Assembly (NCBI RefSeq): GCF_031656915.1
Contig: NZ_CP134227.1
Coordinates: 2,294,001-2,358,000, forward strand
Length of the DNA stretch: 64,000 nucleotides
Source of the DNA: Nocardioides marmorisolisilvae
Lineage (GTDB): Bacteria > Actinomycetota > Actinomycetes > Propionibacteriales > Nocardioidaceae
Reading direction: 5' to 3'
Shown: positions 1-64,000 of the stretch, one piece after another
Numbering within the stretch: position 1 is the stretch's first letter
Layout: each line of letters opens with the position of its first letter
Made by a program: the position numbers and the translations under genes
Notes under the pieces: generated by a model
Told to the model about the DNA's origin: nothing
The model's input: the letters and a program-made list of their open reading frames with translations, nothing else
Database searches by the model: none

Positions 1-462
1 CTGCGGGCGTCGTATCGTAAAATCCACTTGTACGACGCCTTCGGCTATCGCGAGTCCGATCGGTTGAGCGCTGGCGTCACTTCACCAGTAAGCGTCGAAG
101 TGGGTGGCATCACCGTCGGACTAATGACCTGCTATGACCTGCGATTTCCAGAACTCGGACGAGCGCTCGTCGACCGAGGCAGCGAACTGATCGTCGTATC
201 TGCCGCCTGGCTCGACGGGCCGCACAAGATCCGGCACTGGTGGGCGCTACTAGCGGCGCGAGCAATCGAAAATACCGTCTACGTAGCCGCCGCCGCCCAA
301 CCGGCACCACGCTACGGCGGCTATTCGGCGCTGCTCGACCCTTACGGCCAGACCCTTGCCTCGGCCGGTCCCGGCGAGGGCCAAGTCATCGGCGAGGTCG
401 ATCAAAGGGTCATCGCGCTGGCCCGATCGGAGAATCCCTCGCTCAACAACCGACGGATGTGA
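1..462 (+). CDS. Nitrilase-family amidohydrolase, 5' end outside window
   Basis: The last 153 codons of a carbon-nitrogen hydrolase (nitrilase/omega-amidase superfamily); the start lies upstream of the window. Family members are cytosolic enzymes that split amides or nitriles of small carboxylates with a Glu-Lys-Cys triad. The fragment shows the catalytic Lys in YRKIHLYDAFG at its beginning and the nucleophilic Cys in TCYDLRFPELGR about 47 residues in; the Glu must be in the missing part. The ARAIENTVYVAAA and PYG segments are also typical. The substrate cannot be read from the sequence. The gene ends 12 bases before the outer inverted repeat of an IS256 remnant, so its original downstream neighbours are lost. 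Confidence 0.88.
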   Translation: MRASYRKIHLYDAFGYRESDRLSAGVTSPVSVEVGGITVGLMTCYDLRFPELGRALVDRGSELIVVSAAWLDGPHKIRHWWALLAARAIENTVYVAAAAQPAPRYGGYSALLDPYGQTLASAGPGEGQVIGEVDQRVIALARSENPSLNNRRM

Positions 463-474
463 GCACGTGGTCAA

Positions 475-499
475 GTCCCTCGTAGTGGTGTAGCGCTTC
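475..499 (-). repeat. Terminal inverted repeat of a decayed IS256 element
   Basis: The sequence starting GTCCCTCGTAGTGGTGTAGC closely matches the ends of the better-preserved IS256 copy later in the window (11984-12008 and 13381-13405), which share the pattern GTCCC..GG.GTGGTG.AACTC. It marks the transposase-3' end of the remnant that follows. Confidence 0.7.
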
Positions 500-521
500 G
501 CGTTCCTTCTTCTTCTTCGGG

Positions 522-976
522 TTAGGCGGTCAGTGCGGGCAGGTCGTCAGCTCCGATCTCGGGTCCGGTGGTGGGCACGATGTTGACGCGGCAACGGGCC
601 AGGACCTCGAGTCCGAGGTAGCGGCGCCCCTCTGCCCACTCGTCGGTCTGCTCGGCCAGCACGGCGCCGACCAGGCGCACGATGGCCTCGCGGTTCGGGA
701 AGATCCCGACCGCGTCGGTGCGCCTGCGGATCTCGCGGTTGAGGCGCCCGGCGGGGTTGGACCAGATCTGGGTCCACACGTCCTTCGGGAAGGCCGTGAA
801 CGCGAGGGTGTCCGCGCGAGCGGTGTCGAGGTGCTCGTGGACCTCGGGCAGCTTCTCCTCGATGTAGTCCAGGAGTGGTCGAACTGCGCGCGCACCGCGG
901 GCGCATCGGGCTGGTCGTAGACGGAGTGCAGCATCGCCTTGACCGCCGGCCACATCGCCTTCGGCGTCACCGACAT
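522..976 (-). pseudogene. IS256-family transposase remnant (C-terminal part, frameshifted)
   Basis: The C-terminal third of a Mutator/IS256-type DDE transposase. The recognisable part reads PKDVWTQIWSNPAGRLNREI followed by RRRTDAVGIFPNREA, where the family normally has the catalytic Glu (NP.ERLN); here that position is Gly-Arg, so the acidic residue is gone. The upstream section (MSVTPKAMWPAVKAMLHSVY) sits in a different frame, so there is a frameshift near 880. The N-terminal two thirds are missing, cut off where the tyrosine recombinase gene begins. It is a dead element; only its 3' inverted repeat survives. Confidence 0.8.
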
Positions 977-1929
977 CAGGTTCGCGGCGTAGATTGCGTG
1001 TTGGGTGTCCGGGTTCGTGCGAGCGCCTTCTCCTTGATGATGAGGTCTGCGTGGAGGTAGATCTGGGTGGTCTCGACACTGACGTGCCCCAGCCAGAGCG
1101 CGACCACGCTCGTGTCGACGCCGGCGTGCAGGAGCCGCATCGCGGTGGTGTGACGCAACACGTGTGCGGTGACCTTCTTCTCGCGCAGCGAGGGACAGTG
1201 CTTTGCTGCGGTGTCGACGTGGTGGGCGATGCGGTGTTCGATCGCGTCCGGGCTGAGCTGGTTGCCTCGGCGGGTGGCGAACAATGGCTCAGCCGGGCTG
1301 TCGCGTCGTTCAGTGAGCCAGTGGCGCAATACGTTCACGGTGGCGGTGGTGAGCGGAGTGATGCGTTCCTTGCGTCCCTTGCCGTGACAGGCGACATGCG
1401 CCCCGGTGCCCAGCGAAACGTCGCGACTGGTCAGGCCGATCAGCTCGGAGACTCGCAGCCCGGGGGTGAGGGCGAGCAAGAGCATGGCGTGATCGCGTCG
1501 TCCCGTCCATGTCGTTTGGTCGGGGGCATCGAGCAGCGCGTCGACCTCGGCCTCGGTGAGGTAGCTGATGGTGGCGTGGTCAAACCTCTTGGGTGGGATC
1601 GCCAACACCCGGGCGATGGTCTCGGAGTGCTCGGGGTGAGCGAACGCAGCGAATCGGAACAGTGAATGGATTGCCGACAACCGCGCGTTCCGGGTTCGGA
1701 TGCTGTTGCCACGATCGCGTTCGAGGTGGTCGAGAAACCCTGCGATCAGAGCGGCGTCGAGGTCGGCGAAGTCCAACAGGGCTGGCGTGCGGCCTGTGCG
1801 GTCGGCGGCGAAGGCGAGCAGGAGCCGCCAACTGTCGCGGTAGGCGGCGACTGTATGGGGACTGGCGCCGCGCTGCCGGATCAGCCGGTCGGTGAAGAAC
1901 GCCTGCAGGGTGGGAGCCAGCATGCTCAT
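976..1929 (-). CDS. Tyrosine recombinase (XerC/D-like integrase)
   Basis: A 317-residue site-specific tyrosine recombinase that would cut and rejoin DNA through a 3'-phosphotyrosine. The N-terminal SAM-like core-binding domain spans roughly residues 1-100 and the catalytic domain about 120-310. Catalytic residues are visible: Arg in TPGLRVSELIGL, the HVLRHT box, LGHVSVETTQIY with the second His and the nucleophilic Tyr. I place the start at the ATG encoding MSMLAPTLQAFF; this ATG overlaps the TGA of the upstream recombinase (ATGA), as in actinobacterial transposon modules that carry two or three integrases in a row. The gene itself looks intact although its partner is broken. It may have been part of an integrase-trio transposon. 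Confidence 0.85.
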   Translation of the reverse strand: MSMLAPTLQAFFTDRLIRQRGASPHTVAAYRDSWRLLLAFAADRTGRTPALLDFADLDAALIAGFLDHLERDRGNSIRTRNARLSAIHSLFRFAAFAHPEHSETIARVLAIPPKRFDHATISYLTEAEVDALLDAPDQTTWTGRRDHAMLLLALTPGLRVSELIGLTSRDVSLGTGAHVACHGKGRKERITPLTTATVNVLRHWLTERRDSPAEPLFATRRGNQLSPDAIEHRIAHHVDTAAKHCPSLREKKVTAHVLRHTTAMRLLHAGVDTSVVALWLGHVSVETTQIYLHADLIIKEKALARTRTPNTQSTPRT

Positions 1930-2592
1930 CGCGGCGCTCCCAGGTAGCTCTCCAGCCGCTGGCCGGCGGCGGCCATCAGCTCGGGGGACGCCGAGAGATA
2001 CCAATATGTGTTGGCCGGGTCCACGTGTCCGAGCCAAGTGGAGAGCAGGCTCAGCTGGACCTGGCCGTCCTGGCTGCTGTTGTAGGCCATCGATCATGGC
2101 CTGGACGGCGAAGGAGTGCCGCAGATCGTGGATGCGAGGACGGCACCGAGGCGACCTGGGCGTCAGCCCGGCCTGGACGACCACCGGTGGAAGGTGTGGT
2201 GGACGTTGCAGTAGAGCAGCCTCGTCCCGGCCGCGGAGACGAAGAACGCCGCAGTGCCAGTCACTGGAGCGGCGTGGTTGCGCAGCCGTTGATACCGCTT
2301 CAACGCTGCGGCCGTGGTGGGGTGCAGCCACAACTGACGCGTCTTGTTGAACTTTCCGTGCCGGACCAGCAGCCGCCCGGTGCTCAGGTCGACGTCGGCG
2401 CGGTCGAGTCCGATCGCCTCCCCCACGCGGATACCGGCAACTGAGAGCAGCCCGATCAGGGTAGCCAGGGTGGCTCTGCGCAACGGGGGGCTCAACGAGC
2501 CGGTGGCGGCCATCAGCGCGGTGATATCGGCAATCGTGCCCGACAAGATCTCCTGGCTGGCCAGCGAGATGCTCAAGACGCGCATCGTGCAC
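1926..2592 (-). pseudogene. Second tyrosine recombinase, truncated and frameshifted
   Basis: Remains of a paralogous tyrosine recombinase. The first readable part gives ATLATLIGLLSVAGIRVGEA (first catalytic Arg), then the frame shifts near 2160 to RIHDLRHSFAVQAMIDG (HxLRH box), and shifts again near 2080 to STWLGHVDPANTYWYLSASP (second His and the Tyr). The final codons overlap the start of the intact recombinase by ATGA, as in a translationally coupled pair. The N-terminal core-binding domain is absent; homology stops near 2590, where unrelated sequence on the other strand begins. Two frameshifts and the truncation make it non-functional. Confidence 0.78.
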
Positions 2593-2825
2593 GGCTACTG
2601 TCCCGCCACGAGTCCCAAGGACCCTGCACCTACGCCAACATCTGCGAGACCTGCGACAACTACACCCCGGCGGCCGAGTTCGAGCCGGCCCTCACCGACC
2701 AGCTCGCCGACGTCCAGGCGCTACTGGCCGACGCCGCCAACCGCGGCTGGACCGGCGAGGAAGAACGACACCGACACGTCGCAGAAGCCCTCGAGAACCA
2801 CCTCGACACCGTCCGACGGCGATGA
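2583..2825 (+). pseudogene. C-terminal fragment of an integrase-associated protein
   Basis: A short plus-strand fragment reads CTYANICETCDNYTPAAEF and ends in a basic, helical tail (EERHRHVAEALENHLDTVRRR) before a stop. The Cys-rich CTYANICETCDN box resembles, from memory, the extreme C-terminus of the third recombinase in actinobacterial integrase-trio transposons. No start or catalytic domain remains, and it lies head-to-head against the truncated second recombinase, so an inversion or deletion has joined the two. The assignment is tentative. Confidence 0.5.
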
Positions 2826-2861
2826 TCCAAACGACGGTCATACTTGCTCCGACGGCGAGGG

Positions 2862-3151
2862 CCGGACAATCGAGCGGGTCAACAAGGAGATCAAACGCCG
2901 CTCCCGCGTGGTCGGCATCTTCCCCAACGCCGCCGCCGTGATCCGGTTGGTCGGCGCCGTCCCTCCTGATCGACATGCACGACGAGTGGATCGCCGGCGA
3001 CCGCCGCTACCTCTCAGAGGAGTCCACGGCGCTGCTCAACAACGGGGTGGATACTGTGACCACGCCGCCATCGAGAGCGGCGAGTAGGGCACCGCGGGGC
3101 GCTGTCCTCCCCTTCTGGAATGCGTTCCACGATAGGCGCAAGGGACGCTGA
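2862..3151 (+). pseudogene. Second IS256-family transposase remnant
   Basis: The C-terminal end of another IS256-type transposase: IERVNKEIKRRSRVVGIFPN, then after a one-base insertion near 2962 the frame continues as MHDEWIAGDRRYLSEES. It aligns with the C-terminus of the full-length copy at 12111 but is clearly a different member of the family and of opposite orientation to the remnant at 522. The upstream domain and the terminal repeats are missing. Confidence 0.78.
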
Positions 3152-3510
3152 CTAACGGGTGCGACAGGCTGCCGAGCCTCCGAGGCGAGCACCAAACGCC
3201 CGTTTCGCATACCTCGACGAGTGGACTTCCGGAGGCGAGCGATACCTGGGCTCTGTCCGGTTCCGACACTTGCGCAGCCGTCCAAGTCGCCTGTGGGGTC
3301 GAAGCCTTAGGCGACTGCGCGCACTCTTTAGCGAGCCGAAGCGCGGCGTCATTCCGGATGAGCGTGTGACTACGTTCCCGGCCAGCCGCTCAGGAGCCGG
3401 TGTACCAGACGCCCTCGGTGCTGGCGCGGGCGAGCCCGTTTGGCCACGGTGCGGCCGGTTCCGACCGACAATGCCGCTGATTCCACGGCCCTACCTACCA
3501 GATGGTTGAC
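3152..3510. other. Intergenic stretch without recognised gene
   Basis: About 360 bases between the second IS256 remnant and the TetR regulator. Open frames here give Arg/Ser-rich translations with no family likeness and no ribosome binding site. I see no RNA gene. It probably holds decayed insertion-sequence flank plus the far upstream part of the TetR promoter. Confidence 0.5.
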
Positions 3511-3512
3511 AC

Positions 3513-3530
3513 CTACCTATTGGAAGGTAG
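3513..3530. promoter_or_regulatory. Candidate TetR operator
   Basis: An inverted repeat, CTACCT-attgga-AGGTAG, ends 12 bases before the GTG start of the TetR gene. A related partial half (CTACC) lies 25 bases further upstream. Position and symmetry fit an autoregulatory TetR operator that would also control the transporter operon downstream. Binding is inferred. Confidence 0.5.
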
Positions 3531-3542
3531 ATAGTCCTCGGT

Positions 3543-4145
3543 GTGACGGCGACCACAGGCCAGGGGACGAGCCAATCGACGACCCGCGAGCGGATCCTCG
3601 AGTTGGCGACGAACGTCGTGCAGCGGTCCGGATATCACGCGCTGCACTTTGCTGACCTCGCCGACGGGGTCGGCATCAAGAAGGCGAGTTTGCACTACCA
3701 CTTCCCGACGAAGGAGGCGCTGGGTCGCACTGTAATGACGACCTATCGCCAGCAGATGCGCGGCCAGCTCGCCGAGATCGATGCAGGGACGAGGGACCCG
3801 ATGGCGCGCCTGGCCGCGTACGTCGGTCTGTATCGGGGCGTGATCGATGGGAGTGCCGATCACATGTGCCCCGGGGGCATGTTGGCGGCAGAGACGATGT
3901 CGCTCCCGAAAGAGCTGCGTCAACAGATGCTCGGCTTCTTCCAGGAGAACGAGGAGTGGGTGGCGAACGTCATCGCCGACCTTCGCCCAGAGCTCGACGC
4001 CGCCGCTCGGATGCGTATGGCCAGGGAAGTGATCGCCACTCTCCAGGGCCATTTGCTCATCGCCCGTCTATATCAGGACGGGTCCGTCTTCGACCTTGTC
4101 TGGAGCGGCCTCGAGCAGCTCCTCATGGCCACGTCAACCGAATGA
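3543..4145 (+). CDS. TetR/AcrR-family transcriptional regulator
   Basis: A 200-residue repressor-type protein. Residues about 15-60 form the TetR helix-turn-helix (TRERILELATNVVQRSGYHA, then KKASLHYHFPTKEAL); the rest is an all-helical ligand and dimer domain. The SLHYHFPTKE recognition helix is very typical. The start is a GTG directly downstream of an inverted repeat that may be its operator. It reads in the same direction as the following ABC importer and beta-oxidation genes, separated by 42 bases, so it most likely controls them. An acyl-CoA or the imported acid would be a natural effector, but nothing in the sequence identifies it. Confidence 0.9.
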   Translation: MTATTGQGTSQSTTRERILELATNVVQRSGYHALHFADLADGVGIKKASLHYHFPTKEALGRTVMTTYRQQMRGQLAEIDAGTRDPMARLAAYVGLYRGVIDGSADHMCPGGMLAAETMSLPKELRQQMLGFFQENEEWVANVIADLRPELDAAARMRMAREVIATLQGHLLIARLYQDGSVFDLVWSGLEQLLMATSTE

Positions 4146-4187
4146 CTTCTCGGGCCCATCTAGTGATAAGCGAAAGGACCGATCCGG

Positions 4188-5387
4188 ATGAACGGCATCA
4201 TCAAGGGGATTGCTGCTCTTTGCTGCGGTGCAACGTTGGCGGCGGCCAGCGCGGGATGCAGCACCAAAGGCGCATCGGACTCTTCTGACTCGGTCGCAGT
4301 CGGGGTCGCGCTTCCCCTGAGCGGAGCGCTGGCCAGCAGCGGGCAGACGATGTTGCGCGGGTATCGACTCGCAATCTCCAGCCTCAATGCGGCCGGCGGT
4401 GTGGACGGCAAGAAGGTGAAGTTGGTCGTCGAGGACGACAAGTTCGATCCAGCGACTGGCCAGTCGGCGATAAAGAAGCTCGTGACTCAGGACCACGTCA
4501 AAGCAATCCTCGGCACCTATGGAAGCGCTCCCGCACTCGCGGAATCTCAAGTCGCTGAACGCTACAAGGTGCCGAACATCCAGCCCGAGGCCAGCGACGG
4601 CACGATGGTGACTCGAGGCTACAAGTACCTGTTCAATACTTTCCGGCTCATCGATGAGACCGAGGTGCATTTCATCGACTTCCTCAAGCAGGTCGTCAAG
4701 CCCAAGAGCGCAGCTATCGTTTACATCAACAACTCTTTTGCGACAGACGGTGCCAACAAGTTCGCGTCGCTGGCAGCGGATGCGGGCATCAAGCTGGTCA
4801 AGTCGGTGAGCGTCGAGTCGGGAGCGTCCAACTTCACTGCGGCGCTCTCCAAGGTCAAGAGCGCCGATCCCGATGTCTTGCAGTTCATCGGCTACGTGCC
4901 CGACGAAATCGTGTTCCTGAAAGGCCTGCGTACCCTGAACTTCGCCCCGCGGGTGGTCTTCACGCAATCAGGCGTCGCCTTCGACCCCTCCGTGCGCGAT
5001 GCGCTCGGCAATGGCCAGGACGGCGTGACCGGTATGCCCGACTGGTTCCCGGGCTCGCCGTTCCCCTCTGCGAACAAGGTGGCGGACGAGTACCAGAAGA
5101 AGTATGGCCAGCCCGCACGTGAAGAGGTCATCAAGGCCTATCAAGCGGCCCAGATCCTGCTAGCGGCCATCAAGCAAACCAAGGGCGGGTCGTCGCAGGC
5201 GATCACCGACGCGATCCGAAAGACCGACATGGACGTCGTCGGTGGGCACGTCACGTTCGCTGCAAATGGTCAGGCCTCGATCGGAGCTGTCATCGCGCAG
5301 CAGCTCGGATCCTCGGCGCGAGCCATCTACCCCGAGGACGTCGCCCAGGCGAGTTGGAAGCCGTTCCCAGCATGGAGCGACCGCTAG
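4188..5387 (+). CDS. Liv-type ABC importer substrate-binding lipoprotein
   Basis: A 399-residue binding protein of the Leu/Ile/Val (Peripla_BP_6) class, the extracellular capture component of a HAAT-family ABC importer. The N-terminus is a lipoprotein signal (hydrophobic stretch ending in ASAGC, lipobox Cys near residue 24). The mature part has the VGVALPLSGALASSGQ opening, GAYGSAPALAESQVAE-like hinge segment and the repeated Rossmann-like lobes of the family. It is first in a block with two permeases and two ATPases, then an enoyl-CoA hydratase and acyl-CoA synthetase, so the cargo is more likely a carboxylic acid than an amino acid. The TetR gene lies just upstream. Confidence 0.9.
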   Translation: MNGIIKGIAALCCGATLAAASAGCSTKGASDSSDSVAVGVALPLSGALASSGQTMLRGYRLAISSLNAAGGVDGKKVKLVVEDDKFDPATGQSAIKKLVTQDHVKAILGTYGSAPALAESQVAERYKVPNIQPEASDGTMVTRGYKYLFNTFRLIDETEVHFIDFLKQVVKPKSAAIVYINNSFATDGANKFASLAADAGIKLVKSVSVESGASNFTAALSKVKSADPDVLQFIGYVPDEIVFLKGLRTLNFAPRVVFTQSGVAFDPSVRDALGNGQDGVTGMPDWFPGSPFPSANKVADEYQKKYGQPAREEVIKAYQAAQILLAAIKQTKGGSSQAITDAIRKTDMDVVGGHVTFAANGQASIGAVIAQQLGSSARAIYPEDVAQASWKPFPAWSDR

Positions 5388-5399
5388 CCGCGCCCAAAC

Positions 5400-5418
5400 T
5401 TTCCTGCCCGGAAGGAAA
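5400..5418 (+). promoter_or_regulatory. Small stem-loop over the permease ribosome binding site
   Basis: TTTCCT-gcccgga-AGGAAA can pair in the 37-base gap between the binding-protein and permease genes. The AAGGAAA arm is also the likely Shine-Dalgarno sequence for the permease, so pairing could lower permease translation relative to the binding protein. The stem is only six pairs; the effect is inferred. Confidence 0.4.
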
Positions 5419-5424
5419 AGCTCG

Positions 5425-6288
5425 ATGGATGTCTTCCTGCAGACGCTCGTCACCGGAATCTCCGACGCGACGCTCTTCGTGATGCTCAGCTTGGGCTTGA
5501 CACTGATGTTCGGTGTGCTCGGCGTCGTCAACCTTGCCCAAGGTGACTTCATGACCGTCGCCGCGTACGTGGGCGTTGCAGTCGTTGGACTGGGTATGGG
5601 GCCGGTCCTTGCGTTGGGTGCGATGGTTCCGGCGCTTGCGGTTCTGGCTGTGATCTTCTACTACGGCGTGATTCGGCCGACCGCCGGCCGCAATCACGAG
5701 AATCAGTTGCTCGCGACCTTTGGATGCGCCTTCCTGCTGCAAGGACTCATCCAGGCCGTCTGGGGACCAGATCCGAAGGCAGCACGCCAATCCGGTGCAG
5801 CATGGGGGCTCGGGGGCGTGAGCATCCCGCACGATGTCGCTCGTAACCTCCTTGTTGCGGTGGTCGCTGTTGCCCTGCTGTGGATGCTGTTGAACCGGTC
5901 GCGCGTCGGTCGGCAGATCCGGGCGATGTCTCAGGACCCGGTGGGCGCTGAGCTTCTCGGCATCAACACATCAAGGATCGGTCTGATCGCGGCGATCGTC
6001 GCGTGTGCGCTCACTGCCGTCGGCGGAGTGATCCTGCTCAGCATCTCCAACCTGAGCCCGACCACTGGATACTCTTTGATCCTCAGCGCGTTCGCGGTGG
6101 TGATCGTTGGCGGCCTCGGCAGTCTCTGGGGGACGGTGGCCGCGAGCTTGATCTTGGGCTTCGCGACGGAGCTGGTTGCGACGTACGTGGGTTCTGGTTA
6201 CACCAGCTTGGTCACCTTCGTAGCGATTGTCGTCGTACTGCTTGCCAGACCCCAGGGGCTCGCTGGATCGGCGGTGATCGCGCGATGA
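5425..6288 (+). CDS. Liv-type ABC importer permease (LivH class)
   Basis: A 287-residue inner-membrane permease with about eight hydrophobic segments. It shows the class hallmarks GLTLMFGVLGVVNLAQGDFM near the N-terminus and the cytoplasmic coupling loop with MSQDPVGAELLGINTSRI (the EAA-like region) around residues 175-195. I chose the ATG encoding MDVFLQTLV, which follows a GGAAGGA ribosome binding site; an in-frame upstream extension reaches into the binding-protein gene and has no family likeness. Its stop overlaps the start of the second permease (ATGA), suggesting coupled translation. Confidence 0.9.
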   Translation: MDVFLQTLVTGISDATLFVMLSLGLTLMFGVLGVVNLAQGDFMTVAAYVGVAVVGLGMGPVLALGAMVPALAVLAVIFYYGVIRPTAGRNHENQLLATFGCAFLLQGLIQAVWGPDPKAARQSGAAWGLGGVSIPHDVARNLLVAVVAVALLWMLLNRSRVGRQIRAMSQDPVGAELLGINTSRIGLIAAIVACALTAVGGVILLSISNLSPTTGYSLILSAFAVVIVGGLGSLWGTVAASLILGFATELVATYVGSGYTSLVTFVAIVVVLLARPQGLAGSAVIAR

Positions 6289-7406
6289 GCCGACGGACGC
6301 GGTCGGAACGGCGCTCAGCATGGATGGTTTCTGGCCAGACCCGGCAGGCCCGCGGAATCTGGTGGGTCCTTGTCCTGGCGAGCGCGGCTGCGATCGTTTG
6401 GTTCCCTTTCCTTGAAGGGCCCTACTACCAGAGTGTGGCGGTCACTGCCTTCATTCTCGTTCTCCTTGGCGTTTCCTGGAACGTGATGGGTGGCTACGCA
6501 GGCATCTTTTCGTTCGGACAGGCGGCATTCTTCGGCGTGGGCGCCTATGTCGCCATCCTGCTGACTCAACATGGCGTTCACTACCTGCTGGGCCTCGCGG
6601 CTGCTGCCGGGTGCGCATCGGTGTGCGGCTTTGCTCTCGTTCCGTGCTTCCGCGTTCGCGGGATCTATTTCGCGATCATCAGCCTCGCTCTCGCGAGCTG
6701 CTTGGGCGTAGTCGCGAACCAGAAGTTCCCGGGTGGCAGTGGAGGCGTCTTTGCTGACCTGCCGTTCGGTGCCTACAGCGCAGTTCCCTACTATCTGGCA
6801 GCCGGGTGTGCCGTCCTCGGGGTGGCAGTCAGCTTGATCGTCAAGGTCAGTCCCCTCGGACGTGATCTAAGTGCCATTCGCGCGGACCAGGCTGCCGCGG
6901 AGTCCGTGGGCGTCAATGCCATGCGGTGCAAGCTCGTCGCGACTCTCATCGGAGGAGGGCTGGCCGGCCTGGCTGGCGGGGTCTACGCCACCACCCAGGG
7001 CTTCGTCGACCCTGGGACCGTCTTCAACTCCAACTACAGCCTCCTTCCGATCCTGGTCTGCGTCCTTGGCGGACTCGGCACCGTCAGCGGTCCCGCTCTG
7101 GGCGGGGCCGCATGGTCGATCCTGAACGAGGTAATCCGTAGCCACACAACAAACGGTGCATACAGCCAGCTGCTCTACGGAGCGGCTCTGCTCGCACTCG
7201 CTCTGTTTCTCCCCCGTGGCGCGTTGGGCATTCGATTTCGCCGGCAACCCCGAAGCGATCTCGACCGGAAGGGTGAGGCCCCCGAACCAGAGCGGATTCC
7301 TACGTCGTCGCGAAAGCAGTCTAGGCAAGCTGGCGCGGACCATCTGACTTCCGAGTGTGAATCGGTGAGCGGGCAAGCGGCAGTCAGGAAGGTGCTCGAT
7401 GTCTAA
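6285..7406 (+). CDS. Liv-type ABC importer permease (LivM class)
   Basis: A 373-residue second permease. After a basic, cytoplasmic N-terminus (about 25 residues) come some nine hydrophobic segments, the NVMGGYAGIFSFGQAAFFGV motif typical of LivM proteins near residue 65, and the coupling loop IRADQAAAESVGVNAMRCK around residue 200-220. The hydrophilic C-terminal tail of about 60 residues is longer than usual. The start overlaps the previous permease by four bases, and the stop lies inside the first codons of the ATPase gene, so the block is one transcript. Confidence 0.9.
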   Translation: MSRRTRSERRSAWMVSGQTRQARGIWWVLVLASAAAIVWFPFLEGPYYQSVAVTAFILVLLGVSWNVMGGYAGIFSFGQAAFFGVGAYVAILLTQHGVHYLLGLAAAAGCASVCGFALVPCFRVRGIYFAIISLALASCLGVVANQKFPGGSGGVFADLPFGAYSAVPYYLAAGCAVLGVAVSLIVKVSPLGRDLSAIRADQAAAESVGVNAMRCKLVATLIGGGLAGLAGGVYATTQGFVDPGTVFNSNYSLLPILVCVLGGLGTVSGPALGGAAWSILNEVIRSHTTNGAYSQLLYGAALLALALFLPRGALGIRFRRQPRSDLDRKGEAPEPERIPTSSRKQSRQAGADHLTSECESVSGQAAVRKVLDV

Positions 7407-8121
7407 TACAGACACTGTCCTCGAGGTCCGCAACCTGACGCGTAGGTTCGGCGGCGTTGCCGCAGTTCAGGACCTCGCATTCGACCTCGTCGATGGCGAA
7501 GTCCTGGGTGTCATCGGCCCGAATGGTGCGGGCAAGTCGACCCTGATGGCTCTCCTCTCGGGTGGTCTTGCGCCCACCCATGGAGAGGTCTTCTTCGACG
7601 GAAGGGACGTAAGCAGGGTAGGTGCCGCCTTGCGTGCCCGTCGCGGTCTAGCGCGTACGTTCCAGATCCCACGGCCCTTCGCTGGACTCACAGTCCGACA
7701 AAACCTCGAAATTGCACATCAGCACCGGTTCGATGACCGATTCGGCAGCGTGGACGTCGTGCTCGAGTTTTGTGGTCTGGCCGCTCGCGCACACGTGCCC
7801 TCGGAAGAACTCACGCATGCAGACCAGCGGCGACTCGAGTTCGCTCGCGCACTCGTCACCGGACCGAAGGTGATGCTGCTGGACGAGCTCGGCGCTGGTC
7901 TGATTGCGTCGGAGGTCGAGGAGTTTGCCTCTCTGATCCGGCAGGTCCAGTCGCGGGGGACAACCGTCATCGTGGTCGAGCACGTCATGGCGCTCGTCAT
8001 GGGCGTATCGGACCGCATCCTCGTGATAGATCGCGGCCGATTGATTGCGTTGGGCACCCCCGACGAGATCCGTGCGAACGACGACGTCATTGCCGCCTAC
8101 CTCGGCGGGACTGAGGAGTGA
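7399..8121 (+). CDS. Liv-type ABC importer ATPase (LivG class) with degenerate signature
   Basis: A 240-residue ATP-binding subunit that would pair with the following LivF-type ATPase. Walker A is intact (GPNGAGKST, residues 40-48), as are Walker B (VMLLDE, 158-163) and the switch His (VVEH, His195). The ABC signature is not: where the family has LSYGQQRRLEIARAL, this protein has LTHADQRRLEFARAL (from residue 138), losing the Ser and the Gly of LSGGQ, and the D-loop begins DELGAGL instead of DEPAAGM. One of the two composite ATP sites may therefore be weak or regulatory. Start codon overlaps the upstream stop by eight bases. Confidence 0.88.
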   Translation: MSNTDTVLEVRNLTRRFGGVAAVQDLAFDLVDGEVLGVIGPNGAGKSTLMALLSGGLAPTHGEVFFDGRDVSRVGAALRARRGLARTFQIPRPFAGLTVRQNLEIAHQHRFDDRFGSVDVVLEFCGLAARAHVPSEELTHADQRRLEFARALVTGPKVMLLDELGAGLIASEVEEFASLIRQVQSRGTTVIVVEHVMALVMGVSDRILVIDRGRLIALGTPDEIRANDDVIAAYLGGTEE

Positions 8122-8123
8122 AG

Positions 8124-8825
8124 ATGCTGACCATTCGTGGACTCTGGGCCGGCTATGGGCGACGTGATGTGCTCCGCGACGTAGGCATCGAGGTGGACCC
8201 TGGAAGGCTCGTGGCGGTGCTGGGAGCAAACGGTGCTGGGAAGACCACGCTCATGAATGCCGTCGCAGGCCTGTCGCGTGTCTCGCGTGGCTCCGTCCTT
8301 GTCGACGACGTCGACGTCACCCACGTCGCGGCGCACAAGCGTGTCGCCCACGGCCTGTGCCTGGTCCCCGAAGGCAGGCACCTCTTCCCTGCGATGAGCG
8401 TGCTCGACAACCTGATGTTGGCAGACAGGAGCTCAGCTCGGACGGCCACGGCGATGACCCTTCAGGAGGTCTACGACATCTATCCAGTGCTCAGGGAACG
8501 GCAGCATGTTCCTGCTGGAAACCTCAGCGGCGGTGAGCAGCAAATGGTGGCAATAGCACGAGCACTTCTCATCGGCCCGCGATACCTGCTGCTCGACGAG
8601 CCTTCGACCGGCTTGGCGCCCCGACTTGTGCGTGACGTCATCGAGACGGCACGCGAACTGGCGAACAAGGGAATCGGCGTGCTGCTCGTCGAACAGAACG
8701 CGCACGAGGTCATGCGTGTCGCGGACTTTGCATATGTGCTTGAACACGGTGTGATCACAGGACGCGGTGCGGTCGCTGATCTCATGAAGGACGAAGCGCT
8801 CCGCCGTTCATACCTAGGGGGATAG
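8124..8825 (+). CDS. Liv-type ABC importer ATPase (LivF class)
   Basis: A 233-residue second ATPase of the importer. Walker A (GANGAGKTT), the canonical signature LSGGEQQMVAIARAL, Walker B (YLLLDEPSTGL) and the switch His position (LLVEQN, Gln-Asn as usual in LivF proteins) are all in place. I prefer the ATG preceded by GAGGAG; a GTG two codons upstream is the alternative. It completes a five-gene importer, each part following the last without a gap of more than 50 bases. With its normal signature it probably supplies the competent half-site to the degenerate partner. Confidence 0.9.
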   Translation: MLTIRGLWAGYGRRDVLRDVGIEVDPGRLVAVLGANGAGKTTLMNAVAGLSRVSRGSVLVDDVDVTHVAAHKRVAHGLCLVPEGRHLFPAMSVLDNLMLADRSSARTATAMTLQEVYDIYPVLRERQHVPAGNLSGGEQQMVAIARALLIGPRYLLLDEPSTGLAPRLVRDVIETARELANKGIGVLLVEQNAHEVMRVADFAYVLEHGVITGRGAVADLMKDEALRRSYLGG

Positions 8826-8902
8826 GCGGGAGGACGACTCACATTGCGTCTTCCGGAAGACCTCCTTCGAGACCATTCAAGAAACCGAACCTGGAGAGAC
8901 CC

Positions 8903-9646
8903 ATGCTGTGTGTCGAGTTGAACGGCAATGTGTTGGTGCTGCGCTTGAACGTGCCAAACACGCTGAACGCTCTCACGCTCGAGATGCTCGAAAGCCTGAT
9001 CACGAGCTGTCAGGACGCGGAGTCGGATCCGGCCGTCGGTGCTGTTGTTCTTGCCGGGGCAGGTCGTGCCTTCTGCTCCGGTTGGAATCGACGAATCGTC
9101 CCTGACAGCCCGGCCGAAACTCTGGCGATAGATGCTCGCGGCGGCGCGGCCGTGGACACGCTGATGGGCTTGTCAAAGCCGGTTGTGGCCGCTCTTCACG
9201 GGGCTGTCGTCGGTGGCGGGGTCATGCTGGCCGCGGCGTGCGACCTCCGACTTGCTGCCGACGACACGTACTTCTGGTTGCCCGAAGTTGCGCTCGGCAC
9301 CCCCGTGCTCTGGCGAGGGCTGAAGCCGCTCGCCGCAGAGATTGGACTTCCTGCGGCACGCCACCTTGCGCTCACCGCTGATCGTAAGGACGTCCAGTGG
9401 GCCCTTCGCGTAGGGCTGGTTCAGGAGAGGGTCGTCGAAGATCGACCAGTGGAGGACGCTGCCGTCGATGTCGCCCAGCGACTGGCAGCGTTCCCCGGGC
9501 ATGGAGTCTCGTTGGCCAAGCAAGATCTCGGGGACATGCGGGAGAGGATCGTTCGCGGCGGGCACGGCTTCTCAGCCAAAGATGTATTTGTGTCGTTGTC
9601 CGCTGGCGAGTTCGTCGATGACACCCGGGGCGAGTCACGTGACTAG
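8903..9646 (+). CDS. Enoyl-CoA hydratase/isomerase family protein
   Basis: A 247-residue crotonase-fold protein. These cytosolic trimers or hexamers hydrate or isomerise enoyl-CoA thioesters through an oxyanion hole. The CoA-binding and oxyanion segments are visible: GAGRAFCSGWN near residue 55 and ALHGAVVGGGVMLAAACDLR near residue 100. The usual catalytic Glu positions are not clearly kept (LPEVALGTPV carries one Glu), so isomerase, hydratase or another crotonase reaction is possible. It follows the importer after a 77-base gap with its own Shine-Dalgarno (GGAGAG) and fits beta-oxidation of the imported acid. Confidence 0.85.
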   Translation: MLCVELNGNVLVLRLNVPNTLNALTLEMLESLITSCQDAESDPAVGAVVLAGAGRAFCSGWNRRIVPDSPAETLAIDARGGAAVDTLMGLSKPVVAALHGAVVGGGVMLAAACDLRLAADDTYFWLPEVALGTPVLWRGLKPLAAEIGLPAARHLALTADRKDVQWALRVGLVQERVVEDRPVEDAAVDVAQRLAAFPGHGVSLAKQDLGDMRERIVRGGHGFSAKDVFVSLSAGEFVDDTRGESRD

Positions 9647-9772
9647 CAAAGTTGTGCTTCAGCGTCTGGGCAGTATCGCGCTCTGTGCACTGCGCGGGGA
9701 GCCCGCGGAGCGACTGTGCGCAACGGATGGGCCGTTGCCCCGGTGCGCCTGCTATGAGAGGACATTTGGTCG

Positions 9773-11923
9773 GTGTTGAACCCAATTCCCGTTCCCGAGG
9801 ACATCGGCAAGAAGGTGCTGAGCAAATACGGCATCCGGACGACCTCGCAGAGTCTGGTCACGAGTGTTGAGGATCTGCAGCGGTGGATCGGCCAGGTCGA
9901 TCCAGCGGCCGTCGTACTGAAGCTGTCGATGGATCGGCTCACACACAAGTCGCGTGTAGGCGGCGTTCGGACAGGCGTGTCGCCCGATGCGGCGCCGGAT
10001 GCGTATCGGGAGTTGGCCGAGCGCGGTGCAGCCTTGACCGAGGAATATGGATCGTTGCGCGGCGTACTTGCTGAGGAGGACGCCGGCACGGGCGTCGAAG
10101 TCGCAATCGGACTGCATGTGGACGACGACTTGGGTCCGCTGGCCATGATCGGCAATGGTGGCAGTGCCATCGAGGAGACTCGTTGCGTTGCATTCGCGCC
10201 GGCCCCTCTCGACCGCGCTGCCGCGGACGACCTTGTTCGGCGATGGTCCCGGCTTCCCGGCTCTGTCGCTCCCGTCATCGGGAGGTCCGAGCAGGCGAGC
10301 CTTAGCGACACTCTTGTCCGAGTCGCCGGCGCGGACGGATTGGCCATGAGAGAAGACATTGCGACGGTGGACATCAATCCGATCATCGTCACCGCGGGCA
10401 GCACGGTCGCTGTGGATGCCGTGCTGATCCATGCAAGTGATGGTGGCAGTCCACGAGCATGGCTGAGCCGGATGAGCGCCGCGATGGGAGTCGAGGCGCC
10501 TGCGCTGCGCGCACTGTTCGATCCGACGAGCGTCGCGGTCGTCGGGGCCTCGGGTGACGAAACCAAGGCCGGAAACAGGCTCACCAAGAATCTCATCGAC
10601 TTCGGCTATCGAGGCGCGCTCTACCCGATCCATCCGACTGCAGCGTCGATCCTGGGTTTGCCCGCTTACCGCGCGCTTCGCGACGTACCTGGACCTGTCG
10701 ACAAGGCGATCGTTCTCGTCGGTAGCGGACAGGTGCCGGACGTCATCGGAGAGTGTGTCGAGGCCGGTGTTGAGGTCGCACAGATCTACTCAGCCGGCTT
10801 CTCCGAATATGCCGGCTCAGAGGCCGCCCTTGAGGGAGAGATTCTGGCCAGGATCCAGGGGACGACGACCCGCGTGGTGGGCCCGAACTGCTGGGGTGCC
10901 TACAGTCCTCGCTCGCGGATCACAACGACGACGGCAGACGCCGCGGGGATCCGCGACGGTGGCGTTGCCTTCATCAGTCAGAGTGGGACTCACTTCGTCG
11001 ACATCGTTCGACGCTCAAGTGTTCGCGGCCTGCCGCTCTACGGAGCGGCATCGGTCGGCAACTGTCTCGACGTGAAGCCGCATGAGTTCGCCCGCTTTCT
11101 TCTCGATGACGAGAGAGTCACGGTCCTCGGGCTTTACCTTGAAGGCACCGTGCAGGCTCGGCAACTGGCGGAAGTAGCCGCGGCGTCGACCAAGCCCGTC
11201 GTGGTCATGCGAGGTGGACGAAGCGAAGCCGGCAGCCAGGCCGCCAGCAGTCACACTGCCGCATTGGCCACGGACGACGCCGCGTGGACCGCAGTGATGG
11301 CGGCCGCAGGCGTGGTGGTGGTCGACACCATCGAGGAAATGATGGATGCATTGTCCGCGATCGACCTGTTTGGCAGGCTCGCGGGCCCAAGGCTCACTGT
11401 CTTGGGCACGGGCGGCGGCGTTGCTGTTACAGCGGCCGACGTGGCGACAACGGTTGGGTTGGAGGTTGCGGCCTTCACTGAGAGCATTCAGCAACAGCTG
11501 TCCGAGCGCTTCGGTTCGCCCGGCACGAGCATGGCCAATCCAGTTGACCTCGCAGTATGGAATCTCTTCCCCAGTGACGCGAGTGCGGTCGCGGACCTGC
11601 TTGGCGTCGTCGCCGACCCCGCAGTCACCGACTCGTGCATCGCATATCTGGAAATGGGCTCGCTCTTCGACATGTCGGAGCATGGCCGTGCGCAACGTCT
11701 GATCGATCTCCTTCTCGCGGACATGGAGAAGGCGGCAGTCGGGAAGAAGCTCTCACTGGTGCTCCGTTCGGGTGGGGCCGCGTGGGAGGACGAGATCGTC
11801 CGCGCAGCCGAGAGGCGACTTCGCGCCGCGGGAGTGGGCGTCTACTTCCGGATTCAGGATGCAGTGCGCGCTCATGCCGCCGTGTGGCGAGCCTCGTCAC
11901 GCCCGGCAGCCGTCGGTGGGTGA
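9773..11923 (+). CDS. ADP-forming acyl-CoA synthetase (acetate-CoA ligase-like)
   Basis: A 716-residue fused ligase of the NDP-forming acyl-CoA synthetase family, which makes an acyl-CoA from acid, CoA and ATP with ADP and phosphate as products. The ATP-grasp half comes first (about residues 1-225, ending near DINPIIV), then the CoA-binding Rossmann domain (FDPTSVAVVGASGD near 250) and the succinyl-CoA-ligase-like domains. SQSGTHFVDIVRRSS and the SSHTAALATDD segment, with the likely phospho-His, are present. Many relatives carry the CoA-binding half first. A GTG start follows GAGAGG. It is the natural acid-activating enzyme for the operon. Confidence 0.85.
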   Translation: MLNPIPVPEDIGKKVLSKYGIRTTSQSLVTSVEDLQRWIGQVDPAAVVLKLSMDRLTHKSRVGGVRTGVSPDAAPDAYRELAERGAALTEEYGSLRGVLAEEDAGTGVEVAIGLHVDDDLGPLAMIGNGGSAIEETRCVAFAPAPLDRAAADDLVRRWSRLPGSVAPVIGRSEQASLSDTLVRVAGADGLAMREDIATVDINPIIVTAGSTVAVDAVLIHASDGGSPRAWLSRMSAAMGVEAPALRALFDPTSVAVVGASGDETKAGNRLTKNLIDFGYRGALYPIHPTAASILGLPAYRALRDVPGPVDKAIVLVGSGQVPDVIGECVEAGVEVAQIYSAGFSEYAGSEAALEGEILARIQGTTTRVVGPNCWGAYSPRSRITTTTADAAGIRDGGVAFISQSGTHFVDIVRRSSVRGLPLYGAASVGNCLDVKPHEFARFLLDDERVTVLGLYLEGTVQARQLAEVAAASTKPVVVMRGGRSEAGSQAASSHTAALATDDAAWTAVMAAAGVVVVDTIEEMMDALSAIDLFGRLAGPRLTVLGTGGGVAVTAADVATTVGLEVAAFTESIQQQLSERFGSPGTSMANPVDLAVWNLFPSDASAVADLLGVVADPAVTDSCIAYLEMGSLFDMSEHGRAQRLIDLLLADMEKAAVGKKLSLVLRSGGAAWEDEIVRAAERRLRAAGVGVYFRIQDAVRAHAAVWRASSRPAAVGG

Positions 11924-11983
11924 GCTCTGCGGTTGACCGACCGAACAGGCCACCTCCGCATCGGACCGCTCATCGAGGGGAGA

Positions 11984-13405
11984 GTCCCCTGGAGTGGTGC
12001 AACTCGGGCCCGCGGATTCGTGCCGGCTCGTGTCGGTCCCGGACGTAGGTGGGCCACCGCGTGAGGCTTTGTGAGAACCGTCCAAGGAACTCACGAAAGG
12101 CTTCTCCACGATGGCCCTGTCCCAGTCTGCCCTGCTCGAGCTCGTCGAGGATCTCAAGACCACCGATGCGAGCGAACTGATGCGTCGGATGCTCGCCACG
12201 ATGCTCCAAGAACTCATCGACGCCGAGGCGTCCGCGGTGATCGGCGCGGCGCCTCACGAACGCACCGAGGCCCGCACCACCCAGCGCAACGGGACCCGGG
12301 AGAAGGTGGTCACGACCGGTATCGGGGACGTGGGCGTGAAGATCCCGAAGACCCGCACGGGGTCGTTCTTCCCGGCACTGCTCGCGCCGCGGCGGCGCAT
12401 CGACGTCGCCTTGCACGCGGTGATCATGCAGGCCTACATCGAGGGCGTCTCGACCCGCCGGGTCGATGACGTGGTGATCGCGATGGGCGGCACCGGGGTC
12501 TCGAAGTCCGAGGTCTCTCGGATCTGTGCCCAGCTCGACGCCGAGGTCGCCACGTGGCGCACCCGACCGCTGGATGAGCAGGCGTTCCCGTATGTGTTCC
12601 TCGACGCGACCTATTGCAAGGCCAGGATCAACGGTCGGGTCGTGTCCCAAGCGGTCGTGATCGCTACCGGCGTCTCCGCCGACGGGCACCGTGAGGTCCT
12701 GGGCTGTCAGGTCGGCGACAGCGAGACCGAGGAGTTCTGGACCGAGTTCCTCCGCGACCTGCGCGGCCGTGGCTTGGGCGGTGTCCAGCTGGTCATCTCC
12801 GATGCCCACAGTGGCCTGGTGGCCGCGGTCGGTGCCGTGCTGCAGGGCGCTGCCTGGCAACGCTGCCGACTCCACTTCATGCGAAACGTGCTCACCAAGG
12901 TTCCCAAGGGCGAGGGCGAGATGGTCGCCACCTGGATCTGCACGATCTTCACCATGGGCACCCCGAAAGCGTGCCCAGCTCGACCACGTCGCCGACACCC
13001 TCCAAGCCGGCCACCCCCGCGTCGCTGAGATGCTGCGCGACGCCAAGGCCGATGTGACCGCGTTCTCCGACTTCCCCCAAGCCCACTGGCGCAAGGTCTG
13101 GTCGACCAACCCGCTCGAGCGGCTCAACAAGGAGGTCAAGCGCCGCACCGACGTCGTCGGGATCTTCCCCAACACCGACGCGCTGCTACGGCTCTCGGCC
13201 TGTGTCCTGATCGAAGCCCACGACGAGTGGCAAGACACCGACCGCCGCTACCTCTCCGAGGGATCGATGGCGCTGCTCTATCCAACCGAGCCGACCGCAC
13301 TGATCACCACCGTGACCACCGTCGAGGAGGTGCCCGAACTCGCTACTGCATGATTGACCCAACTCGCGAAGTCACACGCGAAGAGTTACACCACCCCACG
13401 GGACG
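11984..13405 (+). mobile_element. IS256-family insertion sequence, 1.42 kb
   Basis: Bounded by imperfect 25-bp inverted repeats at 11984-12008 and 13381-13405 (GTCCC.TGG.GTGGTG.AACTC in both after reversal). The length and single transposase gene are normal for the family. I see no clear target duplication: the bases outside the two ends differ. It sits exactly where the plus-strand and minus-strand catabolic operons converge. Confidence 0.8.
12111..13353 (+). pseudogene. IS256-family transposase with one frameshift
   Basis: A transposase of about 413 residues in two frames. The first 285 residues carry the N-terminal DNA-binding region and two catalytic Asp (YVFLDATYCKARI and LVISDAHSGL). 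A +1 shift near 12962, at a CCCC run, is needed to continue into RAQLDHVADTL and the third catalytic residue in NPLERLNKEVKRR. All three DDE residues are therefore present, and only the single base separates it from an intact gene. It could be a recent inactivation, a sequencing error at a homopolymer, or less likely a programmed shift. The start ATG has an AAAGG-type ribosome binding site. Confidence 0.82.
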
Positions 13406-13433
13406 TCACCTCGTGGCGCCGTCACCTTCTCAG

Positions 13434-14288
13434 TTAGTTCGCGGCAGGAGTCGCACCGCTCGCGTCGAAGTACCGGCCTGAGGACAGCCACTTGCCTCCG
13501 TCAACCGTGAGGCTCGCTCCTGTGATGAACGAGGCCGCCGGGGATAGCAAGAAGACCGAGGTCCAGGCGATGTCCGCAATCGTGCCCACGCGCCTGAGGG
13601 GCACCGACTGGGCGACTCGAGCGAGGTGGCCGATACGATCTGTGCCCATGCGGGTTGCGGTGTCCACACCTTGCGTAGGCGTGTAGCCGGGGGCGAGCGC
13701 GTTGACGCGGATGCCGCGCGGCCCCCATTCCACGGCAAGGCTCTTGGTCAGCGAGTCCACGCCCGCCTTGCCTACGCCGCCGTGAACCCGGCCGGGGTTG
13801 CCCGTGATCGGCGACGTGCTCGTGATGTTGAGGATCGCGCCGGCCTTTCCAGCGATGAAGAGGCGCTTTGCGAATGCCTGGCACATGAAGAACGTGCCGA
13901 ACGCATCGGTTTCGACGACCGCGCGGAATCCGTTCGGAGTCAGATCTTCGGCGGGTACACTAAACGTCGCACCCGCGTTGTTGACGAGAAGGTCTAGAGT
14001 TCCGAGGCTCCCCTCGGCCGTGTCGACTGCTGCCACGATCGCTTCCGGGTCGCGCACGTCGCAAGTCACCGTTTTGATTGCGCACCCTTCGCGCCGCATC
14101 TCAGCCGCGAACGCTGCAAGCGTCTGCGTGTTGCGACCTGCGACGGCGACCGTGGCGCCCGCAAGCGCCAGGGCAGTAGCGATGCCGCGACCCAAGCCAC
14201 TCGCGCCGCCGGTCACCATCGCGACGTGACCGTTCATTAGGCCCGACGCAAAGGGGGATTTCTCGCGAAGATCTTCGATCAGAGTCAT
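13434..14288 (-). CDS. DECR2-like short-chain dehydrogenase (2,4-dienoyl-CoA reductase type)
   Basis: A 284-residue SDR-fold NAD(P)H oxidoreductase. The cofactor motif TGGASGLGRG and NNAG are present. The usual YxxxK active site is not: the region reads GRVHGGVGKAGVDSLTKSL, with Lys kept and Tyr absent. Peroxisomal 2,4-dienoyl-CoA reductase (DECR2) has the same arrangement, VHAGSAKAAVDAMTR, and the following LAVEWGP and IRVNALAPG also match, so I assign dienoyl-CoA reduction rather than a classical alcohol dehydrogenase. That fits beta-oxidation of a polyunsaturated or terpenoid acid. The ATG of MTLIEDLRE with upstream AAAGGA is preferred over an earlier in-frame start. Last gene of the minus-strand operon. 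Confidence 0.82.
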   Translation of the reverse strand: MTLIEDLREKSPFASGLMNGHVAMVTGGASGLGRGIATALALAGATVAVAGRNTQTLAAFAAEMRREGCAIKTVTCDVRDPEAIVAAVDTAEGSLGTLDLLVNNAGATFSVPAEDLTPNGFRAVVETDAFGTFFMCQAFAKRLFIAGKAGAILNITSTSPITGNPGRVHGGVGKAGVDSLTKSLAVEWGPRGIRVNALAPGYTPTQGVDTATRMGTDRIGHLARVAQSVPLRRVGTIADIAWTSVFLLSPAASFITGASLTVDGGKWLSSGRYFDASGATPAAN

Positions 14289-14327
14289 CAACAGAGTCCT
14301 TTGTCTGCAAACGGCTGACCGGGCCGA

Positions 14328-14340
14328 GTGTCCAGGACAC
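14328..14340. promoter_or_regulatory. Palindrome between regulator and reductase genes
   Basis: A perfect 13-bp palindrome, GTGTCC-A-GGACAC, lies in the 70-base gap upstream of the DECR2-like gene and just beyond the GntR stop codon. It could be an operator for that regulator or a short hairpin; there is no run of T to support termination. Confidence 0.35.
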
Positions 14341-14358
14341 GCTGTCCATCGCGAGCGT

Positions 14359-15192
14359 TCATCGCGGTCCTGGCCACGACCACGGCACAACCTGGCGGAG
14401 CGCAGCTGGGAACTCCATGGTCGCGTATTCTTCCCACTTGGCCAGATGGTGCCTCATCCGGTCTTCGGCGGCCTGACCGTTGCCGGTATGCAGTGCTTCG
14501 GTGATCGTCTGGTGCGCCGCAATGACCCCCTTTCGTGTACGCGGCGTGTATGACAAGCCCACGACGTGGCCGTCCATGATGTCGAGCAGCGAGTCGGCCA
14601 GGTATCTGAATAGCGTGTTGCCTGAAGACCAAGCGACGACGTTGTGGAACCGCGCGTTGAGTCCCCTGAAGTACGCGTCGTCGTCATCATCGACGTGCCC
14701 GTTCATCTCATCGATCGTGCTCTGCAACTCGATCAGCGCCGGCTCCTTGATGCGTTCGGCTGCGAGACGGCAGATCATGGGCTCGATAGCCGCGCGGACC
14801 TCGACGATTGACTCGAACGGCGTGCGCTGAAGTTGGAGGAGGAAGACGATGGTGCTGGCAAAGTGGCCGGAGTCTGGCTCCTGAACGTAGGGGCCGCCAT
14901 TCACGCCCTGCCTGATCTGCACGGCGCCCTGGTACTCAAGAAGACGCAGTGCCTCGCGGACGGTCGCACGCCCGAGGTCGTAGCGGTCCACCATGACCTT
15001 TTCGGGCGGGAGCGCGTCGCCAGGAACCATGCCCTCGCGAACGATGTCCCGCAGGATTGTTTCTGCGAGCAAGATTGACGACTTGACCGGCTTCGGCACC
15101 GACCGGACCGGACGCGGCGGTAATGGGGCCGTGTCACCGCCGGAACCGTTCTGGTTGCGCAGATTGTCACCGGAAACGTGCGTGGCCATCAT
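14359..15192 (-). CDS. GntR-family regulator, FadR subfamily (FCD domain)
   Basis: A 277-residue transcription factor. An unusual polar, Pro-rich N-terminal extension of about 38 residues precedes the winged helix (ETILRDIVREGMVPGDALPP, then RATVREALRLLEYQGAV). The C-terminal all-helical FCD ligand domain (residues about 110-260) contains the metal-binding-type Asp/His pattern (LNARFHNVVAWSSGN, then GVIAAHQTITEAL). FadR-type proteins usually sense acyl-CoAs or organic acids. It is embedded in the catabolic operon, downstream of the acyl-CoA dehydrogenase and MaoC genes, so local control by a pathway intermediate is likely. Confidence 0.9.
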   Translation of the reverse strand: MMATHVSGDNLRNQNGSGGDTAPLPPRPVRSVPKPVKSSILLAETILRDIVREGMVPGDALPPEKVMVDRYDLGRATVREALRLLEYQGAVQIRQGVNGGPYVQEPDSGHFASTIVFLLQLQRTPFESIVEVRAAIEPMICRLAAERIKEPALIELQSTIDEMNGHVDDDDDAYFRGLNARFHNVVAWSSGNTLFRYLADSLLDIMDGHVVGLSYTPRTRKGVIAAHQTITEALHTGNGQAAEDRMRHHLAKWEEYATMEFPAALRQVVPWSWPGPR

Positions 15193-15212
15193 GACCCCTC
15201 TCTCGGGATAAC

Positions 15213-15232
15213 GCTGCGCATATTTTCGCAGC
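15213..15232. promoter_or_regulatory. Inverted repeat upstream of the GntR gene
   Basis: GCTGCG-catatttt-CGCAGC lies 20 bases before the GntR start and just past the MaoC stop on the same strand. Its AT-rich centre and position suit an autoregulatory operator; it could also act as a weak transcript hairpin. Confidence 0.4.
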
Positions 15233-15240
15233 AGGCCTGC

Positions 15241-15735
15241 TCATAGCGTCGACCGACCGTCGAGCCGCGCCACCGAAACGTCGCATAGGGCACGCCGTTC
15301 ATACTCTGCGATGACCCGGCCCTCGTGGTCGGACACCGCGTCGTGGAAGCAGATCACCCCCCGATCGGACTTGCTCGTTCGAAGGATCCGCAAGAGCGCC
15401 GAGTCAACGTAGATGGTGTCGCCAGGGAAGAGTGGCGAACGGAATCGGATGCCTTCGTACCCCACCAGTGCGATGAGTCGTACACCGCGCTCCTTCAGCG
15501 GTGGCTTAATCGCCGGGGTGGCGATACCAAGTGCAAACGCCACGATGCAGGCTCCGGCAAGCATGCGCTCGTGGTGCATGGTCTGCTCGACGTGGATCCG
15601 GTTGGTGTGGATCTCCTCGAAAGTCCAAGTCAGGTTGGTCATCGCGCTGAAGTCGCCTTCGGTGATGGTCCTACCGACACTTCTGACTGTGAACACGAAG
15701 CCGTCCGGCAGCACGAAGGTGTCAGGTTCGCTCAT
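15241..15735 (-). CDS. MaoC-like (R)-specific enoyl-CoA hydratase
   Basis: A 164-residue single hot-dog-fold protein of the MaoC family, which adds water to enoyl-CoA. The hydratase-type segment reads TITEGDFSAMTNLTWTFEEI followed by HTN, corresponding to the usual D.N..H active-site region but with the Asp weakly kept. The LFPGDTIYVDSAL strand is typical. Its ATG overlaps the TGA of the acyl-CoA dehydrogenase, so the two are coupled and probably act in sequence (dehydrogenation, then hydration). Whether it hydrates or has drifted to another hot-dog role cannot be decided here. Confidence 0.82.
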   Translation of the reverse strand: MSEPDTFVLPDGFVFTVRSVGRTITEGDFSAMTNLTWTFEEIHTNRIHVEQTMHHERMLAGACIVAFALGIATPAIKPPLKERGVRLIALVGYEGIRFRSPLFPGDTIYVDSALLRILRTSKSDRGVICFHDAVSDHEGRVIAEYERRALCDVSVARLDGRSTL

Positions 15736-16919
15736 CACAGCTTGTCCAGGAAGGAGCGGTACGGGCTTCCGAAGAGGTCACGACTGACGATGACCTTCTG
15801 CACCTCGGTAGCGCCTTCGCCGATCCGCCGGATCCGCAACTCGCGGTACCACCGTTCCAAAGGCATCTCCCGGCTGACCCCCATTCCGCCGTGAACCTGG
15901 ATCGCTCGGTCGACTACACGCGAGGCAGCTTCGGTTGCCGCGACCTTGGCGAGTGCCGCCTCGGTCCGGAACGGTCGACCAGCGTCGGCGGTTGCGGCCG
16001 CGTGTAGCACCATCCAGGTGGCGGACCGGATGTCGTGCTCGCTCTCCACCAACATCCAGGCGAGGCCTTGGTGCTCTGAGAGCTTCTTCCCGAAGGCCTC
16101 ACGGATCTTGGCGTACTCGACGGCGAGTTCCTGTGCGCGAATGGCGATGCCGATGCAGGCCGCGCTGTAGGGGATGCGGTTGCGACTGAGACGTTCGTTC
16201 GCGAGGGAGAAGCCCTTGCCAAGCCCACCGAGGATGTTCTTCCCCGGTACCCGTAGATCATCAAGGCTCAGCTCGGTCGCAGGATGACTGGACCGAAGCG
16301 TGTGCACGATTCGACGAACGCTGAACCCCGGGGTTTCAGTGTCGACGATGAAGCAGGTCACGCCATCGCGGCCAGGACCCCCAGTGCGTGCGAACAGGAG
16401 GGCGTAGTCCGCTTCGTGGGCGTGGCTGATCCACAGTTTCGATCCGTTGATGATCCAGTCGTCGCCGTCCTGAACGGCTCGCGTCTGGATGCTGCGCCCC
16501 GGGTCGCTACCACCGGAAGGCTCCGACAGGGCAAAGCAACCGCGTATCTCGCCAGTCACCGTCCGGTCGATGTACTTCTCCTGCTGGTAGGGAGTCGCGT
16601 GGGCCGTCATGACCGGCAGATAGTTGGGGTATCCGAACGCGTCGTAGCACGGTGCATAGAGGCCGGCCCGATGCTGTGACATCTCGATCGCGAGGAGACA
16701 GCGGGTAACGAGGTTGATCTCCGGCCCGCCCAGTTCCGGCGGAAGATCCATGTTGTACAGGCCCATCTGACGTGTCACGGAGGTCAGCCGCTCGTAGACG
16801 TCATGGGGAACTTCGGTCTCATCCGGGTCCAGGTGCTCCTCGACCGGCAGGATCTTCTGACGGACGAACTGGCGGACGCTGTGGATCAGCGCGCGCTGTT
16901 CATCGCTGATTTCAAACAT
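15735..16919 (-). CDS. Acyl-CoA dehydrogenase
   Basis: A 394-residue flavoprotein that introduces the alpha-beta double bond into an acyl-CoA and passes electrons to ETF. The three-domain fold is evident: helical N-terminus, the beta domain with CFALSEPSGGSDPGRSIQT and WISHAHEADYALLFART, and the C-terminal helices with IQVHGGMGVSREMPLERWYR and IRRIGEGATEVQ, where the Glu of GEG is at the catalytic-base position of medium-chain enzymes. I use the ATG for MFEISDEQ, which has GAGGAG seven bases upstream; an extension beginning MIHQEES carries no homology. It sits in the middle of the minus-strand catabolic operon. Confidence 0.93.
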   Translation of the reverse strand: MFEISDEQRALIHSVRQFVRQKILPVEEHLDPDETEVPHDVYERLTSVTRQMGLYNMDLPPELGGPEINLVTRCLLAIEMSQHRAGLYAPCYDAFGYPNYLPVMTAHATPYQQEKYIDRTVTGEIRGCFALSEPSGGSDPGRSIQTRAVQDGDDWIINGSKLWISHAHEADYALLFARTGGPGRDGVTCFIVDTETPGFSVRRIVHTLRSSHPATELSLDDLRVPGKNILGGLGKGFSLANERLSRNRIPYSAACIGIAIRAQELAVEYAKIREAFGKKLSEHQGLAWMLVESEHDIRSATWMVLHAAATADAGRPFRTEAALAKVAATEAASRVVDRAIQVHGGMGVSREMPLERWYRELRIRRIGEGATEVQKVIVSRDLFGSPYRSFLDKL

Positions 16920-16952
16920 GATGGACTCCTCTTGATGGATCAAGCTGGCATC

Positions 16953-17297
16953 TCAGGCGGGCCTGATGCGACCGGGCACGTGCGTGCCCCTCTCGCGGAG
17001 GCGGACAGGTTCCTCGCCGGCGTTTCTGAACTTGTGGTCAAGGACGAGTTCGACGAACCGGGACATGTAGAGGACATGTGGCTCGTAACGGAACTCGAGC
17101 CCCTGCGCGCCTCCGTGCCCTAACTCCCGGTCCAGCGCCGAACGCAGACCGAACGGTTCCAGGGCGCCGGCAAAGCCGATGTCGATGACCTCACCTGTCG
17201 GTTCACGTATCTCGAAGACGCCGGTTCCAATGATGACCCGTGACAGATTCTCCGGTGTTGCCCTGATCCATGGTGCGGTCATCCAACTGCTACTCAT
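16953..17297 (-). CDS. Small protein of unknown function next to AtuA
   Basis: A 114-residue protein whose ATG overlaps the stop of atuA (TGATG), so it is surely translated with it. I do not recognise the family. It lacks signal peptide and membrane segments; residues 15-60 look like a beta-rich domain (SRVIIGTGVFEIREPTGEVI) and the rest is mixed (HVLYMSRFVELVLDHKFRN). AtuA genes are often followed by a DUF4387 protein of similar size, but this sequence does not resemble that domain to me. It could be a distant equivalent or an accessory subunit of AtuA. Confidence 0.7.
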   Translation of the reverse strand: MSSSWMTAPWIRATPENLSRVIIGTGVFEIREPTGEVIDIGFAGALEPFGLRSALDRELGHGGAQGLEFRYEPHVLYMSRFVELVLDHKFRNAGEEPVRLRERGTHVPGRIRPA

Positions 17298-19084
17298 CAG
17301 GCCACATCCTTCGATTGAGGCACCAGTACCAAAGGAACATCGACCTCGCGGCTCAAGATGTATTCGGCGAGCCCCTTGGCCTGCGAGTCGAAGCGAGCCA
17401 CCGAGGCGGCACCGTCCCCCAGGAGCCCGTGCACGACGAAGTTGAGTGCCTTCAGGTTCGGTAGTTCTGTCACTGTGATGGGCAATTCGTCTGCTTCTGG
17501 CATCAGCGCGCGGAACGCATCGACGGTCAGGGTTGCCCTCATCCATTCGTACCCGGCGTCGTCGCACGCCCACAGGCCGACGTTCGCGTTCGCACCCTTG
17601 TCACCCGAGCGCGCCGCGAGGACTTCGCCGAGCATGACCCGCACGGTTTCCCCGTACGAGGACACTCGGCGCGGCCCCGGGTCACGAGCAGGGCGTCCTC
17701 CGGTTGGTTCCCCCACGCCGCAGAACGGCTGTGCGATCGACAGCGTCGAGCCGTCCATCAGGTGGACCGTCTCACTGAGCTCGGCCCGCGGAATCAGACA
17801 GGGCCAGTGAATCCCGGACTGCGAGGATCGGCGTTGGCTGTCCTCGAGCAGGAAGAAGCCGGGGAAGCTGGACAGTGCGAGGCCGATCGCTGCGTCGAAG
17901 ATTCTCCGCCCGAGGACCTTGTTGTCCTTCGCCGTGAAGGTCACCAGGTATCGAGCGAGCGCGAGCTCGTTGGTTGGGGCATCGGCTCGGTCAGTGCGGA
18001 CCAAGCGCCAGGAGATGTCGTCGAAACAACTGACGTCGGCGAGGGTTGCCAGCATGCCCTTCTTGAGTAACTCAGCTTTGGCCTCCACGTGGGATCCCGT
18101 GATGCCGAACCCGACCGATTGACGATGCGGACCAAGGCAGGACATTGATACCTTCGCGCTGGAGGGAGCGGGTAGGCCCTTCGCCCCGCTGATTCGGACC
18201 CGATCGGGACCTTCCTCTTCGACGTGCAACGTGTCGAGCAGCAACACGGCGTCCGGATTCGGATACTCGACCCCGGCCACTTCGTAGACCAGCTGCGCAG
18301 TCACCGTCCCGATCGAGACCTGACCCGGACTGCCGGGATGCTTGGTGATGGTGGCCGATCCGTCGCGCCGCACCTCGGCGATTGGGAAACCCGGCAGAAC
18401 GAGGTCTGGAACCTCGTCGAACCGGGCGTAGTTCCCGCCGCTTGCCTGCGCTCCGCACTCGATGATGTGGCCCGCGGCAATCGCGCCGGCGATGGCGTCG
18501 AAGTCATCCTCGGCCCAACCAAAGTTCCAAAGCGCCGGGCCGACGACAAGCGAGGCATCAGTGACCCTTGGGCAGATGACGACTTGAGCGCCATGGTCGA
18601 GAGCTGCAGCGATCCCGCGGCCTCCGAGGTAGGCATTCGCGGTGACTGGGGCAAGGCCCGATGAGTCGAGCCGCACCCCCGTATCCAGGTTGGTAAAGGT
18701 GTGGCCGGCCGCGCTGAGCTCGCCCAGACGAGGCAGGAGGTCGTCCCCGGTCACGTAGGCGACGTTGAGATCGATCCCCACCTCGCCGGCGAGCGACGAG
18801 AGGTCCCTCGCGAGTCCGGCTGGGTCGAGGCCTCCGGCGTTCGTCACGATCCGGATGTCCCGTTCGACACAGGTACTGAGCACCTCTTCCATCTGACGCA
18901 GGAAGGTGACGGCATAGCCGGGTCGCCCCGCGGACCTCGCCTTCCAGAGGATGAACATCGTCAGCTCGGCCAGGTAGTCACCGGTGAGTACGTCAAGCTC
19001 GCCGCCCTCCACCATCTCGCGTGCAGCGCTGAACCGATCTCCGTAGAACCCAGAGCAGTTCCCGATGCGAAGTGTCGCTTTCAC
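17297..19084 (-). CDS. atuA: AtuA-family protein (DUF1446, acyclic terpene utilisation)
   Basis: A 595-residue AtuA homologue. The large N-terminal DUF1446 domain begins RIGNCSGFYGDRFSAAREMV and contains GGELDVLTGDYLAELTMFIL and IVTNAGGLDPAGLA. A C-terminal AtuA ferredoxin-like domain starts near LGEVLAARSGDKGANANVGL. AtuA is required for citronellol/geraniol catabolism in Pseudomonas and related clusters, but its reaction is not established, to my knowledge. The geranyl-CoA carboxylase genes that accompany it there are not in this window; instead it is flanked by MaoC hydratases, a CoA-transferase and an acyl-CoA dehydrogenase. The GTG start lies eight bases after GGAGG. Confidence 0.88.
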   Translation of the reverse strand: MKATLRIGNCSGFYGDRFSAAREMVEGGELDVLTGDYLAELTMFILWKARSAGRPGYAVTFLRQMEEVLSTCVERDIRIVTNAGGLDPAGLARDLSSLAGEVGIDLNVAYVTGDDLLPRLGELSAAGHTFTNLDTGVRLDSSGLAPVTANAYLGGRGIAAALDHGAQVVICPRVTDASLVVGPALWNFGWAEDDFDAIAGAIAAGHIIECGAQASGGNYARFDEVPDLVLPGFPIAEVRRDGSATITKHPGSPGQVSIGTVTAQLVYEVAGVEYPNPDAVLLLDTLHVEEEGPDRVRISGAKGLPAPSSAKVSMSCLGPHRQSVGFGITGSHVEAKAELLKKGMLATLADVSCFDDISWRLVRTDRADAPTNELALARYLVTFTAKDNKVLGRRIFDAAIGLALSSFPGFFLLEDSQRRSSQSGIHWPCLIPRAELSETVHLMDGSTLSIAQPFCGVGEPTGGRPARDPGPRRVSSYGETVRVMLGEVLAARSGDKGANANVGLWACDDAGYEWMRATLTVDAFRALMPEADELPITVTELPNLKALNFVVHGLLGDGAASVARFDSQAKGLAEYILSREVDVPLVLVPQSKDVA

Positions 19085-19087
19085 CTC

Positions 19088-19543
19088 TCACACCTCCGGT
19101 CGCCGCGGAAGGATGATCGTCGCTTCGCCGATGGCGCACTCGACCTCGTCGGACTCCCTGACCTCGCTCACCTTCAACGTGATGCGCTGATAGCCCGGCC
19201 TGGCGTCGGGCTCGCTGCCGGTGACCTCACCTCGACAGGTGAGAACGTCTCCCGGGCAGGCGTACCGTCTGACCGAGTACTCGAGCCGCTCGAGTCGGCC
19301 CGCTTGGCCCATCCAGTCCGTGCAGTAGCTGGTGATAAAGGCGCCATGCAGGTGCGATTGAACCAGCACGTTGGGGTATCCCTCGGTTGCCGCATACGCC
19401 GCGTCGTAATGGATCCGATGTGCGTTCCAGGTAACGGCGCAATACCGGAAGAGCTGGACGTTCGACGGCTCGCGTCTCGCATGCTCGAGCTTTTGGAACG
19501 TCGACACCTGATCGCCGTATCGGACGCTGACTGCCCTGCTCAT
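19088..19543 (-). CDS. MaoC-type hydratase subunit (C-terminal hot-dog type)
   Basis: A 151-residue hot-dog protein. The segment LFRYCAVTWNAHRIHYDAAY, followed by ATEGYPNVLVQSHLHG, matches the active half of two-subunit enoyl-CoA hydratases, in which an active-site Asn/His pair (WNAHRIHYD) does the chemistry. Its start overlaps the stop of the next gene upstream, which encodes the complementary N-terminal-type hot-dog half. The pair should form one hydratase heterodimer, as in actinobacterial steroid-degradation hydratases. Located in the cytosol, acting on a CoA thioester. Confidence 0.85.
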   Translation of the reverse strand: MSRAVSVRYGDQVSTFQKLEHARREPSNVQLFRYCAVTWNAHRIHYDAAYAATEGYPNVLVQSHLHGAFITSYCTDWMGQAGRLERLEYSVRRYACPGDVLTCRGEVTGSEPDARPGYQRITLKVSEVRESDEVECAIGEATIILPRRPEV

Positions 19544-20040
19544 CGGCCGAGCACCGTCCTCACTGAAGTCATCAGCGGCGTGCCGCCCGCTGTCTTGTAG
19601 TTGTTCCGGACCTTTATAACCATGAGGAGCCCGGACCTCGACTCGCGAGCCGTGACGTCATCGAGGTGGCTGGTCATCACGACCTCGGTATCTACGTAGA
19701 CCGGGGCGTGAAAGATCATTTCCTCACCGCCCCCCATCAAGCGCACGCCTTCGAGTGGGATCCACTGCATGTCGTCGCCCTTGGTCCCGTCGATCCTGAG
19801 CTCGTCCTCTGACCCGCCGTCGGTCCAGTCGAGGTAGGACGGCAGGAAGTTCGGCGGCACGACGATTCCGTCATACCCAGCCGCCTTGGCTGCGGCTTCA
19901 TCGAAGAAGATCGGGTTGTTGTCTCCGATCGCTCGCGCGTATCGCTGGGACGTGAGCGTATCGATGGTCGTGCGCATCGATGGCGACGAGTCGCCGATGT
20001 GTCGCTTGACCTCTTCGATGAGTTCAGCACTGACTGTCAT
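19540..20040 (-). CDS. MaoC N-terminal-type dehydratase subunit
   Basis: A 166-residue hot-dog protein of the MaoC_dehydrat_N (FAS1-like) type. It shows TLTSQRYARAIGDNNPIFFD and AAGYDGIVVPPNFLPSYLDW, typical of the substrate-binding partner in split hydratases. It overlaps the catalytic-type partner downstream by four bases (ATGA), so both subunits are made together. It follows the CoA-transferase after nine bases. Confidence 0.85.
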   Translation of the reverse strand: MTVSAELIEEVKRHIGDSSPSMRTTIDTLTSQRYARAIGDNNPIFFDEAAAKAAGYDGIVVPPNFLPSYLDWTDGGSEDELRIDGTKGDDMQWIPLEGVRLMGGGEEMIFHAPVYVDTEVVMTSHLDDVTARESRSGLLMVIKVRNNYKTAGGTPLMTSVRTVLGR

Positions 20041-20052
20041 GGTTGACCTTTC

Positions 20053-21243
20053 TCACGCGATTGAGTTGCTGGCTCGGAGTGCGGCGATCTCGGCTTCGGT
20101 GAGCCCGAGATCGCCCGCGAGGATCGAATCGGTGCTCTGTCCCTTGGCTTCGGGTCGGAGCGGTTCACGTTGGGGTGAGGCCGACATGAAGATTGGGGAG
20201 CCGAATGCCCACCAACGCCCGCTTTGGTCGACGACTTCTCGGACCACGCCGCGGGCCTTCACGTGTTCGTCCGCCAAGAGCTCGGGCAGCGTGACGACGG
20301 GCTCACACAAGACATTGACGTCTGCTAAGCGGTCGACGATCTCCGCGCGGGTGTGACCGCGAACCCAGTGGGCGACGATATCGTCGACCTTGTCCATGGC
20401 GGCGCACCGCGCCTTGTTCGTGTCGAGTCGCGCGTCGTGCGCCCTCGGGTCATCGATAAGGTCGCGCATCCGACGCCAATGCGCATCGGTTGGGCAGATC
20501 AGGGCCAGCCACCCGTCGGATGCCTCGTAGGCGTTGTACGGACTCACCGCGAGACCGCCGTTGCGGTTGCCTGTTCGTTCGGGAATCGAACCGCCGCTGC
20601 TCACGTAGCCGGCGATGTTCGAGGACAGTGAGGGGATGATCGCGTCCTGGAGCGCCACCTCGACATGCTGGCCTCGTCCGGTGATCGTGCGCTCGAACAG
20701 TGCCGCCAGCACAGCAGCCGCCAGGTGTGACCCGGCAATGAAGTCGACGACCGATGGCCCAGTTCTCACTGGAGCTCCGTCGGGAAATCCCGTGGTGCTC
20801 ATCACGGCGGTTAGGGCCTGGACCGTAAGGTCCATGGCCGGCTGTCCCGCCCGCGGTCCGAACGAGCCGAACCCGGTACCTGAGGCCAGGATGACACGCG
20901 GATTCACACGCGAGAGCTCCTCGTATCCGAGCCCAAAGCGATCGAAGGCTCCCGGCGCCAGGTTCTGCACCACGACATCTGCAGTCTCTACGAGCCGCTT
21001 GAAGATCGTGGCGCCCTGCTCGGTTCGTAGGTTGATAGAAATGTTTCGTTTCCCGGAATTGACCAGTCCGTACTGAACAGCAAAGTCCGCGTCCACACCC
21101 GTTGGAACGTGTCGGTAGGGGTCGCCGGCGGGGGACTCCACTTTGATGACATCGGCGCCGAGGCGACCCAGAAGCATAGTGCAGTACGGCGCGAAGTAGA
21201 ACTGGCCCACGCAAAGGACACGAACACCGTCGAGCGCTGACAT
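20053..21243 (-). CDS. Class III CoA-transferase (CaiB/BaiF family)
   Basis: A 396-residue family III CoA-transferase, which moves CoA between carboxylates. Family marks are LDGVRVLCVGQFYFAPYCTM, LLGRLGADVIKVESPAGDPY, SGKRNISINLRTEQG and the catalytic Asp in GQPAMDLTVQALTAV near residue 165. It likely activates the imported acid at the expense of a pathway CoA ester, complementing the ATP-driven ligase in the facing operon. I use the ATG that overlaps the ATPase stop (TGATG). It links the importer genes to the catabolic genes in one transcript. Confidence 0.92.
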   Translation of the reverse strand: MSALDGVRVLCVGQFYFAPYCTMLLGRLGADVIKVESPAGDPYRHVPTGVDADFAVQYGLVNSGKRNISINLRTEQGATIFKRLVETADVVVQNLAPGAFDRFGLGYEELSRVNPRVILASGTGFGSFGPRAGQPAMDLTVQALTAVMSTTGFPDGAPVRTGPSVVDFIAGSHLAAAVLAALFERTITGRGQHVEVALQDAIIPSLSSNIAGYVSSGGSIPERTGNRNGGLAVSPYNAYEASDGWLALICPTDAHWRRMRDLIDDPRAHDARLDTNKARCAAMDKVDDIVAHWVRGHTRAEIVDRLADVNVLCEPVVTLPELLADEHVKARGVVREVVDQSGRWWAFGSPIFMSASPQREPLRPEAKGQSTDSILAGDLGLTEAEIAALRASNSIA

Positions 21244-22013
21244 CACAACTGACCCTCTCCGAGCCGAATATCTTGAGCCGCGAGCGGCACCTGATCGCCC
21301 TTTTGTTTGGCTTGTCCAAGGTAGGAGGCCTCGATGAGGTGCCGCGCGCTCGTGTCGGTGAGGCGAGCGACCTCGCCAGCGCCATCGCCGTGGAGAACCA
21401 AGGCCGATTCACACAAGGCTTCGACCATCCCCACGTTCTGTTCCACGAGCAGGATGCCGACACCCTGCTTCGCGATCGATCGAAATATGTCTGTGATGGC
21501 ATCCACAACGCTCGCGGCCAAGCCGAGTGAGGGTTCGTCGACGATCAGGTAGTCCGGTTCGAGCACGAGAGCGCGGGCGATTGCGAGCATCTGCTGCTGG
21601 CCGCCGCTGAGACCCGCTGCAAGTTGGTGGCGCCGCTCCCGCAGCACCGGAAAGAGCCCCTCGACCGTTCCGAAGTCGGAGGCCTTGCGCCCACGCACGC
21701 TGGCCGCCAAACGCAGATTCTCATGGACGGTCAGGGTCCCGAATACCTGTCGATTCTCCGGCACGAGACAGACACCGTGCTGAATCCTCTGGCGCGCCGA
21801 TCCCCCGCGGGGCAGTGCATGCTCATCGACGAGAACGCGCCCTGACCACGTTGCTAGGAGTCCCATGATCGACCGTGCCAGAGTCGTCTTACCTGCGCCG
21901 TTGCGGCCGAGTACGCCGAGCACTTCGCCACGCTCAAGAGTCAAGCTGACTCCGTCGAGAACGGTTTGGCCGCGTACGTATCCGGTGCGCAGGTCTGAGA
22001 TTGTCAGCGCCAT
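21243..22013 (-). CDS. Liv-type ABC importer ATPase (LivF class), second system
   Basis: A 256-residue ATP-binding protein with intact Walker A (GRNGAGKTT), signature (LSGGQQQMLAIARAL) and Walker B (YLIVDEPSLGL), plus the LivF-type LLVEQN switch. The C-terminal 25 residues (after YLGQAKQKG) form a polar tail beyond the usual end. It overlaps the CoA-transferase start. Unlike the other operon's LivG, all ATP-site motifs are normal. A GTG one codon upstream is an alternative start. Confidence 0.9.
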   Translation of the reverse strand: MALTISDLRTGYVRGQTVLDGVSLTLERGEVLGVLGRNGAGKTTLARSIMGLLATWSGRVLVDEHALPRGGSARQRIQHGVCLVPENRQVFGTLTVHENLRLAASVRGRKASDFGTVEGLFPVLRERRHQLAAGLSGGQQQMLAIARALVLEPDYLIVDEPSLGLAASVVDAITDIFRSIAKQGVGILLVEQNVGMVEALCESALVLHGDGAGEVARLTDTSARHLIEASYLGQAKQKGDQVPLAAQDIRLGEGQL

Positions 22014-22015
22014 CA

Positions 22016-22774
22016 CTATGCCTCGGTCGATCCGGGCTCGTCGACTCGCCCCAGCAGGGAACGCCGCACTGGGGCTGAACTCAATACGTCCTCGACACCG
22101 CCGGCGCCGATCAGCGAGCCGGACTCAAGAGCGATGACCTCGTCGGCGACCCGGCGCATGAACTCGAGGTCGTGTTCGATGAAGAGGATCGCGATGTCGG
22201 GACGTCGATCGCGCAGGCGTCGGAGGAGGTCGGCGAGGTTGACCCGCTCTTGGGCGTTCAGGCCCGCCGCTGGTTCATCCAGGAGGAGCACGTCGGGTTC
22301 GGCAACCAGTGCCCGAGCGACTTCGACGAGCTTCTGCATGCCAAACGGTGTCTCGTGTGGGAGTAGGTCCGAAAATTCATCCGCACCCACCAGGGACACC
22401 GCGTCTCGGACGCTTAGCCCAACGGACGGCTTGAGGCCCATACCCGCGCTGCGCCCGGACAAGCCGACAGCGACATTGTCGGCGATCGACAACAGCTCGA
22501 TCAGCTGCGGGTGCTGGAAGGTCCTGGCCAAACCGCGGCGCCGACGGTGGTGGGGGGGACGCCGGGTGATGTCCTGTCCCCGAAACTCCACCGACCCGGT
22601 CGTGGGGATGTAGATGCCCGTAACCAGGTTCAGGAGGGTCGTCTTCCCCGAGCCGTTGGCTCCCACCACGCCCAATGTCGAGCCCGCCTTGAGATCAATG
22701 CTGATGTTATCCAGCGCCCGTATGGCGCCGAAGGAGATGCCGAGGTTCCGGGTCCTGAGGATTACGCCGCTCAT
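22016..22774 (-). CDS. Liv-type ABC importer ATPase (LivG class), second system
   Basis: A 252-residue partner ATPase. Walker A (GANGSGKTT), LivG-type ARTFQHPQLIE segment, signature in the form TPFGMQKLVEVARAL, Walker B (VLLLDEPAAGLN) and the switch His (FIEHDLEFM) are all recognisable. The signature's FGMQ is a mild variant of YGQQ. Translation is coupled to the upstream LivM gene by ATGA and to the downstream LivF gene by a one-base overlap. Confidence 0.9.
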   Translation of the reverse strand: MSGVILRTRNLGISFGAIRALDNISIDLKAGSTLGVVGANGSGKTTLLNLVTGIYIPTTGSVEFRGQDITRRPPHHRRRRGLARTFQHPQLIELLSIADNVAVGLSGRSAGMGLKPSVGLSVRDAVSLVGADEFSDLLPHETPFGMQKLVEVARALVAEPDVLLLDEPAAGLNAQERVNLADLLRRLRDRRPDIAILFIEHDLEFMRRVADEVIALESGSLIGAGGVEDVLSSAPVRRSLLGRVDEPGSTEA

Positions 22775-23925
22775 GCTTGCTTCCCGTCAGCGCGGGCCGC
22801 GCCCGTACCACTGGGTGGGCTGACGGCAACCTCCCGCACCCGGCGAATGGACCAAGTGCCAGCGATCCACACCGCGCCTTCCTCGATTCGCGTCCAGATT
22901 CCACTTGTTCCGAAGAGGATCACAAGCAGGAGAAGGAGACCTAGGAGCAGCGGTTCAGTGCCACCTGCGTCACCCGAGAGGACGATCGGAAGGACACCAA
23001 CAAGCCCACCTCCGATCAGCGCGCCGACGGCAGTGCGCGCACCTCCGGCAAGCGTTCCCACCAGTAAGTACAACGACAAGGTCAGCGTGAACTGGCCGGG
23101 CACGATGAATCCCACCACAAGTGCGTAAAGCGCACCGCCCAGTCCGCAGAGTGCGCTCGAGGCCACCCAGCTCACCCACTTCACCTGGCGAGGATTGATG
23201 CCGAACGTACTCGCCGCAAATGCACGCTTCTTCGATGCATGCATGAGGCGGCCCGGCCTACCGTGTCCGAGTGAGAGAAAGGTCGCCCCGCACAAAATGA
23301 AGACAGCGACAACCAACCAGATCGTTGCCGGAGTCGTCCCCCCGATCGGCGCGCCGAACAGTCGAAGATCGACCGGCGTCGCCAGACCGTTGCCGCCACC
23401 CGTGTAGTTGGCGGCATACAGGATCAGATCTGGAACGGCGTAGGAAAGCGAAAAGGTCAGCAGCGCTGTGTAGACGCCGGTGAGTCGCACTACGGCAAAG
23501 GACAGGGCGGCCCCGACGCAGGCGGTGGCGAACGTCCCGATGACAAGGGCAAGGAGCAAAGGCATGTGGCGCGCCTCTAGGTACGTGGCGCAGTAGGCCC
23601 CGATCGCCATCAATCCACCTTGGGCCAGGTTGACCTCTTCGAGGAACCCGGTAACCACATTGCCGCCCAAGATGACGATCGCGTAGGTGAGAGCGAGAAC
23701 GAAGGCGTAACTCGATGACGCTGTCGGGGAGTTCGCGAACAACAGTGCACCGGCAACGACAATTGATACCAGGACTCCTTGTCGCCAAAGCAATAGCGGG
23801 CCTCGACCCGTGACCGCGCTCGTGACGTACTTGTGCTGCCTTGCCGACGGGCCCCGCACCCGGGCTCCACCGTCGGGAGCGCTCAACTCGGACACGCGCA
23901 GATCGGTCTTCCTTGTTCTAGACAC
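22771..23925 (-). CDS. Liv-type ABC importer permease (LivM class), second system
   Basis: A 384-residue membrane permease with about nine hydrophobic segments after a polar N-terminus of roughly 45 residues. The LivM motif appears as GGNVVTGFLEEVNLAQGGLM, and the coupling loop as HASKKRAFAASTFGINPRQV. The polar C-terminal tail is about 35 residues. A GTG start overlaps the LivH stop by eight bases. Confidence 0.88.
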   Translation of the reverse strand: MSRTRKTDLRVSELSAPDGGARVRGPSARQHKYVTSAVTGRGPLLLWRQGVLVSIVVAGALLFANSPTASSSYAFVLALTYAIVILGGNVVTGFLEEVNLAQGGLMAIGAYCATYLEARHMPLLLALVIGTFATACVGAALSFAVVRLTGVYTALLTFSLSYAVPDLILYAANYTGGGNGLATPVDLRLFGAPIGGTTPATIWLVVAVFILCGATFLSLGHGRPGRLMHASKKRAFAASTFGINPRQVKWVSWVASSALCGLGGALYALVVGFIVPGQFTLTLSLYLLVGTLAGGARTAVGALIGGGLVGVLPIVLSGDAGGTEPLLLGLLLLLVILFGTSGIWTRIEEGAVWIAGTWSIRRVREVAVSPPSGTGAARADGKQA

Positions 23926-24790
23926 GCTCCAGGGGCCTCCGTCCGAAAAGTCCGTACGGGCGCAGAAGGAGTACGGGAATCATGACGGCGAACAACCCTG
24001 TCGTGATCAGATCGAGGTTGACGTACACCCCGATTAAGTTGCTCACGATGCCGAGGCCGATGCCGGCGACGAGAGCGCCGATAATGCTGTCGAATCCCCC
24101 GATGACAACAGCGGCAAAGCCATAAACCAGTTCGCCTTCGATGCTGGTCGGCGTCAGTGAGTACATCGGCGCTAGGAAGAGCGCGCCGACTCCGGCGAGG
24201 ATGCCGCAGATCACCCACGAGCCCATCCGGAGCGCGCCGCTCCGCAGGCCGACGATGCGAGCGGCCGTTGCGTTCTCACTGATCGCGCGCATCCCCAGCC
24301 CTGTGGTGGTGCGCGAGAAGAGCAGCCCCAGCGCCCCAAACGCGATGATCGCTGCTGCCGCGATGCCGACGTCGCTCGCGGTGAAGTTGACCGAGGCCAC
24401 CCTGAAGAGGGTGTGAGTGCCCATCGACGGGAACGCGCGCGCCGAGCCTCCCATGGTCAGAGTCAGAACGCTGTCGATGACCAGGGACAGTGCGATCGCG
24501 GCAAGTCCGCCCATGAGTTCGTCCCGTCGAGAGGCGAGGAGGTTGACAATCCAGCCCACGCACAGGCCGGCGAGTGCGGCGGCACCGATGGCCACAATCG
24601 CGACCAGCCAGTAGGGCGCCCCCCGTTCGGTGAGCGGGTAGGCGGCGTACAGGCCGAGAGTGCCGATGCTTCCCTGCGCGAAGTTGATGATTCGACTGGT
24701 GCGGTACACCGAGACCAAACCGGCTCCGGTAAGGGAGTAGACAAGGCCAGTGATCAGCCCCAAGACGACTGACTGCGCGAAGAGTTCCAC
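23918..24790 (-). CDS. Liv-type ABC importer permease (LivH class), second system
   Basis: A 290-residue permease with around eight membrane segments. The LivH hallmark reads LTGAGLVSVYRTSRIINFAQ, and the coupling loop is MRAISENATAARIVGLRSGA. The GTG start is preceded by GAGAGGAAG; the reading frame stays open upstream into the binding-protein gene but that part shows no likeness. A strong hairpin separates it from the binding-protein gene. Confidence 0.9.
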   Translation of the reverse strand: MELFAQSVVLGLITGLVYSLTGAGLVSVYRTSRIINFAQGSIGTLGLYAAYPLTERGAPYWLVAIVAIGAAALAGLCVGWIVNLLASRRDELMGGLAAIALSLVIDSVLTLTMGGSARAFPSMGTHTLFRVASVNFTASDVGIAAAAIIAFGALGLLFSRTTTGLGMRAISENATAARIVGLRSGALRMGSWVICGILAGVGALFLAPMYSLTPTSIEGELVYGFAAVVIGGFDSIIGALVAGIGLGIVSNLIGVYVNLDLITTGLFAVMIPVLLLRPYGLFGRRPLERV

Positions 24791-24807
24791 GGCTTCCTCT
24801 CTGCCAC

Positions 24808-24839
24808 GCCTGCGGAGGCCCACTCGAGCCTCCGCAGGC
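24808..24839 (-). terminator. Strong intercistronic stem-loop after the binding-protein gene
   Basis: A perfect 12-bp stem, GCCTGCGGAGGC / GCCTCCGCAGGC, with an 8-base loop fills the gap between the binding protein and LivH. No T run follows, so it may work as a partial terminator or mRNA 3'-end stabiliser, giving more binding protein than permease, as is common in such operons. Confidence 0.7.
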
Positions 24840-24846
24840 ACAGGAC

Positions 24847-26031
24847 CTAGTAGGCGGCAGACTCCTTGAACCCGGTGACAGGAACGAAGTTGGCACCCTG
24901 CTGCTTGAGGATCGCGTACTGCGTCACCCCTGCGTGATCTTGCGGTGTCCACTTCAGCCCATGGACGAAGGTGTCGTCGAGAGAGAAGTTGTTCGCCGTC
25001 TTGATCAAATTCGCGCTCGTGACGGCTTCGCCGGAGTCGAGCGTCTTCTTGATCACTGCCGCGCACGCGTCCGCGAGCGTCCAGCCCTGCAGTGCCTGCG
25101 CATCTGCATCGGGAATGGACGAGTAGTACTTCTGAATCGTGGCGATGGCCTGCTCGCTGCTCGGCTCGGAAGGCTGGTTCAGGAATGTGCTGATGTAGGC
25201 TCGGCCCGACGTGCTGTTGTGGGTCAGCTGGGCAAACTGTGGGGTGCCGCCGAAGAACAGATTGCCCCAAGTCGTGTCGAGTCCGATCTGGTGCGCTGTG
25301 TTCACGGCCAGCGCGAAGCCCTGGGACACCGATTCGGCGATGACGAAATCTGGGTTCGCAGCCTTGATTTTCGCCATCTGCGCACTCAGCGTGGTGTCCG
25401 AGAGGTCGTATGACTGCGCTGAGACGAGGGCCGCCCCGTCCTTGGCTGCCTCAGACTTCACCCCGGCGAGGGCCGGAGCGCCGGCATCGCCGTTGATGTA
25501 GAGGAGGGCGATCCGGGTCTTGTGAAGCTTCTTGACCGCGTAGTCAACGAGTCCCGTCGAGAGACGCCCGTAGTCCGCAACGACCACGTACTGGGTCGGG
25601 CTAACCGGCTTGGTCAGGGCCGCAGCGCCTGTGGCCGGCGCGATGTTCGGAACCTTCGACTGTGCGAGCAATGCCTGGATTGCGATGTTATTCGGAGTCC
25701 CATTCACACCGCAGAAGGCGGCTACCTTCGGCAGGAGCTTTCGGGCGATGCCAGGCGTCAACGCCGAGTTGTATTGGTCGTCTCCCTTCAAGACGTTGAC
25801 CATGTGGCCGTCGATCCCGCCCTTGGCGTTCAACGCCTTGAAGTAGGCGAGCACGGCCGTGTTTGCGTCGCCGGTAGACGCATCAGGACCGCTAAACGCT
25901 CCGATCGTTCCGATCGTGATCGGGGCCTTGTTGTGACTGGACGCGGCTGCGGAGGAACCAGAGGAACCGCATGCCGCCAGTAGCGGTGCGATCGCAATGA
26001 GCGCCCCTGCCGCCATAAGCCTTCTTGTCAT
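24847..26031 (-). CDS. Liv-type ABC importer substrate-binding lipoprotein, second system
   Basis: A 394-residue Peripla_BP_6 protein. The N-terminus is a lipoprotein signal (RRLMAAGALIAIAPLLAAC, Cys near residue 21), followed by a Ser-rich linker. The mature domain opens ITIGTIGAFSGPDASTG and includes FCGVNGTPNNIAIQALLAQS. It is the first gene of the minus-strand importer and catabolic operon. I chose the ATG for MTRRLMAAG because only this gives a proper signal peptide; the frame is open for another 51 codons upstream. Its cargo is unknown; context favours a carboxylic acid. Confidence 0.9.
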   Translation of the reverse strand: MTRRLMAAGALIAIAPLLAACGSSGSSAAASSHNKAPITIGTIGAFSGPDASTGDANTAVLAYFKALNAKGGIDGHMVNVLKGDDQYNSALTPGIARKLLPKVAAFCGVNGTPNNIAIQALLAQSKVPNIAPATGAAALTKPVSPTQYVVVADYGRLSTGLVDYAVKKLHKTRIALLYINGDAGAPALAGVKSEAAKDGAALVSAQSYDLSDTTLSAQMAKIKAANPDFVIAESVSQGFALAVNTAHQIGLDTTWGNLFFGGTPQFAQLTHNSTSGRAYISTFLNQPSEPSSEQAIATIQKYYSSIPDADAQALQGWTLADACAAVIKKTLDSGEAVTSANLIKTANNFSLDDTFVHGLKWTPQDHAGVTQYAILKQQGANFVPVTGFKESAAY

Positions 26032-26054
26032 TTCCGCTTCTCCAATGCTTCGAC

Positions 26055-26083
26055 CATGCGTATACATTGTAACTATTCGCATG
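26055..26083. promoter_or_regulatory. Inverted repeat and likely promoter of the minus-strand operon
   Basis: CATGCG and CGCATG flank a 17-base AT-rich centre immediately upstream of the binding-protein gene. The minus strand here holds TACAAT, a good -10 candidate, within the centre. The repeat brackets the promoter as an operator would. Confidence 0.4.
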
Positions 26084-26126
26084 TTTGGCATCACACTCTC
26101 AAGAGCCTCCATCCATGTCAAGTGGT

Positions 26127-26143
26127 TTGGTCGAACAGACCAA
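26127..26143. promoter_or_regulatory. FadR-type palindrome upstream of the minus-strand operon
   Basis: A perfect palindrome TTGGTC-GAACA-GACCAA lies about 100 bases before the binding-protein start. The TGGTC...GACCA form resembles operators of FadR-subfamily GntR proteins, and such a regulator is encoded in this operon. A TTGACA on the minus strand lies eight bases downstream of it. Confidence 0.5.
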
Positions 26144-26191
26144 GACGAGGTGGGCCCTGAACGAATCTGATGCCCCGCGGTCACCGAAGAT

Positions 26192-27331
26192 TCCGAGATC
26201 CGGGCTATTCATCTGAGCGGACTAACGCAGGTCAGTGACTCGCCACGGGCGGTCAGCACTGGGTTGGTCCAGCGTCGGCGGATGGCCACGGCCGCCGGGC
26301 GGGGTCGGTGGCACAGGCTTGGGCTGGGGGTTGGCGACCAGGTCGCGGTAGCGCACCGGCTCGTGGGCCACGGCTAGCTAGAGGACGCGGTAGAAGACCA
26401 TGCCGCGGCTGCGTGAGTGCCGGCGGTTGAACCGGAAGACGAACTCGTCGAGGTAGTCGGGCAGGTGCACGTCTTGGACAGCGTCTTGGTGGGTGCCCAG
26501 CAGCCAACGCTTGGCCAGCGAAGCGACCCGGTGGACCACCGGCAGCAGCTCGCCGGGATCCTCCCCACGCCGGCGTGCGGCGCGCTGACTGCGGGGCTCG
26601 TGGATGTACCCGAGCGCCGGCAGGCCGCGGTAGCCGGTCCAGCCGTCGGTGATCACATGGGTGCCCGGCTCGACGTGTGCACTCACGAATGCGCCCAGAC
26701 TCTCCGCGGAGGCATCGGGCAGGATCTGCATGCGGCACCGGCCGATCCCGCGGGGCTCGAAGACCTCCACCGCCACCCCTACCAAGGCCTTCTTGCCCTT
26801 CGCGCGCCCGCCGCGAGGGCCGGGCTCTTCGCCGCCGATGTAGGTCTCATCGACCTCGACGACCCCTTTGAGGCGGTCTCGGCCCGGGCGGATCAGCACC
26901 GCACGGAGCCGGTACAGCATCGCCCACGCGGTCCGCGTAGGAGCCGATCTGCAAGCTCGGCTGCAGGCTCAACGCGGACATGCCGTCCTTGCCCCACGCG
27001 AACAGCCAGATCGCCTCGAACCAAACCGTCAACGGAGTACGACGACGATCGAACAGCGTGCCCGCGGTCACCGCGGTCCGCTTGCCACACCCGGAGCACT
27101 TGTAGCGGCCATCGGCCACGCGCCAGCCGCCGGCATGGCCGCACTCGGGGCAGACGAACCCGCGCGGCCAGCGCAGCCAGTCCAGGTAGTCCAGACAGTC
27201 CGCATCGGGACCGAACCAGGACCGGAGCTCACCAGCCGAGCGCGGGTCGTGAAACCCCAGCCCGCGGACGGAAACTCCTCACTCACGGCACCTCAGAACA
27301 GTCCGGTCAGATGAATAGCCCGGTCCGAGAT
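26192..27331 (-). mobile_element. IS1595-type insertion sequence with 8-bp target duplication
   Basis: The element proper spans 26200-27323. Its ends are 24-bp near-perfect inverted repeats (CCGGGCTATTCATCTGA.CGGACT), and it is flanked by an exact 8-bp duplication, TCCGAGAT, at 26192-26199 and 27324-27331. It carries one transposase reading frame on the minus strand. It has inserted at the 3' end of mazF, whose last codons now come from the element's own terminal repeat. The clean duplication shows simple transposition rather than rearrangement, although the transposase is now broken. Confidence 0.9.
26222..27286 (-). pseudogene. IS1595-family (ISXO2-like) transposase, multiply broken
   Basis: In the family, a Cys4 zinc ribbon precedes an ISXO2-type DDE domain. 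Both are visible: FVCPECGHAGGWRV and YKCSGCGKRTAVT, then VVEVDETYIGGEE (catalytic Asp) and VITDGWTGYRGL (second Asp). Restoring the protein needs a frameshift near 27250 (after MSEEFPSAGWGF), another near 26935 (after GMSALSLQ) and bypass of an in-frame TAG at 26378-26380, after which the frame continues LAVAHEPVRYRDLVANPQPK to a natural stop. It cannot make active transposase. Confidence 0.85.
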
Positions 27332-27632
27332 AATGGGCAAGCGCATGCTCGATCCCGCCCATCTGGTCGCGGGTCAAGTACTCCACCGGTTCGTCGGACA
27401 GATAACTCACATCGATTGTCCTGATCTGATCGACCAGAACCCTGGTCAGATCTCCCACGGTCTCGATCTCGGGCCGATAAATGCTCGCCTGTGCGCTGGT
27501 CGACGTCGGGAGGACGGTCGCGACCGACCAGTTCATATCCGAGGGCGACACCACGATCGCGTACCTCTTGCCGCCCTGCTCGTGGCCACGTCCGGGGCCC
27601 AGGTCCGCCCGATAGACCGCGCCACGAATCAC
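27279..27632 (-). CDS. mazF: MazF/PemK-type toxin (endoribonuclease), 3' end altered by IS insertion
   Basis: A 117-residue type II toxin, expected to cut mRNA. The N-terminus MIRGAVYRADLGPGRGHEQG with KRYAIVVSPSDMNW, the VLPTS strand and VDQIRTID are classical MazF/PemK features, including the conserved Arg and Ser/Thr positions. The fold ends near GIEHALAHYLG; the following 14 residues (PGYSSDRTVLRCRE) are translated from the IS1595 terminal repeat, which also supplies the stop codon. The core is intact so activity is plausible. A GTG start lies seven bases after the antitoxin stop. Confidence 0.85.
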   Translation of the reverse strand: MIRGAVYRADLGPGRGHEQGGKRYAIVVSPSDMNWSVATVLPTSTSAQASIYRPEIETVGDLTRVLVDQIRTIDVSYLSDEPVEYLTRDQMGGIEHALAHYLGPGYSSDRTVLRCRE

Positions 27633-27639
27633 CCGGCCC

Positions 27640-27843
27640 TCACCAGGCGCTCGGTTCCTCGTTTAGGTTCTCCTCACGCAGCCGAGTCGCGTCGCGTCGC
27701 GCCTGGTCGAGCCACTTCTCATCATCGAGCAACCGCAGCGCGTGCCTGATCGCGACTGTGGTGGAGGCGCCCTCGGCGGCCGCGTCCTTGAGGATCCGCA
27801 AATCCTCGGTGTTCGGTCGGAACCCGATCGTCTTGCCTGCCAT
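27640..27843 (-). CDS. Antitoxin partner of MazF (ribbon-helix-helix type)
   Basis: A 67-residue protein directly upstream of the toxin. The N-terminal half (KTIGFRPNTEDLRILKDAAA, then STTVAIRHALRLL) looks like a ribbon-helix-helix DNA-binding domain; the C-terminal half is charged and probably disordered until bound to the toxin. Gene order, size and seven-base spacing fit a type II antitoxin that also represses its own promoter. The start is the ATG for MAGKTIGF; a GTG one codon upstream is possible. Confidence 0.78.
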   Translation of the reverse strand: MAGKTIGFRPNTEDLRILKDAAAEGASTTVAIRHALRLLDDEKWLDQARRDATRLREENLNEEPSAW

Positions 27844-28312
27844 CACGCGAACCTACACTCGTTGCACGTTTGTTCAACACACAGCTTTGCCGTTCACCCC
27901 GCCGGCCGCCGACGCTCGAAAACTCACGTGCGGCCACCAGCGCGACACCATGACCGATCCTTTTTACGAGACGCCCTCGAGCCTCTCACCCGCGGTTTTG
28001 CTGTTTTCGGCGAAACTTCACCACGTATTCCCCCACGACCAGCCAGACGAGACCGCCCTCCACCGGCACCAGCCGGGGGCTTTCAGACTGTCCCGACTAC
28101 CGCTTCGATCGATGCAGACACGTCTGGCAGTTCCGCGGTGACCACTCGCCTGCTTCGCCAACCTTCAAGGTGAGATGGACCGAGCACGCTCCGCTGACGG
28201 TTCGGCAACGCACGATCTGACCGGTATTCGCTACGCGCCTTCGCCACGCAACCGGTCCGCGCGGATGCAACGTCTCGGCGCCGCTCGCCCCAGCCGTTTT
28301 CGACGCCTCAGC
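27844..28312. other. Intergenic stretch without recognised gene
   Basis: About 470 bases between the antitoxin and the 3' end of the microcompartment operon. Translations are low-complexity and match nothing I know. It should contain the antitoxin promoter near 27850-27900. I found no hairpin followed by T residues that would end the microcompartment transcript. Confidence 0.5.
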
Positions 28313-29488
28313 TCAGCCCGCGAGCCGCGCCTGTACCGATCGCGCAGCCGCCTGCAGAGCGGACAACTCTGCCTTATCGAGGCGGTCTTCGATGACCTCG
28401 ACGACCCCTCCGCTGTCGAAGCGGGCTCGTACGCCGAGGAAGAGGCCATCGATCCCGTACTGGCCGGTGAGCATGACCGAGGCAGGCAGGGGGTCGGTGA
28501 TGGCTCCGCGGAGGGCATCGACGAGCTCCATGACCGCATGTGCGGGAGCGATAAAGGCCGACCCGGTCTTGCGCAGCTCAACGACTGCTGCGCCTCCATT
28601 GACCGCCTCGGCCACGGCCCGGTCGATCATGGCAGTCGACAGGACGTCACGCACGGGTCGGCCCTTGATCGTGGCACTGGAGACCAAGGGCACCATCTCG
28701 GCGCCGTGGCTGCCCAAGGTGATCGCCTGGACGTCGGCAGGTCGCACGCCCGCTACCCCAGCGAGAGCGTTGCGGAACCGGCTCGAGTCGAGGGTTCCGG
28801 CCATCCCGATGACCTGCCTCGCGGGGAGTGCGCTGCGCCGCCACATCTCGCTGGTCATCTCGTCGAGAGGATTGGTGACCACGATGACGACGGCATCTGG
28901 GGCGTGCAGGGCAATGGACTCGGCGATATCGTGGATGACTCGCGCATTAATGGCCAGCAATGCGTCTCGCGTCATTCCTGGACTGCGTGGTCGGCCGGCG
29001 GTGACCACGACGACGTCTGCACTTGCACACAGGTCGAGCGAGGTGCCGCCTCGGGCTCGAGTAGCCGAGCCGGTGATTCCCGAGGCGTGCTCGAGGTCCA
29101 GTGCGGTGGCGGCCGCAAGCCCCGGTACAACGTCGACCAGGCTCAGCTCGTCGGCAATTCCTGAGATCGCGGCCAGATGGGCAGCGGTGGCTCCAACCAT
29201 CCCGCTGCCGACGAATGCGATCCGGGTGAACCTGGTCGCGGCGAGACCGCGGCGATGAGGCGGTGCCACCCACCGAGGGGAGCGACGCAACAGCAGGCGC
29301 TGTACGGCACGAGCCGGGTCGATCGATGGCTGGGCGCCCATGGGTGCAGCTCGATGCTGGATGTCGACGCCCAGCCGGTCGGCGATGTCGAGGGCTTGGG
29401 GGGTGACCACGGCGTCGGCGTCGACGTACAGCTCCCGGTTGCCGGTGGCGGCCGCTCTGCGTACGTCGTACTCGGAGACAAGCGGCAT
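28313..29488 (-). CDS. Malate dehydrogenase with microcompartment-type N-terminal extension
   Basis: A 391-residue protein. Residues about 95-391 are an LDH/MDH-fold NAD-dependent 2-hydroxyacid dehydrogenase: IAFVGSGMVGATAAHLAAIS (Rossmann loop), AGRPRSPGMTRDALL (the substrate loop with both Arg of malate dehydrogenases, not the Gln of lactate enzymes), and the catalytic His in LGSHGAEMVPL. The first 50 residues (EYDVRRAAATGNRELYVDAD, then VVTPQALDIADRLGVDIQ) resemble short segments at the N-termini of several microcompartment enzymes, from memory, and a linker of about 40 residues follows. Last gene of the shell operon; its ATG overlaps the BMC-T stop. I infer it regenerates NAD inside the shell. 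Confidence 0.85.
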   Translation of the reverse strand: MPLVSEYDVRRAAATGNRELYVDADAVVTPQALDIADRLGVDIQHRAAPMGAQPSIDPARAVQRLLLRRSPRWVAPPHRRGLAATRFTRIAFVGSGMVGATAAHLAAISGIADELSLVDVVPGLAAATALDLEHASGITGSATRARGGTSLDLCASADVVVVTAGRPRSPGMTRDALLAINARVIHDIAESIALHAPDAVVIVVTNPLDEMTSEMWRRSALPARQVIGMAGTLDSSRFRNALAGVAGVRPADVQAITLGSHGAEMVPLVSSATIKGRPVRDVLSTAMIDRAVAEAVNGGAAVVELRKTGSAFIAPAHAVMELVDALRGAITDPLPASVMLTGQYGIDGLFLGVRARFDSGGVVEVIEDRLDKAELSALQAAARSVQARLAG

Positions 29489-30117
29489 CAGCGGCCCTCC
29501 GTCGACTCCAATAGGCTGGTTGCTGCCTTGACGGCGGTACGGACCTCTTCTTCGGTCCCCGTGATGAACAGCCGGCCGAAGCGGCCCACGGCGCGTACCT
29601 CGACGATCTTGATGCTGGCGTACTTCTCGGCTTCGTTGGCGGCCGCTGCGATGTAGGCGGCGGGCGAGCACTCAATGATGCCGAGCGTCTCACCGGGGAC
29701 GACCATCGAACCCTTGCGCCACTTGTTGAGCAGTTGGGCCTGGTAGGGCTCGACGGAGGTGATGATCTGATTGCTCTCCACCCGCGGAGCGATCCGGTCG
29801 GCCACCCCGAGGCCGGTGTGGTCGAGGATGGCGTCGCGCGCGGCGACGATCTCGGAGTTGTGCGGCGATCGGAGCATGAAGAACCCGTACTCACGCTCGA
29901 CGATCTGGCTGCAGGCTTCGATCCTGGCGGCCTTGAGCGCAACGTCGACGATTCGGAAGACCTCGTTTCCGGGGCCGAGTTCTCCAACGAGCACGGAGTC
30001 CCCCGAGAGGGGGATGGAACCGTAGACGGTGGCTCCGTTATACGCCGCGAACTGTGGCTGCATCCGGTCAATCTGCACGAACGCGCGAAGCTCGAAAGTG
30101 CTGTGGCTCTGGGCCAT
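29488..30117 (-). CDS. BMC-T shell protein (tandem BMC domains)
   Basis: A 209-residue microcompartment shell protein with two fused BMC domains that would trimerise into a pseudohexamer tile. The first domain starts LRAFVQIDRMQPQFAAYNGA and includes IVDVALKAARIEACSQIVER; the second starts near VPGETLGIIECSPAAYIAAA and ends with FGRLFITGTEEEVRTAVKAA. The sequence style (ESNQIITSVEPYQAQLLNKW between domains) matches the double-stacking trimers of BMC type HO, which can carry gated pores. Start and stop both overlap neighbours by three to four bases (TGATG), so its level is tied to the enzymes. Confidence 0.92.
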   Translation of the reverse strand: MAQSHSTFELRAFVQIDRMQPQFAAYNGATVYGSIPLSGDSVLVGELGPGNEVFRIVDVALKAARIEACSQIVEREYGFFMLRSPHNSEIVAARDAILDHTGLGVADRIAPRVESNQIITSVEPYQAQLLNKWRKGSMVVPGETLGIIECSPAAYIAAAANEAEKYASIKIVEVRAVGRFGRLFITGTEEEVRTAVKAATSLLESTEGR

Positions 30118-31514
30118 CAAGGGGTCCTCTCGAACAGGTTGTCCATGGTGCGCCACGGGCGCGACTGGTAGGCGATCCGTTTGATGTTGATCAGGTGCAT
30201 CGCGGTGACGTTGTCCGAGGTAATCGATCCGGACAGGGTCCCGGTGCCCAGCATGAAGCTCGGCTCGACGTCGGCGGAGTAGCCGATGCCGGCGTGCATG
30301 CACGGAGTATTGACGAACACCCGCCCGGCCGGGAGCGAGGAGAACAGGGTGACCACCTCCGGGTCGTTGGAGTGAAGCGATGCGCTGTGCCCCTCTCCCC
30401 CAAACTTGAGAATCTGATGGCACAGGTCGTAGCCCGATGCGCTGTCTGCGACCTCGTAGAAGGCGAGGACGGGCGCAAGCTTCTCAGCGGACAAGGGGAA
30501 CCCACGCCCCACGCCGTCCTGTTCGGCGATCAGGACTCTGGTGCGCGGAGGGACCTCAAAGCCAGCTCGTTGAGCCAGTGTGGCCGCGCTCTGGCCCACG
30601 TTCTCGGGGATGATGCCGAGGTCTGGTGCGAACAGGAGCCTGGCGAGCGCCTGGGCCTCGGAGCGGTTGCAGAAGTACCCCCCGTGGTCGCGAAGCTCCG
30701 CTCGTAGCATGTCTGCGATCGGACGATCGGCGACGATTGCCTGTTCGCAGACGCATCCGGTGCCGTGGTCGAAGTTCTTCGAGGTGAGGATGCCGTCGGC
30801 CACATCGGCGAGCTCGCGGGACATGGACCGGTCCACGTAGCAGGGCACGTTTCCGGGTCCGACCGCCAGGGTCGGCTTGCCCGAGGAGTACGCCGCTTTC
30901 ACCATCCCGGCGCCGCCGGTAGCGAGGACCACGGCTGTGCGGTAGTGGCGCATGAGCTCCGCGGTGCCTTCGATGGAGGCGGCCTGCATGCACTGGACGA
31001 GATCCTTCGGCGCTCCGGCCTGGACGGCGGCCTCGGCCATCACCATCGCCGTTCGATGCGAGGACTTGGCCCCGCGGGGGTGTGGCGCGCACACGATCGC
31101 ATTGCCTGCCTTGACCGCAGAGAGCACCTTGAAGATCACCAGAGCGGTGGGGTGCGTGACCGGGATCAGGCCAGCGACGACTCCCATCGGTTCGCCGATC
31201 GCGACGACCTTGGTCGCATCGTCTCGCCACAGCACCCCGAGCGTAGTGACGTTGGCGAGCCATTCGGCGACCACGCGTGAGTTGTAGAGGTTCTTGAGCC
31301 GTTTGTCCTCGACCTTGCCGTAGCCGGTCTCCACGTGAGCCAGCTCGGCCAGCGGTAGTGCTTCTCTCTCGGCTGCCGTCGCCATCGCCGCCACGACCTG
31401 GTCGACCTGGTCTGGTGTGAAGGCGCGGAACTTCTGCCAGGCCTCGTACGCCTTCAGCGCGCAGCTACGAGCTTCGGCAACGCTCTCTAGGTCCTGGAAG
31501 GCCATGGCAGCCAT
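30117..31514 (-). CDS. CoA-acylating aldehyde dehydrogenase of microcompartment type
   Basis: A 465-residue enzyme of the PduP/AdhE-like acylating class, converting an aldehyde, NAD and CoA to acyl-CoA and NADH. Marks are [51 protein letters not shown] and the nucleophile Cys254 in [10 protein letters not shown]. This is the signature enzyme of aldehyde-handling microcompartments. Its position between the shell genes makes encapsulation very likely. No phosphotransacylase (PduL) is present nearby, so acyl-CoA may be used outside or recycled by an unlinked enzyme. Its start lies one base beyond the stop of the opine dehydrogenase gene. Confidence 0.93.
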
Positions 31515-31515
31515 C

Positions 31516-32763
31516 TCACACGCTCCACCAGGTCATGGCCTGCGGAGCAACCTCCGCGGCTGTGCTCAACCGACGTCGCACGTCAGGCGGTCTGATTCCG
31601 CCCATGCCCAGGCCTTCTAGGCTGCGACCTGTCGACATGAGGTCATCGCCGATCAGGCAGCTGGCGAGCGCCACCACAGCCTCAGTTGCTGGGGTCGGCA
31701 CTCCGGCGTTACGTCCAGCTCGCACGAGCGGCACCATCGTGTGAGGGACGTCGTCGGTGACGTGTGGGCCGCCGGTGCCACCCACGGTCACCTCGTCGAA
31801 GATCTCCAGGTCGGCCATCACCGCGGCGAGGTCGTCATCGGCTCGGTCCAGGTCTTGCTGCTCGCGCGGGTCGAACGCCGCACGGAGCCAATCACCGGCG
31901 CTGGGTAGATCGCGGACGCCGTAGTGAAAGGCCACGTCGCGGCGTTCCTGGTCCAGCGCCCGAATAAGGGTGCCCGACAGCGCTGCGGGCACCAGATCGC
32001 GCAGAAGGACGGAGGAGTCCCGACCGTCCATCACGGCGACGTTGGTCAGCATTGGCGCCACGGCGATGACTCCGGTGACGGTCCCGAACGCTGTCACCAA
32101 GGGGCTGTCGACTGCGGTCAGGTGCGGCAACATCACGGACAGCCGCTCGACCACGCCCGAGGCCGCGTCAACGGGCAGCGTGGCCAGGTCAGCGGACCGG
32201 GTCACTCCCTGGACCGTCACGGTGGCGCCGATCCTGCTTGCCAGGTATGGGGTAGCGGCCAGCTCGCCGATGGTGAGATCCGCGCGGCAGTGGTGTCTGG
32301 CCAGGTCCTGCCGGAACGCAACCGATCCGAGGAACCGCCCTGGCACCAAGACGACGACCTGTCCGTCGACGAGTACATCAGCAAGGACACCGGCGTAGGT
32401 TGCATGCGCCGACGCCGGTGTGGCGACGAAGATCACCTCGGCGTTGATCACGGCCTGATCGACGCTGGACGCCAGCTTGATAGCTGGCTGCCCGGGCTGC
32501 GCCTCGCCCACGGCGTAGCTGCCGACGAGATGGTTGCCCCTGACCGTGATCGAGCCCTGCTCCTCCAGATCCTCGAGGTCGCGGCCGAAGACCGAGTGCA
32601 GGACGACGTCGAGTCCTGCGGCAAGAGCTTCGCAGGCGAGGAGCTGACCGACGGCACCGGCGCCGAGAACGGCGACGCGCCGGATCGGTGGGGCCGACAC
32701 CGGTCGCGTCGAGCCGGCCGTGTCGAGCGCGTCGACGAAGGATCGGAAGTCGGTCTGGGACAT
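31516..32763 (-). CDS. Opine dehydrogenase-family oxidoreductase
   Basis: A 415-residue NAD(P)-dependent enzyme of the octopine/nopaline dehydrogenase type. These reductively join, or oxidatively split, an amino acid and an oxo acid through a secondary amine. Residues 28-60 hold the Rossmann loop (RRVAVLGAGAVGQLLACEAL); ATPASAHATYAGVLAD closes the cofactor domain; the C-terminal helical domain follows. The first 25 residues (TDFRSFVDALDTAGSTRPV) look like an amphipathic helix with a linker, the form of known microcompartment targeting peptides. An opine dehydrogenase in a shell operon is unexpected. Its substrate could be an N-substituted glutamate made by the neighbouring synthase trio. Confidence 0.8.
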   Translation of the reverse strand: MSQTDFRSFVDALDTAGSTRPVSAPPIRRVAVLGAGAVGQLLACEALAAGLDVVLHSVFGRDLEDLEEQGSITVRGNHLVGSYAVGEAQPGQPAIKLASSVDQAVINAEVIFVATPASAHATYAGVLADVLVDGQVVVLVPGRFLGSVAFRQDLARHHCRADLTIGELAATPYLASRIGATVTVQGVTRSADLATLPVDAASGVVERLSVMLPHLTAVDSPLVTAFGTVTGVIAVAPMLTNVAVMDGRDSSVLLRDLVPAALSGTLIRALDQERRDVAFHYGVRDLPSAGDWLRAAFDPREQQDLDRADDDLAAVMADLEIFDEVTVGGTGGPHVTDDVPHTMVPLVRAGRNAGVPTPATEAVVALASCLIGDDLMSTGRSLEGLGMGGIRPPDVRRRLSTAAEVAPQAMTWWSV

Positions 32764-32768
32764 GGAGC

Positions 32769-33053
32769 TCAGGCGCTCGGCAGAATTGCGCTGAGGTCGT
32801 CGTGGGGCCGTGGGATCACGTGCACGGACAGCACATCGCCTACCTTGTTCGCCGCGACCGCGCCCGCGTCGGTGGCGGCTTTCACCGCGCCCACGTCCCC
32901 GCGGACAATGATGGCCACGAGGCCGCCGCCGGCTGATTCCTTGGCGACGATCTGGACATTAGCCGCCTTGACCATCGCGTCGGCGGCCTCGATGGCCGGC
33001 ACGACACCACGCGTCTCGATCATGCCGATGGCGACCTGAGGGATCTCGGCCAT
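32769..33053 (-). CDS. BMC-H shell protein (hexamer)
   Basis: A 94-residue single-domain shell protein that forms the hexameric tiles of the microcompartment facets. It begins [20 protein letters not shown] and continues [32 protein letters not shown] and [14 protein letters not shown], all diagnostic of the family. The pore-forming loop reads SAGGG, with small residues, suggesting a fairly open pore. It lies two bases after the pentamer gene and five before the opine dehydrogenase. Confidence 0.95.
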
Positions 33054-33055
33054 GG

Positions 33056-33385
33056 TTACCTACCTTCTGTTGCGGTTGAGGACGTGCGTCGACGGGGCCG
33101 CCCCGCACGGGTCTGTGTGGTGGCGACGGTGACCTCATCGAGGATCGCCACCACGGTCAGGTCGGTGGCGACCTGCCGGATCGAGGCGGGGATTCGCGCC
33201 GCGGATCCCCTGGCGAGCAGGACGAGCTGGCCCGGTGCCGCCGACGTGGTGTCGAGTGCGACCTCGACGGGACCCTCGGGTTCACCGATCGGCGAGATCC
33301 GCTGCACCAGAGTGAGCCGGTGTCCGTCGAATGTCGAATCCTTGACTGTGGCGGTGCACTGCCCGCGAACCTGAGCGATATCCAT
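33056..33385 (-). CDS. BMC-P shell protein (EutN/CcmL pentamer)
   Basis: A 109-residue vertex protein of the EutN/CcmL family, which caps the corners of the shell. It starts [20 protein letters not shown] and contains LTLVQRIS, the [20 protein letters not shown] region and [10 protein letters not shown]. The basic 20-residue C-terminal tail ([17 protein letters not shown]) is an addition to the usual fold. Its ATG overlaps the stop of the glutamine-synthetase-like gene, tying shell and ligase expression together. Confidence 0.93.
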
Positions 33386-34674
33386 CAGAACGCCTCGAGG
33401 TAACGGTCACGTTCGACGTCCGAGACCCGTTCGTTGACATAGGCGTGTTCGTGGCGTGCGGTTCCAACCACCACACGGATCAGGGTGTCGCCGAACACCT
33501 CCCTCGCGAGGTCGGACTTCTCGAGGGCTTCGGCGGCCTCGGGCACCGTTCTGGGCAGTACGGCGCCAGCCTCGTCGGCGTACGCGTCTGCGTCAGTGGG
33601 TGGACCCGGCTCGATCTGGTGCTCGACGCCATCGATCCCGGCGGCGATCTGAGCCGCCATGATCAGGTAGGGATTGGCATCGGAGGAACCGTCGCGCTGC
33701 TCGATGCGCACCGCACTCTCTGAGCCCTCGATGACCCGCAGGCCGACAGTGCGGTTGTCGTGGCCCCACGACGCCGTCTGGGGGCAGAACGAGTAGGCCT
33801 GCCGGCGCTTGTAGGAGTTGGGCGTGGGCGACCCGAAGAGCGTGAAGTCGGCCATGTGTCGCTGCAGTCCGCCGAGGTACCAGCGGCCGATGTCGGAGAG
33901 CTGTCGCCCGTCGGCGAACACATTGGCTCCGTCGCGCCACAGCGAGTGATGGAGGTGCACACCGCTGCCAGACTGATCGCGGGAGATCTTGGCCATGAAC
34001 GACGCGACATAGCCGTGCTGGGTGGCGATCTCCTTGACGGCGTTGCGGAACAGCACGGCGTTGTCCGCGGTATGCATGGCCTCGTCATAGCGGACGTTGA
34101 TCTCTACCTGCCCAGGCGCATACTCGGCATTCGCGGCCTCGATGGGGATGCCGAAGGCAATCAGATCGTTGCGCATCGGGCCGAGCGCGTCCTCGTACTC
34201 AGCCGCCCGCGCCAGTCCGTAGCACTGGATGTTGTCGTGACGCGGCTTCTTGGACACCGCATCGAGGAGGTAGAACTCGATCTCGAAGCCGATCCTGACC
34301 TCGAACCCAAGCCGCTCTGCGTGGGCAAGAACCCGCTTGAGGGCGCTGCGCGGCGAGACGGGAAGCTCGTTTCCCTCGTCGTCAGACGTCTCGCACAAGG
34401 TCAACGCAAATCCTGGACGCCAGGGCACCAGACGCAAGTCGTCCAACGGTGTGACGTGCATGTCCGGCCAGCCCTTGGAGGGATCGGCCCACTCGTCGTC
34501 CTCGCGGATCTCGCAGCGAGGCGTCCACGAGTATAGGACGCTTGCCATGTGGATTCCGCCCTCGGCTACGGCCGGCCAGGCCGAGGCAGGGATCAGCTTT
34601 CCTCTGAGCACGCCGGCGGCATCTGGAACCGCCAACTGCACGGTGTGCACTCCGTCGGGGAGTTCCTTGCTCAT
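33385..34674 (-). CDS. Glutamine synthetase-like gamma-glutamyl-amine ligase
   Basis: A 429-residue member of the glutamine synthetase superfamily. The ATP and metal sites are complete: IGFEIEFYLLD, ANAEYAPGQVEIN, SGSGVHLHHSL, NSYKRR and EQRDGSSDANPYL. The short length, lack of the adenylylation Tyr loop and context argue against a housekeeping enzyme and for a gamma-glutamylamide synthetase like GmaS or PuuA, which ligates glutamate to an amine. It is the first gene of the shell operon and is divergent from an amine oxidase-like gene. The ATG follows GAGGTG; a GTG two codons upstream is possible. The amine cannot be read from the sequence. Confidence 0.85.
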   Translation of the reverse strand: MSKELPDGVHTVQLAVPDAAGVLRGKLIPASAWPAVAEGGIHMASVLYSWTPRCEIREDDEWADPSKGWPDMHVTPLDDLRLVPWRPGFALTLCETSDDEGNELPVSPRSALKRVLAHAERLGFEVRIGFEIEFYLLDAVSKKPRHDNIQCYGLARAAEYEDALGPMRNDLIAFGIPIEAANAEYAPGQVEINVRYDEAMHTADNAVLFRNAVKEIATQHGYVASFMAKISRDQSGSGVHLHHSLWRDGANVFADGRQLSDIGRWYLGGLQRHMADFTLFGSPTPNSYKRRQAYSFCPQTASWGHDNRTVGLRVIEGSESAVRIEQRDGSSDANPYLIMAAQIAAGIDGVEHQIEPGPPTDADAYADEAGAVLPRTVPEAAEALEKSDLAREVFGDTLIRVVVGTARHEHAYVNERVSDVERDRYLEAF

Positions 34675-34714
34675 GGTCACCTCGGGTTTCCTCAGGTGCT
34701 GACAGGCTCGGCAT

Positions 34715-34728
34715 TACCGTATACGGTA
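34715..34728. promoter_or_regulatory. Perfect operator palindrome between ligase and oxidase genes
   Basis: TACCGTATACGGTA is a perfect 14-bp palindrome in the 100-base divergent promoter region, 41 bases from one start and 47 from the other. The CGTATACG core recurs at 39063 and 41804, with a degenerate copy at 39809, so it is the likely binding site of the GntR protein encoded at 39128. Confidence 0.7.
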
Positions 34729-34774
34729 TTCGAAAGCGGGGCAAGACCTCACCCCGGGATGGCTGGAGATACAA

Positions 34775-35914
34775 ATGGCACGCAGTACGTCAGCAGTTGT
34801 CGTCGGCGCTGGGATCGCAGGCGCGTCCACAGCGCTGGCGCTGCGTCGCCAAGGCCTCGCCGTGACCCTCGTAGACGCGTGGGAGCCAGGCCATGCGGCA
34901 GCCGCGTCGGGCGGCGAGCACCGGATCCTGCGGGCGAGCCACGGCACCGACGAGCTGTACGCGCGGTGGAGCCGCGACGCACGCGTCGGGTGGCTGCAGC
35001 TGGCTGAACAGACCGGGCAGGAGCTGTTCGTTCAGTGCGGTGCCGTGATGCTTGCCCGTGAGGGCCACACCTCATGGGAAGACGCTAGCCGTCAGACCCT
35101 GACTCGGCTCGGCATCCCGCATTTCGTTGCACCGGCGAGCGAGCTTCCAGCCCGGCTCCCGGTGCTGGATTCCCACGGCATCACCTACGGCCTGTGGGAG
35201 CCGGAGGCGGGGTTCGTCTACGCCCGGCGAGCGACGGTTGCGACCACCGAGCAGTTCCTCCACGAAGGCGGTGTGCTGCGGCGTGGCCGGGTGATCACGG
35301 ACAGCCGCGAGCATCCTCAACTCGACGGGCGACCGCTCGAGGCCGACGTCGTAGTGATGGCCTGCGGCGCGTGGATGGGCGGACTCTTCCCACGCTCGGT
35401 ACGCCGTCTGGTCGAGGTGGTGCGCCAGAACGTGATCATGATCGAGCCGCCAGCAGGAGAGACGGCGTACGACCACGGCTCATTCCCGTGCTGGATCGAC
35501 CATGGCAACAACGCCTACGGCATTCCCGCGGCGGGCGGCTACGGCTTCAAGGCGGTGCTGGTCTGGAAACAGCTCTCGATCGACCTTGACGAGGAGGACC
35601 GGATCGTCGATGCCACGTCCATCGCGCGCACCCGACGCTACATCTCCCAGCGCTTCCCGGGCTTGGCCGATCGTCCAATCAGCGGGATGGCGGTGGGCCA
35701 GATCGCGAACACCATCGACACGCACTTCCTGATCGACCGCCACCCCGAGCACGACCGCGTGATCCTGGTGGCCGGCGATTCGGGCCATCTCTTCAAGCAT
35801 GGGCCCGTGGTCGGTGACTACGTCGCCGGTCTGGCGCTGCGCCGCTACGAGACCGACCCGCGGTTCAGGCTGGGTGCCCGCGGCACCATCGACCCGGCGA
35901 GCCGACCCCAGTAA
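34775..35914 (+). CDS. Sarcosine-oxidase-like FAD-dependent amine oxidoreductase
   Basis: A 379-residue DAO-fold flavoenzyme of the monomeric sarcosine/N-methyltryptophan oxidase type, which oxidises secondary amines to imines that hydrolyse to aldehyde and amino acid. The FAD-binding loop is VVVGAGIAGASTALALRRQG; GGYGFKAVLVWK holds a Lys at the oxygen-activating position of sarcosine oxidase; VAGDSGHLFKHGPVVGDYVA is the C-terminal FAD motif. The Cys that carries covalent flavin in the family is replaced (GQIANTIDTHF instead of a CMYT-type sequence), so flavin should be non-covalent. In context it would split an N-alkylglutamate. Divergent from the ligase gene across a shared operator. Confidence 0.82.
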   Translation: MARSTSAVVVGAGIAGASTALALRRQGLAVTLVDAWEPGHAAAASGGEHRILRASHGTDELYARWSRDARVGWLQLAEQTGQELFVQCGAVMLAREGHTSWEDASRQTLTRLGIPHFVAPASELPARLPVLDSHGITYGLWEPEAGFVYARRATVATTEQFLHEGGVLRRGRVITDSREHPQLDGRPLEADVVVMACGAWMGGLFPRSVRRLVEVVRQNVIMIEPPAGETAYDHGSFPCWIDHGNNAYGIPAAGGYGFKAVLVWKQLSIDLDEEDRIVDATSIARTRRYISQRFPGLADRPISGMAVGQIANTIDTHFLIDRHPEHDRVILVAGDSGHLFKHGPVVGDYVAGLALRRYETDPRFRLGARGTIDPASRPQ

Positions 35915-35929
35915 CGCGCGCACCCGACA

Positions 35930-35946
35930 GCCGTCGTTGGTACGGC
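35930..35946. terminator. Weak hairpin between convergent genes
   Basis: GCCGT-cgttggt-ACGGC in the 49-base gap between the converging oxidase and glutamate-synthase-like genes could form a small bidirectional terminator. The stem is only five pairs and no T run follows on either strand. Confidence 0.3.
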
Positions 35947-35963
35947 GGATGCTGGACCCACCC

Positions 35964-37376
35964 TTACCAAGTGAAGGGACGGTCCGCGCCGACCAGAGAG
36001 ATCCCCGTGAACGCGCTCGCCTCGAGGGTCAGCGCGCGCAGGTCCTCGGGCTCGAGGTTGTGCACACTGGACTTGCCACATGCCTTGGCCAGCAAGGTGG
36101 CCTCCATCGTCATCGCGGTCAGGAATCGATAGACACGTTCAGACGCGGCCTCGACGTCGACCCGGGACGAGAGGACCTCGTCCTGAGTGGCGACCCCCAC
36201 CGGGCAGCGGCCGGTATGGCAGTGGTGGCAGGCACCCGGCTCGGTGCCGATCGCGGTGTAGTCCTCGACGTATCGCGGAGAGTTGCAGCCCAGCGAGATC
36301 ATCGCCGCCGAGCCGATCATCACGCAGTCGGCACCCAACGCAAGGGCCTTGGCGACATCGACGCCGGAGCGGATCCCTCCGGCGGCAACCAACTTGACCT
36401 TGCCGGACATCCCGGTGTCGTCAAGCGCACGTCGAGCAGCCGGGATGGCAGCGAGGGTGGGGACACCGGTGTTGTCCAGCAGGAGCTCTGGCGAGGCGCC
36501 CGTGCCACCCTCGAGTCCGTCAACAACGATCACGTCGGCGCCCGTCTTGGCTGCGACTGCGGTGTCGTAGTAGGGGCGAGTGGCGCCCATCTTCACGAAG
36601 ACTGGGACCTTGTGATCAGTTGCTTCACGCAGCTCCTCGATCTTGATGGTCATGTCGTCGGCGCCCAGAAAGTCCGGATGGCGCGAGGTCGATCGCTGGT
36701 CGACGCCCTGCGGCAGATTCCGCATCCGGGCCACGCGCTCAGAGACCTTCATGCCCAAGAGCAGTCCACCCGTGCCGGGCTTGGCGCCCTGCCCGACCAC
36801 GATCTCTACTGCGTCGGCCCTACGGATGTGATCGAGATCGATCATGTAACGAGCCGGTGAGAGCTGGTAGAGCAGAGTCCGGTTCTCCGCACGCTCCTCC
36901 TCAAGCATTCCGCCCTCTCCGGTACACGTCATCGTGCCGGCCTTCTTCGCGCCACGACCCAACGCTGCCTTGGCATTGGCCGAAAGGGCACCGAAGCTCA
37001 TCGAGGCGATGTAGATGGGGATGTCGAGCTCGACCGGGTTCTCGACCAGGCCGAGGCCGTCGCCCAGGACGGTTCTGGTCTCGCAGCGCTCGCGGTAGCC
37101 CTCGAGAGGAAGCCGAGTCATCGTCGCGGGCTGGAAGACCAGTTCATCGAAGGACGGGAGGTTCTTCTGGAACGTGGAGAATCCCCGGAGCTGGTATCGC
37201 CCGAGCTGGGACTTGGCGTGGATGTCCGCGATCACCTCACGGGTCCAGCGGGGTGACTTGCCCTCGGCATACGACGAAGGGACCCCGGCAGGGCGCCCCT
37301 CGACGCCGCCGTCACCGAAGGTGACCAGGTTCTCGTCGGCGATCAAGACCGGCTCGGACGTCAGATCATCAGCCAT
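35964..37376 (-). CDS. Glutamate synthase-like FMN/Fe-S subunit (N-methylglutamate synthase type)
   Basis: A 470-residue protein equal to the central FMN-binding barrel of glutamate synthase. It shows IYIASMSFGALSANAKAALG, VGQGAKPGTGGLLLG, the barrel end VKLVAAGGIRSGVDVAKALA and the cluster region GACHHCHTGRCPVGVAT with Cys for an Fe-S centre. With the next two genes upstream it makes the three-part enzyme seen as MgsC, MgsB and MgsA in the N-methylglutamate pathway, which transfers an alkylamino group from a gamma-glutamylamide to 2-oxoglutarate. ATG for MADDLTSEP; it overlaps the upstream gene by 16 bases. Confidence 0.85.
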   Translation of the reverse strand: MADDLTSEPVLIADENLVTFGDGGVEGRPAGVPSSYAEGKSPRWTREVIADIHAKSQLGRYQLRGFSTFQKNLPSFDELVFQPATMTRLPLEGYRERCETRTVLGDGLGLVENPVELDIPIYIASMSFGALSANAKAALGRGAKKAGTMTCTGEGGMLEEERAENRTLLYQLSPARYMIDLDHIRRADAVEIVVGQGAKPGTGGLLLGMKVSERVARMRNLPQGVDQRSTSRHPDFLGADDMTIKIEELREATDHKVPVFVKMGATRPYYDTAVAAKTGADVIVVDGLEGGTGASPELLLDNTGVPTLAAIPAARRALDDTGMSGKVKLVAAGGIRSGVDVAKALALGADCVMIGSAAMISLGCNSPRYVEDYTAIGTEPGACHHCHTGRCPVGVATQDEVLSSRVDVEAASERVYRFLTAMTMEATLLAKACGKSSVHNLEPEDLRALTLEASAFTGISLVGADRPFTW

Positions 37377-38083
37377 TTCTTTGCATCCCTTGCCTCGAAG
37401 TACCAAAGCTTCTTACCGGCGACGATCCGTTTCCAATCGCGCCCCGACCCGTCGATCCCGAGCGCGCCAAGCTGTGCCTCGACCTCGTCGACCTCGGCCT
37501 GCTCGGGTGTCACCACCACGGCGTCGATGCCGAGGGTCTCGATCTCGCCGGCCACCCACACGGTTCCCTGCCACAGTGAGTCGCCCACCGATCCGCGGGA
37601 GTTTCCCAGGCAGACGATCCGTCCGCCGTGGCTCATGAAGCCCGTCGAGTAGCCGATGTCGCCCTCGACGGCGATAAGTCCGTCCTTCTGCGCGACCCCG
37701 CAGCGCGGCCCAGCGTTGCCACGGATGTGAATGATGCCCCCGCGCATGGCGGCTCCGACGCTCATGCCGGCGTTGCCGTTGACGGTGATGTGTCCACTCG
37801 CCAGGCCCTCCCCGGTCCCCCAGCCACTATTGCCCTCGACCACGATGCGGCCGCCGTCAGACAGGCCGCCGCAGTAGTAGCCCACGCTGCCCTTGAAGGT
37901 GACCAGGCCCGGGCCGGTCAGGGCAACACCAAGGTTGTGACGTGACAGCGGGTCATGGACCTCGATGTCGCGACCAGCATCGACGGCCGCACGAATCTCC
38001 CTGTTCACCTCACGGATCGGGCGATCCCCCGCACTGATCCGCACCGGGGCCGACGCCTCGATGCCGGCAGCCAGGGCGCTCAT
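37361..38083 (-). CDS. Glutamate synthase-like GXGXG-domain subunit
   Basis: A 240-residue protein consisting of the right-handed beta-helix (GXGXG) domain that ends the large subunit of glutamate synthase. Repeats are plain: VTFKGSVGYYCGGLSDGGRI, VVEGNSGWGTGEG, ITVNGNAGMSVGAAMRGGII, HIRGNAGPRCG. It is structural, linking amidotransferase and FMN domains. It corresponds to MgsB. Its ATG overlaps the amidotransferase stop (ATGA), and its own stop lies inside the FMN-subunit gene, so the three subunits are made in step. Confidence 0.85.
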   Translation of the reverse strand: MSALAAGIEASAPVRISAGDRPIREVNREIRAAVDAGRDIEVHDPLSRHNLGVALTGPGLVTFKGSVGYYCGGLSDGGRIVVEGNSGWGTGEGLASGHITVNGNAGMSVGAAMRGGIIHIRGNAGPRCGVAQKDGLIAVEGDIGYSTGFMSHGGRIVCLGNSRGSVGDSLWQGTVWVAGEIETLGIDAVVVTPEQAEVDEVEAQLGALGIDGSGRDWKRIVAGKKLWYFEARDAKKWLMI

Positions 38084-39027
38084 GCCGCAGATCCGGTCGC
38101 CACGGGCTGGAGTCCCCAGACCTCGGTCATCAACGGCCCGTCGTAGTTGTGCACCTCGACCTCGTCACGGTAGATGCTGCGCAGCGCCTGCTCCTCGGTG
38201 GCGATCGCAATTCCATCGGCCTCATCGACCACGGCCAGGGGCTTGATCGCCCAACGATCCTTGGCCATCCCGATGCCGTCGATTGTGCCGAGCAGATAGG
38301 TGAACACGCCGTCCAACTCGCTCTGGCTTCGGATCAACGATTCCTGCAGGCTCAGCCCCTCGGACATCTGGACCGAGTTCCACACCGCGATCAGCTCGGA
38401 GTCGTTCTCGCTGCCGAACCGGTAGCCTGCGCGTTCCAGGCGTCGACGCCAGGTGAAGTAGTTGGTCAGCTGACCGTTGTGGACGATGCAGACGTCGGGG
38501 AAGGGGCGAGCCCAGAACGGATGGCTTGCGATCGGGGAGACCAGCGACTCGGTCGCCAGGCGCATGTTCGACAACGCGTGCGTCCCAGACATCTTGGAGA
38601 CACGGTGCTTGGCATCGACTGCGCGGGCATCCCCGACGTCCTTGATGATCTCCAGAGATCGTCCGACCGAGAGCAGTTCCACCCCGGTGAGCTGCTCGAC
38701 TGCGTCGACCCATGTGGGGAGGTCGTTCGGCTCGGTGATCTCGAGTCGGAACAGAACGTGTTGCTGACCCGAGTCATCCGAGGTGGGCTCGGCGCTCAGA
38801 GAGGCCCCGCTGTTCTTGAGGCGATCCTCGATCGCCTGCAGCGTGGGATCCAGTGCGGACCTGTCGGCGAGGAACCCGCGTACGACGAAGCCATCGCGGC
38901 GGATGGGTCCGTAAATGGCGAAGCCCGTGGAGTCCGGGCCGCGATGCCGCATGCGAGCGGCGAGCTCGACGATGTCGGCGCCCACCGGTCCTCCGTCGTA
39001 CCGCACCCGCCCTGAGATCCCACACAT
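38080..39027 (-). CDS. Class II glutamine amidotransferase-like subunit
   Basis: A 315-residue Ntn-hydrolase-fold protein with the nucleophilic Cys immediately after the initiator Met (MCGISGRVRYDGGPVGADIV) and the family motifs RMRHRGPDSTGFAIYGP, HALSNMRLATES, VCIVHNGQLTNYFTWRR and FGSENDSELIAVW. It corresponds to the N-terminal domain of glutamate synthase and to MgsA, which would release the amine from a gamma-glutamylamide. It is first in the synthase trio and has a CGTATACG palindrome 36 bases before its start, so the trio probably has its own regulated promoter. Confidence 0.87.
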   Translation of the reverse strand: MCGISGRVRYDGGPVGADIVELAARMRHRGPDSTGFAIYGPIRRDGFVVRGFLADRSALDPTLQAIEDRLKNSGASLSAEPTSDDSGQQHVLFRLEITEPNDLPTWVDAVEQLTGVELLSVGRSLEIIKDVGDARAVDAKHRVSKMSGTHALSNMRLATESLVSPIASHPFWARPFPDVCIVHNGQLTNYFTWRRRLERAGYRFGSENDSELIAVWNSVQMSEGLSLQESLIRSQSELDGVFTYLLGTIDGIGMAKDRWAIKPLAVVDEADGIAIATEEQALRSIYRDEVEVHNYDGPLMTEVWGLQPVATGSAA

Positions 39028-39062
39028 CTGGGCTCCTCCTCATTGTCACTCACACCGCGTTT

Positions 39063-39070
39063 CGTATACG
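39063..39070. promoter_or_regulatory. CGTATACG operator before the synthase trio
   Basis: The core CGTATACG sits within CCGCGTTTCGTATACGGTAT, an imperfect wider palindrome, 36 bases upstream of the amidotransferase start. Same core as the perfect site at 34715. Confidence 0.62.
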
Positions 39071-39127
39071 GTATGCGGAATGGAGACAGATGGCAAGCGC
39101 GGCCCGGGCCGACCGACCGAGGATCGG

Positions 39128-39778
39128 TCAGGCCTTGTGCACGTCCAGCCCGGCGCGAATGTGTGCGCTCATCTCCTCGTACGCCGCCTCGGGGCCCTTG
39201 CGAAGCGCTCGCACCAACGGCTCGTGGGCCCGGGAGACCGAGACCCGGTTTCGCTCGTGAGCGAGATAGTCCGCGAACATGGCGAGACCGCGCGCACCCT
39301 GCCAGATCTCGTCGAAGACGTCGAGCATCACGGGGTTCTCGAGAACCTCCACGAAGGAGCGGTGGACTGCGAGGTTGGCTCGGTAGACGGCTTGAACGTC
39401 TCCGAGGTCAGTGCCCCCCACCGAGTCGACGACCTTCTTGATGTAGTCGAACGCGGGTTTACCCAGCTCGGCCGCCATCCGCGCGGAGTAGCACTCAACG
39501 GCCTCCCGAGCCTGGTAGAGATGGACCGAGTCGTCGGGGACGAACTCGCGCACGGTGTAGCCACGCCGTCCCGAGGGCTCGATCATCCCCTCGCGCTCGA
39601 GCCGCAGCAGCGCGTCACGAACCGGCGTACGGCTGATGTCCAACTGCTCGGCGAGCTGGTCCATCACCAGTCGCGCGCCCGGCTCAATCGTTCCGGCGAG
39701 AAGAGCTTCGGAGATCCGCTGGTAGGCACTGTCTGCCAACGTGGTGCCCATCCGGTCGATCGGTTTCATCCCTGGCAT
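39128..39778 (-). CDS. GntR-family regulator (FCD type) of the microcompartment locus
   Basis: A 216-residue regulator. The winged helix covers residues about 12-75 (SEALLAGTIEPGARLVMDQL, then ISRTPVRDALLRLEREGMI) and an FCD ligand domain follows (RANLAVHRSFVEVLENPVML contains the usual Asn/His metal-site pattern). FCD regulators bind short palindromes with a GTATAC-like centre, and such sites precede this gene, the synthase trio, the ligase/oxidase pair and the permease. The ATG for MPGMKPID follows GAGGA; upstream in-frame sequence is low-complexity. It is divergent from ridA. I infer it controls the whole locus in response to the amine or a derivative. Confidence 0.9.
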   Translation of the reverse strand: MPGMKPIDRMGTTLADSAYQRISEALLAGTIEPGARLVMDQLAEQLDISRTPVRDALLRLEREGMIEPSGRRGYTVREFVPDDSVHLYQAREAVECYSARMAAELGKPAFDYIKKVVDSVGGTDLGDVQAVYRANLAVHRSFVEVLENPVMLDVFDEIWQGARGLAMFADYLAHERNRVSVSRAHEPLVRALRKGPEAAYEEMSAHIRAGLDVHKA

Positions 39779-39808
39779 CGCGTCCTCGTCCTGTCGTGTA
39801 CAGAACAT

Positions 39809-39816
39809 CGTATTCC
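39809..39816. promoter_or_regulatory. Degenerate operator between gntR and ridA
   Basis: ATCGTATTCCGT keeps one good half (CGTAT) of the CGTATACG site and lies 31 bases from the gntR start and 34 from ridA, matching the placement of the other copies. It may give weak autoregulation. Confidence 0.4.
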
Positions 39817-39849
39817 GTCCAACACATCCCACTGCGCAAGGAGACACCG

Positions 39850-40290
39850 ATGAGCCAGCCGATCGACTCGATCGACCAAGCCGTACAGGGGCACGGACGC
39901 TTCGAGAAGCTCGGCGGTTACGCCCGGGTACGCCGGGTCGGCGCGATGGTCTATGTGGCAGGTACAACCGCGATCGAGCCATCGGGCCGACTGCACGCGC
40001 CCAATGACACCTACGCCCAGACCCGGTTCACACTCGATCGAATCGCGGCCGCTCTGAGCGAGGTCGGCGCCGACATCGCGCACGTCGTACGCACTCGCGC
40101 CTACCTCTATGACCTCGGAACCGCTGCAGACTTCGCCCGCGCGCACGGCGAGGTATTCGCCTCGATCCTGCCGGTGACCACGGCGGTCCAAGCGGGGCTG
40201 ACCACGCCCGGCATGATGGTCGAGATCGAAGTCGAAGCAATCGTTCGCGATCTTGCCGCGGCCGACGGGCGGCCCGAGCCGACCGTCTGA
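39850..40290 (+). CDS. ridA: RidA-family enamine/imine deaminase
   Basis: A 146-residue YjgF/YER057c/UK114 protein. Trimers of this family hydrolyse reactive enamines and imines. VRRVGAMVYVAGTTAIEPSG, RFTLDRIAAALSEVGADIAH and VRTRAYLYDL are typical, with the active-site Arg in VVRTRAYL; PGMMVEIEVEAIVRD closes the fold with the conserved Glu. Amine oxidation by the neighbouring flavoenzyme gives an imine, so this partner makes sense. The ATG follows AAGGAGA. It is divergent from the gntR gene. Confidence 0.9.
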   Translation: MSQPIDSIDQAVQGHGRFEKLGGYARVRRVGAMVYVAGTTAIEPSGRLHAPNDTYAQTRFTLDRIAAALSEVGADIAHVVRTRAYLYDLGTAADFARAHGEVFASILPVTTAVQAGLTTPGMMVEIEVEAIVRDLAAADGRPEPTV

Positions 40291-40303
40291 TCCACCGCCG
40301 CGA

Positions 40304-41773
40304 TCAGGCGGCGGCGATGTCCGCGTCCGCGATCTCGTCATAGGCCGCAGCATTGCGCGCCCGCAGGATGAAGGCCTGGACCAGGCCTCCGACGACAGCC
40401 ACCCCGATCAGGGCGAGCAGGAAGATCGAAACCTTGCCAAATACCGGGTTGCCGGCCGAGTTCACATCACCGACCAGGAGCGGAAAGTTCTTCGCCGTAA
40501 TCCAGGCGCTCCAAGCCAGACCGATCAGGGCGAGGACCGGGGCTAGCCTGACGGCCCACCAAGATTCGCCGCTCAACCCTGCGCGCGCGAAGTACACCAA
40601 GACGGCGACGGTACACACTGCCAGCAGCATGATGTAGACCATCGAGCCCAACCCGACAAACCAGGTGAACATCTTCAGGTACGGGTCCATCCCGGCGATC
40701 AGGCAGATCACCACGAGGATCCCGGACGCGACCGTGGTCGTGATCGATGCGGAGCTGGGCGCACCGTCGCGACGGTGGACGCCAGAAAGGTACGAAGGCA
40801 GCGCACCGGCCAACGACAGGGCATGCAGATAGCGGGTGGTGATCGTGTGGAACGCGAGCACTGCGGCGAAGATGCTGGTGATCACCAGCAGATGGGTCAC
40901 GAACTCGCCAACGCCTCCGAGCTCTGCGCGCGCCGTGCTGAAGAGGAAGTTGGGGTCGGTGGCCGCACGCTTGACGACGTCACCCGAGCCCCAGGCCATC
41001 ACGAACGCCCACGACGCGAAGGTGTAGAACAGGCCCACCACAACGACCGCCGCGTACGTCGCCCTCGGCACGGTGCGGTGCGGATTGACCGCCTCGTCGC
41101 GAAAGATCGCGGTCGCCTCGAAGCCGATGAAGGACGCCGCCGCGAACATCAGCGCCAGAGAAGGGGCACCCGCGGTCACCGTGCTGGGTGTGAAGGATGT
41201 CAGGTTCAGGCCGTGGGCGCCGCCCTTGCCGAGCGCGACCAGAGAGATCAGCAGGACAATCGTCAACTCGAGACTGAGGAGCACGGCAAGCACACGCGCG
41301 CTGAGCTCGACGTGGCGAGCGCCGAGCCAGCCGACAGCAATCAGAGCGACAGCCGTGTACACCGACCAATGGATGTTCGCGTGCAGGTAGTGGTTCACTC
41401 CGTCGTTGAACTCGTACCCGATGTACCCGAGGACCCCGACCTCGATAGCCATGTAGCACAGGATGGCGGCGTAGGCAGCCGCGAGCCCTGCCGGCCTACC
41501 CAGGCCGTGCGCGATGTATGTGAAGAACGCACCCGGCTTCGGAACATGCCTGGTCATCGTGGTGAAGCCGACCGAGAAGAGCAGCAACAGAACCCCCACC
41601 AGCGCGAACATCGCCGGAAAACCGGCTCCGTTCCCGAAGGCGAAGCCGATCGGCACCACCCCAGCGATCACGGTCAGCGGCGCAGCCGCCGCGACCACCA
41701 TGAAGACAATCGCTGGAACACCCAGCGAACCGTGCAGTTTCCGAGCGCTCTCTTCGACCATGGTTCGGCTCAT
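40304..41773 (-). CDS. APC-superfamily amino acid/amine permease
   Basis: A 489-residue integral membrane transporter with about twelve hydrophobic segments. It opens LHGSLGVPAIVFMVVAAAAP and includes TRHVPKPGAFFTYIAHGLGR and FIGFEATAIFRDEAVNPHRT, the unwound-helix motifs of the amino acid-polyamine-organocation family. It is the best candidate to import the amine substrate of the microcompartment pathway. A CGTATACG site lies 31 bases before its start, placing it in the same regulon. It converges with ridA, leaving 13 bases between the stops. Confidence 0.9.
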   Translation of the reverse strand: MSRTMVEESARKLHGSLGVPAIVFMVVAAAAPLTVIAGVVPIGFAFGNGAGFPAMFALVGVLLLLFSVGFTTMTRHVPKPGAFFTYIAHGLGRPAGLAAAYAAILCYMAIEVGVLGYIGYEFNDGVNHYLHANIHWSVYTAVALIAVGWLGARHVELSARVLAVLLSLELTIVLLISLVALGKGGAHGLNLTSFTPSTVTAGAPSLALMFAAASFIGFEATAIFRDEAVNPHRTVPRATYAAVVVVGLFYTFASWAFVMAWGSGDVVKRAATDPNFLFSTARAELGGVGEFVTHLLVITSIFAAVLAFHTITTRYLHALSLAGALPSYLSGVHRRDGAPSSASITTTVASGILVVICLIAGMDPYLKMFTWFVGLGSMVYIMLLAVCTVAVLVYFARAGLSGESWWAVRLAPVLALIGLAWSAWITAKNFPLLVGDVNSAGNPVFGKVSIFLLALIGVAVVGGLVQAFILRARNAAAYDEIADADIAAA

Positions 41774-41803
41774 GCTTCCACCTCGGGCCCGCGTTACGTA
41801 TTT

Positions 41804-41811
41804 CGTATACG
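41804..41811. promoter_or_regulatory. CGTATACG operator before the permease
   Basis: TTTCGTATACGGAG, the same core as the sites at 34715 and 39063, stands 31 bases before the permease start on the minus strand. Confidence 0.62.
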
Positions 41812-42353
41812 GAGTTCCAGAAAGTAAGCCACGTCACACCTCGTACGTCAAGACCTTCAGGGCCAAATTGTGACAGGCCGTTGGTTCAGAACGCGCGGTG
41901 GGTCGAAGGACGCCATCCTTCGTGATCCCCGATGGCAGTGCCAGGGTAGAAGCTCAGCACGATCGGTGTGAACCAGGCTCAAAGGGGGGGGTGAGTTCTG
42001 CTGACCTGACACTGCCTGCTCCTGAATTCAGGATCCGCGCAAGCCGCTGACCCGCGGCTTTGGTGGAGCTGAGGTGCCTGAGGGTGTGCCTGAGGGAATT
42101 CGAACCCGGGACCTTCTCTGAAGGACGTGGCCCATCAGGTCATCGATGGATCTCGGTATCCCTCGGATCCAAGCCGCTGGATCTGCAGCCCTGCAACGGA
42201 TCTGCGATCTTTCGGTTGTCAAGGCTACCCCACCACCTCGTGTGAGCTCGCAGATCTTCGGAACCCCTTTCCGGTGACTTTTCGGTATCCCCTTCGGACC
42301 GCCCGAACTGGATCTGCCCTCGGGACCTCCCGCGGCCGTGCGACATTGGTGAG
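41812..42353. other. Intergenic stretch with a tRNA 3'-end remnant
   Basis: No protein gene recognised. On the minus strand, around 42075-42115, the sequence GGTCCCGGGTTCGAATTCCC, followed by TCAGGCACACC, looks like the T-arm and acceptor end of a tRNA, and its translation (RSRVRIPSGTP) is the kind often produced by tRNA 3' ends. The 5' half of a tRNA is not there and the T-stem pairs poorly, so it is a remnant, perhaps an attachment-site copy left by an integrated element. A perfect palindrome TCCTGAATTCAGGA lies at 42020-42033. Confidence 0.45.
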
Positions 42354-43466
42354 ATGTCGGCAACCATTCCCGAAGAGGATTTCGAGGACGGCTACGTCCT
42401 GAAGTTCCGCACCCTCCTCCACGGTCGAGGCATCTGGCTGGAGTATCACCGCGACCGCGGGGCTATCGACCTAGGCATCAGGCTGAAGCTGAAGCAGGGC
42501 GGTTCAAGCACGGTCAGCCAGACGCGCATCTGGTTTCAGCTCAAAGGGCTCCACACTGAAACGCACAGCGCTGCCGCGTTCGCCGAGAAGGGTGCCTACG
42601 CAAACGTCAATATCGCCCACCTTCGCGAGTGGTACGAGGCGCCTGAGGTGGTCTACCTGGTTGTGTGGGTTGAGTCGGTCGGCGAGTTCGTCGGGCTCGA
42701 CGTGAGAGACCTCGTTCAAGCGCGGTGGGGTGCCGACGTCCGCTGGGACGAAGTCGGCGAGCCAGGGCAGACCAAGATCAGAGTGTGGATACCTGCGAGC
42801 AACCTGATTGAACCTAAGTTCCTCGACGGCCTTGACCGGCATGCATCCATGCGTATCGACTCCGGGACCTGGCGCGGCCAGTACTTAGGGCACCCGCTCG
42901 ACCCGCTGCGCAACGAGCTTGAACCGATGCCAGCAGCGACCTTCAACAGCCTCGTGGCTACGGTGCTAGACGCACATGAGTTCAACCTCGACGCTCAGCT
43001 CGACCCGACTCAGATCTTGACGGACGACCAAGATGTCGACGCGGGCGGCCTCGCACAGACTTCCCTCGTCCGAGGCCGTCTGTTCGGGACTCTCCGCTGG
43101 CCGTTCCCTCTGAGCATTGAGTACGGATACACCGATATCGAGGAACCGCGCGAGGAAGGTCAGTGGTTCACGGCACACGGACACGTAGCCGTCCTCACGA
43201 TGCCGAACCCTGGAACCTTGCGAACCCGCGAAAAACTCGAGCCCGAGTTGGTAGCGGCGCTTCTCGGGTCGGCTGCTGAGAAGGTCATCGTCTTCATCAA
43301 CGACAGCGAGTACCAAGCCGGACCCTGGCGGTTCAGGGGCCTCCCGACCGTGGGCGCACCGCTGGGCTTGGGGGCGCTCTCGACGGTCATCTTGCTAGCA
43401 CCTGCCCTCCATCGTGCGTACTCGACGCAGTTGAAGTGGCGGCGCCCTACGACGAGGCACAGCTGA
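42354..43466 (+). CDS. DUF4365-like protein with nuclease-like N-terminal domain
   Basis: A 370-residue soluble protein. The first 150 residues resemble DUF4365: a long N-terminal helix, then GAIDLGIRLKLKQGG and TRIWFQLKGLHTE, i.e. an Asp followed by Gln-x-Lys as in PD-(D/E)xK nuclease folds, then VNIAHLREWYEAPEVVYLVV. The rest is unrecognised, with a mixed beta/alpha region and a hydrophobic patch near GLGALSTVILLAP. Relatives turn up in mobile and defence contexts, and here it stands alone next to a tRNA-like remnant and decayed insertion sequences. Its codon use is slightly less GC-rich than its neighbours. Function unproven. Confidence 0.65.
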   Translation: MSATIPEEDFEDGYVLKFRTLLHGRGIWLEYHRDRGAIDLGIRLKLKQGGSSTVSQTRIWFQLKGLHTETHSAAAFAEKGAYANVNIAHLREWYEAPEVVYLVVWVESVGEFVGLDVRDLVQARWGADVRWDEVGEPGQTKIRVWIPASNLIEPKFLDGLDRHASMRIDSGTWRGQYLGHPLDPLRNELEPMPAATFNSLVATVLDAHEFNLDAQLDPTQILTDDQDVDAGGLAQTSLVRGRLFGTLRWPFPLSIEYGYTDIEEPREEGQWFTAHGHVAVLTMPNPGTLRTREKLEPELVAALLGSAAEKVIVFINDSEYQAGPWRFRGLPTVGAPLGLGALSTVILLAPALHRAYSTQLKWRRPTTRHS

Positions 43467-43628
43467 CGTGGCAAAGCCGCCCATTGCCTTCGCGCGCCCA
43501 CCTAACGGGTCCGAGGGGACACCTGGGCCACAGCCCTGGCCGGCGATGCGCTCGAACGACTTGCGCGGCAAGCGGCGGGACCTAGCTAGAAGGCTTGGTC
43601 CGGCGGAGCCGGAATTTCGGGTCAAGTC

Positions 43629-45224
43629 TCAGGCTGCGAGTCCAGATTCCTTCGTGAGTTGGTCGAGGGCGTGCTGGTAGGTGCGGCTCGCGGCCTGTAG
43701 GGGGTGGGGTTCGGGTCCGGCGAGTTGGGCCATGCCGGTGCGCAGCAGTCGGTCATGGGCGCGGGTGAGGAACAGGGCGTGCTCGATTCCGGTGTCGGTG
43801 ACTTGGTAGCGGTTGCTGTGCGCACGACGGACGATGAGTCCGTGGACGCGGAGTCTGCGCAGGTCGTAGGTCATTTGCCCTGCCGACATGACGGTGCCGA
43901 GCAGTTGCCCAACGAGGTCGCGCAGGTCGCGGTTGGTGAACCCGTCGGGTAGCAGCCGGAATACCAGGAGGGCGTGCAGCAACGCCATCGCGCGGGTATC
44001 GGCGAACTTCAGCCCGGCGACCCGGGCCCCGGTCTCGGTGGTGACCGGGTCGTTGAGCGTGGTGAAGACCTGTTGTCCTCGGGCCGGGTCGTGGCTGAGT
44101 CGTTGGACGTCGAGCAGACGCCTGTTGGCGGTGAAGCCGATCTCGCACAGGGCGGGCAGATTGGTCAGTCGTTTCCGGATGTCGAAGTCGTAGGTGTTGT
44201 TGATCGTGGTCTCGGTGCGCAGCGCTCTCCCTTCCTTGTGGTACTGCTTGATGGTGGTCGCCTTGTAGTCCACGTGCAGGCTGGGAGTCACGCCTTGGGT
44301 GATCACTCGAGTCCGGAACCGTCCTGGCGTCTGGTGCTTCTTCCCGGCGTGGATGCGGCGGTTGAAGACCAACCCGACCTGGTCGGGGCGGCCCAGGTCG
44401 AGGTTGTCGCGGATGACTTGTTCGGAGAAGATCCGCCCGCTCACGGGCCGGTCCAGCATCTGGGTCAGCGAGAACTCCGCCTGCAGGATCGAGATGTCGT
44501 AGCGGTAGCCGGCCGCCCGGTCCGCCTTCGAGTAGGGGTGTGGCACCTTGGCCAGCCACTTGCGCAGCAGCGCATCGATCTGGTCGGGGCCCAGACTGGC
44601 GCAGATTGCCTGAACGGTGGCGACATCGGCGGGGTCATCGAAGGAGGCAAACGCGTTGTCCAACGCGGTGAACCCGATCCCCGCCTTCGCGGCCTGTCGC
44701 TTGGCCCACTCGTTGCCGTTGATGCACAACCGGGCGTTGTAGGGGAAGTAGGAACAGAACTTGAGGAAGAACGGCCCGAAGTCGGCATCGACGGCGTAGA
44801 CGTAGAAGTGGTTGACCATCCCGGTGGTCTTCACGATCCACGGATACGCCCGCCCCTCGACGTTGCGGCGCTTCTCGGTGCGAAACAGCGACGTCTTCTC
44901 CTGCGCACGGCCGATGAACAACACTCCCTCGGTGTGCCCGGCTGCTTCGAACCGCGCCAGACGCTCGTGCACGATGTCGTCCTTGCGTTGGCCCTTGACG
45001 AAGTCGACCCACGGCACGCCCTGGTCCACCGCGAAGCGGCGCATCTGTTTGCTGAACGCATCGGTGATCTTGCTCAGCGGCGCGGTCGAGGCGACCGGAA
45101 GCCCGAGCTGGCGCTGCACATAGCCCACCAGTCCGGCCGCGTACTGCAACTGCGGAACGTAGACGTTGAGATACATCCGATCCGATGCACTCGACCTCAA
45201 AGACGGTGTGCTCGGAAACGACAT
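43629..45224 (-). CDS. Large conserved protein of unknown function with C-terminal winged-helix-like region
   Basis: A 531-residue protein I recognise only as a conserved bacterial family without assigned role. It starts with MYLNVYVPQLQYAAGLVGYV after a 16-residue lead and contains VDFVKGQRKDDIVHERLARF, GRAQEKTSLFRTEKRR, MVNHFYVYAVDADFGPFFLK, CSYFPYNARLCINGNEWAKR and GYRYDISILQAEFSLTQMLD. Dense conserved Lys/Arg/Asp and a C-terminal segment (AGQMTYDLRRLRVHGLIVRR, then YQVTDTGIEHALF) that looks like a winged helix suggest nucleic-acid binding. It has no membrane segments. The start could also be the ATG of MYLNVYV. It sits alone among insertion sequences, so it may travel with mobile DNA. Confidence 0.7.
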   Translation of the reverse strand: MSFPSTPSLRSSASDRMYLNVYVPQLQYAAGLVGYVQRQLGLPVASTAPLSKITDAFSKQMRRFAVDQGVPWVDFVKGQRKDDIVHERLARFEAAGHTEGVLFIGRAQEKTSLFRTEKRRNVEGRAYPWIVKTTGMVNHFYVYAVDADFGPFFLKFCSYFPYNARLCINGNEWAKRQAAKAGIGFTALDNAFASFDDPADVATVQAICASLGPDQIDALLRKWLAKVPHPYSKADRAAGYRYDISILQAEFSLTQMLDRPVSGRIFSEQVIRDNLDLGRPDQVGLVFNRRIHAGKKHQTPGRFRTRVITQGVTPSLHVDYKATTIKQYHKEGRALRTETTINNTYDFDIRKRLTNLPALCEIGFTANRRLLDVQRLSHDPARGQQVFTTLNDPVTTETGARVAGLKFADTRAMALLHALLVFRLLPDGFTNRDLRDLVGQLLGTVMSAGQMTYDLRRLRVHGLIVRRAHSNRYQVTDTGIEHALFLTRAHDRLLRTGMAQLAGPEPHPLQAASRTYQHALDQLTKESGLAA

Positions 45225-45457
45225 CGGACACGGTGCGCGGTAGCGTCATGAGAAGGCTCCGGTCAGGCGGGACGGCTCACCTTGAGCCAACCACCGCCAA
45301 GCAGGCGGTCACAACACGGGCCCCCGGGCACCGTCAACCCGCCGACCGGAGCCGCCAGCACCACCCCGGGACACCACGCACGGCTCGTCGGGCTGGGGCG
45401 ATGCCCCGTTAGTGTGTTGAGTCAATAATTCATCTCCAGTAGTTGATAGTCTTGGGC

Positions 45458-46624
45458 ATGCCCGATCCCAAGGCCGTTGCCGTTGTCCTCACCGACGAAG
45501 AACGCTCCCAGCTGGAGGCGTGGGCGAGCCGACCGAAGAGCGCGCAGGCGCTCGCGCAGCGTTCCCGGATCGTTCTGGCCGCCGCCCAGGGTGGCTCCAA
45601 TGTCGCGGTGGCCGAGCGGCTCGGGGTGGAGCGCGGCACCGTGCGTAAGTGGCGCAATCGGTTCGCCGAGCATCGCCTGGATGGACTGCTCGACGAGCCC
45701 CGACCGGGTCGGCCACGCACCGTTACCGACGATCAGGTCGAGGCGGTGATCACCAAGACCCTGGAGTCGACGCCGCGCAACGCGACGCACTGGTCAACTC
45801 GGTCGATGGCGGCAGAGGTCGGGTTGAGCCAGTCGGCGGTCTCCCGGATCTGGCGGGCCTTCGGCCTCCAGCCCCACCGGCAGGACTCCTGGAAGCTATC
45901 CAAGGACCCGCTGCTCGTCGACAAGGTCAAGGACGTGGTCGGGCTCTACCTCGCCCCACCCGAGCGAGCCGTGGTGCTCTGCGTGGACGAGAAGAGCCAG
46001 ATCCAGGCGCTGGACCGGACCTCTCCGATCCTGCCGATGCTGCCCGGCACCCCCGAGCGCGCCACCCACGACTACAAGCGGCACGTCACCTCCAGCTTCT
46101 ACGCCGCCCTCGACATCACCACCGGCAAGGTCATCGGCCAGCTCACCGCCCGGCACCGGGCGATCGAGTTCAAGAAGTTCCTGACCACCATCGACAAGGA
46201 GGTCCCCGCCGACCTCGCAGTGCATCTCGTCATGGACAACGTCTCCACGCACAAGACGCCGGCGATCCAGCGCTGGCTGGTCGCTCATCCCCGCTTCGTC
46301 GTGCACTTCACGCCGACCTCGAGCTCGTGGCTCAACCTGGTCGAGCGCTGGTTCTCCGAGCTCACCACCAAGAAGCTCAAGCGCGGAGCCCACACCAGCG
46401 TCCGAGCCCTCAACGCAGGCAGCCGAACTCCTCGCCTACCGCGACACCCTCAACCCTGCCGCGATCGGCCGCGAGATCGCCGACCTCCAGGCCGTGCTGC
46501 TCAAACTGGCCAAGGACAAGACCGAGCAGCTCTACCTATCGACGTTCCCCAGCGCGCTACCCGACGTCCGGTTCGGCATCAGGGTCAAAGCGAGCTGACC
46601 GCCCAGTTCCGCGGGCATTCTTAG
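45458..46624 (+). pseudogene. IS630-family transposase with replaced C-terminus
   Basis: The first 320 or so residues are an IS630-type transposase: paired helix-turn-helix domains (AVAERLGVERGTVRKWRNRF, then MAAEVGLSQSAVSRIWRAFG) and a complete DDE triad in VVLCVDEKSQIQALDRTSP, LVMDNVSTHKTPAIQRWL and SSWLNLVERWFSELTTKK. Homology ends abruptly after TSVRALNA near 46415; the last residues, about 30 in intact relatives, are replaced by a frameshifted fragment of another gene, producing an Arg/Pro-rich tail. The junction marks a deletion or insertion. Activity is doubtful since the terminal inverted repeat beyond the gene is also lost. The ATG for MPDPKAVAV is the likely start. Confidence 0.8.
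46414..46598 (+). pseudogene. C-terminal fragment of an unidentified mobile-element protein
   Basis: In the frame after the IS630 junction the plus strand reads AAELLAYRDTLNPAAIGREI, then ADLQAVLLKLAKDKTEQLY and FPSALPDVRFGIRVKAS before a stop. It is a helical C-terminal tail with no start. It directly precedes a cluster of four 22-bp repeats, so it probably is the end of a transposase whose element terminates in those repeats. I do not recognise the family. Confidence 0.45.
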
Positions 46625-46762
46625 TTGAGGCACGGTCAACGTTTCGCGGGCATCTTGATTTGAGGCACTACGCACCCGAGGCACCCGCCCCGCAGCCTGA
46701 CCTACCCGGACATTTCACGTGAGGCAACCGATGAACCCACGCGGACATCTTGACGTGAGGCA
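46611..46762. repeat. Cluster of four 22-bp direct repeats
   Basis: Copies at 46611-46632, 46646-46667, 46706-46726 and 46741-46762 share the form GCGGNCATCTTGANNTGAGGCA. The spacing is about 35, 60 and 35 bases. Such clusters occur as multiple transposase-binding repeats at the ends of some insertion sequences and Tn-like elements. The end of a transposase-like reading frame lies immediately upstream. Confidence 0.75.
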
Positions 46763-46912
46763 AGACGGAGCGTTCGAACTCCGTCCGGGTGACCCACGCC
46801 ACTGGTCGGAGTGTTGGGCCCGCAAGATTCGCGATCGGAGGCACCGGGAGACTCTCCACTGGGTTCAATGCCAAATGATTGCATGGCTCCGTTCAGGCCG
46901 AGCGCCTTCGGC

Positions 46913-47290
46913 CTACCGAATGAGATCCACCGCTGCCGCGTACGCGGCCACCGCAGAAGCCACGACGAGGAGCGTCCAGCTGGTCACGGCCAGCTTGAGG
47001 TCGCGGATCGTGCGATGCATTTCAGGGTCGCGCCACGATCGGAGTTCGCGCCGCATTCGCCTCCGCTTCAAGCGAGGCGCCTCGGCGATCAGCTCGTCTT
47101 CGGTGGTCCACCACTCGACGGCCTCTTTCCGGCTCGCCCCGAAGTCCATGAGAGACAGGCGGAGTTGGATCGCGGTCCCCGCGGCAGCGCCGACAGCGAT
47201 GAGCAATTGAAGGACTTCCGCGCACCCAGCATGTCGTCGGCCATCGACAATCGGTGTTCTCGAAGGTTCTGCGGCGCCAGCAACCGGCAC
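46913..47290 (-). CDS. Small predicted membrane protein
   Basis: About 125 residues, unrecognised. One hydrophobic segment lies near AEVLQLLIAVGAAAGTAIQL, then a highly charged middle (EAPRLKRRRMRRELRSWRD) and a C-terminal membrane helix (LAVTSWTLLVVASAVAAYAA). This two-helix hairpin layout with a basic loop suggests a small inner-membrane protein. The start is uncertain: a GTG before PVAGAAEPS is my choice, since upstream sequence in frame is Arg-rich and unlike protein. It is divergent from the tiny gene at 47338. Confidence 0.5.
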   Translation of the reverse strand: MPVAGAAEPSRTPIVDGRRHAGCAEVLQLLIAVGAAAGTAIQLRLSLMDFGASRKEAVEWWTTEDELIAEAPRLKRRRMRRELRSWRDPEMHRTIRDLKLAVTSWTLLVVASAVAAYAAAVDLIR

Positions 47291-47337
47291 CGAATTCCGG
47301 TCGAAGTCGATCGGCGACGCCGCGTAGCCTCGGCCAC

Positions 47338-47508
47338 ATGACACGACCTGTTCGTGACGAGGAGCCAACGGCCGACTTGGTCGCTTACAACGACACGCTG
47401 CACGCCCGCCGTGAGAAGTTCCTCGCTGAGAGCTCTGCAGAGTATGACCTCGAGTCGGTCGATGCCGATGAGATCGCCCAGCTGCTCGCTGAGGCACGCC
47501 GCCGCTAG
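47338..47508 (+). CDS. Small acidic hypothetical protein
   Basis: A 56-residue reading frame, MTRPVRDEEPTADLVAYNDT followed by LHARREKFLAESS and a helical, acidic end (DADEIAQLLAEARRR). No family recognised. Codon bias is normal for the window and the ATG lies in a short divergent promoter region, which supports it being real. It could be a regulatory or antitoxin-like peptide; nothing shows which. Confidence 0.45.
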   Translation: MTRPVRDEEPTADLVAYNDTLHARREKFLAESSAEYDLESVDADEIAQLLAEARRR

Positions 47509-47594
47509 TACTCCCGCCATTTGACGGGCGTGACCTCTCGGCGCCGTGGTTTCCAGCGCCGCGGCCGTTCGATCTTGACGGTTCACCAGATCTA

Positions 47595-49071
47595 GGGTCT
47601 GTCCGGAATCCGGTGTAAACGGCGTTCTTCATTTTGATGTTCAGCGGTCCTCGGCCTGGGGCATCCGGTTGGCGAAGGTGACCGCGAATGCGTTCAACGC
47701 CGGCTTCCAGCGCATGGTCCACCGTGTCTGTCCGGTGCCCTTGGGGTCAAGGGACCTGGTGACCAGGTAGAGGCACTTCATCGCGGCCTGCTCGGTCGGG
47801 AAGTGACCGCGCACGGACACTGCCCTGCGATACCGGGCGTTCAGGCTCTCGATGGCGTTCGTGCTGCACAGCACCTTGCGGATCTCCACGTCGTAGTCCA
47901 GGAACGGGGTGAACTGTTCCCAGGCGTTGCGGCACAGTTGGCCGATCGCGGGGTAGGGCTTGCCCCACTTCTCCTCGAACTCCTCAAACGCCGCCCACGC
48001 CGCGTCTCGGGTCGGTGCCCCATAGATGGGCTTCAGGTCGGCGGCGATCTGGCCCCAGTACTTCTTCGAGGCATACCGGAAGGTGTTCCTGATCAGATGG
48101 ATCACACACGTCTGCACCACCGCTTGCGGGAAGACCGCCTCGACGGAGTCCGGCAGGCCCTTGAGGCCGTCGCAGACGACGAAGAATACGTCGGCCACGC
48201 CCCGGTTCTTCAGCTCGGCCAAGACGCTCATCCAGAACTTCGCGGTCTCCCCGCCACCGGCCCCGGCCCACAGGCCGAGGACGTCCTTGTGGCCGGCCAG
48301 GTCGACCCCGATCGCGGCATAGATAGGCCGGTTGCCGACCTGGCCGTCGCGGACCTTGACGTGGATGGCGTCGATGAAGATGGCCGCGTAGACCTTTTCC
48401 AGCGGCCGGGCGGACCATTCGGCCATCTCGGCGATCACCTTGTCGGTGATCCGGCTGACGGTGTCCTTGGACACCGAGGCACCGTAGATCTCGGCGAAGT
48501 GGGCGCTGATCTCCCCGGTGGTCAGCCCCTTGGAGTACAGCGAGAGCACGATGGTGTCGACATCGCCGGAGCGGCGCTGCCACTTCTTGACGATCGCCGG
48601 GTCGAAGCTGCCGTTGCGATCCCGAGGCACCTCGATCTCCACCGGCCCGCAGTTGTCTGTCAGCACCGTCTTGGTGCGCGTGCCGTTGCGGGAGTTCCCG
48701 GAGTTCTCGCCGGCCGGGTCGTGCTTGTCATAGCCGAGGTGGTCGGCCATCTCCTCATCCAGAGCGGTCTCGATCACCGTCTTGGTCAACGCCTTGAGCA
48801 GCCCGCCCGGACCAGTCAACGCGGTCCCCCGTTCGCGGGCAGAACGCACCAGTTCGCGGGCCACTTCGAGCTCCTCGGCCGAGGGTGGCGCGAACGCCTC
48901 CGGTCGCTGCGCCTCGACGTGGTTGTGGTTCTCCTTCTCCTCCTGCGGCTTCTCGGCCGCCTTCACCGATACAGACATGTTCGGCAGTGTTCCGGTCATC
49001 ATCGACCCTTCCTGCCAACTCAACCGAGCTGGCGTGTCGGGCCGTTTACACCGAAATTCCGTGCAGATCCC
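47595..49071 (-). mobile_element. IS256-family insertion sequence, 1.48 kb, apparently intact
   Basis: Bounded by imperfect inverted repeats of about 30 bp at 47595-47624 and 49041-49071 (both contain CGGTGTAAACGG and GGAAT). It encloses one complete transposase gene. The ends differ from the IS256 copy at 11984, so the two are not a matched pair. I see no target duplication in the flanking bases. Confidence 0.82.
47641..49002 (-). CDS. IS256-family transposase
   Basis: A 453-residue Mutator-type DDE transposase without frameshift. The N-terminal region has AEELEVARELVRSARERGTA and ETALDEEMADHLGYDKHDPA; catalytic Asp lie in YAAIFIDAIHVKVRDG and VFFVVCDGLKGLP, and the Glu in LCSTNAIESLNARYRRA. 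It resembles the ISRhy/IS1164 style of long IS256 enzymes. I chose the ATG of MMTGTLPN with AGGAAGGG upstream because it lies inside the element's terminal repeats; the frame stays open to 49137 outside the element. Confidence 0.9.
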   Translation of the reverse strand: MMTGTLPNMSVSVKAAEKPQEEKENHNHVEAQRPEAFAPPSAEELEVARELVRSARERGTALTGPGGLLKALTKTVIETALDEEMADHLGYDKHDPAGENSGNSRNGTRTKTVLTDNCGPVEIEVPRDRNGSFDPAIVKKWQRRSGDVDTIVLSLYSKGLTTGEISAHFAEIYGASVSKDTVSRITDKVIAEMAEWSARPLEKVYAAIFIDAIHVKVRDGQVGNRPIYAAIGVDLAGHKDVLGLWAGAGGGETAKFWMSVLAELKNRGVADVFFVVCDGLKGLPDSVEAVFPQAVVQTCVIHLIRNTFRYASKKYWGQIAADLKPIYGAPTRDAAWAAFEEFEEKWGKPYPAIGQLCRNAWEQFTPFLDYDVEIRKVLCSTNAIESLNARYRRAVSVRGHFPTEQAAMKCLYLVTRSLDPKGTGQTRWTMRWKPALNAFAVTFANRMPQAEDR

Positions 49072-49250
49072 GTTAGTACGCGGTCGTTGTCCTCGCTTCT
49101 TACGCTTCGCAGCCATCTGGGCCTTCATGGTTAGCACGCGGGGCGGCTGGTATCTGGCTGAGCGCAGCGGCGACCCTGGATAGGTGTGCGGCGCTGCCTC
49201 CTACGCGCGACTTGGCATCGGTGGGCCGCGCTTGTTGGCAGTGGTGGCTG

Positions 49251-49607
49251 CTACTGGTCGTTGTGCCGCTGGTTCTGTCGATCCGGCGAGGTCCGGCGCT
49301 GCGTTGAGGAGGGGCATGCTGTGTTGGGGCGGAGCCTGTGGATCTCGCGTTGCAGGCGGCGGTTCTCCGCGCGGAGCTGGAGGACGAGTTCGATGCCGGC
49401 AAGGTTGAGCCCGTCGGAGAGCAGGGTGGTGATCTCGTCGATCCGGTCCAGGTCATGGCTGCTGTAGCGCCGGGTGCCGCCCTCGGTGCGGTGCGGCGCC
49501 AGGAGGCCCTTGTGCTCGTAGGCGCGCAGCATCTGCGGGTTGACCCCGGTCAGCTCGGAGGTCACCGAGATCGAGAACAGGCCGCGTCCCGGCTCCAGAT
49601 CGACCAT
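49251..49607 (-). CDS. hspR: HspR-type MerR-family heat-shock repressor
   Basis: A 118-residue MerR-like regulator. The winged helix reads FSISVTSELTGVNPQMLRAY, EHKGLLAPHRTEGGTRRYSS, and a short coiled coil follows (LVLQLRAENRRLQREIHRL). This matches HspR, the actinobacterial repressor of dnaK and small heat-shock genes. Here it is downstream of a broken J-domain gene and about 640 bases from a divergent hsp20 gene, so it probably is an accessory copy controlling that island rather than the chromosomal dnaK operon. A GTG one codon upstream is an alternative start. Confidence 0.85.
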   Translation of the reverse strand: MVDLEPGRGLFSISVTSELTGVNPQMLRAYEHKGLLAPHRTEGGTRRYSSHDLDRIDEITTLLSDGLNLAGIELVLQLRAENRRLQREIHRLRPNTACPSSTQRRTSPDRQNQRHNDQ

Positions 49608-49695
49608 CACCGATCATCTCTGGTTCGCGTCTGCGGATGCCCGGGTCGGGTCGCGAGGGCCGCACCGTGACCGGTCCGGCCACGATCGGCGCCTC

Positions 49696-50078
49696 CTACC
49701 GACCGAGGTAGTCCGATCTGCCCCTGCACGGCGACCCCCAGATGTCCACCGGGATGTCCACCGGGATGCCCGCCGAGATGTGCACTGAGTGCACCGGTCG
49801 CGCCACGGCTGTGTCACGGGGCCGCGGTGTGCTGCGCCCTGGCCCGGAGTCCGTCTGGGTCGGGACGGGCTTCGCGGCCGCGGCACGGCGGCCCGGGGCC
49901 TGCCGGAGTAGGTGATAGGCCGCGCACACCGTGCCGAACCGTTCGGCGGCATCCGGGGCCGACGACAGTCGGGATGGGTGGTCCTGGCCAGTCGTCGGTA
50001 GGCGCGTGCCATCGCGGCCGGACCGGTGTCCGCGGCCACGCCAAGGACCGCACGCGCCTCATTGATGGACCGGATCAC
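49696..50078 (-). pseudogene. J-domain (DnaJ/CbpA-like) gene with a frameshift
   Basis: The start reads SINEARAVLGVAADTGPAAM, then RAYRRLARTTHPD with the HPD motif intact. A missing base just after HPD (near 49965) moves the continuation to another frame, LSSAPDAAERFGTVCAAYHL followed by LRQAPG, which restores the J-domain helices III and IV, then a low-complexity tail. With hspR downstream it is the usual dnaJ-hspR order. It may be a real lesion or a one-base sequencing error. The first four codons overlap nothing, and a divergent hsp20 promoter region lies upstream. Confidence 0.7.
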
Positions 50079-50153
50079 GCCAAGGTCAGCCCTTTCGCGT
50101 CGACTGCGAAGTTCGTCGCTGCTCGCTCTTGAATAGTGTCCCCGACAGGAGTA

Positions 50154-50181
50154 GAAATCTCAATTGACAACCAGAGATTTC
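50154..50181. promoter_or_regulatory. Inverted repeat overlapping the hsp20 promoter
   Basis: GAAATCTC-N12-GAGATTTC, perfect 8-bp arms, with a TTGACA -35-like box in its centre (50164-50169). It lies between the divergent J-domain and hsp20 genes. It is not the canonical HspR element (CTTGAGT-N7-ACTCAAG) nor CIRCE, so it may be a different operator. Confidence 0.5.
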
Positions 50182-50248
50182 CTGAAGGGTCTGCGCATCC
50201 CGACGCGGTTCTCCTTCGGAGCTCGCCGGACCGTGAGGAGGAAGATCC

Positions 50249-50674
50249 ATGTTGATGCGTACTGATCCTTTCCGCGACCTCGACCGACTCACCGAGGCCG
50301 TGTGGGGAACCCGTGCCCGGCCTGCGGCGATGCCGATGACCGCCTATCGCGAAGACGGCAGCTTCGTGGTCCACCTCGACCTGCCCGGGGTGTCGGTGGA
50401 CTCCATCGATCTGACCGTGGAGCAGAACGTGCTCACCGTGCACGCCGAGCGCAAGCCCCCTGCCGGTGACAGCGCCGAGCGAGTCGTCGACGAGCGCGGC
50501 TATGGCGTCTTCAGCCGCCAGCTCTTCCTCGGCGAGACCCTCGACACCGACCGGCTCAGCGCCAACTACGGCGCCGGCGTGTTGACCCTGACCATCCCGA
50601 TCGCGGAGAGGGCCAAGCCCCGCAGGGTCGAGATCAGCGCCGGCGAGACCGGCCGCAAGGAGATCAACGCCTGA
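50249..50674 (+). CDS. Hsp20/alpha-crystallin small heat-shock protein
   Basis: A 141-residue small heat-shock chaperone that holds unfolded proteins in oligomers. After a short N-terminal arm (MRTDPFRDLDRLTEAVWG) the alpha-crystallin domain covers residues about 30-130: AYREDGSFVVHLDLPGVSVD, SIDLTVEQNVLTVHAERK, FSRQLFLGETLDTDRLSANY and GVLTLTIPIAERAKPRRVEI, with the Gly-Val-Leu box. RBS GTGAGGAGG precedes the ATG. Divergent from the J-domain and hspR genes. Confidence 0.93.
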   Translation: MLMRTDPFRDLDRLTEAVWGTRARPAAMPMTAYREDGSFVVHLDLPGVSVDSIDLTVEQNVLTVHAERKPPAGDSAERVVDERGYGVFSRQLFLGETLDTDRLSANYGAGVLTLTIPIAERAKPRRVEISAGETGRKEINA

Positions 50675-51026
50675 CCCGGCGCCGTTCGCCCGGCGGGCGC
50701 TTGGAGTCGGAAAGGCGTCGACGACGCCCGAGGGATCCGCCCGCGACGTACTGCGCGCTTGGGCCAAGAGCAGCGCGTGGCGCGTCAGGGCGGCCACGGC
50801 CGCCCTCCGCACGACCGTCGCCAGACGGCTCACCTTCGGAGGGCGCACACGGGACGCAGAGCGGCGCACACGCTGACGCCGCCGCCTCCCACCGCTGGAG
50901 AGCCCGGCCCGGCCACCACGGCGCAAACCCCGCGCCGGGCTCTCCAGACCAAGCCTGTGCCCCGGGCACCACGCCGCCCCAGCAGCCAACCAACCTCAGC
51001 AACGCCAAGTGCGAAAGGAAGCAGCG
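50675..51026. other. Intergenic stretch without recognised gene
   Basis: About 350 bases between hsp20 and the next small gene. All open frames give Arg/Pro/Ala-rich translations. No RNA gene or clear terminator seen. Confidence 0.45.
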
Positions 51027-51476
51027 ATGTACCCGGCGAAGGATGCTCGTGAGCTCGCGATCTTGTTGCGCATCAGCCGAGAGCTCGACATCGTCGGCGA
51101 CGTCACCGCCACCGTCGACAACCCCTCCGAGCTCCTGGCCTGGGCTCTGGTCCTATCCAAGCCGGAGGTCCTCGCCTGGCGCGCCGAGGACTCCGGACAC
51201 TGCTACCTGCACGTCACCGCAAACCGCCAACGCGCACCCATCCGAGGCACGGTCGCGTCCGTCCTCGACTGCGAACAGCACGGCGAGTTCTGGAACGCGC
51301 TCGGCCTCGAACACCTACGCCCCGGCGATCGACAGCACCTCACCGTCGCGGCCCTGTCCGCCGCCTGGGCCGTCATGCCCATCACCCCCACCAGCACGGT
51401 CCAGAGCCATCCCGCACCCACCCCAGGAGCCGCAAAGAAGGCGGAATCCAGTCCTCCTGCTCAAGGGCAACACTGA
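51027..51476 (+). CDS. Hypothetical protein
   Basis: A 149-residue protein with an AAGGAA ribosome binding site before the ATG of MYPAKDARELAIL. It looks soluble: helical start (LRISRELDIVGDVTATVDNP), a mixed middle (LAWRAEDSGHCYLHVTANRQ) and a Pro/Ala-rich C-terminal tail that is probably disordered. I do not recognise a family. It follows hsp20 in the same direction but 350 bases away, so co-regulation is uncertain. Confidence 0.6.
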   Translation: MYPAKDARELAILLRISRELDIVGDVTATVDNPSELLAWALVLSKPEVLAWRAEDSGHCYLHVTANRQRAPIRGTVASVLDCEQHGEFWNALGLEHLRPGDRQHLTVAALSAAWAVMPITPTSTVQSHPAPTPGAAKKAESSPPAQGQH

Positions 51477-51793
51477 AGGGCCCAAATCACAGCTCCCAGC
51501 GCCCGACTACGCCTGCGCACGTCGTCGCGACCGGTCCGGCTATGTCGGTGCACGGCGTCGACGACCTCGGCGTCAACCAGGCTCCCGCCGTCCGGGTGAG
51601 CGGCGTGAGCGACGCGCCGCTGCTCCCAGTCCGGGTCACGGCGCGCGCCGGGTCGGGGACGCACGGCTACGCGGTGATCGCGGTGCCGCGCGGCCGCAGG
51701 GTGTGGAAGGTGGAGGCGCGGCTCGACCCAGGAGGACCCGCTGGTCTGGACGCCGCGTCGCTGAGAGGCGCCGGGGGCGGTCGTACCGCGGCC
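51477..51793. other. Intergenic stretch without recognised gene
   Basis: About 315 bases between the hypothetical gene and the end of the convergent coxG-like gene. A plus-strand open frame (from 51542) gives a low-complexity product with no likeness; I do not call it. Confidence 0.45.
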
Positions 51794-52474
51794 TCAGGAG
51801 CGGTGCTGATGTGACGAGCGGCGCCCGATCAGGTAGACGACGGCGAGCGCGGCGAGCACTTGCATCACCGGAGCGCACCTACTGAGCAACGGCTTTCCGA
51901 CTACTGCGAGCAGGTCCAACGAGCTGGACCCCGGGAGGTCGGGCGCAGGGACGCTCGGCTCCTCTCCAAGGCCGCTGTTGTCTCCTCCGCCTGCTTCGCT
52001 CCCGACGCCATCTACCGGAACGACGTCGCGACCGAGCTCGGCGGCCAGATTGCTCGAGAACGTCTGCAACAGACTCGACGTGACGTCGCGAATGACGCCC
52101 CTGCCGAACTGAGCCGGCTTGCCGGTGACACTGAGTCTCATGTCGAGCAGGACCCGAGTTTGGTCTCCCTCCGGCTCGAGCTGCATGCTCACCGTCGCCT
52201 TGGCTGTGCCGGCCGCCCGCGCGTCTCGTCCGCTGGCCTCCAAGATTGCTCGCCCCTCGGATTCACTCCGCTCGCGGAATCGGCCGCTGCCGCGATAACT
52301 CGCCAGAATCGGCCCGATCTTCATCCGAACCGACCCGGCGAAGTCGTCGCCCTCGACCGAATCAAGTGCAGCGCCCGGCATGCACGGGGCGATCCGGTGG
52401 AGGTCCATCAGCGCGATCCACGCCTCCCCCTGAGGCAGGGGAACGGTGAACGAGTCCTTGATGTCGAGGTCCAT
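51794..52474 (-). CDS. CoxG-like SRPBCC protein with C-terminal membrane anchor
   Basis: A 226-residue protein. The first 150 residues are the CoxG/SRPBCC helix-grip fold: FTVPLPQGEAWIALMDLHRI, APCMPGAALDSVEGDDFAGS, VRMKIGPILASYRGSGRF. A disordered linker and a single C-terminal hydrophobic helix (PVMQVLAALAVVYLIGRR) follow. CoxG anchors carbon-monoxide dehydrogenase to the membrane in Oligotropha, and homologues accompany other molybdenum hydroxylases. The three-subunit hydroxylase 6 kb away is the likely partner, recruiting it to the membrane and respiratory chain. Divergent from the RpiR gene. Confidence 0.85.
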   Translation of the reverse strand: MDLDIKDSFTVPLPQGEAWIALMDLHRIAPCMPGAALDSVEGDDFAGSVRMKIGPILASYRGSGRFRERSESEGRAILEASGRDARAAGTAKATVSMQLEPEGDQTRVLLDMRLSVTGKPAQFGRGVIRDVTSSLLQTFSSNLAAELGRDVVPVDGVGSEAGGGDNSGLGEEPSVPAPDLPGSSSLDLLAVVGKPLLSRCAPVMQVLAALAVVYLIGRRSSHQHRS

Positions 52475-52507
52475 GCATCTCCCGTCGCAAGATTGTGTGC
52501 AAAGAGT

Positions 52508-52532
52508 ATTGCAAATTGGTCATCGATGCAAT
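52508..52532. promoter_or_regulatory. Candidate RpiR operator
   Basis: ATTGCA-N13-TGCAAT, arms 6 bp, in the 70-base divergent promoter between coxG-like and rpiR-like genes. TTGCAAA and GTGTGCAAA just upstream repeat part of the motif. AT-rich in an otherwise GC-rich region, as expected for a regulated promoter. Confidence 0.5.
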
Positions 52533-52544
52533 AACAATGTCGTC

Positions 52545-53477
52545 ATGGCAGCGCGTCGACGTTCCGATGGGATCGCCCCCGAGCCGGCATCGGCTCCGGA
52601 CCGCACAGCGGACGAGGGCGACCGGCGCTCGTTCGTTCCGATTCCAGAGGGGCTCGAGCTCTCCATGAGCCAGCGACGCATCGCTCACTACCTGGAGGGC
52701 CAGCCGCGCACCGCCGCCTTCGAGTCAGCCTCCGAGGTCGCTGTCAGGGTCGACGTCAGCGTGGCCACGGTGGTCCGATTCGCCCAGGCGCTCGGCTTCA
52801 AGGGATGGCCGGGGCTCCAGGTGCAACTCCGTCACCGGTACCTGTCGGGCCTGATGCCGGACCAGATCATGCACGACCGCGATCCCGCCACCGAGCGCAG
52901 CCGGGTCGAGAGCGCGATCGAGAGCGACATAAACAATCTCAAGATCACCTTGCACAGTGTGGAGCCGGATCAGGTAGAGGCCATCGCCCGACGCATCAGC
53001 GAGTCACGCCACACCCTGATCGTCAGCTCCGGGACCTACGCCACCGTCGGCACGGTCATCGCCCATCTCGGCCAGTTCATGGGCTATGACATCCGTCTCG
53101 AGACGCGAGGCGGGCCCGAGCTCATGGCGGCGCTCTCCCTGCTCGATGAGCGCGACTGTGTGATGGGCATCAGCTTTTGGAGGGTCTCCCGACAGGTGAC
53201 GCTCGCTCTGAGCAGTGCCCAGAGGCGTGGAATCCCGACCATCGGGTTCGCCGACTCGGCGGTCTCTCCGGTCCTCCGAGGCGTTGACCACTCGATCGTC
53301 GTGCCCACCGACACGATCTCGTTCTTCCAGTCGATGACCGCAGCCATGTCGGTCGCCTACGGCCTCCTCGCCACCTTGCAGGAGATCGGCGGAAATGCGG
53401 TGGAGGAGCGAGTAACCCGTGCCCAGGAGCTCTATCACGAGCTCGACATCTTGCACATGAGGAGAGATGGCGTATGA
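52545..53477 (+). CDS. RpiR/MurR-family transcriptional regulator
   Basis: A 310-residue regulator. After a polar 35-residue lead, the RpiR-type helix-turn-helix covers about residues 40-110 (MSQRRIAHYLEGQPRTAAFE, then DVSVATVVRFAQALGFKGWP), followed by a SIS sugar-isomerase-like domain (HTLIVSSGTYATVGTVIAHL, then CVMGISFWRVSRQVTLALSS). Such SIS domains bind phosphosugars or other small effectors. I use the ATG for MAARRRSDG; the frame extends upstream through the promoter region without likeness. It overlaps the next gene by ATGA and so heads the operon. Confidence 0.88.
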   Translation: MAARRRSDGIAPEPASAPDRTADEGDRRSFVPIPEGLELSMSQRRIAHYLEGQPRTAAFESASEVAVRVDVSVATVVRFAQALGFKGWPGLQVQLRHRYLSGLMPDQIMHDRDPATERSRVESAIESDINNLKITLHSVEPDQVEAIARRISESRHTLIVSSGTYATVGTVIAHLGQFMGYDIRLETRGGPELMAALSLLDERDCVMGISFWRVSRQVTLALSSAQRRGIPTIGFADSAVSPVLRGVDHSIVVPTDTISFFQSMTAAMSVAYGLLATLQEIGGNAVEERVTRAQELYHELDILHMRRDGV

Positions 53478-53854
53478 CGAGCCCGTACGCCGCGGCTTCC
53501 GCAGCCGACGAGGTGCTCAGCGCCCTGGCCTCGTTGCAGGACGAACCCCAGCGCGTCTGCGAACTGTGGGACCGCGACCCGTCGGCGGTGCATTTCGGTT
53601 CCGGCGGCCACGTCTACCGAGGAGCCGGCCACATCGCGCTCGCAGTGCAGGCTGGCGTACCCGGCATCCTGCTGCACCGCCTCGACGGTCCGGAGGTCTC
53701 GATCGTCGGAGACGTGGCATGGGTGGTCTCTGGCGTCGGCGACGGCGAGACCGAGCGCCTGACCGCGGTCCTCGTGCGGACTGCCGACGGCTGGCACGTC
53801 ATCCACATCCATCAGTCCCAGGCGGCCGGCACCGGCCGGCCCGGCGGGATCTAG
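53474..53854 (+). CDS. NTF2-fold (SnoaL-like) protein
   Basis: A 126-residue protein of the cone-shaped NTF2/SnoaL/DUF4440 type. Signs are DEPQRVCELWDRDPSAVHFG near residue 25, YRGAGHIALAVQ, and the C-terminal strand pair AVLVRTADGWHVIHIHQSQ. Family members serve as small isomerases, hydrolases or ligand-binding accessories. It overlaps the regulator gene by four bases. A second NTF2-fold protein lies at the end of this operon, with related WH.HIH and AVHVHYS endings. Confidence 0.72.
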   Translation: MTSPYAAASAADEVLSALASLQDEPQRVCELWDRDPSAVHFGSGGHVYRGAGHIALAVQAGVPGILLHRLDGPEVSIVGDVAWVVSGVGDGETERLTAVLVRTADGWHVIHIHQSQAAGTGRPGGI

Positions 53855-53862
53855 GAGCCTCG

Positions 53863-54855
53863 ATGAAGCTGTCCTTGCGACTTAGCAGTGATCTCGAGCC
53901 AGAGCCGATCCGCGAAGGCGCCCGCGGAGCGGTGGCGGCCGGGCTGGAGCGGGTGTGGCTCGCCGACAATCCGCGAGAACGGTCCTCGATCGTCACCGCC
54001 GCCCACCTGGCGGCGCTCGAGCCGTCCTTGAGCATCGGCCTGGGGATCGTGTCGGCCCGCGAGCGGAACCCGATCGTCCTTGCCCAGGAGGCGCTTGCGC
54101 TTCAGGGCTACTGCCCGCAGGGGGTGATCCTCGGCCTCGGCCTCGGGGACAGCCGTGAGATCGGCAACCTCGGGCTTGCGAAGCGGTCGGGACTCGCGCT
54201 GCTGCGGGAGACCACGCAGATCGTTCGTGCGCTGTCGCAAGGTGACGAGATCCCGGCGCTGGGCGACGACGGTGCAGGGACGGTCGGCCTCAAGTTCACC
54301 GGACGACCCCTGCCGGTGTACTTCGGCGCCATCGGCCCGAAGACGCTGCGACTTGCCGGCGAGATCGCCGACGGCGTCGTCCTCTCCCTCGGCACCACGG
54401 CTCGGGCCGCCCGCACAGCGGTCACCACCGCACTCGAAGCCGAGCGTGCTCCGGGCCTGGCACCGACCGTGGAGACTGTTTGCTACGTCGCATTCGGTGG
54501 ACTCGATGACGCGGCGGCCGACCGGATGCAGATGTTTGCTGCTCACGTTCTCAAGGTCTTCTTCGCCCAGCCAGGGCTCGAGGTGCTGCTCGAGGGCACA
54601 GGGGTCGGACCACAGGAGGCAGCCGGGCTGGTTGCTGACTACGAGCACGGTGTGCCGCTCCCTGCTGAGGTGGTCGACGCGATCTCGATCGCCGGCTCGG
54701 TCGAGCACTGCATTGAGCGCATGCGCGCCTACCAGTCCGCGGGTGTCAATGAGATCGCCTTGGGCCTGGGGCTCTGGAACTCCTCCTTTGCCGACGCGCT
54801 GGCGGACGCGGCCCGCTTGTCGGCTGCCTGGAAGGAAACAGCGGAGTGGACGTGA
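53863..54855 (+). CDS. LLM-class flavin-dependent oxidoreductase (luciferase/F420-type fold)
   Basis: A 330-residue TIM-barrel protein of the bacterial luciferase-like superfamily, which uses FMNH2 or F420. It shows AGLERVWLADNPRERSSIVT, SIGLGIVSARERNPIVLAQE, GVILGLGLGDSREIGNLGL and YFGAIGPKTLRLAGEIADGV. The last motif (GPK.L.LAGE.ADGV) is typical of the F420-dependent methylene-H4MPT-reductase-like branch. It could oxygenate or reduce the ring substrate of this operon. RBS TAGGAG; nine bases from the previous gene and overlapping the next by ten. Confidence 0.85.
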   Translation: MKLSLRLSSDLEPEPIREGARGAVAAGLERVWLADNPRERSSIVTAAHLAALEPSLSIGLGIVSARERNPIVLAQEALALQGYCPQGVILGLGLGDSREIGNLGLAKRSGLALLRETTQIVRALSQGDEIPALGDDGAGTVGLKFTGRPLPVYFGAIGPKTLRLAGEIADGVVLSLGTTARAARTAVTTALEAERAPGLAPTVETVCYVAFGGLDDAAADRMQMFAAHVLKVFFAQPGLEVLLEGTGVGPQEAAGLVADYEHGVPLPAEVVDAISIAGSVEHCIERMRAYQSAGVNEIALGLGLWNSSFADALADAARLSAAWKETAEWT

Positions 54856-56075
54856 TCATGCAGACGGGCGTTGCCACCGGAGCGATACCGCTCACCCTCA
54901 AGCAGGCTCAAGAACGCATCAGTGAGGTCGAGCAGGTCACGGGAGCGTGGGCTCACGTCGACGAACACCCGGCGGTTGCTGCAGTCGGGCCGCTGGCAGG
55001 GTGGACGATCGGCGTCAAGGACCTCATCGACGTGGCCGGAATGCCGACCGGTGCCGGAGCGATCGGGCGCCAAGAGTCCTCTGAGGCGAAGGATGACGCG
55101 GCCATCGTGACCACCCTGCGCCGCGCGGGTGCGACCATCCTGGGCAAGACCGTCGCCGTGGAGTACGGCTGGTTCGGTACCGTCACCACCCGCAACCCGC
55201 ACGACCTCGCGCGGAGCCCGGGCGGCTCCTCGTCCGGCTCAGCTGCGGCAGTGGCGGCCGGCATGTGCCGCGCCGCGATCGGCACTCAGACCGCCGGCTC
55301 GGTGATCCGACCTGCGGCGTACACCGGCGTGCCGGCACTCAAGCTCAGCCACGGAGCGGTCGACCTGGCGGGAGTGGTGAAGGTCAGCGGGTCGCTCGAC
55401 TCACTCGGCATCTTCGCAGGGTCACTCGACGACCTGCAGGCGGTTGCCGACGTGCTGCTGGGCCCGACGGCGGAGGAGTCCAGCGACTCAACGATCCGCA
55501 TCGGCCTCATCCTCGACGAGTTCCGGGACGTCTGCGATGACTCGGTGCTCGACGCCGTCGACCGGTCCGTACGAGCGCTGGCGTCCTCCAGCCAGGTCGA
55601 GCTCGTCAACACAGCCAGTGCGCTGGACTGGAGCCAACTGCGCACTGCGCATCGCGCCCTAATGGTGCGCGAGTGCGCGCTGGCGCGCGCAGATGCATTC
55701 AGGGCCGACCCGACCCAATTCTCTGCGGTGCTGCGATCGGCGATCGAGGACGGCCTCGCCCTGAACGATGCCGTGAGAACTGAGGCACTCGAGGCGGCCT
55801 CGCAAGCGCGAGCCGTCCTTGAGTCCGCCGAGGTCGACATGTGGCTGACGCCGGCGGCGACGCAAGAGGCACCGCCCGCCGGTGAACCCGGAGATCCGGC
55901 CTGTCAGTCGCCGTTCACGCTCCTGGGTCTGCCCGCGATCCACCTGCCGGTCGGCCGAGGCGCCAGCAACCTGCCGGTGGGCCTGCAGCTGGTGGGACGA
56001 CTCAACACCGACCGCCGGCTCCTTCGTCAGGCGCGGTCGCTGGCCGCGGCCATGGCCGATGGCGGTCTGCAATGA
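54846..56075 (+). CDS. Amidase signature family hydrolase
   Basis: A 409-residue amidase with the Ser-cisSer-Lys triad: Lys in GWTIGVKDLIDVAGMPT near residue 60, the Gly/Ser-rich loop SPGGSSSGSAAAVAAGMCR and the nucleophilic Ser in TQTAGSVIRPAAYTGVPALK. C-terminal QSPFTLLGLPAIHLPVGR, GLQLVGR complete the fold. GatA is ruled out by length and context. It should hydrolyse an amide intermediate in the pathway. The GTG start has AAGGA nine bases upstream and overlaps the flavoprotein stop. Confidence 0.9.
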   Translation: MDVIMQTGVATGAIPLTLKQAQERISEVEQVTGAWAHVDEHPAVAAVGPLAGWTIGVKDLIDVAGMPTGAGAIGRQESSEAKDDAAIVTTLRRAGATILGKTVAVEYGWFGTVTTRNPHDLARSPGGSSSGSAAAVAAGMCRAAIGTQTAGSVIRPAAYTGVPALKLSHGAVDLAGVVKVSGSLDSLGIFAGSLDDLQAVADVLLGPTAEESSDSTIRIGLILDEFRDVCDDSVLDAVDRSVRALASSSQVELVNTASALDWSQLRTAHRALMVRECALARADAFRADPTQFSAVLRSAIEDGLALNDAVRTEALEAASQARAVLESAEVDMWLTPAATQEAPPAGEPGDPACQSPFTLLGLPAIHLPVGRGASNLPVGLQLVGRLNTDRRLLRQARSLAAAMADGGLQ

Positions 56076-57355
56076 AGCACCGGGACGCCGAGATCGAGCG
56101 TCTGGTCACTGGTCCCCTCGTGCCGAAGGACGAGATTCAGCACCTGGCGGCGTCCGCGGTGCACCTCAAGGGCATCGTCCGGGCAGGTGCGGTGTGGCCA
56201 GAGCTCGAGTGCGGGACCTCCTTCCTGCACGCCGGTCCGCCGTTGGGCGATCGTGAGCCCCGGGCTGCGATGAAGGGCGCCGTGATGGCGCTCCTCCTCG
56301 CCCAAGGTGTCGCCGGCAACGTCAACGAGGCCCATGCCCTGGTCGACGACGGCGCGCTCTCGCTGCGCCCTTGCCATGAGGTCTCCGCGGTCGGAGCCAT
56401 GGCCGGCGTCGTTGGTGCCGCGACACCGGTTGTCGTGGTCGAGGCCGCCAACGGGATGCGCGGGTACGCGCCGATGAACGAAGGCCTGGGCAGCGCCCTG
56501 CGCTTCGGAGACTTCGACCCGACGACCATCGACCGTCTGCGGTATCTGACCACCGTCGTCGCCCCCGCCCTAAGCCGGGCGATCCAGGCCGCCGATCCGA
56601 TCGACGTCGTGGAGCTTCAGGCCGACGCTCTACGGCGGGCGGACGAGGGACACAACCGCAATGTCGCGGCAACCTCGATGCTCGCCACCATCTTGGCCCC
56701 TCATCTGATCGAGGCGAACGACTCGGTGCAGGGCGAGGCTGCGGCCCGTGAGCTTCGGGACAACGGCCACTTCTTCCTAGCGCCGTCGATGGCAGCCGCG
56801 AAGGTCCTCGCCGACGGACTGCACGCGCGCGGCCCGCGAGGCATCGTCACCGCGATCGCCTCCAACGGCCACTCCACCGGGATCCGGGTGTCCGGCACCC
56901 GTGGGTGGTTCGAGCGGCCGGCGCGTATCGAGGTCTTTCAACCGTTGCACGGTATGGACCGGCGCGACGCGGATCACCCGGTGGGCGACTCCTCGGTGGT
57001 CGAGACGATCGGTCTCGGTGCGATGGCCCTCTCGGCCGCCCCTGGCCTGGCGCGAGCCATGGGCTGGAGCCTCGAGCAAGCCCAGGCCCATGTCGGCCAG
57101 ATGTACGCCATCTGCGAGACCACCAGCCCGCGCTACACGATCCCGACCAGGAACTTCGAGCCGGCGCCGCTGGGCATCAGCGTGGCCAAGGTGCTCGAGA
57201 CCGGGATCCTTCCCGCGTTCACCACGGGCTTCTCTCACACCGAGCTGGGTCATGGCCGCGTGGGCTTCGGCATGGTCCGGGTGGACCGCGGCGCGTTCGA
57301 GGACGCCGCCGCCGCGCTTGCCGGCAAGACCGTGGCAGGTGTCGACCATGCCTGA
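56072..57355 (+). CDS. DUF1116 family protein (AllG/YlbE-like)
   Basis: A 427-residue DUF1116 protein. Recognisable parts are ALSLRPCHEVSAVGAMAGVV, MNEGLGSALRFGDFDPTTID, RNVAATSMLATILAPHLIE and VTAIASNGHSTGIRVSGTRG. In Escherichia coli the homologue YlbE (AllG) acts with FdrA and YlbF in the oxamate carbamoyltransferase step of anaerobic allantoin breakdown. FdrA is not in this window, so the role here may differ or the partners lie downstream. It overlaps both neighbours (ATGA and an eight-base overlap), so it belongs firmly to the operon. The assignment to the family is good, the reaction uncertain. Confidence 0.78.
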   Translation: MKHRDAEIERLVTGPLVPKDEIQHLAASAVHLKGIVRAGAVWPELECGTSFLHAGPPLGDREPRAAMKGAVMALLLAQGVAGNVNEAHALVDDGALSLRPCHEVSAVGAMAGVVGAATPVVVVEAANGMRGYAPMNEGLGSALRFGDFDPTTIDRLRYLTTVVAPALSRAIQAADPIDVVELQADALRRADEGHNRNVAATSMLATILAPHLIEANDSVQGEAAARELRDNGHFFLAPSMAAAKVLADGLHARGPRGIVTAIASNGHSTGIRVSGTRGWFERPARIEVFQPLHGMDRRDADHPVGDSSVVETIGLGAMALSAAPGLARAMGWSLEQAQAHVGQMYAICETTSPRYTIPTRNFEPAPLGISVAKVLETGILPAFTTGFSHTELGHGRVGFGMVRVDRGAFEDAAAALAGKTVAGVDHA

Positions 57356-58844
57356 GGCCCATGTCCTGCGAGGTGCGACCGTCGTGGACGGCACGGGCAG
57401 TCCCGGACAACGGGCTGATGTGCTCGTCGATGGTGATCGCATCGCTGCACTGCTCCCGCCGGGAAGCCCGGTGCCCGACGCTGCAACCGTCCACGACGTC
57501 GAGGGACGTCACGTCGTCCCAGGCTTCATCGACGTCCACAGCCACGATGACCTCGCCCTGCTGCGCGACCCGTGGCTCGTCCCGAAGATCGCTCAAGGAG
57601 TCACGACGGTCATCGTGGGGAACTGCGGTCACGGTACCGCTCCACTCGGTGTGGGCAATCCGATGGTGGAGGGAGTGGGCGCCGCCGTGTTCGGCCCGGC
57701 TGTGGAGGTCGACTGGACTGACACCGCGGGTTACCTCAAGCGCGTGGCCGAGGTGAGGCCGGCGGTCAACGTAGCCGCCCTGGCCGCCCACAACGCCCTC
57801 AGGATCGCCATCTGCGGTCTCGACCACCGGCCTGCGACCCGACCCGAGCTCGACCTGATGGTCTCGGCCGCGAGGGCAGCTCGTGATGCGGGTGCGCTGG
57901 GGTTGTCGACGGGCCTGGGCTACGAACCGGCACGGGCGGCCGACGAGGACGAGATCGTCGAACTGGCGCGCGTCTTCGCCTCGACCGACGGGCTCTACGT
58001 CACCCACCTCAGAGATGAGTCGGACGGCGTCGAGGATGCCCTCCGCGAGGCGCTGCGCATCGGGGAGCGCTCCGGATGCGCCGTCCACGTGAGTCACCTC
58101 AAGTGTGCCGGCGAGCGCAACTGGGGCCGGATGCCCGACCTCCTGAAGATCCTGTCCCGGGCGCGGGCCACCGCGGACGTGTACCCCTACACCGCAGCAT
58201 CGACCGCCTTGCGCCCCGCACTTGGCGCAGTGGGCGAGGCACCACTGATCGCGGAGAACTACGTGATCGCCACCGCCAGCGGATTCGAGGAGATCGAGGG
58301 CCGAAGCCTCGCCGATCTCGCCGCGGAGTGGGGATGCAGTGGCCTCGAGGCGGCACGCCGGGTTCTCGAACGCACCGACGACCAGGTCACCGTCGTGTAC
58401 TTCACGATGGCCGAGGCCGATGTCGCAGCAGCCTTGGCGGACGAGATCACCGTGATCGGTAGCGATGGCCTTCCGGTCGGCGGCCGCCCACATCCTCGTC
58501 TGTACGGAACGTTTCCCAGGGTGCTGACGCGCCATGTCGCCGGCGAGCCGCACCTGTCCTTCGAGGCGGCCGTCCATCGGATGACCGGACGTGCCGCGGA
58601 CGTCTTCGGGCTCGGCGATCGCGGCCGACTGGTGCCGGGCGGGTTCGCCGACCTCGTAGTCCTCGACCGCGAGCGGCTGACCGACCGGGCGACGTACGAG
58701 GACCCGCGTCAGACCGCTGCCGGTATCGAGGCCGTCATGGTCAACGGGGCCTGGGTCCATTCGCGTGACCTTGCCGACTTGCGCCGGTCCGGACGGGTGC
58801 TGCGTGGAGCCGGCTACAAGGACGAAGGGACGGGCCGAGCATGA
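57348..58844 (+). CDS. D-aminoacylase-like amidohydrolase
   Basis: A 498-residue metal-dependent amidohydrolase of the N-acyl-D-amino-acid deacylase type. The metal motif is PGFIDVHSHDDLALLRDPWL; GVTTVIVGNCGHG has the Cys-Gly metal-site signature of D-aminoacylases; GLSTGLGYEPARAADEDEIV, YVTHLRDESDGV and HVSHLKCAGERNWG give further ligands; VIGSDGLPVGGRPHPRLYGT carries the catalytic Asp. Enzymes of this branch open N-acyl or cyclic amide bonds. Together with the amidase it suggests stepwise opening of a nitrogen-containing ring or N-acyl compound. Start overlaps the DUF1116 stop. Confidence 0.87.
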   Translation: MPEAHVLRGATVVDGTGSPGQRADVLVDGDRIAALLPPGSPVPDAATVHDVEGRHVVPGFIDVHSHDDLALLRDPWLVPKIAQGVTTVIVGNCGHGTAPLGVGNPMVEGVGAAVFGPAVEVDWTDTAGYLKRVAEVRPAVNVAALAAHNALRIAICGLDHRPATRPELDLMVSAARAARDAGALGLSTGLGYEPARAADEDEIVELARVFASTDGLYVTHLRDESDGVEDALREALRIGERSGCAVHVSHLKCAGERNWGRMPDLLKILSRARATADVYPYTAASTALRPALGAVGEAPLIAENYVIATASGFEEIEGRSLADLAAEWGCSGLEAARRVLERTDDQVTVVYFTMAEADVAAALADEITVIGSDGLPVGGRPHPRLYGTFPRVLTRHVAGEPHLSFEAAVHRMTGRAADVFGLGDRGRLVPGGFADLVVLDRERLTDRATYEDPRQTAAGIEAVMVNGAWVHSRDLADLRRSGRVLRGAGYKDEGTGRA

Positions 58845-59710
58845 TCACCACAGATGACCAGCTGGTCGCGGCGGAGACCTACGAGGAAGCCGCAGCCATT
58901 CTGGCGACACACCGCGACGATGCCAGGATCCTGGCCGGTGGGCAGTCGCTGGCCCTCCTCATGCGGCTGGGCTTCGCCTCGCCTCAGGTGCTGGTCAGCC
59001 TGCGCCGATGCCCCGATGTCACTGCGCTGGCCACCGGGCCGAACGAGGCGACAGTAGGCGCGCGCGTCACGGTCGCGGCCATCGCGGAGAGTCGGCTGCG
59101 TGCCGCCGCGCCGGTGGTCGCGTCCGCTGCTGGCCAGATCGCCTCCCCACACGTTCGCAACGTAGGGACGCTGGTGGGCAACCTCTGCCATGCAGACCCC
59201 GGCAACGACATGGCAGCGCCGCTGCTGTGCCATGACGCGATCGCGATCGTCGCCTCCAGCCGGGGCGAACGCCACCTCCGGCTCGAGGAACTCCTGGCCA
59301 GCCCATTCGTGTTGTCGCTGGATGACGACGAGTTCGTACGCGGATGCCGGATCCCACGGCTGGACGGATGGCGAGGCTCCTATCGCAAGGTCGTGTGGCG
59401 CGGCGCCGACCATCCGGTGACCGCGGCCGCAGTGACCTTGCGGATCGTGGCGGGGGTCGTCGAAGACGTCCGGGTCTCGGTGGGTGCCTGCGTCGCGGTC
59501 CCGAGGAGGCTCCCGCAGCTCGAGGCCGATCTGCGTGGACTCGAGGTCGACGCATCGCCGGACCTGTATCCGATGGTGAGCGATCACCTCGCCGGCGTCG
59601 ACATGCTCGAGGAATCTGAGATCTCCGCTGCCTACCGCTCCAGGGCTACGGCGGCCGCCATCCACGACGCCGTCGCGGACTGCACGAGAGTTGGGAGGCA
59701 CCACCGATGA
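58841..59710 (+). CDS. Molybdenum hydroxylase FAD-binding subunit (CoxM/XdhB type)
   Basis: A 289-residue subunit that carries FAD between the Fe-S subunit and the electron acceptor. Typical elements are ILAGGQSLALLMRLGFASPQ, VTVAAIAESRLRAAAPVVAS and SPHVRNVGTLVGNLCHADPG, followed by the C-terminal CO_deh_flav_C domain. Its ATG overlaps the amidohydrolase stop. With the two following genes it forms the standard medium, small and large subunit set in the CoxM-S-L order. Confidence 0.92.
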   Translation: MITTDDQLVAAETYEEAAAILATHRDDARILAGGQSLALLMRLGFASPQVLVSLRRCPDVTALATGPNEATVGARVTVAAIAESRLRAAAPVVASAAGQIASPHVRNVGTLVGNLCHADPGNDMAAPLLCHDAIAIVASSRGERHLRLEELLASPFVLSLDDDEFVRGCRIPRLDGWRGSYRKVVWRGADHPVTAAAVTLRIVAGVVEDVRVSVGACVAVPRRLPQLEADLRGLEVDASPDLYPMVSDHLAGVDMLEESEISAAYRSRATAAAIHDAVADCTRVGRHHR

Positions 59711-60165
59711 CGTTCGAGCTGAAGGTCAACGGACGAGTCCACGTGGTCTCGTCCTCCCCGTTCAGCACGCTGGCCGAGGTCCTGCGCGAGGACTGCGGGC
59801 TGACCGGCACCAAGATCGGCTGCGGTGTCGGCTACTGCGGTGCCTGCACGGTGCTGCTCGACGGCGAGCCGGTCCACGCCTGCTGCATGATCGCGGGTGA
59901 CTGCGTCGACGCCGTCATCACGACCATCGAAGGCGCCCGCGAGGAGCCGGAGGGCGCCGAGGTCATCTCCGCGTGCGCGCGGCTCGGAGCCGTCCAATGC
60001 GGCTTCTGCACCGCGGGGTTCGTGATGTCGGCCGTTGGGATGCCGGACGCTGCCTGCAGATCTCGGGCGTCCGTCCGCGACTACCTCGTCGGGAACATCT
60101 GCCGATGCACCGGCTATGCCAAACTCATCGATGCCGTGTACGAGGCCAAGCAGGTGGCACCGTGA
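59707..60165 (+). CDS. Molybdenum hydroxylase [2Fe-2S] subunit (CoxS type)
   Basis: A 152-residue electron-transfer subunit with both clusters: the ferredoxin-type site GCGVGYCGACTVLLDG (Cys-x4-Cys-x2-Cys, then a later Cys in VHACCM) and the helical C-terminal site VQCGFCTAGFV plus NICRCTGYAKLIDAV. The usual T.EGL segment is present as TIEGAREE. Coupled by ATGA to the FAD subunit gene and by GTGA to the large subunit gene. Confidence 0.93.
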   Translation: MTFELKVNGRVHVVSSSPFSTLAEVLREDCGLTGTKIGCGVGYCGACTVLLDGEPVHACCMIAGDCVDAVITTIEGAREEPEGAEVISACARLGAVQCGFCTAGFVMSAVGMPDAACRSRASVRDYLVGNICRCTGYAKLIDAVYEAKQVAP

Positions 60166-62396
60166 CGGGCACCGGCGTCGTCGGCCGCCGATTCAGCCGA
60201 CCCGATGCACTCGCCAAGGCCAGTGGCCGCGTCGACTACCTGTCCGACACGCGGGTTCCGGGCATGCTCGAGGCCGCTGTGGTGCGCTCACCGTTCCCAC
60301 GGGCACGGGTGATCTCGGTGGACACCTCCGAGGCACTCGCCGTCCCCGGTGTCGTCGCCGTCGTCCGTGCCGAGGATCTGGGCCTGGTCCATCCGGTACG
60401 GCCGTTCCCGGAGTCGCCGCAGGTCCAAGGCGTGCTCACCGACAGTCCGATGTTCGTCGGGGACGCCGTCGCTGCCGTGGTGGCGCAGACTCGTCGTGCG
60501 GCGCAGGACGCGGCGGCCCTGGTCTTCGTCGACTATGAAGAGCTGCGGCCGATCCTCGACCCCGAGGAGTCGCTGCGAGCGGAGGACCAACTGTTCCCGC
60601 AGGCATCCGGCAACCTCGCCGGTCCACGCAGTGACTTCGAGCGTGGCGACTTCGACGGCGCGCTCGCTCGAGCCTCACGTGTCTTCGTTCACGAGTTCGA
60701 GACCCAGCGCCAGTGCGCCTCCACGATCGAGCCTATGGGGTGCATCTGCACCTGGCATGCCGACGGCCGAATCGATGTGGTCACCCACCTCGACAACATC
60801 TTCCACATGCGCGAGCAGCTGGCCGAGGTCCTCGGAGTCGACGAGTCGACGGTGGTCGTCACGCCGCCGGAGGCGCTCGGCGCCACCTTTGGACTGAAGA
60901 ACTCCCTCATTCCCAGCCTAGAGCCACTGTGCGCCTTGCTGTCGCGTCACACCGGCCACCCGGTCCGACTCCTGCTGACACCGGAGGAGAGCATGACCAC
61001 GACGGTGACCCGTCATCCCGCTCGGATCAAGCTGACCACGGGTGTCGCCGAGGATGGAGCGCTACTCGCCCGAGGGGCCGAGGTACTGCTCGACTCGGGT
61101 GCTTACGGCTTCGGCTACATCGTGATCAACAGCATGGCTGGCAAGTGGGCCACGCTCTACCACACGGAAAACCTTCGGTTCCGCGGAGCAGCGGTCTACA
61201 CCAACCAGGTTCCCTGCGGTGCCTACCGCGGGGTGGGGACGGCGCAGATCCACTTCGCCATGGAATCGCAGATCGACGAGATCGCCCGCGAGCTCGGCGT
61301 CGACCCGATCGAGTATCGAATGCGACACGCGATCCGTCCCGGCGACCTCCTGCCCGGCGGGACACCGGTTCGAGCGCTGGGGCTCGAGGAGTGCGTGGCC
61401 CGCGGCAAGGAGGCCATCGGCTGGAACACGCCGATCCCTCATTCCGACGGACGCTTCGCACGCGGCCGAGGCATGGCACTCGGGCTTCATCACGCCGGAT
61501 TCACGAACCTCATTCCCGGGCTGATCGAGCGGTCAATCTGTCGCGCCCGCCTGATCGACGGCGGTCGGCGCATCGCCGTGCACATTGCCGCGGTGGACAA
61601 GGGCCAAGGCGCCATCGGCACCATGATGGCCGTCGCGGCGCAGACACTGCACTGTGAGCTGGACGGCATCGTCGTCGACCCAGTCGACACCTCAGCGCCG
61701 TACGACGCGCTAGGGGCAGAGGCGAGCCGCAGCACCTATGTCCAGGGTCGAGCCGTGCAGGGCGCGTGCACCGAGCTCCAGGACGCGATCGTGGGAGCTG
61801 CGGCTCGCCGGCTCGGTATCCCCGTTGGGGGGTTGACCGTCGAGGACGGCTGGGTGGTGGCCGGAGACGATCGCCTCCTTGCCTTTGCCGACGTGGCCGA
61901 GGACCTGGTCGACGTCGTGGTGGAGCACGAGTACACGCCCACCGACCTGGATCCCCTGCCCGTGGTCGCGGCCGACTTCTGCGAGGTGGAGGTCGACCGT
62001 CTGACCGGTGTGGTCCGCGTGCTGCGCTTCGTCGCCGTACAGGACGCCGGAAAGGTCATCAACGTGCTCGGGGCCGAGGGCCAGATCGAGGGCGGGGTCC
62101 ACCACGGGTTGGGCTACGCCCTCACCGAGACGCTCGAGATCGAGGACGGCCAGCCGATGAACGGCAACTTCGCCGGCTATCGGGTCCTGATGGCACCGGA
62201 CATGCCGGAGATCGAGCCGATCCTCGTCGAGACCGTGGACGAGGAAGCCGGGCCGTTCGGGGCCAAGGGACTCGGGACCGGTGTCATTCCCGCAGTTGCC
62301 GCCGCAGCGGCCAACGCGATCCGCGACGCCCTCGGGGTGCGACCGCTCAGGGTGCCGATCACCCCGGCACGTGTCATCGAACTCCTGGACGGCTGA
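60162..62396 (+). CDS. Molybdenum hydroxylase large subunit lacking the usual catalytic Glu
   Basis: A 744-residue molybdopterin-cytosine-dinucleotide subunit of the xanthine oxidase family, the site of substrate hydroxylation. The N-terminal a/b-hammerhead domain starts VGRRFSRPDALAKASGRVDY; cofactor loops include TFGLKNSLIPSLEPL, CGAYRGVGTAQIHFAMESQI and AVDKGQGAIGTMMAVAAQTL. The C-terminal segment that normally reads GAKGVGE carries the catalytic base Glu; here it is GPFGAKGLGTGVIPA with Thr706 (codon ACC at 62277-62279). The rest of the fold seems complete, so this is a divergent, not decayed, enzyme. Substrate unknown; neighbours suggest a nitrogen heterocycle or amide. GTG start. Confidence 0.88.
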   Translation: MTGTGVVGRRFSRPDALAKASGRVDYLSDTRVPGMLEAAVVRSPFPRARVISVDTSEALAVPGVVAVVRAEDLGLVHPVRPFPESPQVQGVLTDSPMFVGDAVAAVVAQTRRAAQDAAALVFVDYEELRPILDPEESLRAEDQLFPQASGNLAGPRSDFERGDFDGALARASRVFVHEFETQRQCASTIEPMGCICTWHADGRIDVVTHLDNIFHMREQLAEVLGVDESTVVVTPPEALGATFGLKNSLIPSLEPLCALLSRHTGHPVRLLLTPEESMTTTVTRHPARIKLTTGVAEDGALLARGAEVLLDSGAYGFGYIVINSMAGKWATLYHTENLRFRGAAVYTNQVPCGAYRGVGTAQIHFAMESQIDEIARELGVDPIEYRMRHAIRPGDLLPGGTPVRALGLEECVARGKEAIGWNTPIPHSDGRFARGRGMALGLHHAGFTNLIPGLIERSICRARLIDGGRRIAVHIAAVDKGQGAIGTMMAVAAQTLHCELDGIVVDPVDTSAPYDALGAEASRSTYVQGRAVQGACTELQDAIVGAAARRLGIPVGGLTVEDGWVVAGDDRLLAFADVAEDLVDVVVEHEYTPTDLDPLPVVAADFCEVEVDRLTGVVRVLRFVAVQDAGKVINVLGAEGQIEGGVHHGLGYALTETLEIEDGQPMNGNFAGYRVLMAPDMPEIEPILVETVDEEAGPFGAKGLGTGVIPAVAAAAANAIRDALGVRPLRVPITPARVIELLDG

Positions 62397-62464
62397 ACCG
62401 CCCTCGCCTGGCAAACCTGGCGAACGAAAACACAACAGCAGCACCGATGAGAGGAACTGGCGCA

Positions 62465-62953
62465 ATGTCAGACAAGAACAAGGTCAGCACGACGGCCGAT
62501 GAGTCGGTCGACTACCAGGCGAAGGACCGCGAGGCGGTCTTCGAAGTGCACAACCGCTACATGGTCGCCAACACCGAGGTCGACACCGCCAAGTTGGCTG
62601 AGGTTTGGGACGCCACACCGACGAACGTCTACTTCAACCTGACCGGTCACAACTATCGGGGACTCGAGCACTGGTCCAAGTTGTGGCACTACTACCAGCC
62701 GCGGCTCAACATGCTGATGCCGTGGATCTCCTGGGATCACAACATCTGGGTCGAAGGCGACGTTGCCTGGCTGACCTGCCTGCGTCTGAGCCAGGCGCAG
62801 TGGGTCGGCGAAGGCAGCCGTGGCCCGGTCGACCAGTCACTGCCGACCGTGTCGCGAGCGACCGAGATCTACAAGCGCGTGGACGGTGAATGGAAGGCGG
62901 TGCACGTGCACTACTCACCCGCAGCGCTCAGCCCCCGTCCCGGAAATGTCTGA
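62465..62953 (+). CDS. NTF2-fold (SnoaL-like) protein, second copy in operon
   Basis: A 162-residue protein. After a 25-residue polar lead come DREAVFEVHNRYMVANTEVD, LAEVWDATPTNVYFNLTGHN, the aromatic-rich HWSKLWHYYQPRLNMLMPWI and the closing strands VDGEWKAVHVHYSP. The pattern fits an NTF2-like cone with an aromatic pocket for a ring-shaped ligand. It lies 68 bases after the large subunit gene with AGAGGAAC as ribosome site. It may be an isomerase, hydrolase or binding accessory for the same pathway. Confidence 0.75.
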   Translation: MSDKNKVSTTADESVDYQAKDREAVFEVHNRYMVANTEVDTAKLAEVWDATPTNVYFNLTGHNYRGLEHWSKLWHYYQPRLNMLMPWISWDHNIWVEGDVAWLTCLRLSQAQWVGEGSRGPVDQSLPTVSRATEIYKRVDGEWKAVHVHYSPAALSPRPGNV

Positions 62954-62983
62954 GACAACCTTCCTTCCACCTAGGAGAACCCG

Positions 62984-64000
62984 ATGAGAGTACGAAACCT
63001 TACGGCCGCAGTTGCGGTCACAGGAATGTTGCTCGCCACCACCGCTTGCGGCGGGGGAGCGAGCAGTTCCGGCGAGGTCACGGTCGGCGCCGTCCTCACC
63101 CTGACGGGCGTTGGCGCCGACTTCGGTCAGGCTCAACGAGCAGCGCTCGAGATGGGCGTTGCCGATGAAGAGAAGAAGACGGGCACGAAGGTCAACCTGG
63201 TCGTCGAGGACAGTGGCGAGTCGAACACGGTCGCGCTGAGTGCGCTGTCCTCAGTGCTGAGCAAGCGGCCCGCAATCGTCTACGGCCCCTTCCTCGGCAC
63301 CCAGGTCCTTGCGATGACACCGAAGGTGGAGCAGGCCAAGGTCCCCTTGCTGGTCACCTCGGGGACCAAGTCCATCACCGAGGGCGCGGCTACCTCGCAG
63401 ATCTTCCGCTGGTACGCCAGCACGGCGTTGTCGGAGCCGGCAACGGCGGCGTATCTCGACGCGAAGCTGCACATCAAGGCCGCCGCGATCCTCTACGACA
63501 CCACCGCCTACGGGCAAGACGGCCTCGGGCTGGTCCGCGGCCAGCTCGAAAAGGACGGCGTGAAGGTCCTCACGACACAGGCGGTCAATCCGACCGACAC
63601 GGACGTCTCCGGCCAGGTCCACAGCATCCTTGCCACCAAGCCGGACGCGATCTTCGTGCAGCTCATCGGTGGCGCCTCGGGCGCGGTGGCGCTGAAGGCG
63701 CTCACCGCCCAGGGCAACCACGCCCCCGTCATCTGGGGATCAGGGATCACCTCGCACTCCCTGCTCGACCTGATCGATGACCAGGACGTCAACGGCGTCT
63801 ACGGCAACCAGCTGAAGGTGATCACGGCGCAGACGGCCAAGGGTGAGATCGGCGACTTCCTCCAGCGGTACAAGAAGAAGACGAATCGCGAGGGCGATGC
63901 CTTCGCACTCGCCGCCTACGACGCCGGCCGGTTCATCGTGCAGTCGGTTGCCGACGGAGTCGACACGCCCCAGAAGTGGGACGAGCATCTCAAGTCGACC
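62984..64000 (+). CDS. Liv-type ABC importer substrate-binding lipoprotein, 3' end outside window
   Basis: The first 339 codons of a Peripla_BP_6 binding protein; the frame is still open at the window edge. A lipoprotein signal (AAVAVTGMLLATTAC, Cys near residue 22) is followed by the domain start VTVGAVLTLTGVGADFGQAQ and YGPFLGTQVLAMTPKVEQAK. It follows the catabolic genes by 30 bases with TAGGAGA before the ATG. Permease and ATPase genes presumably come next. It would import the compound attacked by the molybdenum hydroxylase and amidohydrolases. Confidence 0.9.
   Translation, partial: MRVRNLTAAVAVTGMLLATTACGGGASSSGEVTVGAVLTLTGVGADFGQAQRAALEMGVADEEKKTGTKVNLVVEDSGESNTVALSALSSVLSKRPAIVYGPFLGTQVLAMTPKVEQAKVPLLVTSGTKSITEGAATSQIFRWYASTALSEPATAAYLDAKLHIKAAAILYDTTAYGQDGLGLVRGQLEKDGVKVLTTQAVNPTDTDVSGQVHSILATKPDAIFVQLIGGASGAVALKALTAQGNHAPVIWGSGITSHSLLDLIDDQDVNGVYGNQLKVITAQTAKGEIGDFLQRYKKKTNREGDAFALAAYDAGRFIVQSVADGVDTPQKWDEHLKST

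Follow-up and report, generated by a model that had tools for sequence, protein, structure and literature searches.

The question raised by this stretch of the Nocardioides marmorisolisilvae genome is where a bacterial microcompartment obtains its aldehyde when its shell genes lie beside genes that resemble those of amine metabolism. Many metabolosome types have no obvious aldehyde-making enzyme, according to a 2021 catalogue (PMC8217296). In the window, by which the whole analysed stretch of 64,000 nucleotides is meant, a BMC-H and a BMC-P gene occur together, with matches to PF00936 and PF03319 above cut-off, the pair expected of a microcompartment, and with a BMC-T gene they make up a small shell set of one gene of each kind. 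The enzymes named by the initial annotation, that is, an aldehyde dehydrogenase (AldDH), an opine-type dehydrogenase (ODH), a malate dehydrogenase (MDH), a GS-like ligase, a sarcosine-oxidase-like flavoenzyme (DAO), MgsABC, RidA and an APC permease, are all present, with family matches far above chance in profile searches (Table 1). The reading that we consider probable on the evidence of the sequences is that the locus encodes a metabolosome (catabolic microcompartment) for a small primary amine, which would be carried through a gamma-glutamylamide and an N-alkylglutamate to an aldehyde and then to acyl-CoA.

Table 1. Features of the microcompartment locus (window coordinates) and the matches by which they were assigned
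Feature	Coordinates	Strand	Basis
Malate dehydrogenase (MDH/LDH family), ~90-residue EutQ-like N-terminal extension, candidate NAD+ recycler	28313..29488	-	NF004863 above cut-off
BMC-T, CcmP-like shell protein	29488..30117	-	PF00936 E 1.5e-9; NF053796 CcmP 209.8 bits (below cut-off 340)
CoA-acylating AldDH (TIGR02518/AdhE-type)	30117..31514	-	PF00171; TIGR02518 467.5 bits (below cut-off 620.1)
Opine-dehydrogenase homologue (ODH), N-terminal helix and linker, His202-equivalent Ala	31516..32763	-	PF02317 E 4.5e-12
BMC-H shell protein	32769..33053	-	PF00936 E 3.2e-27
BMC-P shell vertex protein	33056..33385	-	PF03319 E 1e-20
GS-like, proposed gamma-glutamyl-amine ligase	33385..34674	-	PF00120 E 2.1e-95
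DAO, sarcosine-oxidase/N-methyltryptophan-oxidase-like FAD enzyme	34775..35914	+	PF01266 E 1.9e-46
MgsC-like FMN glutamate-synthase domain	35964..37376	-	PF01645 E 9.1e-96
MgsB-like GXGXG subunit	37361..38083	-	PF01493
MgsA-like class II amidotransferase, start MCGIS	38080..39027	-	GATase_6/7; MCG start motif
GntR/FCD regulator	39128..39982	-	PF00392, PF07729; domains from residue 83 on
RidA-type imine/enamine deaminase	39850..40290 (frame 39796-40290)	+	PF01042 E 2.3e-21
APC-family permease, possible substrate importer	40304..41773	-	PF13520

The starts of the MDH, BMC-T, GS, MgsC and RidA genes are given in Table 1 as corrected; a GTG at 34680 is an alternative start for GS, and the true start of the GntR gene probably lies further inside its annotated frame. 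One-base overlaps link MDH with BMC-T, BMC-T with AldDH, and BMC-P with GS. The DAO gene is located between MgsC and GS on the strand opposite to its neighbours and thereby splits the minus-strand genes into two blocks; with RidA likewise on the plus strand, the arrangement is not the one initially described, even though the genes themselves are there. A promoter scan of the GS-DAO intergenic stretch found none. A RidA assignment at 27742-28173 was rejected, there being no family match at that place, in favour of the plus-strand frame of Table 1. Also rejected as a member of the system was the ABC transporter at 21243-26184, which has poor matches in 21 related loci: its binding protein and one permease are without a match, its ATPases have generic ones (32-42%) in 12 of the 21, and its other permease is matched at 26-31% in five. 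The APC permease was compared with 21 related loci and had no homologue there at E 1e-10; other APC-family genes adjoin the loci L042 and L078. Partial homologues of the GntR regulator (28-56%) occur in 7/21 related loci and RidA copies, 60-69% identical, in 15/21, with RidA found in two further ones (L048, L049) just beyond the stretches examined.

The gene set recurs well outside this genus. A BMC-T similarity search of genome contigs gave 80 loci that were examined among the matches listed, in 21 of which GS, ODH and AldDH of this type occur together, an ODH match being absent from the other 59. Together with the window, L042 and L045, and four loci found later (L183, L184, L191 and L194), this makes at least 28 loci, distributed over Actinomycetota, Alpha- and Gammaproteobacteria and one Desulfovibrio MAG; L182 and L190, which match L065 and L079, were left out of the count. 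The later search, with ODH, returned 24 matches (G472 and G623 included), 14 places being examined and the rest being weak matches. GS is present in all 28 loci among the matches listed, and in the first 24 loci BMC-H is found in every one and BMC-P in 23. Co-conservation of the MGS-like genes with the shell operon, which had been looked for, holds among the matches listed, with MgsC adjoining the operon in 23 of the 28 loci and a copy 71-73% identical residing elsewhere in the genome for three more; neither the L184 contig nor the L194 one, over its first 55.9 kb, yielded MgsABC. L078 is without MDH, and its BMC-T gene is followed by RnfC/PduS-like, two-BMC-domain and stand-alone EutQ-N-like genes. 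A shell-less relative, L192, has a GS-ODH pair (His kept) divergent from MgsA/MgsB, with no shell gene and no AldDH match within 13.9 kb, and carries three aldehyde:ferredoxin oxidoreductase genes.

From gene content, conservation, residue losses and clades, we infer the following reactions and their location in the lumen. The GS-like ligase would condense the amine with glutamate at the expense of ATP to form a gamma-glutamylamide, following which MgsABC would move the amine to 2-oxoglutarate, with reduction, yielding N-alkylglutamate and glutamate. Cleavage of the N-alkylglutamate would return glutamate and liberate the aldehyde. In loci with an intact ODH, this step would be performed by the NAD-dependent opine-type dehydrogenase, which has an encapsulation-peptide-like N-terminus; in the window form, where the ODH His is lost, it would probably fall to the FAD oxidase of the sarcosine-oxidase family together with RidA. 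The AldDH would then convert the aldehyde to acyl-CoA in the shell, and the MDH with its EutQ-like domain would regenerate NAD+ by reducing oxaloacetate to malate. The favoured substrate would be a C2-C3 amine, e.g. ethylamine or ethanolamine.

The residues of the ligase bear directly on what enters this pathway. The window enzyme has Ala at the position of Asp50 of ammonia GS, Phe at that of the Glu-flap Glu, and Asn at that of GmaS Asp177. Across the 24 BMC-type ligases compared, none has an Asp at Asp50 or a Glu at the flap, and the Asp177 position is occupied by Asn in 23 and by Ala in one. PMC7948447 describes the roles of Asp50 and the Glu-flap Glu in ammonia GS and assigns the deprotonation of methylamine to GmaS Asp177. 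The identity of an ammonia GS was rejected on sequence, both Asp50 and the flap Glu being absent, and the same residues argue against a specificity for ammonia. The ligase is only 29% identical to its counterpart in the N-methylglutamate pathway; in a comparison with a Paracoccus N-methylglutamate-type plasmid locus, identities are 32% for MgsA, 31% for MgsB and 55% for the MgsC-like protein. An amidotransferase with N-terminal Cys and an FMN subunit, both features of MgsABC, are present in the window.

With the N-methylglutamate pathway (GmaS, MgsABC and a four-subunit dehydrogenase), the locus has in common the GS-like ligase and the three-gene MgsABC layout. It differs in that it adds shell genes and an acylating AldDH, that its ligase is without the methylamine Asp, and that no four-subunit N-methylglutamate dehydrogenase is found among the annotated window genes near the locus. 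The substrate could nevertheless be methylamine itself, in an encapsulated N-methylglutamate pathway with formaldehyde caught as formyl-CoA: formaldehyde is an aldehyde needing confinement, and the Paracoccus locus with the 55% identical MgsC carries dimethylamine-monooxygenase-like and sarcosine-oxidase-type subunit genes. We regard this as quite unlikely, given that none of the 24 BMC ligases retains GmaS Asp177 (for its role, see PMC7948447), that folD, purU and a four-subunit sarcosine-oxidase-type gene are absent from the annotated window genes, and that acetaldehyde enzymes are the closest solved relatives of the AldDH. Moreover, the genomes G815 and G817 hold ordinary MgsC copies (54-55%) in addition to the BMC type, which suggests a second role.

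The BMC-linked MgsC proteins form one clade, with 21 rows on one side of a branch (SH-aLRT 99) that separates them from 6 plasmid copies and 14 actinomycete ones (tree without matches of less than 250 residues and without L130, which duplicates the window). The MgsC of L078 is a long branch, and its GS is not in the BMC GS branch of a tree from which L001, L003, L004, L010, L119 and matches of less than 250 residues were omitted and in which L031, which duplicates the L042 locus, was kept and labelled ACT. In the AldDH and BMC-T trees (without the duplicate loci L001-L006, L010 and L030-L041, AldDH matches below 150 bits or 300 residues, and BMC-T matches below 150 residues), L045, L078 and L079 are placed outside the branch holding the other 21 loci, so that the shell may have been combined with the amine genes on more than one occasion. 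The nearest AldDHs, which with those of the 21 new loci form a branch with an SH-aLRT of 99, come from ten loci that fit the MIC1 metabolosome of Axen et al. 2014 (PMC4207490), a label that reflects a match to its text and no database assignment: BMC-H, AldDH, BMC-T, HAD and MreB-like genes, with MDH and a Zn-alcohol dehydrogenase in most. In contrast to MIC1, the new type has GS, MgsABC, ODH and DAO; the Zn-alcohol dehydrogenase, HAD/phosphatase and MreB-like genes are not among the annotated window genes, all three being present in L069.

These MIC1-like sister loci, which combine a similar shell and AldDH with neither GS nor MgsABC, are what would be expected if GS and MgsABC were mere neighbours re-fixing ammonia released elsewhere while the shell handles an unrelated aldehyde, as are the MgsC-like genes (51-60% identity) that 32 of the 295 other genomes examined in the class carry in the absence of any such locus. 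That reading is very improbable in view of the separate clade of the BMC-linked MgsC, the missing ammonia residues of the ligase, the resemblance of ODH and DAO to enzymes of N-substituted amino acids, and the occurrence of GS, ODH and MgsA/B together even where there is no shell. The general idea of an amine pathway is supported because MGS- and GS-like genes accompany the shell operon across phyla, because the BMC-linked MgsC is one clade and the ligase has non-ammonia residues, and because the shell-less relative has aldehyde oxidoreductases instead.

The best solved match of the ODH profile, and the best match of the family in both sequence and fold, is N-(1-D-carboxylethyl)-L-norvaline dehydrogenase (E 7.3e-76), with a TM of 0.93 between its structure (1bg6) and the model of the L042 ODH and of 0.85 for the window model, for which it is also the best fold match. 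In contrast to 1bg6, the window ODH carries a helix and linker at its N-terminus, is set in a shell operon, and has Ala in place of His202, Asp297 being kept; both residues are catalytic in 1bg6. The opine-type dehydrogenase of the initial annotation is present in the operon, in a copy lacking the His that 1bg6 has. Among the matches listed, His202 is kept, along with Asp or Glu at the Asp297 position, in 7/7 loci whose examined stretches have no close DAO, and lost in 21/21 loci with a DAO at least 42% identical, the kind to which the window belongs. This rule had been noted before the last four loci (L183, L184, L191, L194) were found, and all four fit it; L045 and L191 have an intact ODH plus a distant DAO (26-28%) nearby. 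The lost His is Glu in all 16 proteobacterial ODH copies with DAO that were compared. The relatives of DAO, copies of which (42-75% identity) occur in 18 of the 21 loci from the 80 among the matches listed, are monomeric sarcosine oxidase (E 1.3e-30) and N-methyl-L-tryptophan oxidase (2uzz, E 1.1e-17), and its family includes enzymes cleaving N-methyl amino acids to formaldehyde.

In the window lineage, the flavoenzyme probably took over the cleavage from ODH. The initially proposed chain from amine to acyl-CoA has comparative support, except for ODH as its cleaving enzyme in the window, where the His is lost. A more far-reaching version, which seems possible to us while falling somewhat short of probable, is that the founding signature enzyme was an opine-type dehydrogenase splitting N-alkylglutamate in the shell, and that in the window lineage and in Proteobacteria ODH is a catalytically altered or dead retained cargo, with an oxygen-using flavoenzyme and RidA making the aldehyde, in a kind of microcompartment that is undescribed. 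On this version, the Glu at the lost His position of the 16 proteobacterial copies would mark a new role.

The kinship of ODH with an opine dehydrogenase can also be taken to mean that the cell imports an opine, or a gamma-glutamyl compound such as a theanine-like gamma-glutamylalkylamide, or some other amino acid with an N-substituent, and that GS and MgsABC deal with the nitrogen at a later stage. Consistent with that, nine proteobacterial loci have a class I glutamine-amidotransferase-like gene, and many have a branched-chain-amino-acid-type ABC importer (clusters of 12-14 loci). It is an unlikely explanation, since an imported opine needs no ATP-spending GS, yet GS is found in 28/28 loci among the matches listed, and the ABC importer of the window is of another kind than the proteobacterial one.

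The AldDH has the acetylating acetaldehyde dehydrogenase 5j78 as its best solved relative (E 1.8e-118) and the Cys of the xDxGTxC motif in 24/24, and its acylating activity would follow from family membership. The MDH N-terminus is 38% identical to EutQ over 42 residues (E 1e-3 with the full-length query, 8e-6 with a five-sequence set), and the motif His, Asp and two Arg are conserved in 22/22 MDHs compared. BMC-H is 63.5% identical to E. coli EutM over 85 residues. The locus thus has in common with the EUT/PDU metabolosomes the kinds of shell protein, the acylating AldDH and the EutQ-like domain; it differs in that each kind of shell protein is encoded by a single gene in the window, in that neither an ammonia-lyase nor a diol dehydratase is among the annotated window genes, and in that a PduL-type phosphotransacylase (PF06130) was found in just one of 24 host genomes, many of them MAGs, and not in the other 23, that of the window included. 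Encapsulation-peptide-like ends on the cargo were judged by position and eye: the window ODH model has a helix at 3-15 and a low-confidence segment at 17-22, and a shuffle test of amphipathicity, applied to 14 of the 24 ODH N-termini and to two AldDH C-termini, gave values below 0.05 for five of the former and none of the latter. No targeting signal was recognised on DAO, GS or MgsABC, so which steps run inside the shell is inferred, and aldehyde production in the window form may take place outside the shell.

The RMM metabolosomes resemble the window in being actinobacterial, in using an amine-derived aldehyde and in having an APC permease, and are marked by an aminotransferase and a kinase beside the shell genes, neither of which is among the annotated window genes. 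RMM-like loci (a label by description) in G017 and G028 have an AldDH only 37-38% identical to that of the window and no GS, MgsABC or ODH match. No microcompartment of this composition is described in the literature searched, which did not extend to catalogue supplements, where an unassigned type (e.g. MIC2-7) may include it; nor was a prior substrate assignment for this gene set found in that literature. Searches pairing microcompartments with N-methylglutamate, glutamine synthetase, gamma-glutamyl/amine, glutamate synthase or ethylamine/alkylamine gave nothing matching, and likewise N-ethylglutamate alone; PMC12180729 and PMC9397018 treat compartments in general and the known eut organelle.

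A concrete route to a metabolosome aldehyde can therefore be proposed, in which an amine is captured on glutamate, split off as an aldehyde and caught as acyl-CoA. If the proposal is true, the use of alkylamines would be added to the roles of microcompartments, with actinomycetes, SUP05-type bacteria and marine Ruegeria as the organisms concerned, and there would be a bearing on the MIC1-like loci that pair AldDH with malate dehydrogenase; the presence among the carriers of named Ruegeria strains, such as Ruegeria sp. ANG-R and R. profundi, makes it directly testable. It would also allow an opine dehydrogenase to be compared, in nature, before and after the loss of its catalytic His within an organelle.

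All elements of the locus, namely the shell genes with the acylating aldehyde dehydrogenase (AldDH), the opine-dehydrogenase homologue (ODH), malate dehydrogenase (MDH), the GS-like ligase, the flavoenzyme, the MgsABC-like set, RidA and the permease, are present in the window, as the initial annotation had described. The host genome is a single contig of 4.23 Mb with one BMC-P gene, two BMC-domain matches and one copy of MgsC (at E 1e-90), and no second AldDH of this kind was found in it at E 1e-20. Any BMC-P occurs in only 3 of 57 other genomes of the genus, family and order, across 390 further genomes of the order the closest match of the ligase reaches 39% identity, and the region is flanked by transposase genes of the IS1595, IS630 and IS256 kinds, from which we infer that the locus reached this genome by horizontal transfer. 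A congener (G017) and a family member (G028) carry a different shell locus (L007 and L008). BMC-T matches twice in it, a gene of 428-430 aa stands ahead of the AldDH, and by its layout it may be RMM-like.

Features of the shell locus and its surroundings in the window
Feature	Position	Strand	Remark
MgsA-MgsB-MgsC-like block	39027 to 35964	-	
GS-like, BMC-P, BMC-H, ODH, AldDH, BMC-T, MDH block	34674 to 28313	-	
DAO, sarcosine-oxidase-like flavoenzyme	34775-35914	+	between the two minus-strand blocks
GntR regulator, RidA, APC permease		+ (RidA)	upstream of the MgsA-MgsB-MgsC-like and GS-shell blocks
IS1595-type transposase piece, PemK/MazF-like toxin gene	26378-27632		downstream edge of shell operon
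370-aa gene (weak DUF4365 match, below cut-off); 531-aa gene (no match in Pfam or NCBIfam)	42354-45224		past the permease, preceding IS630 and IS256 transposases
Branched-chain-amino-acid-type ABC importer, CoA-transferase III, AtuA-like, acyl-CoA dehydrogenase, two small proteins	15735-26184		separate group, not shared with related shell loci

The co-occurrence search that the initial annotation had called for shows that MgsABC and GS-like genes accompany the shell operon well beyond this genome. Among 395 other genomes of the phylum, 21 had an AldDH match at E 1e-90; of six places examined, those in G472 (AldDH 62%) and G623 (46%) held the full set in the same direction, MgsABC and GS included, and four (L043, L044, L046, L047) held shell genes and AldDH (43-47%) but nothing that matched GS, ODH or Mgs. 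An 84,980-species collection, scanned with a BMC-T alignment, returned at least 80 loci, and among the matches listed 21 of the 80 combined GS, ODH and AldDH of the window type; in the remaining 59 no ODH matched, and their only GS and MgsC matches were a partial generic one (L119) and a fragment of 53 residues (L096), respectively. The carriers, among the matches listed, include Nocardioides sp. TF02-7, Thermocrispum agreste, Ruegeria strains, other Paracoccaceae/Rhodobacter and Hyphomicrobiales MAGs, and Thioglobus, Thermoleophilia and Desulfovibrio MAGs. Proteobacterial loci have additions, such as a class I glutamine-amidotransferase-like gene (3136-3831) and a branched-chain-type ABC importer (12249-16888) in L054. 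Two other actinobacterial classes (345 and 349 genomes), searched with an ODH profile and with 14 places examined, added L183, L184, L191 and L194, giving at least 28 loci, the window and the pair from the phylum search (L042, L045) counted. MgsC adjoins the shell operon in 23 of the 28 listed (21/24 of the first set, plus L183 and L191); three early loci have a 71-73% identical MgsC elsewhere in the genome, and none was found for L184 and L194 within the contig stretches searched. As a baseline, 32 of 295 other genomes of the class have an MgsC, 51-60% identical.

The step at which the aldehyde is made may be served by two alternative enzymes. A profile built from 13 ODHs finds N-(1-D-carboxylethyl)-L-norvaline dehydrogenase 1bg6 (E 7.3e-76), and models of the L042 and window ODHs (pLDDT 85 and 80) superpose on it with TM 0.93 and 0.85. 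His202 of 1bg6, numbered from the profile alignment and which we take to be catalytic, is kept in 5 of the 24 ODHs listed (L042, L045, L065, L078, L079) and replaced in the other 19 by Glu (16), Ala (2) or Thr (1). Every one of the 19 His-less loci, the window among them, has a DAO at least 42% identical, and 18 have RidA nearby, the stretch of the 19th (L057) stopping at a contig end. Of the five loci that keep His, three (L042, L065, L078) have genomes with no DAO match at E 1e-10; in those of L045 and L079 the only matches are of 27-29%, one adjoining L045. The rule was stated ahead of the discovery of the four later loci, in which His is kept in L183 and L191 (the latter with a 26% DAO) and replaced by Glu or Val in L184 and L194, with DAOs of 48% and 56%; His is also kept in 7/7 ODHs from shell-less stretches examined. 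The enzymes that the DAO matches, monomeric sarcosine oxidase and N-methyl-L-tryptophan oxidase, release formaldehyde from N-methyl amino acids. ODH and DAO may therefore be alternative routes for one step; the pattern may stem from few evolutionary events, and the loci are not counted as independent.

A shell-less relative, L192 (G1437:C218, 0-13.9 kb), has GS (42%), ODH (46%, His kept) and, in divergent orientation, MgsA (40%) and MgsB (38%), the contig stopping where MgsC could come next. Neither a shell gene nor an AldDH matched within its 13.9 kb. The genes that follow downstream encode three aldehyde:ferredoxin oxidoreductases, two ferredoxin-like proteins and a permease of the PF02133 type. 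By gene content, this single case ties GS, MgsA/B and ODH to aldehyde chemistry outside a shell.

An alignment set the 24 BMC ligases listed against PuuA, GlnA of E. coli and six GmaS-like proteins from plasmids. In none of the 24 is there the ammonium-site Asp (Ala or Ser instead) or the flap Glu (Phe instead, the L048 frame being broken there), and the position of GmaS Asp177 holds Asn in 23 and Ala in one. The apparent frameshift in L048 (Nocardioides sp. TF02-7, GS near 5.3-6.5 kb) is either an assembly error or a mutation. According to PMC7948447, Asp177 deprotonates methylamine, and the Km values of RhGmaS are 27 uM (methylamine) and 58 uM (ethylamine), so that a C2 amine is usable by a related ligase. 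The closest solved relative of the window AldDH is the acetylating acetaldehyde dehydrogenase 5j78 (E 1.8e-118), and this, together with the ligase pocket, leads us to guess at a C2-C3 amine, e.g. ethylamine or ethanolamine, as the substrate.

MDH is present in 22/24 of the first loci listed, 21 of the 22 with an N-terminal extension, which in the window is similar to the N-terminal part of EutQ (38% across 42 residues, E 1e-3); in Axen et al. (PMC4207490), lactate/malate dehydrogenase is the predicted NAD+ recycler of PVM loci. The Desulfovibrio MAG locus L078 lacks MDH and has, after BMC-T (10618-12936), RnfC/PduS-like, two-BMC-domain (PduT-like by our own label) and stand-alone EutQ-N-like genes. 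No PduL-type PTAC was found in 23/24 host genomes listed, many of them MAGs. The ODH N-terminal helices resemble encapsulation peptides, as do the AldDH C-termini of L045 and L079, but a shuffle test gave values below 0.05 for only 5/14 ODH N-termini and 0/2 AldDH C-termini.

A microcompartment of this composition, of which the initial annotation knew no description, was likewise not found in the literature, searched mostly by abstract, nor in the portions covered of PMC12180729, PMC9397018, PMC9052549 and PMC12339742. The wording "glutam" or "opine" is absent from the main texts of the 2014 (PMC4207490) and 2021 (PMC8217296) catalogues, the latter of which lists MIC2-7, MUF2-3 and others as having no obvious aldehyde-making enzyme; the locus type may stand, without a function, in their supplementary tables.

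In the MgsC tree, which included 14 actinomycete and 6 plasmid copies for comparison, 21 BMC-linked rows fall on one side of a branch (SH-aLRT 99), L078 being a long branch, and 23/24 BMC GS share one branch (96), with L031, a copy of the L042 locus, inside and L078 outside. The AldDHs of 21 new loci form one branch (99), joined (99) as a sister group by those of ten MIC1-like loci. The latter are L067-L070, L072, L073, L077, L081, L084 and L085, from Pseudonocardia, Piscinibacter, Methylibium, Gordonia, Prauserella and others; L069 additionally encodes a PPDK/PEP-utiliser-like protein and a regulator of the PucR type. L045, L078 and L079 lie outside in both the AldDH and BMC-T trees. In L045 and L079, thus, the genes for the amine steps group with those of the other loci, which is not clearly true of the shell and AldDH genes; the shell may have been combined with the amine genes on more than one occasion.
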